Shown here piece by piece: positions 1-32,161 of a stretch of 32,161 nt of DNA. How positions within the stretch are numbered: the first letter of the stretch is position 1; every line of letters begins with the position of its first letter. Both the position numbers and the translations under genes were made by a program. The DNA comes from Mucilaginibacter arboris (GTDB lineage: Bacteria; Bacteroidota; Bacteroidia; Sphingobacteriales; Sphingobacteriaceae): NCBI RefSeq assembly GCF_009754915.1, contig NZ_WPIK01000025.1, positions 1 through 32,161 on the forward strand, given 5' to 3'. The notes beneath the pieces are model-generated. The model made no database searches and was not told where the DNA came from. It worked only from the letters and a program-made list of their open reading frames with translations.

Positions 1-1
1 T

Positions 2-32
2 CCTGCCAGAAGTTTCTGAGCAGGGCTTTTTT
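2..32 (+). terminator. Intrinsic terminator of an upstream gene outside the window
   Basis: CCTGC at 2-6 pairs with GCAGG at 20-24, and CAGA at 7-10 pairs with TCTG at 15-18, with one bulged A at 19. The stem is followed by a run of six T at 27-32. This is a good rho-independent terminator shape for a plus-strand gene lying before the window. Confidence 0.6.
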
Positions 33-73
33 GTTGAGGGTTTATTACAAGTATATTTTTTTGTATTCATCTA

Positions 74-703
74 TTGCTTAAGTTTAGGAATTGTAAACTT
101 AGTTTTTTAATATGCTTAAAAATTTTTATATTTTATTGGTTTTATTATGTATGGATGAATATTAATGTATCAGGACAATCACTTGCGCTTTTTGATACAA
201 AGCTTTATTCAGAAAAAATTACCTTTTGCGACTTGCTTAACAAATATGTAAACATGCAAAAAGAGTTTAAATATTATACTTTTGGTAGCTCATTTTATGG
301 AGTTTCTTCTTATGATAACGATTCAAATATTTTTGGCAATTGGAGCTTTGTTGTACGAAGAGATAGTTTAAATCAGTATGGCTTTTCCTCACTTGAACTT
401 CCTATAACTGCAGAATGGTACCGCAAACTTTCATACTTTGCAGATTCTACAATAAAAATTTTCACAGTTAAATTTGGAAAACCCCTTAAGGAAACTTTTG
501 TTAAAACAAATGTATATCAAAAAGGAAAAAAATATTTTCCAAGTGCTGTTAGAAAAGCAATGTGGCTAATTGATGGACAAAAATTAAAAGTTGATTTTTC
601 TATTGAAGGTGAGCATAATGAATATTTTTATTTATTAAAGGTTGAAAGGTTCAAATATTATTACGGGAATACAAAACTTCCAAAATGGTGGGATGGATAC
701 TGA
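74..703 (+). CDS. Secreted or membrane-anchored protein of unknown function
   Basis: I do not recognise this 209-residue protein. It opens with a strongly hydrophobic stretch (about residues 8-28, rich in F, I, L, Y and W) ending near VSGQ, which looks like a signal peptide or membrane anchor. The rest is rich in aromatic and lysine residues and ends in KLPKWWDGY. The start used here is TTG at 74. The first in-frame ATG is at 155 and would remove the hydrophobic segment, so TTG is preferred if the protein is exported. The gene is more AT-rich than the metabolic genes further right and stands alone after a terminator at 2-32. It may be accessory DNA; no function can be claimed. Confidence 0.6.
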   Translation: MLKFRNCKLSFLICLKIFIFYWFYYVWMNINVSGQSLALFDTKLYSEKITFCDLLNKYVNMQKEFKYYTFGSSFYGVSSYDNDSNIFGNWSFVVRRDSLNQYGFSSLELPITAEWYRKLSYFADSTIKIFTVKFGKPLKETFVKTNVYQKGKKYFPSAVRKAMWLIDGQKLKVDFSIEGEHNEYFYLLKVERFKYYYGNTKLPKWWDGY

Positions 704-816
704 ACTAAGAGATCTAAAACTTTGAAAGCTGGTTTATTAGTCTTTCATCAATATAAATTATTACAATGAACTTGAAAGGGAAATCAGAAACAAAAAAACT
801 ACATGATTTGCAGAAA

Positions 817-1083
817 CTATGGAAACAAATTGTAAATATCTTTACGATGAACAATCCGAACAAATTCAACTGCATCATCAGTGACAAATATCCCGATACG
901 ATAATTTCCTATTCGTATTCGATAAGCATTTTTAAAACCCTTTAATTTTTTAATATTTTTTATTGATGCAATATTAAAAGATTGTTCTACATTTTCTATT
1001 GTTGCCAAAACATCTTCTGATACAGCTTTATTCTTAATTTTGGTTAGGTCCTTGTTAAACTTGTCCAGGAATTCAACCTTCAT
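817..1083 (-). CDS. RelE/ParE-family toxin
   Basis: An 88-residue protein of the RelE/ParE fold: basic N-terminal helix region (FLDKFNKDLTKIKNK), a middle KLKGFKNAYRIRIGNYRIG block and a C-terminal FVRIVHRKDIYNLFP. The sequence YRIRIGNYRIGIFV followed by VRIVHRKDIY is the hallmark strand pattern of RelE-like toxins, many of which cut mRNA on the ribosome. The ATG overlaps the stop of the upstream antitoxin as ATGA, so the two are translationally coupled. Length is normal and no lesion is visible. The exact activity (RNase or gyrase inhibitor) cannot be told from sequence alone. Confidence 0.85.
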   Translation of the reverse strand: MKVEFLDKFNKDLTKIKNKAVSEDVLATIENVEQSFNIASIKNIKKLKGFKNAYRIRIGNYRIGIFVTDDAVEFVRIVHRKDIYNLFP

Positions 1084-1280
1084 ACTCCTTTCAGTGTTTC
1101 CATAATTGTTTCCTTAGAAACTTTTTCTGTACGATCGGCTTCTTTCATTAAAATGGCTAAGCCTAAATCTTCCTGATCCTCTTCAGAAATTACTTTAGAA
1201 ACAACATTCATTCTTGATAAAAGCTGTGTTAGCAATTCAAATTCTGCTTTATCTTTTGGGTTAATAATAATACTTTCCAT
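1080..1280 (-). CDS. Antitoxin partner of the RelE-type toxin
   Basis: A 66-residue acidic protein with no recognisable DNA-binding ribbon. It contains DKAEFELLTQLLSRMNV and a C-terminal LMKEADRTEKVSKETIMETLK helix. Small proteins of this type commonly precede RelE-like genes in Bacteroidota. Its role as antitoxin is inferred from its size, its acidic nature and the four-base ATGA overlap with the toxin gene. It would bind and neutralise the toxin through its C-terminal helix and may repress the pair. Transcription should start just upstream, in 1281-1415. Confidence 0.75.
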   Translation of the reverse strand: MESIIINPKDKAEFELLTQLLSRMNVVSKVISEEDQEDLGLAILMKEADRTEKVSKETIMETLKGV

Positions 1281-1364
1281 ACTCGAATATAATTAAAAAT
1301 AGTTGTAGATACTGAAAATTAATCCATTTCAAAAAAAGCCCGATCAAACATCTGACCTCGTCTG

Positions 1365-1375
1365 TGCTTCTTTTA
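1365..1375 (-). repeat. Copy of the iterated 11-mer TAAAAGAAGCA
   Basis: Exact copy on the minus strand in the gap between the RelE-type pair and the acetyltransferase gene. See the first finding. Confidence 0.85.
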
Positions 1376-1415
1376 AGACTATTTTTTGTTCAGGCGAAAC
1401 CCAATTTAATTTCTT

Positions 1416-1961
1416 TTACAATGATTTTATTGGCCGGCAAGGATTACCTGCTGCAAAGGTATCAGCGGCAATATTTTTTGTTACTACACTTCCCGCTCCA
1501 ATTACGCAGCGGTCACCAATTGTAACGCCGGGACATATAATTACGCCTCCGCCAATCCAAACATCCGAGCCAATGGTAACAGGTTTTGCAAACTCAAGGC
1601 CGGATGACCTTTCTTTATAATCCATTGGGTGCGTAGCCGTATATACTTGGATAGCCGGGCCAAATAAAACATTGTTTCCAATAGTAACTTTCATTACATC
1701 AAGGATAGTACAGTTAAAATTGAAAAAAACTTTATCGCCAACAATTATATTAGTGCCGTAATCACAGAAAAAAGGCGGTTCTACCCAAAAATCTAATCCC
1801 TGGTCCGGAATTAATTCCTTTAATACCTGCTGCTTTAGTTCGTCATCGTTTAAATTGTTAAGCTGCTTTAAAAGCAGCCTTGCCCTTTTTCTTTCAATAA
1901 TCAGTTCTGCATCAGATGCATTATATAAATCGCCATTGATCATTTTTTGCTTTTCCGTCAT
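1416..1961 (-). CDS. Maltose/galactoside-type sugar O-acetyltransferase
   Basis: A left-handed beta-helix (hexapeptide repeat) acetyltransferase that moves acetyl from acetyl-CoA to a sugar hydroxyl in the cytoplasm. The ATG at 1961 gives MTEKQKMINGDLYNA, the typical N-terminus of the Maa/LacA family. An in-frame start at 2021 adds about 20 unrelated residues and overlaps the broken DoxX gene, so it is not preferred. The family mac domain (DLYNASDAELIIERKRA) is followed by FFCDYGTNIIVG and the catalytic His in TATHPMD. Hexapeptide repeats such as IGSDVWIGGGVIICPGVTIG follow, then AAGNPCRPIK near the end. At about 181 residues it is full length. The physiological substrate is unknown; these enzymes are often detoxifying. 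Confidence 0.9.
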   Translation of the reverse strand: MTEKQKMINGDLYNASDAELIIERKRARLLLKQLNNLNDDELKQQVLKELIPDQGLDFWVEPPFFCDYGTNIIVGDKVFFNFNCTILDVMKVTIGNNVLFGPAIQVYTATHPMDYKERSSGLEFAKPVTIGSDVWIGGGVIICPGVTIGDRCVIGAGSVVTKNIAADTFAAGNPCRPIKSL

Positions 1962-2017
1962 TATTATATATCGTAAAACCGAATTTACTGTTTTGTTGTC
2001 AGCCGTGAGAGAGAGCT

Positions 2018-2402
2018 TCAAGCAAGTTTTACATTTTGCTCATACTCCTTCCACAAAAAATAAACAAAGAACATAAACGCAAGTGCAATCAGCGGAGCGA
2101 TAATTAACCCAAAACCATCACCGGCAAAAAGCCCTGGAAGCAGCAGCACCAATAAAATTAAAGGCAAAACCCGCTTACGCCCATTCTTTTATAGTGTAAA
2201 ATTTGGTTTGTAAAATTGCTATCACTCCCAGGATTTTAGCCACACCAAAAATGGTAAGTGCATACATCGGATAACCTAAATGTTTTAATACTTCTTGTCC
2301 GGCTGCTGCCCGTGTTATGGCGCCAATTCCATCCATTAGCATAAACAAGGAAAAAATGATTGTAATTATCCAATACACAGTTTTAATTGTTTTTGGCTTC
2401 AT
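2018..2402 (-). pseudogene. DoxX-like membrane protein, broken by a stop codon and a frameshift
   Basis: The intact part begins MKPKTIKTVYWII at 2402 and reads as a DoxX-like four-helix membrane protein to IKEWA. There TAA at 2175-2177 replaces the expected Tyr codon. The same frame continues as AGFAFNFIGAAASRAF, then an extra base in an A5 run (2126-2130, plus strand) shifts the frame. The shifted frame runs on as AGDGFGLIIAPLIALAFMFF to KEYEQNVKLA and a TGA at 2018-2020. The rejoined product would have the normal length of about 125 residues with its last helices restored. Two separate lesions make this a decayed gene, unless both are sequencing errors. The truncated 75-78-residue protein alone would lack the C-terminal helices. 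Confidence 0.8.
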
Positions 2403-2508
2403 ATTAACCATTATTATTTCAAAATGAGAATTTAACTAACTTATCCAAGTTTATATAATTCAATTACTTTTTTCATAATTGAATATCTAACTTATTAAAA
2501 ACTTGATA

Positions 2509-2519
2509 TACTTCTTTTA
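2509..2519 (-). repeat. Near-copy of the iterated 11-mer
   Basis: TACTTCTTTTA, one mismatch from TGCTTCTTTTA, in the gap 2412-2558 upstream of the DoxX-like relic. Nothing else is seen in that gap apart from AT-rich sequence. Confidence 0.5.
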
Positions 2520-2558
2520 TCGTATATAAATTGACATCAATTTAAAAGAGGTATCAAC

Positions 2559-2700
2559 TCAGCAATTTACAGATGAACTAATCATCCACTTTATTACAAA
2601 CTGATCTGTTACCAAACTCGTTAAGCCGCCCCAGAATTGCGGTTTAAAATCATCCAGAACCTTTCCGCCTGTAGTTAGTTTATCCGTTTGGTTAAATATT
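2559..2700 (-). pseudogene. C-terminal stump of a PhnB-like VOC protein
   Basis: Translating the minus strand from about 2700 down to TGA at 2559-2561 gives LTTGGKVLDDFKPQFWGG, then LVTDQFVIKWMIS. This matches the end of PhnB-type VOC proteins, including the intact neighbour at 3127-3561 (GGKV, then FWGAYYG, then DKFGIQWMF). There is no start codon and no N-terminal two thirds, and an in-frame TAA lies directly before it. It appears to be the remains of a third VOC gene in this cluster. Confidence 0.7.
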
Positions 2701-2705
2701 TAAGG

Positions 2706-3086
2706 TTAGTTTTTCTGTTCTATTACTGATAAAATATTTCCGGCAGGATCTTTAAACCATGCAATTAAAGGCGTACCGCGGCAAATTCCTTTCTCATCCG
2801 TTTTTAAATAAGGTTCGTTGTAATGCTCAAATTGTACACCTTTACTGCTTAATCCATCTACAGTTTGCTCAATATTATCTACCTGAAAATTCAAAACAGT
2901 GAAAGTTGCCGGAACATGGTTTGGTTTTGGATAGATGACAACCTGATTGCCGCCAGCTAAATTTAATTTTAACAAACCATACATTTCTTCCGAAACTTCC
3001 AATCCAAGTTTAGAGCTGTAAAAATCTTTGGCTTTCGGAATATCATCTACCGAAAAGCCACTAAAGGCCTTACTGTTTTTAAGCAT
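2706..3086 (-). CDS. VOC (glyoxalase/bleomycin-resistance fold) protein
   Basis: A 126-residue single-domain protein of the vicinal-oxygen-chelate superfamily, with paired beta-alpha-beta-beta-beta modules. The first module is [19 protein letters not shown] with [17 protein letters not shown]. The second is [20 protein letters not shown] ending in the common [15 protein letters not shown]. Members include glyoxalases, dioxygenases and antibiotic-binding proteins, so the substrate cannot be named. It sits 40 bases after the PhnB-like gene on the same strand, probably in one transcript, with the stump of a third VOC gene directly downstream. Confidence 0.85.
3071..3081 (-). repeat. Sister-type motif TAAAAACAGTA
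   Basis: Exact copy of the sister motif on the minus strand, inside the first codons of the VOC gene (CTTAAAAACAGTAAG, encoding LKNSK). Confidence 0.6.
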
Positions 3087-3126
3087 AAATTTTAAGTTTT
3101 GTATTATAATGATCCAATTTTAGATT

Positions 3127-3561
3127 TTATTTTTTGCTGAAATTGAACATCCATTGTATGCCAAATTTATCGATGCAACTTCCATAATAAGCGCCCCAAA
3201 AGGTATCTTGCAATTGCTGGGTAACTTTTCCGCCTTCCGACAATGTATCAAATAACCTTTTTGTTTCTTCTTTAGAATCCGGATCGAGGCAGATATGAAC
3301 ATTATTTCCAAAATTCACTTTAAAGCCCATCGTTTCCGGTGCGTCTGTTCCCATTAAGGTATGTCCGCCCGGTAAATCCAGTTCAATGTGCATAACCAGG
3401 TTTTTGTCGGCCTCTGGTATAGGCATTTTTTCAGTTGCCGGGATGTCTCCAAAACGTCCAATCCCGCCTCCGCCAAATTCTCCCCCGAAAACAGATCTGT
3501 AAAAATTAAATGCTTCTTCCGTATTGCGCGGAAAATTAAGGTAGGTGCTAACTTTTGACAT
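3127..3561 (-). CDS. PhnB-like VOC family protein
   Basis: A 144-residue protein of the PhnB/YjdN-like branch of the VOC superfamily. It shows the characteristic start TYLNFPRNTEEAFNFYRSVFG, the middle HIELDLPGGHTLMGTDAPE and the ending GGKVTQQLQDTFWGAYYGSC then DKFGIQWMFN. Despite the PhnB name, no link to phosphonate use is shown for this branch. Length is typical. It is the first gene of a minus-strand pair with the smaller VOC gene and is divergent from the GlxA-type regulator at 3685, with about 120 bases between the two starts. That arrangement would allow shared regulation. Confidence 0.88.
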   Translation of the reverse strand: MSKVSTYLNFPRNTEEAFNFYRSVFGGEFGGGGIGRFGDIPATEKMPIPEADKNLVMHIELDLPGGHTLMGTDAPETMGFKVNFGNNVHICLDPDSKEETKRLFDTLSEGGKVTQQLQDTFWGAYYGSCIDKFGIQWMFNFSKK

Positions 3562-3649
3562 AACTTCAGGTTTTTAAGTTTATAAATGTGTTACGAATTT
3601 ATGCAAATAAAAAGAGTATCGGCAGGTGCAAATACGGCAAAGTAAAGGG

Positions 3650-3680
3650 TTGATTACGACACTTACTTCCGTTATATTTG
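3650..3680 (+). promoter_or_regulatory. Bacteroidota-type promoter of the GlxA-type regulator
   Basis: TTG at 3650-3652, a 20-base spacer and TATATTTG at 3673-3680 match the -33/-7 consensus TTG / TAnnTTTG. The ATG at 3685 lies only four bases after the -7 box, so the transcript may be leaderless. Confidence 0.65.
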
Positions 3681-3684
3681 GTAT

Positions 3685-4668
3685 ATGAAACACATCTCGG
3701 TCCTTATCCCGGAAGGCGAAACCAGCCTGAGCAACATTGAAGCAACTTACAAAATGTTTACCAAGGTAAATGAAGCATTGGAGCGCGCAGGGAAACTGCC
3801 TTTGTTTAAAGTTCAGCTGATTGGGATAAGCCGGGAAACAACTTTGTCCAATGGTTTATTTACCATAAAACCAGAACTGGATATTCGTGATGATTTCAAA
3901 ACGGATTTGGTTATTATTCCCGCTGTACACGGCGATATTGTTAAAATTTTAACTGCTAACCGTGATCTTATTCCATGGATCATCAGGCAACATCAAGCTG
4001 GCGCCGAAGTTGTTTCACTATGTATTGGTGCATTCATTTTAGCTGCCACAGGTTTATTAAATGGAAAAAGTTGCACCACTCATTGGTTAATGGCAGAAGA
4101 ATTCCGGCAGATGTACCCCGAAGTAAACTTAATGCCTTATAAAATCATTACCGATGAGGACGGCATTTATACCAGCGGCGGCGCTTATTCGTCCTTAAAC
4201 CTGATCCTGTACCTGGTTGAAAAATTTGCAGGAAGAAGCATCGCGCTGCTCTCCTCTAAAATATTTGAGATTGATATTGATCGAAACAGCCAGTCGCCTT
4301 TCATGATTTTTAACGGGCAAAAAGAGCATGACGACGAAGCGGTCAAGAAAGCACAGAACTTTATCGAACACAATTTTCAGCAGAAGATCACCATCGACCA
4401 GCTTGCTTCCATGCTTTGTTTAAGCAGGAGAAATCTCGAACGCAGGTTTAAAAAAGCAACATCCAACACCACGATGGAATATATGCAGCGCGTTAAAATT
4501 GAAGCTGCTAAAAAGAGTTTCGAAACCAACCGGAAAAACATTAACGAAGTAATGTTTGATGTGGGTTATACCGATACCAAAGCTTTCAGGATGATGTTTA
4601 AAAAGATAACCGGCTTATCTCCTATCGATTATAAAAATAAATATAACCGTGTTACTGAGGCAGCCTAA
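3685..4668 (+). CDS. GlxA-type transcription regulator (DJ-1/PfpI domain plus AraC DNA-binding domain)
   Basis: A 327-residue regulator. Residues 1 to about 195 form a DJ-1/PfpI class I amidotransferase-like sensor domain, with the elbow-type stretch VVSLCIGAFILAATGLLNGK followed by CTTHW. Residues about 225-320 form an AraC-type double helix-turn-helix (KITIDQLASMLCLSRRNLERR, then INEVMFDVGYTDTKAFRMMF). The ATG follows an excellent -7 box. It is divergent from the two VOC genes, which it may control, as paired regulator and VOC genes are common. The effector is unknown and proteolytic activity is not expected for this family. Confidence 0.9.
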   Translation: MKHISVLIPEGETSLSNIEATYKMFTKVNEALERAGKLPLFKVQLIGISRETTLSNGLFTIKPELDIRDDFKTDLVIIPAVHGDIVKILTANRDLIPWIIRQHQAGAEVVSLCIGAFILAATGLLNGKSCTTHWLMAEEFRQMYPEVNLMPYKIITDEDGIYTSGGAYSSLNLILYLVEKFAGRSIALLSSKIFEIDIDRNSQSPFMIFNGQKEHDDEAVKKAQNFIEHNFQQKITIDQLASMLCLSRRNLERRFKKATSNTTMEYMQRVKIEAAKKSFETNRKNINEVMFDVGYTDTKAFRMMFKKITGLSPIDYKNKYNRVTEAA

Positions 4669-4740
4669 AGTTGTATGGCCTGGTTTAAAAAAAGGCCCCG
4701 CACTTTAAAACTACGAAACCTTTTTTACTTAAACTTTTAT

Positions 4741-5232
4741 TTAATGCTCATCCGCACTTGGGCCATAACTTCCGGGAATTGGAATATTCAGCAAACGCAA
4801 ATAAACACCCAATTGTGCCCGGTGATGAACAATTTGGCTAAACGTCATCCGGATTGTTTCACCTTTAGTAGCAACATAAACAACTTCTTCACCATTACGC
4901 AAAGTCCAGGTTGGTAATAATTGTTCGTCTGTTGCTGCTGCCAGGTGTTCCCTTCCATTTTTCAATGATTTTTCAAACAGTTCCAGCAATTCATTGGTGC
5001 TGTTTATTACAGGGGGCTGATAAGGACTGTCGGCAAAATTAAGCCCATCAGTAACAAGTGCCATGGTTACCCAAGTTGGCAGTTCTGCAATGTGGGTAGT
5101 AAGCATACGAATGGACATGCTTTTTTCATGCGGTTTCCAGTCGTACCTGTCATTCGGTACACGTTCCAGCATTTTACGGGTGGTTACCGCTTCCATGTCC
5201 ATTTCTTTTAATAACATTTGAATAATTGACAT
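4741..5232 (-). CDS. DinB-family putative metal-dependent protein
   Basis: A 163-residue four-helix-bundle protein of the DinB/YfiT type. The expected metal-binding histidines are visible: H47 in TTHIAELP, and H136/H137 in IVHHRAQLGVYLRLL near the C-terminus. The motif HHRAQL...YLR...IP is very typical. Many members are thiol-dependent hydrolases or transferases, or have no known activity. It lies 84 bases downstream of the WYL regulator on the same strand and is probably co-transcribed with it. It converges with the GlxA-type regulator; the 72-base gap holds no clear terminator. Confidence 0.88.
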   Translation of the reverse strand: MSIIQMLLKEMDMEAVTTRKMLERVPNDRYDWKPHEKSMSIRMLTTHIAELPTWVTMALVTDGLNFADSPYQPPVINSTNELLELFEKSLKNGREHLAAATDEQLLPTWTLRNGEEVVYVATKGETIRMTFSQIVHHRAQLGVYLRLLNIPIPGSYGPSADEH

Positions 5233-5316
5233 AATTTTTAGTGTTGGTTAATGCTACAAATCAACCACAGGCTTATGACAACTGTATGTCAGCAGGAAAA
5301 CTGACTGCGAAAATAT

Positions 5317-6255
5317 TTATAAAGAGATATTGCTAACTATGGCACGAACGCGCTCCTTTAAATGCTGAGGTGAAATAATTTGCGCATAATCGGCAAACAT
5401 CAGATACCAGCGGGCAAAACCTTCGGGCGAATAAGTAAGGAAAGTCATTTCCATTCCGTCGGCTGTCTCTTTTTCTCCTGTAAAGCCATGATAATATTTT
5501 TGTTCGCCCAAATGCCTGGCTGCATATAAACTCACGCGAACCGTAATTTCGGTAAGGTCTTTATCCGGCGACATTTTTTCCAGGTAGCTTTTTAAGGAAG
5601 GATGTTTATCTTCATATTGCTGTTCGGTTATACAGAGATCAGTTATCCGGTCAAACCGAAAATCGCGGTAATCTTCACGCATTTTACACCAGGCAATTAA
5701 ATGCCAGTAATTATCTAAGTAAAAAATGCCTACCGGTTCTATATAACGCTCGGTATATTCCTGTTTGTAGTAAGCAAAATAGTTGAGGCTTAATATTTTC
5801 TTATCAGCAATGGCTTTTAATATTGTTTGTAATGGCCTAACTTCTTCTTTTAAATGCGGAGGCCTTTTTGCTTTAAGAACCGCAATACGGTCATCAATAT
5901 TGGTGATGAAATCTTTTTCTGCTGAACGAAGCACAGCTTTCACCTTGTACATTGCGGATTGATAATGGTCGCTGTTTGCCGAATCCGTCAGTTTTTCCAC
6001 CAATTTTTCTGCTGTAATAAAAGCGGTTGCTTCTTCCAAAGTAAACATTACCGGAGGCAAACGGTAACCATCCATCAAAGAATAGCCAACACCTGCTTCT
6101 CCAATCAGCGGAATTCCTGCTTCTTCCAGCGTTTTAACATCCCGGTAAACGGTGCGCAAGCTGATATTGAACCGAGCGGCAATATCCTGCGCCTTCACTA
6201 CTTTTCGTGATTGCAACTGGATCAATATCGCCGAAATCCGATCTATCCTGTTCAT
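5317..6255 (-). CDS. YafY-type WYL-domain transcription regulator
   Basis: A 312-residue regulator with an N-terminal HTH_11 winged helix (residues 1-55: DRISAILIQLQSRKVVKAQD, then ARFNISLRTVYRDVKTLEEAG, IPLIGEAGVGYSL and YRLPPVMF). A WYL ligand-sensing domain follows around residues 145-215 (LSLNYFAYYKQEYTERYIEP, then FYLDNYWHLIAWC, then DFRFDRI) and a WCX-type C-terminal extension. WYL proteins sense nucleic acids or small ligands and control stress, DNA-damage and defence genes. The downstream DinB-family gene is the likely co-transcribed target. Length and motifs are intact. Confidence 0.9.
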   Translation of the reverse strand: MNRIDRISAILIQLQSRKVVKAQDIAARFNISLRTVYRDVKTLEEAGIPLIGEAGVGYSLMDGYRLPPVMFTLEEATAFITAEKLVEKLTDSANSDHYQSAMYKVKAVLRSAEKDFITNIDDRIAVLKAKRPPHLKEEVRPLQTILKAIADKKILSLNYFAYYKQEYTERYIEPVGIFYLDNYWHLIAWCKMREDYRDFRFDRITDLCITEQQYEDKHPSLKSYLEKMSPDKDLTEITVRVSLYAARHLGEQKYYHGFTGEKETADGMEMTFLTYSPEGFARWYLMFADYAQIISPQHLKERVRAIVSNISL

Positions 6256-6289
6256 GCTGATTTTTCTACCGGAGAAGTAAAAATAGGGA

Positions 6290-6300
6290 TGCTGTTTTTA
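6290..6300 (-). repeat. Sister-type motif TAAAAACAGCA
   Basis: TGCTGTTTTTA on the plus strand, with the extended context GATGCTGTTTTTATC then CCTAAAATC, which parallels GATGCTTCTTTTATC then CCTAAAAATC at other sites. It lies just upstream of the WYL regulator start. Confidence 0.6.
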
Positions 6301-6668
6301 TCAACCTAAAATCTTTATATTGAAATTTGAACTGCATTTTTTACAATTGAAGTTGTTTAATCTTTTAGAGCTCTGCTTAAATTTATACAATCCTTACATG
6401 CTCAGGATTTGATAGGTTCAAGATTGGTACGTATGCTTCTTTTACCGGGTAAAAATAGGTATTTGCATCCGGTTAAATCAATCAGAAAAAATACAACATT
6501 TTTTAAGCTGATAAAAGAAGCATCGCCATTTCATCAAAACCTGCTGCTGATACCCCACCACCATAAGCACCCTGATAAAAGAAGCATAGCCATTTCATCA
6601 ACCCAAAAATCAAAGAAAGCAGGATTCAATTTTAGGCTGATAAAAGAAGCATCGCCATTTAACCGATT

Positions 6669-6762
6669 TTGTCATTTCGACCGCAGGGAGAAATCTTCTT
6701 CGGATAAGCCTGATCTCTCTGATGCTTTGAAGAAGATCCCTCTCTTCGTTCGGGATGACAAC
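6669..6762. repeat. 94-base imperfect palindromic repeat (GTCATTTCGACC type)
   Basis: Two 32-base arms, 6669-6700 and 6731-6762, are inverted repeats of each other. They match exactly at TTGTCAT and ATCTTCTT with scattered mismatches between, and are separated by about 30 bases. The left end reads TTGTCATTTCGACCGCAGGG and the right end CGTTCGGGATGACAA. From memory, elements beginning this way are dispersed in many Bacteroidota genomes. It is either REP-like or a tiny non-autonomous element. Only one copy is in this window. Confidence 0.7.
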
Positions 6763-6836
6763 GACGATGATTTTTACGCTGATAAAAGAAGCATCTGCCC
6801 CAAAAGAGAGAAAAAGTTTAAACAGCATCATGAGCA

Positions 6837-8684
6837 TTACCGGTAACCCATCGCCTGCAAATTAAACAATTCGGCGTAGCGGCCACCTTTAAGCAATAAT
6901 TCTTCGTGACTTCCGATTTCTACCAGTTCTCCTTTTTCTAAAACCAAAATCCTATCTGCCATGCGAACTGTAGAAAAACGGTGCGATATCAATACTGCCG
7001 ATTTTCCTTTCGTTAGTTCTGCAAACCGTTGAAAAACTTCGTATTCTGCCCGCGCATCCAAAGCAGATGTTGGCTCGTCTAAGATCAGCAGTTGTGCATC
7101 GCGCATGTACGCGCGTGCAATGGCTACTTTTTGCCATTCTCCGCCGGATAATTCCACGCCTTCGTAAAAGCGTTTGCCCAGCATCTGGTCGTACTGGCCG
7201 GGTAGTTTCTTAGCCAGGCCATCCGCCAGGCTTTGTTTTGCTGCTATTTCGATCAGTTCGCGGTTTTCTTTTTGTTGGATGTTTCCTACCGCAATGTTTT
7301 GGGCAAAAGTCATCTGATAACGCAAATAATCCTGGAAGATGATGCCAATGTTCATCCGCAGATCGTTCAGATCGTATTCTTTTAAATCGGTTCCATCTAA
7401 TAAAATCCGTCCTTCGGTTGGGTCATATAATCTTGCCAGCAATTTCACCAAAGTTGTTTTGCCCGTGCCGTTTTCGCCTACTAAAGCCAGTTTTTCTCCG
7501 GGATGAAGCGTAAAGTTTAAATGCCGGTTGGCCCATCTTTCTGAATGGAGATATTTAAATCCGACATCTTCAAACTTAAACCCTTGCAAAACTACTTTTG
7601 GAAACGGTTTAGGTTTGCCTGTTACTTTTATTTTAGGCTGAATTTCGAAGAACTCGAAGAAATCGCGCAGGTAAACTGCTCCTTGCGAAACCGTTGTAAA
7701 ACGTGTTAAAATCCCTTCCAGCAATGCCCTTAACTGCCGGAAAGAACCTGCCAGAAATGTTAGCTGGCCTAAAGAAATGCTGCCGTTAACGGTCTGTATA
7801 ATGATATAAACATAAGCGGCATAATAGCCGCTGCTGCCTAAAAGCGCAAAAAAAGAACCCCAGGAAGCACGTTTAATAACAATCCGTTTGTTATCAGCAT
7901 AAAACTGATTGGAAAGCTGTTTAAAACGATCAATGATAAAACCGGAAAGATCAAAGATTTTCACTTCTTTGGCGGTTTCATCGCTGGCACCCAAATATCG
8001 AACATAATCCAGCTCGCGCCGCTCAGGCGTTTGTCCGCGCGTTAAAGCATAAGTTTGATCGTTAAAATAAGATTCGCCCAGGAAAGCCGGAATTATAGCC
8101 ACTAAAAGAAGCAAAATGAGCCAGGGATTGAACGCCATCAAGCCAGCTGCCAGAAAACCCATCGTAATTAAATCCTGTACCTGGCTCAAAACCTGCGAAA
8201 GCAAAATGGTACGGCCAATGGTTTGCTGCCGCGCGCGTTCCAGCTTATCGTAAAACACGGCATCTTCAAACTGGTCCAGGTCTAAAATTGCAGCATGTTC
8301 CATAATTTTAACCGAGGTATGGTTAGAAAAAAGATCGCCTAACAAACTATCCAGCAAGATAATGGCGCGGCTTAAACTATCGGCAGCAATGGCCAGACCA
8401 AATTCTATTGCAACCAGAACCCATAAATGATGATGATCGCCCTGACTGCGATTGAGCAAAACTACCTGATCAATGATGAGTTTGCCGATATATAAAATAG
8501 CCAATGGCAATGCTGAACGCAATAAACGGAGAAAAGCGTTTGCAACAGTCATACCCGGACTGGTTTGCCAAACCAGTTGAAAGAACTGCGGCAGGTTGCG
8601 CAATGCCGCAAGCCGTTCTTTTAGCGTTAATGGTTTTATTTTTGGCGCGCCGTTTTGCCTTTTACCCGAATTGCTTAACTTCAT
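6837..8684 (-). CDS. ABC-type exporter with fused permease and ATPase domains
   Basis: A 615-residue half-transporter with about six N-terminal membrane helices (roughly residues 25-340) and a C-terminal nucleotide-binding domain. Walker A is GENGTGKTT (about 403-411), the signature is LSGGEWQ (about 511), Walker B is LLILDEP followed by TSALDA, and the H-loop is LISHRFSTVR. It would work as a homodimer in the inner membrane. The signature LSGGEWQ in place of LSGGQQQ is common in a subgroup related to peptide or antibiotic exporters. No substrate-binding or partner gene lies next to it. The frame carries one motif copy at 8103-8113 without disruption. Confidence 0.92.
   Translation of the reverse strand: MKLSNSGKRQNGAPKIKPLTLKERLAALRNLPQFFQLVWQTSPGMTVANAFLRLLRSALPLAILYIGKLIIDQVVLLNRSQGDHHHLWVLVAIEFGLAIAADSLSRAIILLDSLLGDLFSNHTSVKIMEHAAILDLDQFEDAVFYDKLERARQQTIGRTILLSQVLSQVQDLITMGFLAAGLMAFNPWLILLLLVAIIPAFLGESYFNDQTYALTRGQTPERRELDYVRYLGASDETAKEVKIFDLSGFIIDRFKQLSNQFYADNKRIVIKRASWGSFFALLGSSGYYAAYVYIIIQTVNGSISLGQLTFLAGSFRQLRALLEGILTRFTTVSQGAVYLRDFFEFFEIQPKIKVTGKPKPFPKVVLQGFKFEDVGFKYLHSERWANRHLNFTLHPGEKLALVGENGTGKTTLVKLLARLYDPTEGRILLDGTDLKEYDLNDLRMNIGIIFQDYLRYQMTFAQNIAVGNIQQKENRELIEIAAKQSLADGLAKKLPGQYDQMLGKRFYEGVELSGGEWQKVAIARAYMRDAQLLILDEPTSALDARAEYEVFQRFAELTKGKSAVLISHRFSTVRMADRILVLEKGELVEIGSHEELLLKGGRYAELFNLQAMGYR
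8103..8113 (+). repeat. Iterated 11-mer inside the ABC exporter gene
   Basis: Exact TAAAAGAAGCA, antisense to the gene, read in the frame that encodes consecutive leucines (LLLLV). It sits within a membrane helix, where the sequence is free to drift. Confidence 0.8.
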
Positions 8685-8800
8685 CGGCCAAAATTAAGAG
8701 AATAGTGGTTAGAAAAGCGTTTTTTGCAGGAACCCGGAAATAAAAAGTGTATATTTTAAGAGATGGCCTGGCTTAAGCATTTATCCGGTTTGAAGTAACT

Positions 8801-8832
8801 GATGCTTCTTTTACCGACTAAAAATCAGCATC
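8801..8832. repeat. Motif copy forming a small hairpin
   Basis: TGCTTCTTTTA at 8803-8813 sits in a unit with GATGCT (8801-8806) and AGCATC (8827-8832) as inverted ends. The extended form, GATGCTTCTTTTACC then CTAAAAATC, also supplies the stop codon of the gene at 8818-9102. Confidence 0.6.
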
Positions 8833-9102
8833 TCTACTCCTGTAGCTTCTAAAATACCAACTGATTGCCGAGCGGTACAAATGCTTATTCCAGCCGTAAC
8901 CTTTTGCAAACAATTTAGGTTGTAAAACATGAAAAAGCAAAGGTTCGCCATGATCGTCCGAATAAAACTTAATGGCATCTGCAGGTAATTTTACGTTTTC
9001 TTCTGCCTGCGGATAAACGCGCATCCGGAATTCTTTTTCCCGGCAAACAATTAAATCGCGGGCAGGATTTTCAGGATCGGGAATTACTTCAAAAGTTAAC
9101 AT
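8818..9102 (-). CDS. Small protein of unknown function
   Basis: I do not recognise this protein of about 94 residues. The ATG at 9102 gives MLTFEVIPDPENPARDL; an earlier in-frame ATG at 9144 adds 14 residues. It is soluble, with no signal peptide or membrane segment, and contains LIVCREKEFRMRVYPQAEE and an aromatic-rich C-terminus (YGWNKHLYRSAISWYF). The last residues (RDADF) and the TAG stop are encoded inside the extended iterated motif (8818-8832). The original C-terminus may therefore have been replaced or trimmed by the repeat. It stands alone, divergent from the toxin-antitoxin pair at 9414. Confidence 0.55.
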   Translation of the reverse strand: MLTFEVIPDPENPARDLIVCREKEFRMRVYPQAEENVKLPADAIKFYSDDHGEPLLFHVLQPKLFAKGYGWNKHLYRSAISWYFRSYRSRDADF

Positions 9103-9147
9103 TTTTATCTTTGTTGGATAGTTAAACAGCCCAATCATCCTCACTGA

Positions 9148-9297
9148 TGCATCTTTTAATTAGGCTAAACCATTTCTGACCTACAATTTCTTTTCCAAAA
9201 ATGATTAGGTTATCCATTTATACTTGTATTTATTAGTTTGCCGCTTGTGCTTGCGTTGCCGCTTGGATTATTATAAATACCGATGATGCTTCTTTTA
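9148..9297 (-). repeat. Two motif copies in the 9103-9413 gap
   Basis: A one-mismatch copy, TGCATCTTTTA (9148-9158), and an exact TGCTTCTTTTA (9287-9297, in GATGATGCTTCTTTTATG). Apart from these and the promoter candidate at 9352, nothing is seen in this gap. Confidence 0.65.
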
Positions 9298-9351
9298 TGT
9301 TTGGAATTTTTATTGGAGGATGGAATCCGAAGTTAAGTGCAGCAAGTAAAA

Positions 9352-9383
9352 TTTGTCAATTTAAAAAATTAAATGTATTTTAG
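9352..9383 (+). promoter_or_regulatory. Candidate -33/-7 promoter of the PIN-type pair
   Basis: TTTG at 9352-9355, a 20-base spacer and TATTTTAG at 9376-9383 approximate the Bacteroidota consensus. The ATG is at 9414. The -7 box has two off-consensus positions at its end. Confidence 0.35.
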
Positions 9384-9413
9384 TAACTTTAGGCAAGCTA
9401 ATAAAAGTGTAAA

Positions 9414-9620
9414 ATGCTAGTAGAAAGAACAACCAATAATGAAATTGTGATTACAGTATCACCTTATGTTGATAGTTTTGGAATTCAACGGTTGATTGAT
9501 TATGCAAAATACTTAGAGGCAACAGCACACAGTAAAGCAAAACAAGCCGATGCAGATGCATTAGCGGAGAAGATTAATGCTTCTTGGTGGGAAAATAACA
9601 AGAACCGTTTTTTACAATGA
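9414..9620 (+). CDS. Antitoxin of a PIN-type toxin-antitoxin pair
   Basis: A 68-residue protein that opens with a short beta segment (EIVITVSPYVD) and continues as a helix (IQRLIDYAKYLEATAHSKAKQ), ending in WWENNKNRFLQ. This resembles the small antitoxins, with a trailing ALAEKINASWW region, that precede PIN-domain genes in Bacteroidota. Function is inferred from the four-base ATGA overlap with the PIN gene at 9617. Because the toxin partner is truncated, this antitoxin may now be an orphan in practice. Confidence 0.75.
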   Translation: MLVERTTNNEIVITVSPYVDSFGIQRLIDYAKYLEATAHSKAKQADADALAEKINASWWENNKNRFLQ

Positions 9621-10003
9621 AATTAATAGTTGATGCTAACATTGTTTTTAGCGCAATATTAAATACTAACGGTAAAATTGGAGATTTGCTGATTAATTCT
9701 AATAAGTACTTTACTTTTATTGCACCAGATTTTTTGAGAATAGAAATTAAAAAACATCATTTAAAAATTATTAAAATTTCTGGATTGACATTAGAACAAG
9801 TTCAGGAGGCAGAATTTCAAATTTATAAAGATATTACATTTATTTCCGAAGAACAAATCAAAGTATCAACCTGGATTGCAGCAGAAAAATTAGTTTTTGA
9901 TATTGACCCCAAAGACATTACTTATGGTTTCCTCGAAATTTTCTGCAATAACCTTTTCTATTTCATCAGCTTCTTCTTTCGACCAAATACCAGACATTGC
10001 TGA
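9617..10003 (+). pseudogene. PIN-domain toxin, 3' end lost and replaced by antisense DNA
   Basis: The first 104 or so residues are a PIN-domain RNase toxin: MKLIVDANIVFSAIL with acidic D6, a middle segment APDFLRIEIKKHH, and DIDPKDITY, which carries the conserved acidic residues. Directly after DITY (about 9928) the frame runs into the antisense strand of a separate antitoxin relic. The tail GFLEIFCNNLFYFISFFF is therefore chance coding. The normal end of the fold, including the last conserved acidic position (usually a GD-K motif), is missing, so ribonuclease activity is doubtful. The ORF is 128 residues, short by some 15-25 real residues. Confidence 0.75.
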
Positions 10004-10130
10004 GAACAGATTTGTCGAATCATCTTCCTGTAATGCAGTTTTTTTTAAGTACAGCTTCTAAAGCAGAAAGTGTATGCTCATTATCAATTTTGAGCACTTC
10101 TTCAATTAAATGTAATTTACGTGCATCAAA
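9930..10130 (-). pseudogene. Frameshifted antitoxin relic, antisense to the PIN gene tail
   Basis: The minus strand from 10130 reads FDARKLHLIEEVLKIDNEHT, then LSALEAVLKK. One extra base in an eight-base A/T run (10039-10046) shifts the frame. It then continues as TALQEDDSTNLF, SAMSGIWSKEEADEIEKV and IAENFEE. This looks like the helical antitoxins that accompany toxin genes in Bacteroidota. There is no start codon, there is a frameshift, and its 3' end abuts the cut PIN gene near 9928. It is the remnant of a second toxin-antitoxin pair whose toxin is gone. Confidence 0.65.
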
Positions 10131-10223
10131 ATATCATAATCAAATCTAACTAATGTTTTATAAATTTCAATAGCAAGGTATTAGTTATAATTTGAATTGA
10201 ATTTTATCTATTTAAAGCTATCC

Positions 10224-10961
10224 CTATTCCTTCCCATTCAACAAAAATTCAATCAAATCATCCGTATTCCTAAAAAAATCTTTGTAAACATTAAACAATT
10301 CCGTTTCATGATACTTTTTTATCTGAATACCTTCTTCACTAAACTCATAAATAATAGCATTTGGATAGGCAATTAAAATTGGCGAATGCGTGGCAATAAC
10401 AAACTGGGAATTTTGCTTTACCAATTCATCGATGCGCAGCAACATGGCCATTTGCCTTGTTGGCGATAATGCTGCTTCCGGCTCATCCAGAATGTACAAT
10501 CCATTACCAAAAAATCTGTTCATAAAAAGTGCCCAAAAGGATTCTCCATGAGATTGTTCGTGTAAAGAAGTGCCTCCGTAGGAATCAATAATACCGTCCC
10601 CTATTTTTTCAATCTCTGTTGCAACGTTATAAAAACTCTCACTTCTTAAAAAAAAGCCATCAGTATGCTTGTTCACACCTCTTGAAGTACGCATGTGATG
10701 ATGCAATTCGGAGTGAGAGGCCCTTGTATTGAAATTAAAATTGGAACTACCACCTTCCGGGTTAAATCCCGAAAGCACTGCAATGGCTTCAATTAAAGTG
10801 GATTTGCCTGTCCCGTTCTCTCCTACAAAGAAAGTTACTTCCTGATGAAACTCAAGATGATCGGTAGTTTTGAAAAAAGGAAGATTGAAAGGATAACTGT
10901 CGAAATTTTCTATATTCTGTTTGTTAAAATAGAGTTCTATCAGTTCGACTTTTGAAATCAT
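10224..10961 (-). CDS. AAA-family ATPase of the SMC/ABC-like predicted-ATPase type
   Basis: A 245-residue stand-alone ATPase. Walker A is GENGTGKST at residues 47-55, Walker B is LYILDEPEAAL, and a switch His lies in FVIATHSPILIAYP. The late ABC-type signature region is around SHGESFWALFMNRFF. This is the architecture of small predicted ATPases (COG3910-like), distant relatives of SMC and OLD proteins, with no nuclease domain of its own. Some relatives work in phage defence with a separate effector, but no convincing partner lies directly beside it. The flanks hold a toxin-antitoxin relic and a displaced xylA end, so it sits in an accessory zone. Confidence 0.85.
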   Translation of the reverse strand: MISKVELIELYFNKQNIENFDSYPFNLPFFKTTDHLEFHQEVTFFVGENGTGKSTLIEAIAVLSGFNPEGGSSNFNFNTRASHSELHHHMRTSRGVNKHTDGFFLRSESFYNVATEIEKIGDGIIDSYGGTSLHEQSHGESFWALFMNRFFGNGLYILDEPEAALSPTRQMAMLLRIDELVKQNSQFVIATHSPILIAYPNAIIYEFSEEGIQIKKYHETELFNVYKDFFRNTDDLIEFLLNGKE

Positions 10962-11020
10962 CTTTTATAATATCAGTTTAAGCTTTGCCGGTTAGTTATT
11001 TGGCGAGGAGTTTAAAAAGC

Positions 11021-11155
11021 AATTATAAGGTTGTTTAAACGACTTGGAAATAATAAAATTTTATTTGTTGTTCCTGGCTCCATTTTATCCCCATAAAAGA
11101 AGCATCTGACTAAAGCAGACAAGAAAGAAAATAAGTTTAAACAACTTCAATTATA
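11021..11155. repeat. Small element with inverted ends around a motif copy
   Basis: GGTTGTTTAAAC near 11029-11040 and GTTTAAACAAC at 11135-11145 are inverted (11 bases exact). They bracket an exact TAAAAGAAGCA at 11094-11104. The block from the motif through AAGTTTAAACA resembles 6783-6823. It may be a tiny non-autonomous element. Confidence 0.45.
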
Positions 11156-11428
11156 ACAAAAGAAGCACCCAATTTTCACGGATGCTTCTTTTATCACCTA
11201 AAAATTGATATTATATATAATCGTTAATTAAATTTTCCAAGTATTCCTGTTTGCCGCTGATGGTTGCTGGTTCTCCGTTTTCTGCAGCGTAGTTGCGCAG
11301 GTCTTCTAAAGATAATTTACCTTCTTCAAACTCCTTGCCTTTTCCACTGTCAAAAGAAGCATAACGCTCTTCTCGTACTTTTTTGTAATCTGATTTTTGC
11401 AGGATGTTATCCGCAGTAATCAAAGCAC
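11151..11428 (-). pseudogene. Displaced 3' end of xylA with its terminator
   Basis: This minus-strand segment encodes the last 69 or so residues of xylose isomerase ([20 protein letters not shown] through ENLINDYI) plus the terminator hairpin. It is a direct repeat of 13871-14152. Homology begins at TTATA (11151) and ends exactly at CAAAGCAC (11428). I count seven base differences over about 205 coding bases, all silent, plus a small change at the very C-terminus (NDYI versus NRYI). The open frame of 70 residues beginning at 11423 is not an independent gene; it is the cut-off tail. Confidence 0.9.
11158..11192 (-). terminator. Terminator copy behind the displaced xylA end
   Basis: Two inverted motif copies (AAAAGAAGCACCC 11158-11170 and GGATGCTTCTTTT 11180-11192) form a 13-pair stem, with one G-U pair when read on the minus strand. 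The loop is nine bases and TTTTG follows. Confidence 0.7.
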
Positions 11429-11484
11429 ATAATACGTTTTGTTAAAAAGAATTTTCAGGTTTTAGAAATTTGTCCTAAATTTAC

Positions 11485-11496
11485 AGACAGTTGTCT
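11485..11496. promoter_or_regulatory. Possible operator of the ParS/RES pair
   Basis: AGACAGTTGTCT, an inverted repeat with five-base arms, lies 15 bases before the antitoxin ATG. Autorepression by Xre-type antitoxins is common, but this assignment rests on symmetry and position only. Confidence 0.3.
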
Positions 11497-11510
11497 AATT
11501 TATATTTTTT

Positions 11511-12011
11511 ATGACTTATTTAGAAAAAGATATTACCAATAAACTTGATAAAGAAGTTGCCTCAATAATTAAGCGTTCTGGTTTTGATAAGCAATTAACA
11601 TCATCGATAAAGCATCTAACCTATTCAGACTTATTTTTAAATAAAATGCTTATTATCCAGGTAATTCGAGAAGGGGTTCCTTATTCTTTTTTTAGTTTAA
11701 TCCAACATTATACACCTTTTAGCGAAAATGATTGGGCGAAGTTTTTGGATATATCAACTAAGTCTTTACAACGCTATAAACAAACATCAAAAAAATTTAA
11801 ACCAACACAGTCAGAAAAAATTATGGAGATGGCGGAAGTTACCAATGTTGGATTAGATGTTTTTGGAGAAATGGAGAAATTTAAACTCTGGTTAGATACA
11901 CCTAATTTTGCATTAGGAAATATGAGGCCGATTGAATTACTTAACGATTCTTATGGTAAAGAAATGGTAATTGGAGAACTTACCCGGATAAACTATGGTA
12001 TTTTAGTTTGA
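11511..12011 (+). CDS. Xre/MbcA/ParS-type antitoxin
   Basis: A 166-residue antitoxin. Residues about 60-110 form a helical Xre-like domain (FSENDWAKFLDISTKSLQRY). The C-terminal toxin-binding (MbcA/ParS/Xre) domain is clear: VGLDVFGEMEKFKLWLDTP, then FALGNMRPIELL and GELTRINYGILV. It neutralises the RES toxin next to it and probably represses the pair. The stop TGA overlaps the next ATG by one base (TGATG), so translation is coupled. The pair is the first cargo beyond the displaced xylA end. Confidence 0.92.
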   Translation: MTYLEKDITNKLDKEVASIIKRSGFDKQLTSSIKHLTYSDLFLNKMLIIQVIREGVPYSFFSLIQHYTPFSENDWAKFLDISTKSLQRYKQTSKKFKPTQSEKIMEMAEVTNVGLDVFGEMEKFKLWLDTPNFALGNMRPIELLNDSYGKEMVIGELTRINYGILV

Positions 12012-12469
12012 TGGAAGTTTTTAGGTTATCCAGAAAAAAATTTGCAACTGATTTATCCGGAAAAGGTTCAGCCTTAAAAGGTGCCAGATGGAATTCTGTT
12101 GGTGTAGAACTGATTTATACTGCGGGAAACAGATCACTGGCGATGGCAGAAGTTGCAGTACACTTTACGTTAGCAACATTACCGAGTGATTATGTAATGA
12201 TGGCTGTATTTATACCGGATGATATATCTTTGGTTAGACTTAATATTTCTGATTTGCCGATAGATTGGAATATGTTTCCTCATCCAGCATTAACCCAATC
12301 AATCGGAGATAAGTTTGTAGCAGACAATAAATATTGTATTCTTCAAATTCCATCAGCTGTAACTTTTGGAGATTATAATTTTTTGATAAATCCAAATCAC
12401 CCTGATTTTTTAAATATTAAAATTATAGAAACTGTTGATTTCCCTTTCGATAAAAGGGTATTTAGGTGA
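12011..12469 (+). CDS. RES-domain toxin (NAD+-degrading family)
   Basis: A 152-residue protein of the RES family, whose studied members deplete cellular NAD+. The family's Arg-Glu-Ser pattern is present: the Arg within LKGARWNSVGVELIYTAGNR, the Glu within SLAMAEVAVHF, and the Ser within QIPSAVTFGDYNFLINPNHPDF. The ATG at 12011 overlaps the antitoxin stop; an in-frame TTG one codon earlier is unlikely. Length is normal and no lesion is visible, so this is probably a working toxin held by its ParS-type partner. It would also help retain the inserted segment. Confidence 0.92.
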   Translation: MEVFRLSRKKFATDLSGKGSALKGARWNSVGVELIYTAGNRSLAMAEVAVHFTLATLPSDYVMMAVFIPDDISLVRLNISDLPIDWNMFPHPALTQSIGDKFVADNKYCILQIPSAVTFGDYNFLINPNHPDFLNIKIIETVDFPFDKRVFR

Positions 12470-12509
12470 AGTTTCAAATTCTGATACTTCTTTTACAACT
12501 TAAAATTCA

Positions 12510-12532
12510 GGATAATAACCTACTAATTATCC
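12510..12532. terminator. Weak bidirectional terminator candidate
   Basis: GGATAAT (12510-12516) and ATTATCC (12526-12532) form a seven-pair stem with a nine-base loop between the converging RES and HNH genes. A near-copy of the iterated motif (TACTTCTTTTA) lies at 12485-12495. Confidence 0.35.
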
Positions 12533-12549
12533 CAAAGTTTTAATGCACT

Positions 12550-13803
12550 TTAAATTTTATTTACTCTACGAATTATAGTTTGAATTGCTGTAATCTGATA
12601 AAGCTTATTGGTTGGTAATAACTTTATAAAAAGCATTTCATCTAAGATAAAATCTGTTATTATAGTATTAGTTGTGTCTCCTTTCGGTATTTTTTCGAGT
12701 TGAGGCTGCTCTAATTTTAATTCGATATTAGAATATTGAATCAATTCAAGACTATTATAAATAGGAACTTTTTCGTTAATTTTATAAAAATCAAATTCTG
12801 GATGATTTTGTAATTTATTAAAAGCCTCAAGTGCAGAATTATCAGGAAACAAGTATTGGAAGTTATATTCTACTTGAGTATACGTTCTTCTGATCAGCTC
12901 ATTACTGTTTATTATCTCGCATTTATAAGACGTAGTATCATTTTTAAGTATTATCAAATCATTTTTTAAATAACTTTTTTTACTCAATTGTATTCCAATA
13001 GAAAAGGTATTAAAAATATTTACTTGACATATTAATCCAAGTGACTTAGCGTCCATTAATATTACATAATGATTGTTATTTTCAAAGTCTATTAAATGCG
13101 ACAAAGGTTTCAGTATTTTTTTATCAAATCCATTACCTATAAAAATTATATCTGATTTCATTTTTTGTATATCAGCATTGAATAGTATCTCGGATATTTT
13201 TACTGCTAATTCATCATGAAAATATTGGGGGATTTGATCTACAGCAAATTCATAAGCAATTTTTAATAGTGCAATTTTGAAATCTACTATATCTATAGTA
13301 ATTTTAGATTCAAGCCATGGTTCTTCTATAGTTTCTTCGATTTGATTTTCAAAACTAATCTTTGATCTATCTAAATTTCTCATTTTTAATATTTTGTCTA
13401 TAATTCCATCTTTTAAGTGCAGGTCTTTTTTGTCAATACTAAATGAAAAATTACTTTGTGGATAATCTGACTTTAATTCTGGTACAAACGGTAATAATCT
13501 TAAAATAAACTTTCCATCTTTATTTAAATCAAATGTAGCCTTTCGGCCAGGTTCATTTTTTAATGTTTGTACTCCTGCAAAAGGATTGGGAATTCTTCCA
13601 GATTTCCCTTTAATATTCAGTTCATATCGTTTAAATTCAATAAACTTATGACTTGTAAGTTTACTGTCTATCTCAGCTCCCATTTTAGAATTACAATCTT
13701 CACAAACTGTAAATATATGGTAGTAACCTTTTATAGAATCAGGAATTACATGCTCATCATTAAATTTAATTTTTTCTTTTCTACAGATTATACATTTTCG
13801 CAT
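12550..13803 (-). CDS. HNH-type protein with a long unknown C-terminal region
   Basis: A 417-residue protein. Its first 40 residues form an HNH endonuclease-like zinc fold: C4-x2-C7, then E17-H18 in DEHVIPDSIKG, then C34-x2-C37-N38. This is the CxxC...EHVIP...CxxCN pattern of HNH_5-like nucleases. The remaining 375 or so residues have no family I recognise and are rich in K, I, N and D, with a hydrophobic helix segment around VDFKIALLKIAYEFAVDQ. The gene is very AT-rich compared with xylA next to it, which supports transfer. It lies inside the segment bracketed by xylA repeats. A role as a defence nuclease is plausible but unproven. Confidence 0.75.
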   Translation of the reverse strand: MRKCIICRKEKIKFNDEHVIPDSIKGYYHIFTVCEDCNSKMGAEIDSKLTSHKFIEFKRYELNIKGKSGRIPNPFAGVQTLKNEPGRKATFDLNKDGKFILRLLPFVPELKSDYPQSNFSFSIDKKDLHLKDGIIDKILKMRNLDRSKISFENQIEETIEEPWLESKITIDIVDFKIALLKIAYEFAVDQIPQYFHDELAVKISEILFNADIQKMKSDIIFIGNGFDKKILKPLSHLIDFENNNHYVILMDAKSLGLICQVNIFNTFSIGIQLSKKSYLKNDLIILKNDTTSYKCEIINSNELIRRTYTQVEYNFQYLFPDNSALEAFNKLQNHPEFDFYKINEKVPIYNSLELIQYSNIELKLEQPQLEKIPKGDTTNTIITDFILDEMLFIKLLPTNKLYQITAIQTIIRRVNKI

Positions 13804-13870
13804 AAGTTTTTCTTTTACACTAAATATAATTTAAATCAGAACTGAAGTAAACGATATTTAAAAAATTAGA

Positions 13871-14152
13871 TTATAAAAAAAGAAGCACCCGATTTTCACC
13901 GGATGCTTCTTTTATCACCTAAAAATCGTTAACCTTAGATATAACGGTTAATTAAATTTTCCAAGTATTCCTGTTTGCCGCTGATGGTTGCAGGTTCTCC
14001 GTTTTCTGCAGCGTAGTTGCGCAGGTCTTCCAAAGATAATTTACCTTCTTCAAACTCCTTGCCTTTTCCACTATCAAAAGAAGCATAACGCTCTTCGCGT
14101 ACTTTTTTGTAATCAGATTTTTGTAGGATGTTATCTGCAGTAATCAAAGCAC
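13871..14152 (-). repeat. xylA-proximal copy of the direct repeat
   Basis: The 3' end of intact xylA plus its terminator, repeated in the same orientation at 11151-11428. The two copies bracket 11429-13870 (2,442 bases). Confidence 0.9.
13878..13913 (-). terminator. Terminator of the xylB-xylA operon, built from inverted motif copies
   Basis: AAAAGAAGCACCC (13878-13890) and GGATGCTTCTTTT (13901-13913) make a 13-pair stem with one G-U pair on the minus strand and a ten-base loop. Seven T then follow in the minus-strand reading. It lies 22 bases after the xylA stop. Confidence 0.8.
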
Positions 14153-15266
14153 GGGCAAAAATGTCCATGCCGCCAACATGTGCATAAAACAAATCAGCCG
14201 GATCAGTAGAATTTCTTCTGATCTTGGCATCAAAGTTTACACCGCCGTATTTAATGCCGCCGCCTTCCAAAATAATTAACATCGATTCTGTCAGCTCATT
14301 AATATCATTCGGAAACTGGTCTGTATCCCAGCCATTTTGCATATCACCACGGTTGGCATCGATAGAACCTAATAAACCGTTATCAACAGCAACCTGCAGC
14401 TCATGCTGGAAAGTATGTCCGGCTAAAGTAGCGTGGTTTACTTCCAGGTTTAAAGAAAAATCATTCAGCAAATCATATTTTTGCAAGAAACCGAACACTG
14501 TTGCCGCATCAAAATCATATTGGTGTTTAGTTGGTTCTGCAGGTTTTGGCTCGATAAAGAAGCTTCCTTTAAAACCGTTTTTACGGGCATAATCTTTTGC
14601 TGCATGTAAGAATTTTGCAAAATGCTCCTGCTCGCGTTTCATGTTAGTGTTCAGCAAGGTCATGTAACCTTCGCGGCCGCCCCAAAAAGTATAATTTTCT
14701 CCGCCTAAAGCAATGGTTGCATCCAAAGCACATTTTACTTGTGCGGCACCGTGGGTTAAAACGTGAAAATCCGGATTGGTGGAAGCACCGTTCATGTAAC
14801 GCTTGTGCGAAAACAAGTTGGCAGTTCCCCAAAGCAATTTTACACCGCTTTTTGCTTGTTTTTCTTTCGCATATTCTACCAAAGTTTGTAAACGGTGCTC
14901 GTTTTCGGCTACATTATCGCCGTAATCAACTACGTCCACATCGTGGAAACAGTAGTAAGGCAAGTTCATTTTGGTGAAGAATTCGAACGCTGCATCCATT
15001 TTATCTTTCGCACGTTCTATCGGATCTGCTTTTGCATCCCACGGAAAAATGTGCGTAGCGCCACCAAAAGGATCTGAACCATTACCAACGAAAGAATGCC
15101 AGTACGCACCGGCAAATTTAAAATGCTCTTTCATGGTTTTGCCGGCAACAACGCGGTTTTCGTCGTACCAGCGAAAAGCTAAAGGATTATCAGATTCCAG
15201 GCCTTCAAACTTAACCTGGCCTAAGCCTTTAAAAAACTCTTTTTCTCCTGTTATTATATTTCCCAT
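13935..15266 (-). CDS. xylA: Xylose isomerase
   Basis: A 443-residue cytoplasmic enzyme that converts D-xylose to D-xylulose using divalent metals. The catalytic His region is [13 protein letters not shown]. The metal-binding Glu lies in [19 protein letters not shown], and further ligands are in [18 protein letters not shown] and [20 protein letters not shown]. The length matches the class II enzymes of Bacteroidota and Firmicutes. It follows xylB by 41 bases and shares its promoter. The 3' end and terminator are duplicated at 11151-11428. A motif copy with one mismatch (14075-14085) encodes YASFD. Confidence 0.97.
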
Positions 15267-15307
15267 AATTTAATTGATTAATATGCTTTTTAGCTATTTA
15301 TTGAAGT

Positions 15308-16789
15308 TTAATTAGTGGTTAATTGTTTTTCAAGCAACGTTTTCCATTGCTGATAAATTTGTTCAAACTGATTACCTGTCGGCTCGATTTTTTGTACCGG
15401 AAGCATGTTGTTAAATGCTTCTTCCGGCGAGGTAAAAATGCCAGCGCCAATTCCGGCACCTAAAGCTGCGCCTGCGCTGCCATCATTTTTATATAATTCT
15501 ACCGGTACGCCTGTTACATTTACAAAGGTTTCGGTAAAAATATCGCTCATAAACATGTTTGCTTTTCCGGCGCGGATTACGGTTGGGTCCATTCCGTTTT
15601 CCCGCATAATATCCAACCCATAACGAAAAGCGCAGGCAATTCCTTCCTGTACTGCACGAAAAATATGTGCCCGGTTATGTCTGTTCACATCAATTCCAAT
15701 TATCTGGGCTCCAACCTGGCGGTTATTTAACATTCGTTCGGCACCATTTCCAAAAGGCAAAACCAGCAAACCTTCACTTCCCGGGTTGATCTGGCGCGCT
15801 TCTTCGTTCATTTGCTGATAAGAAATATCTGAACCGAAAAGACTTTTTGCCCAGCGGTTTAAACTACCTGTTCCGTTAATGCATAATAAAACGCCTGTCC
15901 GGGTTTGGTTTGTTGCATAATTTACATGTGCAAAAGTATTGACACGAGATTGCGGGTCGTAAACAGGTTGATCGCTTACACCATAAATTACTCCGGAAGT
16001 TCCTGCTGTTGCAGCAACTTCGCCAGGTTTTAAAACATTTAACGATAAGGCATTATTGGGTTGATCGCCAGCTTTATAAGCAACGGGAATGCTGTTTTTA
16101 AGACCTAATTTTTGTGCTAATCCCGGCCGTACGGTCCCGTGAACAGAAAATACAGGCTGAACAGGCGGAAATAAATCTTTACTGAAACCAAAATAATTGA
16201 TTACATCAGATGAAATGTTATGATCAATAAAGTCGTAAAAAATACCTTCGGAAAGTGCGGAGATGGAAGTTGTAATTTCTCCTGTTAGTTTCATGGCGAT
16301 AAAATCGCCGGGCAGCATAATTTTATCAATAGCAGCATATTTTTCGGGTTCGTTTTCTTTCACCCAGGCTAATTTAGAAGCCGTAAAGTTTCCGGGGGAA
16401 TTTAATAAATGCGATAAGCTTTTCTCCTCTCCGATGGCTTCAAAAGCTGCATTTCCGATTTCTACTGCGCGGCTATCGCACCAAATAATACTATCGCGCA
16501 ATACTTTCTGATCTTTATCAACCAAAACTAAACCGTGCATCTGGTAAGCAATTCCGATAGCAGCAATATCTTCCGGGTTGTATTTGCCGGATTGATTACA
16601 AGCTGCAATGGCCTGCTGCGTATATTCCCACCAAAGTTCGGGCGATTGCTCTGCCCAGCCTGGTTGTAAGGAAATAATGTCAGCCTCTTCTTTCGGGAAT
16701 TGTGCTGAAGCAATTGTGCTTTGCGAAACAGCATCCAGAACAGAAACTTTTACGGATGACGTACCAATATCAATACCTAATAATAACAT
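15308..16789 (-). CDS. xylB: Xylulokinase
   Basis: A 493-residue FGGY-family kinase that phosphorylates D-xylulose to xylulose 5-phosphate for the pentose phosphate pathway. The N-terminal phosphate loop LGIDIGTSSVKVSVLD, the QMHGLVLVD substrate region, AATAGTSGVIYG and the C-terminal GSAGAALGAGIGAG are all present. It is first in the xylB-xylA operon, divergent from a LacI-type regulator, with a palindromic operator candidate in the shared 113-base gap. Length is standard. A sister motif (16090-16100) lies inside the gene without damage to the frame. Confidence 0.96.
   Translation of the reverse strand: MLLLGIDIGTSSVKVSVLDAVSQSTIASAQFPKEEADIISLQPGWAEQSPELWWEYTQQAIAACNQSGKYNPEDIAAIGIAYQMHGLVLVDKDQKVLRDSIIWCDSRAVEIGNAAFEAIGEEKSLSHLLNSPGNFTASKLAWVKENEPEKYAAIDKIMLPGDFIAMKLTGEITTSISALSEGIFYDFIDHNISSDVINYFGFSKDLFPPVQPVFSVHGTVRPGLAQKLGLKNSIPVAYKAGDQPNNALSLNVLKPGEVAATAGTSGVIYGVSDQPVYDPQSRVNTFAHVNYATNQTRTGVLLCINGTGSLNRWAKSLFGSDISYQQMNEEARQINPGSEGLLVLPFGNGAERMLNNRQVGAQIIGIDVNRHNRAHIFRAVQEGIACAFRYGLDIMRENGMDPTVIRAGKANMFMSDIFTETFVNVTGVPVELYKNDGSAGAALGAGIGAGIFTSPEEAFNNMLPVQKIEPTGNQFEQIYQQWKTLLEKQLTTN
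16090..16100 (-). repeat. Sister-type motif TAAAAACAGCA inside xylB
   Basis: TGCTGTTTTTA on the plus strand, followed by AAGACCTAATTTTTG, echoing the extended context of intergenic copies. Confidence 0.55.
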
Positions 16790-16858
16790 GTTTATCTATA
16801 TAATTTACAGCCGGGAAATCAGGTCTATTTGTGTTGCAACGAAAATAATAAAAATATT

Positions 16859-16870
16859 GCAATCGATTGC
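16859..16870. promoter_or_regulatory. LacI-type operator candidate
   Basis: GCAATCGATTGC is a perfect 12-base palindrome with the central CG typical of LacI/GalR-family operators. It sits between divergent xylB and the LacI-type gene, 33 bases before the latter's ATG. A second, shorter palindrome, GTTGCAAC, lies at 16833-16840. Confidence 0.65.
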
Positions 16871-16902
16871 CTAAATTTTTATTTATTATTTTGACAACTT
16901 TT

Positions 16903-17943
16903 ATGAAGAACCAGAAACGAACAACCATTCATGATATAGCCAGGAAACTAAATATTGCTGCATCATCCGTTTCACGGGCTTTAAACAACAGCAGTAAAGT
17001 TAGTGCTTCTACCAAAGAACTGATCTTAAAAACAGCGAAAGAGCTTAATTATAAGCAAAATTTTCTCGCCCAAAACCTGCGTAAAGGCCAGAACCAAACT
17101 ATTGGTGTGGTGGTTCCGCGCATTAATCAGAACTTTTTTTCTAACATTATTGCCGGGCTGGAAGAAGTAACTTACAAAAACGGCTACAATCTGGTTATTT
17201 GCCAGTCGAACGAATCGCACGAGCGCGAAGTGCAATGCGTAGAAACGTTGATTCACCAGCATGTAAGTTGTATTGTAATTTCTATTTCTGTGGAGCATAC
17301 CAATGACGATCATTTAAAAAACGTATTGGCACAAGGGATACAGTTAATACAGTTTGACCGTGTTGCACAGGACCTGGAAACTTTTAAAGTGATTAACGAT
17401 AATGAGCAGGCTGCAACTGAAGCAGTTTCCCACATGATCAACCAGGGTTACCGCAGGATTGCTTTGCTGGAAGGGCCGCAAAACCTGGCTATTTTCAGGC
17501 AGCGGAAAGCGGGCTATTTGCGTGCGCTGGAACAACATCGGGTCCCGGTTGTAGAAGAACTGATCATTAAAAATGCATGGACAAAAGAGCTTGGCGCAAA
17601 AGCAACGCGTAAACTGCTGAGTTTACCAAAGCCTCCTGATGCGGTTTTTGCTTCTACTTCTGATTTTTCTGCTTTAGGTGTTTTAGAAGTGGCCAACAGT
17701 ATGGGTTTTAAAGTTCCGGATGTTTTGGGTGTTTGCGGTTATTCTAATGAGGCTTTTAGTGAAATTACTACGCCTTCGATTACAACTGTTGATCAATACA
17801 GCAAAAAAATGGGCAAAGCCATTGCCGATTTATATTTTGAGGAGATAAAAGAAGCACCAAACAGTACGGTTTATAAAACAGTCAGCATCAAACCAAAACT
17901 AATTGTAAGGTCATCAACCCAAAGAAAAAACATTCCTGGTTGA
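16903..17943 (+). CDS. LacI-family regulator, probably of xylose genes
   Basis: A 346-residue repressor with an N-terminal LacI helix-turn-helix (TIHDIARKLNIAASSVSRAL) and hinge, then a periplasmic-binding-like sugar sensor (IGVVVPRINQNFFSNIIAGL through TTPSITTVDQYSKKMGKA). The ATG at 16903 gives MKNQKRTTIHDIARKL, the usual start; an upstream in-frame ATG at 16867 overlaps the operator and is rejected. Divergence from xylB suggests xylose-linked control through the 16859-16870 palindrome, with autoregulation likely. An exact motif copy (17846-17856) encodes IKEA near the C-terminus. Confidence 0.9.
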   Translation: MKNQKRTTIHDIARKLNIAASSVSRALNNSSKVSASTKELILKTAKELNYKQNFLAQNLRKGQNQTIGVVVPRINQNFFSNIIAGLEEVTYKNGYNLVICQSNESHEREVQCVETLIHQHVSCIVISISVEHTNDDHLKNVLAQGIQLIQFDRVAQDLETFKVINDNEQAATEAVSHMINQGYRRIALLEGPQNLAIFRQRKAGYLRALEQHRVPVVEELIIKNAWTKELGAKATRKLLSLPKPPDAVFASTSDFSALGVLEVANSMGFKVPDVLGVCGYSNEAFSEITTPSITTVDQYSKKMGKAIADLYFEEIKEAPNSTVYKTVSIKPKLIVRSSTQRKNIPG

Positions 17944-17949
17944 TGCCAA

Positions 17950-17960
17950 TGCTTCTTTTA
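17950..17960 (-). repeat. Iterated 11-mer just after the LacI-type gene
   Basis: Exact TGCTTCTTTTA seven bases past the stop codon, followed by CCCCTATAAAATAAAT, similar to other gene-end copies. Confidence 0.8.
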
Positions 17961-18023
17961 CCCCTATAAAATAAATACATTGTTGAAAAAGTAGTTGCTT
18001 TACAACGGTTCAAGCGGTTTCCT

Positions 18024-18044
18024 GCTGATGGGGCATCCATCAGC
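18024..18044 (+). promoter_or_regulatory. Leader hairpin before the YitT gene
   Basis: GCTGATGG and CCATCAGC form a perfect eight-pair stem with a GGCAT loop, 22 bases before the ATG. There is no T run after it, so a terminator is unlikely; its role is unknown. Confidence 0.4.
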
Positions 18045-18065
18045 ATTAATAATAAATATTGGGGC

Positions 18066-18938
18066 ATGAAGACAAAAAGCAAACTTAAAACCACATTGAA
18101 AAATGCTGTATTGATCCTGTTGGGGATATTTTTAGCTGCGATAGGTTTAAAAGGCTTTTTACTGTCCAGCCATTTTATAGACGGGGGCGTAACCGGCATA
18201 TCCATGCTGCTGGCAGACATTACGGGTATCCCCATTTCCATCCTGATCTTTGTGATCAATATCCCTTTCCTGATCTTAGGTTACCGGAGGCTGGGCAATG
18301 TATTTGCATTAAAGAGCACTTTGGCCATTGCCGGACTTTCGCTTTGTCTGGCCTTTATCGATTTTCCCGATGTTACGCCTGATAAATTGCTGACGGCCGT
18401 TTTTGGGGGGATGTTTATCGGCGTGGGGATAGGCTTGGCCATCCGCAGTGGTGCGGTGCTGGACGGTACCGAAATTGCAGCCTTACTGGTAAGTAAAAAA
18501 AACCAATTGCTGAAAGTAAGCGACGTGATATTGGTTTTAAATGTGCTGGTTTTTTCCGCTGCAGCGTTTTTTTTAGGCATTGAATCGGCTTTGTACTCCA
18601 TCCTCACCTATATGGCAGCTTCCAAAATGATCGATTTTATTTTGAACGGCATAGAGCAATATACCGGTATCACAGTTATATCGGCCAAAAGTGAGATCAT
18701 CCGAAGGGTGATTACCCAGAATATGGGCCGTGGCGTAACTATTTACCAGGGCAAAAGCGGTTACGGGAAAGACGGGCAGATCAATGACCCGCGTGACATT
18801 ATTTTTACGGTGGCTACCCGGCTTGAAATACCCCTGCTAAAACAACAGATCCTGAAGATCGACCCTACTGCCTTTATCGTTCAGCAAAGTATTGACGATA
18901 CCACAGGAGGTTTGCTTAAAAGAAAAGGCCTGCATTAA
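18066..18938 (+). CDS. YitT-family membrane protein with DUF2179 domain
   Basis: A 290-residue inner-membrane protein. The N-terminal 200 residues hold five or six membrane helices of the YitT (DUF161) type, including VLILLGIFLAAIGLKGFLL, the conserved HFIDGGVTGISMLLA and GIGLAIRSGAVLDGTEIAAL. The C-terminal DUF2179 domain follows (GRGVTIYQGKSGYGKDGQ, then KIDPTAFIVQQ). The family's substrate is unknown. Codon use is more GC-rich than that of neighbouring genes. It stands alone between motif copies at 17950 and 19035. Confidence 0.9.
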   Translation: MKTKSKLKTTLKNAVLILLGIFLAAIGLKGFLLSSHFIDGGVTGISMLLADITGIPISILIFVINIPFLILGYRRLGNVFALKSTLAIAGLSLCLAFIDFPDVTPDKLLTAVFGGMFIGVGIGLAIRSGAVLDGTEIAALLVSKKNQLLKVSDVILVLNVLVFSAAAFFLGIESALYSILTYMAASKMIDFILNGIEQYTGITVISAKSEIIRRVITQNMGRGVTIYQGKSGYGKDGQINDPRDIIFTVATRLEIPLLKQQILKIDPTAFIVQQSIDDTTGGLLKRKGLH

Positions 18939-19276
18939 GTTTTTTATGCAAATGCCTGTCCTTCTGTTGCCTCATTAAAAATGCTGCTGTGTTGAATAAT
19001 CCATTTACTGGTTGCCAACATCATTTTGAAGGGTTAAAAGAAGCATTTTCTTTTTTAAGTTGAAGAGCGGTCATTCTATTGCGGAACCAAAATACGAACA
19101 ACATAATTGCATTTTTTACTGAGCGCTTCTTTTATCAGCCTAAAAAAATGATGGTAAAAGAAGCATTGGATTCGCTCCTGCCGCCTAAAATTATCCTTTC
19201 AAAACCCCGAAAGTATTTTATCCTAACTTATATTCTTTTTAAAACGTAGAAACATGCTGAATAATATTTATTTATC
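18939..19276. repeat. Intergenic region with three motif copies
   Basis: An exact copy lies at 19035-19045. An inverted pair, CGCTTCTTTTA at 19124-19134 (one mismatch) and TAAAAGAAGCA at 19155-19165, can fold into a hairpin with a 20-base loop. No gene is seen. The promoter of the LruC gene should lie in 19170-19260 but no clear -33/-7 pair stands out. Confidence 0.7.
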
Positions 19277-21415
19277 ATGAAAAAAATCTTTTACCTTTTA
19301 GGAATTGTAAGCATTTCTGCTATAACTTCCTGTAAGAAAGAGCATTCGGGAATTGATGAAAGCAACATCAACAAGATTGCGCCAAATGGCTTCAATTATC
19401 AAACGTCTAAAGACGTAAGCCTGAACCTGCAACTCCTAACCAATGGAGACCAGCCAATTGCCGGTGCGGTGGTTAGTGTTTATACTACGGCAAGCACAGA
19501 TGCAGGCAGTGCTGTTTTTAAAGGTATAACGGACCAAAACGGAAATTTAAAAGCAACTGTGAACGTTGCTGCTTCTTTTACCCAGTTAATTATTGATCCG
19601 TCTTATGTTGGGTTAATGCACAATGTGAGGGCAAATATCAACAATAACACCATTACAGCAACCATTGGCGGCAAAAGTGGCTACAGCGGTGATATTGTAC
19701 CGGATGCAATTAATAATAATCAGGGGCCTGGCGGTTCAACCGGTGTTTTAGGAACGCTTGGTTTAACTTCTACAGATTATGTTTATCCTTCGCCTTACAC
19801 TACTACTGCCGGCGCCGTATTAAACACAACTGCTTATCCGTTGGCTTTAGGAAGGCCGGTGTATCTCGAAACCACTTCTGATGTGATCGATGCTTCTTTA
19901 CTGTCTTATGTAAATGCTTCGCTGCCAGAATCACAATCGGTAAGTAATATCCATCCGGAGTATCTTTCCAGTTCGGCAGTTTCCAACATCAATGTTACTG
20001 CAACTTCCGATGTTTGGATTACTTATGTTTCAGAAGGTGCAAGCAATCAAAACACCCTGGCTTATTATACTTATAATACCAATAACCCGCCAACTGCTAC
20101 TTCCGGAGGTACAAATGCAAAAGGTATTGATAAAGTTACCATGGTGTTACCAAATGCTTCTGGCGTTGGTTCTGGCGGCGGTTTAAAATCGGGCGATAAA
20201 GTTAAACTGGGTACTTTTAGTGCCGGAACAACTATCGCTTTTGTGCTGCTTCAAAATTCATGGACCGGCAGCGGCGTTAACTTAAGCACGCAGAAGTTTT
20301 ATTCGGATAGCCAGCTAAATCCGGAAAGCACAAGTGCATTAAAAAAACACTCTGTGGTTTTGTATGATGACGTACACAAACTTTATCTGTTTGGTTTTGA
20401 AGATATGAACCGGCAAACAGCATCAACAAACCCAGGCGGCGGTGCTTCAGACAATGATTTTAACGATATTGTTTTTTATGCCACTGCAAACCCTATAACT
20501 GGCATATCCAATACCGGCATACCGGTTATTGACAAGGCAGGCGACAGCGATGGTGATGGCGTATTAGATGTTTATGATGCCTTTCCGACTGATCCTACAC
20601 GCGCTTATATTTACAGCTTCCCATCACCGACAACTTTTGCACAGCTTGCTTTTGAAGACAACTGGCCATCAAAAGGTGATTATGACATGAATGATCTGGT
20701 TGTAAACTACCGCTACACTTTTATTGCCAATGCGCAAACTCAAATTGTTACCATGCAAACAGATTTTACGGTGGCTGCTTCCGGCGCTTCCTTTAAAAAT
20801 GGGTTTGGTTTACAGTTGCCTTTTGATGCTTCTACCGTAAAATCCGTAACCGGACAAAAGACCATCAGTAATTACATCCAGTTTGCAAGTAACGGTGTAG
20901 AAGCCGGACAAACCAAGGCTGTAATTATTCCTTTTGATAACCATGAAGCTATCATTCATAACCCTGATTACTCTTTCTTTATCAATACACTTAATGCAAA
21001 AGATAAAGTACAAAGCGTTACCTCTTCTGTATTGGTAACCTTTAATTCGCCGGTTTCAAGTTCTGGTTTAAGTATAGCATCCTTTAATCCGTTCCTGATC
21101 AGCAATTTAAGAAGAGGTTACGAAATCCATTTACCTGGTTATGCAGCAACAGATAAAGCTAACGCAGCCTTGTTTGGCACTACAGATGATGCTTCGTTTG
21201 TAGCAGGCAGAAAATCTTATACTTCGAGAGAAAACTGGCCTTGGGCGCTTAGCTTTAATGATACTTCTTTTAACTATCCGTTAGAAACCATAAACATTAC
21301 TGCCGCTTATCCGCATTTTACAGACTGGGCAGGTTCCGGAGGTACCAGTTTTGTTGATTGGTACAGCAACTTAACAACCGGTTACCGGGTTAATGCTAAT
21401 TTGTATTTGAAATAG
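19277..21415 (+). CDS. LruC-domain surface lipoprotein
   Basis: A 712-residue lipoprotein. The signal ends in the lipobox SAITSC, with C19 as the lipidated residue. A carboxypeptidase-regulatory-like beta domain follows at about residues 45-130 (LNLQLLTNGDQPIAGAVVSV). A DUF4114-like segment (DNDFNDIVFYATANP) and a calcium-binding DSDGDGVLDVYDAFPTDP repeat lead into the LruC region, which has the repeated pattern FEDNWPSKGDYDMNDLVVNY. LruC proteins are found across Bacteroidota and other marine or soil bacteria; their role is unknown. It is probably exposed at the cell surface. Motif copies at 19510 (sister), 19570 and 21262 (one mismatch) lie inside the gene. Confidence 0.9.
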   Translation: MKKIFYLLGIVSISAITSCKKEHSGIDESNINKIAPNGFNYQTSKDVSLNLQLLTNGDQPIAGAVVSVYTTASTDAGSAVFKGITDQNGNLKATVNVAASFTQLIIDPSYVGLMHNVRANINNNTITATIGGKSGYSGDIVPDAINNNQGPGGSTGVLGTLGLTSTDYVYPSPYTTTAGAVLNTTAYPLALGRPVYLETTSDVIDASLLSYVNASLPESQSVSNIHPEYLSSSAVSNINVTATSDVWITYVSEGASNQNTLAYYTYNTNNPPTATSGGTNAKGIDKVTMVLPNASGVGSGGGLKSGDKVKLGTFSAGTTIAFVLLQNSWTGSGVNLSTQKFYSDSQLNPESTSALKKHSVVLYDDVHKLYLFGFEDMNRQTASTNPGGGASDNDFNDIVFYATANPITGISNTGIPVIDKAGDSDGDGVLDVYDAFPTDPTRAYIYSFPSPTTFAQLAFEDNWPSKGDYDMNDLVVNYRYTFIANAQTQIVTMQTDFTVAASGASFKNGFGLQLPFDASTVKSVTGQKTISNYIQFASNGVEAGQTKAVIIPFDNHEAIIHNPDYSFFINTLNAKDKVQSVTSSVLVTFNSPVSSSGLSIASFNPFLISNLRRGYEIHLPGYAATDKANAALFGTTDDASFVAGRKSYTSRENWPWALSFNDTSFNYPLETINITAAYPHFTDWAGSGGTSFVDWYSNLTTGYRVNANLYLK

Positions 21416-21443
21416 ATTTTAAGCTGATAAAAACACCATCCAT

Positions 21444-21482
21444 AAAATGTCCCTTTCAGAAAAACTGAAAGGGACATTTTTT
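21444..21482. terminator. Strong bidirectional terminator
   Basis: AAAATGTCCCTTTCAG (21444-21459) and its exact complement (21465-21480) form a 16-pair stem with a five-A loop. Flanking A and T runs serve both the LruC gene and the converging oxidoreductase. Confidence 0.9.
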
Positions 21483-21502
21483 ATGATGAGAACTTAACCC
21501 TG

Positions 21503-22483
21503 TTATTCCTTTTTTTGAGTAAAAGTATCCATCAACTCCATAGAATAAATTGCATCCTGAACAGAACAAGGATTTGGGCTTCGCCCCAAAAAATATTGAA
21601 CTACTTTTGCTATCATCGGTTGCTGCACATGTGCTAAAGGTTCAAAATTCAGTTTTTCTACCTGTCCGTTTTGAGTTAAAGTGATTTCCGAACTAAATAC
21701 CGGGAAACTTATTTTTCCTTCAGAACCAATAATTGTACAAATATCCTGCTGCCCGCCTTCTGCAACTGTAAAACACCAGGTTCCTGTAAAAACTACTTTA
21801 TTTTTGAACAGGATATTTCCGGTTACTAAATCATCTGCTTCGTAAAAACCTCCCTGGTTTAACCCAAAGCCTGATGCTTCTTTTACCTCACCAAAAAAAT
21901 AAACCATTAAATCTAACTGGTGCGGTGCAAGGTCATGAAAAAGGCCGCCACCGGAAATAACCGGATCAACACGCCAGTTTTTTTCCGAACTGGCAATCAG
22001 GTTTGATTTTGGCGGTTGCAGCATTTGCAGATCAACAAAACGGACCTCGCCTATTGCTTTACTTTCCAACAGTTCCTTCACCTTTAAAAACACAGGCTGC
22101 TGCCTGCGGTAATGTGCAACAGAAACCTTTTGCTGATATTTTTTTGAAGCCTCCAAAATTCTTCTGGCAGAAGCAGCCGAAAGCGAAATGGGTTTTTCTA
22201 CATAAACCGGTTTCCCGGCTGCCATTGCTTTAACCGCATATTCTTCATGTTGCAATGGCGGCGTGGCAATATAAATGGCGTTTATCTCAGGGTCGTTAAT
22301 CAGTTCATCAGCCTTGCTGTACCATTTCGGCACCTGATGCCTTTTTGCATAATCCGCTGCTTTTGCCGCATCGCGGCGCATTACGGCTACCAGTTCAGAA
22401 CCAGCAACCTTGTTAAATGCCGGTCCGCTTTTTTTCTCGGTCACATCGCCGCAGCCAATAATGCCCCATTTTATTTTCTCCAT
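21503..22483 (-). CDS. Gfo/Idh/MocA-family oxidoreductase
   Basis: A 326-residue NAD(P)-dependent enzyme of the glucose-fructose oxidoreductase and inositol dehydrogenase type. The Rossmann start is WGIIGCGDVTEKKSGPAF. The catalytic-site EKP lies in AAGKPVYVEKPISL, and the C-terminal domain contains GGGLFHDLAPHQLDLMVYFFG with its conserved DLAPHQLD. It probably acts on a sugar or cyclitol, but the substrate cannot be read from sequence. It lies 60 bases downstream-facing from nothing on its own strand, so it likely has its own promoter. An exact motif copy (21875-21885) encodes VKEAS in a surface-loop position. Confidence 0.92.
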   Translation of the reverse strand: MEKIKWGIIGCGDVTEKKSGPAFNKVAGSELVAVMRRDAAKAADYAKRHQVPKWYSKADELINDPEINAIYIATPPLQHEEYAVKAMAAGKPVYVEKPISLSAASARRILEASKKYQQKVSVAHYRRQQPVFLKVKELLESKAIGEVRFVDLQMLQPPKSNLIASSEKNWRVDPVISGGGLFHDLAPHQLDLMVYFFGEVKEASGFGLNQGGFYEADDLVTGNILFKNKVVFTGTWCFTVAEGGQQDICTIIGSEGKISFPVFSSEITLTQNGQVEKLNFEPLAHVQQPMIAKVVQYFLGRSPNPCSVQDAIYSMELMDTFTQKKE

Positions 22484-22510
22484 CGGTTTAAATTATTTTT
22501 GAGTGGGCCA

Positions 22511-22521
22511 TGCTTCTTTTA
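22511..22521 (-). repeat. Iterated 11-mer between two minus-strand genes
   Basis: Exact TGCTTCTTTTACC in the 60-base gap. A one-mismatch copy in the opposite orientation lies at 22609-22619 inside the next gene's 3' end, where it encodes KASFT. Confidence 0.8.
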
Positions 22522-22543
22522 CCATATAAAAATCTGCTTTTTC

Positions 22544-24115
22544 TTACAATCCTGTATATAAAACATAGTGCTTGCTGATTTTTTCTTCGCTGAAAGATTT
22601 ATATCCGGTAAAAGAAGCTTTAATTAATTGTTCTGTTTTTCCGGTTGTATATTGTACCGGAACAAGCAGGAATAGTTTTTTTACACGGCCAGCGTAAGTT
22701 TCTCTTTCCGGGTCTGTTAACAAGGTATTAAAAGACATTACCAATGCACGGTTATGCTCAATTTCCAGGGCAATATCCGGGCTCATCAACACAAATAAAG
22801 CCTGCTGCGGATATTGCGTATCCAGTTGATGGATTTTTACTAACGCTTCTTTATCAAGCAAAAGCTGTACAACATGTGCGTTAGTGGGCGTTTGTTTCCG
22901 GTTGATATTCCATCGCTTAAAATAATCATTCCACGAAAATAAGCACAAAGCCAGCAGCAACACTTGCAATGCTGTTTTTACCGCACTAATTTTTACCTGC
23001 CGCATAAGTTGCACCACACCCGGCAAAAACAGCAATCCAAGAATGCGGAAATGCCTTCCTTCCATAGAAATTGCAGCATGCCGGCAATACTGCATCAAAA
23101 AAAAGAACGTAAAAAAAAGGTAGGCCGAAAACAGCAGCCTGCGGTAAGCAACAGAACCGATACGATTAAAATAGACAGCAAAAAGCACAAAAACCACGAG
23201 CAGAAAAGCCGGGCCGTAAAACCAAACATCGGTAGCCGGCAAAGTTTCGATAAAACCCGGATGCGTAAAGTTGTTAAAAACTTCATCGGCAGAAAAAGCA
23301 GTTAAAAGCGGTACCGCGGCTGGATACAATAAGTTTAGCCAACTAAAACTAAAACCGCTGGCAGCGGCCGACGGATTATTTCCTTTTTGCAGGAAAAGGA
23401 AAAATATCGGGACAATAACCGCCAGTCCGGCTGCAATCAGTACACTTGTTTTAACGGCAAGTTCTTTCAGGCTGATGCGCTTGCTTACCCATCCTAAAAA
23501 AATAAATAAAAACCCGCACAAGGTTACCAGCAGAAATGAGGATTTAGCGATAAAACCAATCCACGACAGCAACACAAGCAGCAGTAACCGAAAAGGTTTC
23601 AGCTTAAAATCAATACAGCAAAACCAAAACCAGGGCGCCACGCCAAAAATGAGCACTTCGCCCCCATTGTAAACCGAAAACGGCAGCAGCGTTTGTACCT
23701 GGCAACATAAAACCAAAAGGCTTATTAAAGTTGTGAGCCGGTTGAACCGGAGTTTATCGAACAAAAAATAACAACCGATAACGCCTGAAATGGTAAAAAT
23801 GATAGCAGAAATTGCCATTGCCCAGCCAATTTTTAAGCCGGTAAAAACAGCAATGCCGCCAGGGACAAGATATTGCCCTGGCGACCACCAGGTTAAAAAG
23901 GTATAAGTATTTTCGGCAATATTATCCGGGTCGGGCTCTGGCAGCAGGTTAAAAGCGCCGCCGTGCTGCATGTTTTTCCAGGTTAAAAAACCCCAGCCAG
24001 AATCGGGAAAAGTAGAAACCGAAGCGGAAAGGCAAGAAACAGAAGCTATTACAAGCGTGGCAACAATGGCAGTCCAAAGCAAGCGTTCTGTGCGGGCACG
24101 GTTTACGTTAACCAT
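22544..24115 (-). CDS. Multi-pass membrane protein of unknown function
   Basis: A 523-residue protein with about ten hydrophobic helices, for example LLWTAIVATLVIASVSCLSA, MAISAIIFTISGVIGCYFLF and LLLLVLLSWIGFIAKSSFLL. A soluble C-terminal portion of about 110 residues follows. The first extracytoplasmic loop holds FPDSGWGFLTW and PEPDPDNIAENTYTFLTWW, acidic residues in the place where GT-C glycosyltransferases keep their metal-binding Asp. A GT-C-like lipid-sugar transferase is therefore possible but not shown. Two motif copies (sister type at 22970 and 23842) and a near-copy at 22609 lie within it. It is divergent from the surface-protein genes at 24343. Confidence 0.65.
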   Translation of the reverse strand: MVNVNRARTERLLWTAIVATLVIASVSCLSASVSTFPDSGWGFLTWKNMQHGGAFNLLPEPDPDNIAENTYTFLTWWSPGQYLVPGGIAVFTGLKIGWAMAISAIIFTISGVIGCYFLFDKLRFNRLTTLISLLVLCCQVQTLLPFSVYNGGEVLIFGVAPWFWFCCIDFKLKPFRLLLLVLLSWIGFIAKSSFLLVTLCGFLFIFLGWVSKRISLKELAVKTSVLIAAGLAVIVPIFFLFLQKGNNPSAAASGFSFSWLNLLYPAAVPLLTAFSADEVFNNFTHPGFIETLPATDVWFYGPAFLLVVFVLFAVYFNRIGSVAYRRLLFSAYLFFTFFFLMQYCRHAAISMEGRHFRILGLLFLPGVVQLMRQVKISAVKTALQVLLLALCLFSWNDYFKRWNINRKQTPTNAHVVQLLLDKEALVKIHQLDTQYPQQALFVLMSPDIALEIEHNRALVMSFNTLLTDPERETYAGRVKKLFLLVPVQYTTGKTEQLIKASFTGYKSFSEEKISKHYVLYTGL

Positions 24116-24342
24116 TTATCAGTTGGTCCAAATTATACAGGTTTAATAGGCAGCAAAATTATTAAAATGAATTGTATTTCAATTTTTACAATTAATTACT
24201 GGTTTTTCTGCTGTAAAACAGGCTTGTACAGGATGGTTCTGTTTGTTTTTTAACGAGATTTATAGCCCGGTTACCAGCCAGAAAAGCCTTTTTCTTAAAG
24301 AAATAATTAGACCTAAACCGTTAAATTTACGTGCCAACTGAT

Positions 24343-26769
24343 ATGCCTCAAAACTTCAATTTCCGTTTTATTTTATGCTGTGCTTTTTGTTTTTTGCTCG
24401 ATGCTTCTTTTGCACAACAAAAACCGGTGATGCCAGGGGCCGCTAAACCTGCAGGGTTTAAACTGTTTTTTGAGAAAGTTTACCTGCAGACCGACCGTAA
24501 CTTGTATGCTTCCGGCGATAACCTCTGGTTTAAAGCTTATCTGGTCAACGGCCTCAGCACTTCGTTAACTAACACAAGTAACAATTTAGATGTAGAATTA
24601 ATTTCTCCTGAAGCAACAATTATCAGCCGCGAAATCATCAGGATGGATAACGGTTTAGGCAACGGCGATTTTAAATTGAGCGACACCATTCCCGATGGCA
24701 ATTACCGCCTCCGCGCCTACACCAACTGGATGCGTAATTTTGGCGATAATTTTGTTTTTGAGAAAGCAATTGCCATTCATCATATTCCCGGTTCTGCAAC
24801 CGGTAAAAGTGTGGCAACTCACAAAAAAACACCGGTAAAAACAGTATTGGCAAATGCAGGAAACGGCACCATCCGTTTTTTTCCGGAAGGCGGTTTGTTG
24901 GTCCAGGATGTTCAAAGTATTATTGGTTTTAAGGCGGAAGACGACAACAGCAACGGGTTGAAAGTGAGCGGGAGCATCATTTCTTCCAAAGGCGATACGG
25001 TTAGCCGTTTTCAAAGTGCAGCTTCGGGTATGGGCAGTTTTGCTTTTTTGCCGGCTGCGGGTTTGCAATATCAGGTAAAAGGCGTTTTTAGTAACGGACA
25101 TTCTTTCACTGAATCTTTGCCTGCTGCTTTGCCAAAGGGTTTTTCGCTGCATTTAAATGTTGCAGATACGGCAACTGTTACCGCTACCATCAGTACCAAT
25201 GCCGCTACTTTAGCAGATATGCAGGGAAAAGAACTCATCCTGGCCGGAAAACATGGAACACAAGTTTGCTTTGGCACAAAAATTAAGATCAGCGGTTTGG
25301 AAACAACTGTTAAAGTGGCCAAAAACAGTTTTCCTGCCGGTGTTGCTGCCATTACTTTATATGATGAACAGTTGCACCCAACCGCCGAGCGATTAATTTA
25401 TGTTGAAGGAAACGATAACATTACGCTTTCAATTTTATCTGATAAAAGAAGCTATCAACCTAAAGATGGCGTAACGCTTCATCTCAAAACAACTAATCAA
25501 AACCAGCAACCGGTTTCAGCTAGTTTATCTTTGGCTGCTGTTGATGCCGGTATTTTGCCGGAAGAGCAGCGCAACATTCAGTCTTATTTCCTTTTAGAAT
25601 CTGAAGTGAGAGGAAAAATTGAAAACGCTGCACAGTATTTTGACAAAAACAACCCGAACCGTTACAAACAGTTAGATGCCTTGCTGTTAACGCAGGGCTG
25701 GCGCAATTTTATTTGGAAACGTTTGGCAGATACTGCTTTAAAGATTAGCTATTTGCCTGAACCTGGTTTTACCATTACCGGCCGCTTGCGCGACCGTTTG
25801 GCAGACAAACCTCAAGCCAACATGAACATTACTTTGTTTGCTGCCGGCGCAAAAGATGGTAAACTTTTTACAACCAGAACTGCTTCCGATGGCAAGTATT
25901 TTCTGGATGGTATTCAATTTTATGGCCCGCAAACTATTCGTTTATCTGCCCGCGATGAAAAAGGTAAAAAAACCGGGATGATTTTATTAGATACCATTTC
26001 CGGTAGAGCAATGGCAGTTCAGCCTGTTCGGGAACCGACACCAACAAGTCCGCAACAGTTAATGGCTTTTAATCAGGCAATAGAAAAACGGGAACCTGCG
26101 CATTTAAGTATGAATGATACTTTGCAACTAAAAGGTATTACCGTAACAGAAGCGGCACAAACCGTTACTTTAAGAGACCAAACCGTACAAACTTTTGGCT
26201 ATCCCGATTACAATTTCGACATTACTAAAGCTGATTACACTTATAAAGATCTGGAGGATTTTTTGGTGCATAAAGTTCCCGGCGCACAAAGTAATCCGGA
26301 TACTTCTGAGGGAATTGTTTTTTATTCTCAGGGAAAAAAAATATTGCCGCGTTTTATTGTGCAGCGGCAGGAAGACGTTTTTGAACGGTTGGATTATTAT
26401 TCTTTAACGATGGATGTAATTACAAGGGTTTCTGTGCGGCATTTAGTTGGAATGGGCGGAACAGATGTTTTTCTGATCTATCTAACATTGAAACCGGAAG
26501 CCTTTCAGAAAAAGGAATTTTACCTGATCAACGCTGATGTAAACGGCTATTATGAAGCACGCGAATTTTATACCCCTAAAAACAGTATTGGCCAGCCAGA
26601 TCTGCGCACTACCCTTTTCTGGAAACCTAATATTGTTACTGATGCTAATGGCGAGGCAAGCGTGCATTTTACCAATTCTGCACAAAAAACAACTATCAGG
26701 ATTGTTGCCGAAGGTATTACAGATAAAGGTATTGCCGTAGCCGGAAAAGCCGAATATCCGGTGCAATAA
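24343..26769 (+). CDS. MG2/plug-like surface protein, first of a tandem pair
   Basis: An exported protein of about 808 residues. ATG at 24343 gives MPQNFNFRFILCCAFCFLLD, a signal peptide cut after SFA; a GTG at 24331 is the alternative. An alpha-2-macroglobulin MG2-like domain comes first (FFEKVYLQTDRNLYASGDNL, then WFKAYLVNG, then DGNYRLRAYTNWMRNFGD). Middle beta domains follow, with TQGWRNFIWKRL and a carboxypeptidase-like repeat. A TonB-plug-like stretch is next (TFGYPDYNFDITKADYTYKD). The end carries FYTPKNSIGQPDLRTTLFW then VTDANGEASVHFTN, typical of this Bacteroidota family. Function is unknown; an envelope role in uptake or protection is likely. Motif near-copies lie at 24402, 24836 and 25443. 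Confidence 0.85.
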   Translation: MPQNFNFRFILCCAFCFLLDASFAQQKPVMPGAAKPAGFKLFFEKVYLQTDRNLYASGDNLWFKAYLVNGLSTSLTNTSNNLDVELISPEATIISREIIRMDNGLGNGDFKLSDTIPDGNYRLRAYTNWMRNFGDNFVFEKAIAIHHIPGSATGKSVATHKKTPVKTVLANAGNGTIRFFPEGGLLVQDVQSIIGFKAEDDNSNGLKVSGSIISSKGDTVSRFQSAASGMGSFAFLPAAGLQYQVKGVFSNGHSFTESLPAALPKGFSLHLNVADTATVTATISTNAATLADMQGKELILAGKHGTQVCFGTKIKISGLETTVKVAKNSFPAGVAAITLYDEQLHPTAERLIYVEGNDNITLSILSDKRSYQPKDGVTLHLKTTNQNQQPVSASLSLAAVDAGILPEEQRNIQSYFLLESEVRGKIENAAQYFDKNNPNRYKQLDALLLTQGWRNFIWKRLADTALKISYLPEPGFTITGRLRDRLADKPQANMNITLFAAGAKDGKLFTTRTASDGKYFLDGIQFYGPQTIRLSARDEKGKKTGMILLDTISGRAMAVQPVREPTPTSPQQLMAFNQAIEKREPAHLSMNDTLQLKGITVTEAAQTVTLRDQTVQTFGYPDYNFDITKADYTYKDLEDFLVHKVPGAQSNPDTSEGIVFYSQGKKILPRFIVQRQEDVFERLDYYSLTMDVITRVSVRHLVGMGGTDVFLIYLTLKPEAFQKKEFYLINADVNGYYEAREFYTPKNSIGQPDLRTTLFWKPNIVTDANGEASVHFTNSAQKTTIRIVAEGITDKGIAVAGKAEYPVQ

Positions 26770-26778
26770 AATAAAAAT

Positions 26779-29367
26779 TTGGAAGCAAAACTCTCGCGTT
26801 TTCTGCTGCTTACAACGGCGTTTTTAATGTTAGCAGTAACTTTAAAAGCGCAAACATTGGTTGACAGTATTCCGCGTACTGCAAAACCGGATGCTGGTTT
26901 TAAACTTTTTTTTGAAAAGGTTTATCTGCATACCGATAGAGAAAATTATGTTTCAGGAGAAAATAGCTGGTTTAAAGCTTATTTAGTTAATGCACAAACG
27001 AATGTGCCAATTAGCAGCAGTAAAAATTTATATGTAGAACTCATTTCGCCGGAAGCAAAAATAATTGACCGGGAAGTCATCAGGCTAAATAACGGAACAG
27101 GAAACGGCGATTTTAAACTACAAGATTCCATTCCTTCCGGCAATTATCGCATTCGTGCTTATACCAATTGGATGCGCAATTTTGGTGATAACTTTATTTT
27201 TGAAAAAACGATTACTGTTTTTAGCACCACAAATCTTGAATCTTCTAAACATCTGGATAACAGGAATAAAATTCTTTCAGGTTCATCTTCTTCACAAATC
27301 AATACAAAAAAAACATCGGTAAAAGAAGCATTGCCAACCATTCAATTCTTTCCGGAAAGTGGGTCGCTGGTAGAAAATGTAGCAGGTTTAGTTGCGTTTA
27401 AAGCCGAAGATGCTGCCGGAAACGGAATCGCTGTAAAAGGAAGCGTTTACACCGAAAAAGGCGATACGGTTATCCATTTTGAAAGTACAGCTGTAGGAAT
27501 GGGCAGCTTTTTTTTAGTGCCCGATGTTAACAAAAAATACCTGGTAAAAGGAGTATTCAATAACAAAGTCCCATTTACAAGTACCTTACCTTCGGCTTTA
27601 AAAAAAGGTTTTGTGATGCATGTTGCTGATGCTGATTCGGCCAGTTTTCGGGTTACCATCAGCACTAACCAGGCAACTTTGCAGGATTATCCAAACCATG
27701 AAATTATTTTGACTGGCAGGCAGGACGGACAACGTTTTTTAAACGGCCCGGTAACTTTTAATTTGCTTCACTTAAATATTCGGGTTCCAAAAGCACAATT
27801 TCCCGCCGGCATTTCTACTTTAACAGTTTATGATAATCTGGCCAAACCACAGTGTGAGCGTTTGGTTTATGTGGAAGAAAAAAACTCTGTTCATGCTTCT
27901 TTTACAACTGATAAATCTGCTTATCAACCTAAAGAAAAAGTAACCTTAAAACTGAAAGTTACGGATGCTAATTATCAGCCTGTAAAAGCCAATTTTTCTG
28001 TTGCTGCTGTTGATGAAAATTTTACCAGTAAAAACAGTATCAATATTACTTCTTATTTCTTATTGCAATCAGAACTTCGCGGGAATATCCAGGACCCCGG
28101 AATCTATTTTGATACAACGAACACGAATCGTTTTAAACAACTTGACCTGCTTTTGTTAACGCAGGGCTGGCGTGATTATTTATGGAGAAGGCTGGCCGAT
28201 ACTTCTATTAAAATCAGTTATTTGCCAGAACAAGGATTTGATATTTCGGGTCGATTAAGACAAAAGTTTGCTGATAAACCTCTTCCCGGAAAGAATATCG
28301 CTTTAACCGTTAATGGTTCTGCCATGAGCACACGTTATAATGCTTTAACAGATGCTGCCGGAAAGTTTCATCTGGATAACATAGAATTGTACGGTAAACA
28401 AAGCGTTTCGCTGGCAGCTACTAATGATAAAGATAAAAATGCGGGTTTGATAGAACTGGATTCCGCTAAAACAAATCCGCTTCCGGTAAAAGCAATTCCT
28501 GATTTTGAAACTGATTCTTCAACCTTAAAAAAACAATTGTTGATAGAACAAAGCTTTAGCAAAAGGCAAAGCTTATCAGATACTATAAAATTGAAAGGAA
28601 TAACGGTAAAGAGCAACAAGTTTGTAACTTTAAGAGATGCGACCGTGACAAGCTTTGGTTATCCTGATGAAACTTTAAATGTTACTGCTAAAGATTATTA
28701 TTACGAAGACCTGAGGAATTACATTTTGCATATATCCAAGCAGGCTCACATAGATAATGATCCTCTAAGTGCTCGCGCTGATGCAATCGTTTTTTTTGCA
28801 GAAGGGAAAAAATGGTATCCAAGATTGATAGTGAACAACAGGGAATTACCTTTTACAGATGATGATCCGGACGAGGTATTTAATGCTTATTACAATCAAT
28901 ACTATAATATACCAATAGATAAAGTAGAAAAAGTTGTTATCAAACGAATGATAAAACCAGCAGGAATGGTTTTATCAAATCCTACAAATAGCTTTTATAA
29001 CGGAATGGGAACACTTGTTTCTCCGGGTTCAAAAATAGAAGAAGCTCATCCGATCTTTATTATTTACCTCACCCTAAAACCAGATGCACTTCTAACCCAA
29101 AAAGCAAGTACAATTAATACCGAGTTAGATGGCTACTACCAGTCCCGCGTTTTTTATGCACCAAAATACGATCAGCAGAAACAAAAAACAGGATCTGATT
29201 TACGAACAACTATTTATTGGGAACCGAACGTTATAACCAATGCAAACGGCGAAGCAACAATAATTTTTTATAATGCGGATGTTAAAACTAAAATTAGTAT
29301 TGTTGCACAAGGCTTAACCGATAAAGGAGTGCCGGTAGTTACAAAAACTGCATATAAAATACCATAA
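26779..29367 (+). CDS. MG2/plug-like surface protein, second of a tandem pair
   Basis: An 862-residue paralogue of the preceding gene, alike over its whole length (FFEKVYLHTDRENYVSGENS, then TQGWRDYLWRRLADTSIKIS, then DLRTTIYWEPNVITNANGEA). It starts only nine bases after the first gene's stop. The only sensible start is TTG at 26779, because the first in-frame ATG (26827) would delete most of the signal peptide EAKLSRFLLLTTAFLMLAVT. The plug-like region is longer than in the first copy (extra segments around YYNQYYNIPIDKVEKVVIKR). Exact motif copies at 27320 (SVKEA) and 27894 (HASFT) and a sister copy at 28029 lie in the frame. Confidence 0.85.
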   Translation: MEAKLSRFLLLTTAFLMLAVTLKAQTLVDSIPRTAKPDAGFKLFFEKVYLHTDRENYVSGENSWFKAYLVNAQTNVPISSSKNLYVELISPEAKIIDREVIRLNNGTGNGDFKLQDSIPSGNYRIRAYTNWMRNFGDNFIFEKTITVFSTTNLESSKHLDNRNKILSGSSSSQINTKKTSVKEALPTIQFFPESGSLVENVAGLVAFKAEDAAGNGIAVKGSVYTEKGDTVIHFESTAVGMGSFFLVPDVNKKYLVKGVFNNKVPFTSTLPSALKKGFVMHVADADSASFRVTISTNQATLQDYPNHEIILTGRQDGQRFLNGPVTFNLLHLNIRVPKAQFPAGISTLTVYDNLAKPQCERLVYVEEKNSVHASFTTDKSAYQPKEKVTLKLKVTDANYQPVKANFSVAAVDENFTSKNSINITSYFLLQSELRGNIQDPGIYFDTTNTNRFKQLDLLLLTQGWRDYLWRRLADTSIKISYLPEQGFDISGRLRQKFADKPLPGKNIALTVNGSAMSTRYNALTDAAGKFHLDNIELYGKQSVSLAATNDKDKNAGLIELDSAKTNPLPVKAIPDFETDSSTLKKQLLIEQSFSKRQSLSDTIKLKGITVKSNKFVTLRDATVTSFGYPDETLNVTAKDYYYEDLRNYILHISKQAHIDNDPLSARADAIVFFAEGKKWYPRLIVNNRELPFTDDDPDEVFNAYYNQYYNIPIDKVEKVVIKRMIKPAGMVLSNPTNSFYNGMGTLVSPGSKIEEAHPIFIIYLTLKPDALLTQKASTINTELDGYYQSRVFYAPKYDQQKQKTGSDLRTTIYWEPNVITNANGEATIIFYNADVKTKISIVAQGLTDKGVPVVTKTAYKIP
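27320..27330 (+). repeat. Iterated 11-mer where the paralogue has the sister form
   Basis: TCGGTAAAAGAAGCATTGCC here aligns with CCGGTAAAAACAGTATTGGC at the matching place in the upstream paralogue (24836-24846). Confidence 0.8.
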
Positions 29368-29438
29368 GCTAATCAATTATAATTCTGGTGGCTTTCCCAA
29401 AAAGAAACAAAAACGCATTAGTTACGTATAATAACAGG

Positions 29439-31145
29439 ATGAACGGTAATAACCCCGACTACCCTTTATACAGTATCAGCGAAATTGCCAAAAGAACTTA
29501 CCAGCTTTCGCTTGCAACTATTGGCCTCGGTTTTTTAATATTTACTTATTATTGCTTAATGGGCTTGTACCATACTGCTATAATGGTAGCTTCTTTTTGC
29601 TGTGGTATTGGTTTGATCCTGTTTCTTAAATCCAAACATTTTATAAGAAACACCAAACTGCCTATTATCGCTTTTGTAAGCTTGTCGCTTATTGTTTTTG
29701 CAGCTAAAGAAGGTGCAGGTACGGGGCAATACCTGTTTTATTTCCCGTTGATGATTGCCATACCGGTAATTGTTGACAACCAGAAAACGTACCTCAAAAA
29801 AATTATTTTTTACTTCAGCATCACTGCCGTTTGCTGCCTTATCTGTATTGTAGTTGGTATCCATCATCAGCCCTGGGAACCTTTGCCACTTAACGATCAG
29901 TATAAAATTTTTTATACCAATGTTGTTGCTGCCATTATTTCTACAATTGCTTTTGCATACATTAATATTTCCCTCGAACGGAAATATCTGGAAGAGCTGA
30001 TTGAGCAAAAAAACCGCACCATTACTTCCCGCACACAGTTTCTTTCTACAATGGGCCACGAACTGCGCACGCCATTGAACGGTATTATAGGTGCCATCAA
30101 CATTTTAAAAAACGGAAACAATTTACCCGAACAACAGGAGTATTTTGAGATTTTAAAATATTGCTCGGACCACATGCTGCACCAGGTAAACGATATTTTA
30201 GATTTTAATAAAATTGAAGCCGGTAAATTGGAAATCCATCCGATAGAAGTAAATTTAAAACAACTGCTGATTAATTCTACCATTCCTTTTGCAAACATGT
30301 TTGAAGAGAAAAACCTGGAGCTTAAGGTGGAGATTGACCCGGAACTGGATTTAATTGTTCTGGCAGATGACGTTAGGCTGATACAAATTTTAAACAACCT
30401 GATTTCTAATGCCGGTAAATTTACCAGTAAAGGTTATGTTAAATTAACCGTTAAAACCATCAGCAAAAGCAATGGCATTTTACGCGCGGGTTTTTGGGTG
30501 GAAGATACCGGGACAGGAATAGCTAAAGAAGACCAGGAAATTATCTTTGATAGTTTCGGTCAGGTTTATGATGAAACTACCCGGAAACATACCGGCTCTG
30601 GCCTTGGGCTTAACATTTGCCTGGAAATATTAAAGCTGATGAACAGCCACCTGGAATTAAAAAGCGAAAAAGGTGTTGGCAGTATTTTTAGCTTTGATAT
30701 CGACTTTAATTATATTGACCAGCAATTGCCTGAACAGCAAACGTTACCGAAAGAAAAAGCTGATTTAGCCGGAATGAAAATTTTACTGGTAGAAGATAAC
30801 CAGATCAACATGATTATTGCCAAAAAAATCCTGATGGATTTTAAGGGCGATTGTGCAAAAGCCTACAACGGCCAGGAAGCATTGGATCTGCTGGAAGAAA
30901 ATGCAGATTTCGGCATTATTTTAATGGACTTGGAAATGCCTGTTATGGATGGTTATGCAGCAATTAAAGAAATTAAACAACGCTGGCCCGATATTCCGGT
31001 ACTGGCTTTTACCGCTACCCTGATGGACCTGGAAATGCTGGAAAAACTAAAAGCTATCGGTTTTGCAGATTGTATTTTAAAACCTTTTCAGGCGCAAAAC
31101 TTACTGGCACAAATTAAAAAATATGCTTTAGTGGCATCCTTGTAG
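29439..31145 (+). CDS. Hybrid histidine kinase with C-terminal receiver domain
   Basis: About 568 residues from the ATG at 29439, which is preceded by AGG; a GTG at 29388 would add 17. Five or so membrane helices fill the first 185 residues with no large periplasmic sensor. A HisKA dimerisation domain follows, with the phosphorylated His about 207 in STMGHELRTPLNG. The HATPase domain has the N-box NNLISNAGKF and G-boxes EDTGTGIAKEDQE and GSGLGLNIC. The receiver domain is ILLVEDNQINMIIAKKIL with acceptor Asp about 497 in IILMDLEMPVMDGYAA and ILKPFQ. No DNA-binding output is attached, so a separate phosphotransfer or response partner must lie elsewhere. It follows the surface-protein pair by 71 bases and may be co-transcribed. 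Confidence 0.93.
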   Translation: MNGNNPDYPLYSISEIAKRTYQLSLATIGLGFLIFTYYCLMGLYHTAIMVASFCCGIGLILFLKSKHFIRNTKLPIIAFVSLSLIVFAAKEGAGTGQYLFYFPLMIAIPVIVDNQKTYLKKIIFYFSITAVCCLICIVVGIHHQPWEPLPLNDQYKIFYTNVVAAIISTIAFAYINISLERKYLEELIEQKNRTITSRTQFLSTMGHELRTPLNGIIGAINILKNGNNLPEQQEYFEILKYCSDHMLHQVNDILDFNKIEAGKLEIHPIEVNLKQLLINSTIPFANMFEEKNLELKVEIDPELDLIVLADDVRLIQILNNLISNAGKFTSKGYVKLTVKTISKSNGILRAGFWVEDTGTGIAKEDQEIIFDSFGQVYDETTRKHTGSGLGLNICLEILKLMNSHLELKSEKGVGSIFSFDIDFNYIDQQLPEQQTLPKEKADLAGMKILLVEDNQINMIIAKKILMDFKGDCAKAYNGQEALDLLEENADFGIILMDLEMPVMDGYAAIKEIKQRWPDIPVLAFTATLMDLEMLEKLKAIGFADCILKPFQAQNLLAQIKKYALVASL

Positions 31146-31231
31146 TTTCGGTAAAATTTCTACTACTTTATAAAAAGCCTTGTTCGGTAGTTTACCGGAT
31201 GATACTTTTACAGTTACCTATTTTTACCCGA

Positions 31232-31242
31232 TAAAAACAGTA
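31232..31242 (+). repeat. Sister-type motif touching a start codon
   Basis: TAAAAACAGTA ends on the first base of the ATG of the metallopeptidase gene (CCGATAAAAACAGTATGCC). Confidence 0.55.
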
Positions 31243-32057
31243 TGCCTGCAACGCGCCGTTTTTCCAGAAGCCTGAAACCTGCATGTTATGCTGTTTTTAC
31301 TGCCGCTTTTTTTGTTTTTTGGCTGAGTATATTTAGTAGTACAGCCGCTTCGGCCCAAATCCTGAACATACAAAAGTTCAATTGCCGTTTAAGTAAGGAT
31401 GATACAGAAACTTTTACTAAAATTGCCCGTTACGAAGCCGCTTTTTACGATGCTGTTTTTGAAACTTCTGTAAACGACAGCCTGACAATAAACATCAATG
31501 TATTTGGGCGGAAGGATGATTTTAAAAAAACACCTGACGGAGAAAATGCCATGCATGTATCAAGCGATGGTTATTACCTGGAAAAAACGGGTGATGTTTT
31601 TGTATTAAAAACAGACCATGCAAACAGCACCTTACTGCACGAAATCAGCCATGCGTTTTTGCACCACAACATTAAGCGTCCGCCTAAATGGTTTGATGAA
31701 GGCCTGGCCACTTACTTTGGTTCTTTGATTGTTCAGGACGATAAAATATTTTATACGCCTGTTACTGGACGTATTGAGCGGATCCGGGAGTTGAATGAGC
31801 AGGGACTTTTGCACCTGTCAGACTTTCTCAAAAATAATACCCGGAACTGGGGCGATGATAAAAAAACAATTACCGATCAATACACCATTGCATACAGCGT
31901 TATTTATTTCCTGGTAAAAACAAACCTCAACCTAATAAAACATCTGGCGGTCGAACTTAAAAACGGCCAGGCGACTACAGCTTCTTTAGCTGAAATGTTT
32001 GGCAGCATGGAGTTTTTTGAAAACCGGTACAATAACTTTTACAAGCAACAACACTGA
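31242..32057 (+). CDS. Exported HExxH metallopeptidase (peptidase MA-like)
   Basis: A 271-residue protein with an N-terminal signal or anchor (CYAVFTAAFFVFWLSIFSST followed by AASAQ). The zinc site is visible: H133-E134-x2-H137 in LLHEISHAFLHHN, and the third ligand Glu about 153 in WFDEGLATYFGS. This is the HEISH...WFDEGLA pattern of gluzincin-type peptidase MA proteins. It would act in the periplasm or at the surface on peptides or proteins; the substrate is unknown. It follows the hybrid kinase by 96 bases on the same strand. The ATG overlaps a sister motif, and another sister copy (31289-31299) lies in the signal region. Confidence 0.88.
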   Translation: MPATRRFSRSLKPACYAVFTAAFFVFWLSIFSSTAASAQILNIQKFNCRLSKDDTETFTKIARYEAAFYDAVFETSVNDSLTININVFGRKDDFKKTPDGENAMHVSSDGYYLEKTGDVFVLKTDHANSTLLHEISHAFLHHNIKRPPKWFDEGLATYFGSLIVQDDKIFYTPVTGRIERIRELNEQGLLHLSDFLKNNTRNWGDDKKTITDQYTIAYSVIYFLVKTNLNLIKHLAVELKNGQATTASLAEMFGSMEFFENRYNNFYKQQH

Positions 32058-32086
32058 AAATTATCGACTTGCAGATTTTTTGCCGG

Positions 32087-32097
32087 TAAAAGAAGTA
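32087..32097 (+). repeat. Near-copy of the iterated motif at the window end
   Basis: CCGGTAAAAGAAGTATCGGC, one mismatch in the core, 30 bases after the metallopeptidase stop. GCCG and CGGC at its ends form a short inverted repeat. Confidence 0.65.
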
Positions 32098-32161
32098 TCG
32101 GCATTTGCAGTTTTTTTGTCAACAGCATTATTTAAACTTCCGTTAACCTAATAACAGCAAT

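Follow-up and report, generated by a model that had tools for sequence, protein, structure and literature searches.

The analysed stretch of Mucilaginibacter arboris DNA (32,161 nt, hereafter the window) carries an intact gene for xylose isomerase, xylA, and, separated from it by an HNH endonuclease-like gene and a RES-Xre pair, a second copy of the end of that gene (Table 1). The displaced tail repeats the last 72 codons of xylA, approximately the last sixth of the gene. The duplicated block contains this gene end and the hairpin that follows it, and starts abruptly within codon 372. By local alignment the two blocks were identical at 275 of 292 ungapped columns, post-stop hairpin included, making a direct repeat of 94% identity in which the longest identical run is 45 nt. 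The displaced frame is a remnant, with an in-frame stop codon a few codons before the start of the tail.

Table 1. Features of the xylA region in the window (positions are those of the window)
Feature	Position	Strand	Evidence or remark
AAA ATPase gene (AAA_15/AAA_21) past displaced tail	10224..10961	-	Pfam
Displaced repeat block, full extent	11136..11428	-	local alignment; pairs with 13857-14152
Terminator-like hairpin past displaced tail, inside duplicated block	11158..11193		hairpin by eye; motif at 11182
Displaced xylA tail, dead remnant, end of codon 372 to stop	11211..11428	-	protein match to residues 372-443 at 97%
Novel junction, xre upstream region joined to xylA codon 372	11429..11447		homology to G001 xre upstream region stops at 11445, to that of G002 at 11460
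Xre/ParS-type antitoxin gene	11511..12011	+	NF049845 121.5 bits, cut-off 90; Pfam
RES/ParT-type toxin gene	12008..12469	+	NF049844 169.3 bits, cut-off 110; Pfam
HNH_5 endonuclease-like gene, 417 aa, 26% GC	12550..13803	-	Pfam PF14279
Hairpin past intact xylA	13878..13914		hairpin by eye; motif at 13903
Intact xylA tail, probably imported allele	13935..14152	-	direction inferred from synteny
Intact xylA (xylose isomerase, 443 aa)	13935..15266	-	TIGR02630 664.1 bits, cut-off 533.25
12-mer TAAAAGAAGCAT, either strand	6433, 6512, 6576, 6641, 6783, 8802, 9286, 11094, 11182, 13903, 17949, 19035, 19155, 21874, 22510, 27320, 27893		

The RES-Xre (ParT-ParS) pair consists of adjacent antitoxin and toxin genes, both scoring above their family cut-offs. 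RES toxin matches numbered 6 in the window genome (G000), 8 in the congener G001 and 6 in the congener G002; each of the other 142 genomes of the family with a match had at most 4. For the HNH_5 protein no family match was found outside the HNH part. Near full-length relatives of it (38% and 34% identical) occurred in 2 of 374 other genomes of the phylum, relatives overall in 6 of 374, and the relatives found in 4 of 300 other genomes of the family were all partial. The idea that this gene is a homing element recognising xylA was set aside, its relatives being too rare for a test. The AAA ATPase gene, which we take to be a native neighbour of the displaced tail, had one weak match in G002 (E 6.9e-4) and none in G001. 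As a regular neighbour of xylA it was rejected, being absent from 83 xylA loci (80 named loci, G001 and two other genomes of the family). An Rfam search over the window gave no match at gathering scores.

Further features were noted on either side. Homology of a PIN_2-domain gene (9617-10003) to G002 ends at 9926, and the sequence past that point (9927-10223) appears by eye to be an antisense gene remnant; the stop in homology together with the remnant beyond it makes a second junction likely there. Past the PIN pair of G002, at L183 4583-4739, lies a further partial copy of the upstream region (9154-9310 in the window). On the other side of xylA, genes for a LacI-type regulator, a YitT-family protein and DUF4842/DUF4114 proteins (16791-21503) lie between xylB and a Gfo/Idh/MocA oxidoreductase gene; the latter two are directly adjacent in G001. 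The neighbouring plus-strand ORFs 24331-26769 and 26779-29367, which share a 300-nt stretch at 73% identity (24450-24749 and 26892-27191), are likely tandem paralogues.

Comparison of the two tails from the GCT of codon 373 to the stop revealed 10 differences in 216 nt, located in nine codons. Eight of these codon differences are silent (intact/displaced: GCA/GCG, CTA/CTG, TCT/TCA, CGC/CGA, GAT/GAC, TTG/TTA, CCT/CCA and ATC/ATA). An earlier, sequence-only reading of this DNA had listed seven silent differences; all seven are real, but the ATC/ATA pair in the last sense codon had been missed, and the repeat extends further than that reading had indicated. The single amino-acid change that it placed near the tail end was also found, an Arg/Asp replacement (CGT/GAT) that involves two nucleotides. 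Inspection by eye revealed neither a mosaic pattern between the two tails nor, in comparison with G001, a clear step in divergence along the gene that would mark a breakpoint within xylA.

We compared this pattern with random substitution. When 10 random substitutions were placed in the xylA tail, at most one amino-acid-changing codon resulted in 0, 0, 2 and 9 of 20,000 trials at transition weights of 1, 2, 4 and 8, respectively, so that the observed ratio of eight silent codons to one replacement codon has a P of at most 4.5e-4. Between the tails dS was 0.211 and dN 0.012. Assuming that at least half of the changes were neutral, the probability of finding at most one replacement in nine codons would be below 0.05; a smaller neutral share, recent in origin and up to about half, may be present. 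These data indicate that the divergence of the tails accumulated mostly under selection for a working protein, which argues against simple decay of a copy in place, as the sequence-only reading had held.

The same data bear on whether the xylA tail was duplicated within the genome and then decayed, an origin that we regard as highly improbable. It would agree with the tails being mutually closest relatives (see below) and with the presence in the displaced copy of one replacement and of small changes after the stop, but the random-substitution test rejects it as the main source of the differences. With four silent hits on the live branch, it would also predict about 20 on the dead one, as against the 10 observed on both branches together. 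Some decay of the displaced copy may nevertheless have occurred. The Asp at its third-last residue was not shared by any of 91 other tail rows; at this position these carried Arg (65), Gln (21), Lys (2), Asn (2) or Tyr (1). Note that these rows were not deduplicated and omit minus-strand loci, and that the single Tyr belongs to a tail one residue longer. Because Asp is absent from the other rows, the displaced copy may have begun decaying: the Arg/Asp difference is not an even polymorphism and, with the small changes right after the stop, may reflect mild decay of this copy.

The relationships of the tails were determined from a tree and from a DNA search. In a tree of 109 of the 111 tails collected (two exact duplicates were left out), the two tails of the window were sisters with support of 100/98. 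A search of 301 genomes of the family with the displaced tail returned the intact tail at 95% identity, followed by a match of 84% in the only congener with an xylA match, and then by one of 82%. The dS of 0.21 between the tails compares with 1.4-2.3 between tail and congener. The expectation of the sequence-only reading that an imported tail should group with another species was thus not borne out among the tails compared. Of the two conditions that it had named as refuting it, one applies, the tails being each other's closest relatives, and the other does not, the bias toward silent change being beyond chance. Its proposal that two working xylA lineages met holds, with both tails descending from one species or from sister species. 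The silent bias and the dS of 0.21 fit two lineages, and an old duplicate within the genome is a less likely source. Since the tails are mutually closest in both the tree and the search, the donor would have belonged to the same or a sister species; it is absent from the genomes compared. Relative to G001, the shared state was kept by the displaced copy at four silent codons and by the intact copy at two, with two undecided, yet the branch lengths in the tail tree were 0.044 for the displaced and 0.0091 for the intact tail, which speaks against a clear polarity. Two xylA alleles brought together by recombination provide the simplest account of these findings.

We also examined whether a second tail recurs at other loci. 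A convincing second tail was found at none of 81 other xylA loci, with flanks of up to 6 kb on each side for most; several of the 80 named loci lie on short contigs with less than 6 kb of flank. Second hits at L042 and L107 (protein, E of 3.9 and 7.4) and at L093 and L111 (DNA, 18-20 nt) were taken as noise. Among 40 RES loci, a direct repeat of at least 60 nt across the RES gene was found in the window only (0 of the 39 others), and this led us to reject recurrent mobility of RES-Xre by way of flanking gene tails; the same repeat test around xylA at 80 loci found four with unrelated repeats. Because no other xylA or RES locus shows the scar in the flanks examined, it looks like the result of one event rather than of a habit.

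These results also bear on the possibility that the genome once held two whole, working xylA copies (a duplicate or merodiploid), and that a deletion which began upstream of xre and reached codon 372 in the second copy then removed the front part of this copy and any intervening sequence. Such a history would explain the silent divergence with no import in the final step, and two full-length xylA genes are indeed present in five of the seven other genomes of the family with two tail hits (G183, G192, G202, G287 and G295). However, the second copies in those five genomes are on other contigs or megabases apart, a protein search found no second whole xylA in the window genome, and a DNA search found one xylA in G001. 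The lack of a convincing second tail in the sequence surrounding the other xylA loci also counts against it, and both a gain and a loss would be needed within one species. We consider this history unlikely.

The gene order in the congeners provides information on which of the tails was imported, a point on which the sequence-only reading took no position. The order in G001 is xylA, a gene for a 156-aa protein with no family match, RES, Xre and uxuA. In G002 Xre likewise adjoins uxuA, at which point the contig ends, and a DNA search found no xylA match in that genome. In the window genome uxuA follows a GH39 gene close to the end of a different contig, with no RES-Xre beside it. Given this synteny, a single event suffices if RES-Xre and the xylA tail arrived in one piece from a G001-like lineage, and the tail of the intact gene is therefore probably the import. 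The direction may also have been the reverse, with the displaced tail and the AAA gene imported and uxuA moved separately; RES-Xre is perhaps ancestral here because it is beside xylA in G001 as well. The position of the join can be placed between the start of the displaced tail at 11428 and the end at 11445 of the xre-upstream homology to G001. Around the join, comparison with the two congeners showed no homology to G001 in 11429-11444 and none to G002 in 11429-11459.

We propose, with a probability of roughly 0.6, that the displaced tail is the scar of a one-sided (homology-facilitated illegitimate) recombination between two alleles of the xylA locus. The incoming fragment, donated by a strain of the same species or of a sister species, would have carried the end of xylA, the HNH gene and the RES-Xre pair. 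One end of it would have crossed over homologously within xylA, consistent with the uninterrupted reading frame and the shared tail; the other end would have been joined to codon 372 of the recipient xylA, where no homology was found, by what was presumably an illegitimate join. Because the protein sequence encoded by the incoming tail is nearly that of the native one, xylA would have remained whole, while the native tail, its hairpin and the genes beyond them would have ended up 2.7 kb away. Entry by natural transformation seems plausible for such a fragment.

Recombination of this type (HFIR), with one homologous end, one illegitimate end and entry of a linear fragment, is described in sections of PMC3240628. 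The xylA scar resembles it in having one homologous end and, as proposed here, an illegitimate other end; it differs in that the described events were selected in the laboratory, whereas the xylA case is read from a natural scar. A second parallel comes from the type VI secretion (T6SS) clusters of Vibrio cholerae, for which passages of PMC5361080 report that incoming modules shift the old 3' end downstream, propose an HFIR-like mechanism and describe the process as rare. Those clusters contain displaced 3' ends of effectors as well as orphan immunity genes; at xylA, too, the old 3' part of the gene would have been shifted downstream. The V. cholerae modules, unlike xylA, involve different effectors and are repeated into arrays; at xylA the enzyme is the same and the event looks single.

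The arrangement could alternatively result from a site-specific integrative element that has its target in the 3' end of xylA and makes the gene whole again by supplying a tail of its own. Element e14 and phage 21 act in this way at icd of Escherichia coli, where the incomer is driven by an integrase and brings its own 3' end, so that the product of the housekeeping gene is kept. The anatomy would be the same as that seen here, an intact gene with a replaced tail and the displaced tail at the far end, and 16 identical nucleotides (GTGCTTTGATTACTGC) are present at the start of the block. However, Pfam analysis of the six genes between and beside the tails (9414 to 13803) revealed no integrase, Xre is next to uxuA in each congener and RES-Xre next to xylA in one of them, and the target is not recurrent in the examined flanks of the other xylA loci. 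By protein search, the seven other genomes of the family with two tail hits contained two full-length xylA genes (five genomes) or one (G129 and G167), and none contained a truncated one. The scar thus shares with icd the retention of the gene product by means of the incomer's 3' end and differs from it in the integrase, and we judge an integrative element quite unlikely.

A potential concern is that the contig might join two co-existing strains through an error of assembly. With the genome split into 83 contigs, one of which makes up the entire window, there would be room for such an error. Against this, inspection by eye of 11429-11447 and of the sequence flanking the intact tail revealed no long shared word by which an assembler might have been misled, and the listed contamination is 0.1. 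An artefact of this kind is very unlikely.

Both hairpins contain the 12-mer TAAAAGAAGCAT, which turned out to be abundant throughout the genome. There were 965 + 982 = 1,947 copies in the window genome, 520 + 598 in G001 and 1,059 + 1,055 in G002, compared with 2, 2 and 3 in three genomes of other genera. The reversed 12-mer, serving as a control, was found 0 + 1 times in the window genome and once or twice in each genome. The 991 kb of the 80 named xylA loci contained one copy and 505 kb of other loci of the family none, and the 12-mer is genus-specific among the genomes tried. In 397 kb there were 168 copies as against 0.32 expected. Predicted genes, which make up 88% of the sequence, held 63 of the 168 copies, with the other 105 intergenic; these genic shares are approximate, because gene calling relied on crude ORF picking (ATG, at least 100 aa).

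The sequence around the core gives some indication of what the motif is not. Conservation reaches to a T-tract whose start lies 13 bases upstream of the core and is slight further out, although G002 keeps a few more positions; the extended motif is close to AATTTTTnGnYGRTAAAAGAAGCATY. This limited extent argues against a transposon or REP element. The three most common one-letter variants of the core are transitions, and a sister form, TAAAAACAGYAT, exists. Only 20 neighbouring pairs of copies were less than 100 bp apart (in opposite orientation in 18), and that most copies are unpaired within this distance argues against a plain hairpin terminator. For the 105 intergenic copies the nearest gene end was a 3' end in 75; 29 copies were in convergent gaps, which account for 16% of the gap length, and 16 in divergent gaps, which account for 32%. 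This bias toward intergenic sequence and 3' ends would also fit a role in termination, and it weighs against a role in DNA uptake (see below).

The motif is conserved between species. Identical 12-mers were found at aligned orthologous places for 36 of 63 sites from G000 to G001 and for 20 of 31 from G000 to G002. The other directions gave 35 of 59, 14 of 23, 23 of 38 and 17 of 28, and shifted controls 0 to 7 of 20 to 64; only sites with aligned flanks were counted, and the six directions are not independent. In a previous form of this test the counts were 40 of 69 versus 6 of 85. This conservation suggests that the motif is maintained, and does not indicate for which function. Its density, strand balance, partly genic placement and conservation between species make it a candidate for an uptake-sequence-like motif or for some other genome-wide signal. 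DNA uptake signals have been described for the Neisseriaceae and Pasteurellaceae. For the Bacteroidota, passages of PMC7965970 mention only unproven, low-complexity candidate words, along with a preference of Riemerella columbina for its own DNA; no description of TAAAAGAAGCAT was found in the literature searched for such motifs in this phylum. We tentatively suggest, judging from the sequences compared, that the genus could have its own DNA uptake sequence, with approximately 1,100-2,100 core copies per genome, and that the xylA tails, each accompanied by the motif, could be a visible product of kin-to-kin transformation.

Taken alone, the scar documents gene exchange between close relatives in an unexceptional but clear form: a core enzyme was preserved, and a toxin-antitoxin pair and a rare HNH gene came to be its neighbours. 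Homologous recombination between the tails could delete the RES-Xre island and restore a single-tail xylA, and the toxin-antitoxin pair would be expected to select against such loss. The motif may be of greater importance than the scar, and is the lead to pursue. If it proves to be an uptake signal, bacteria of this genus would take up mainly the DNA of their kin; such a signal would represent an independent origin of this mechanism and would explain selective recombination within the genus.
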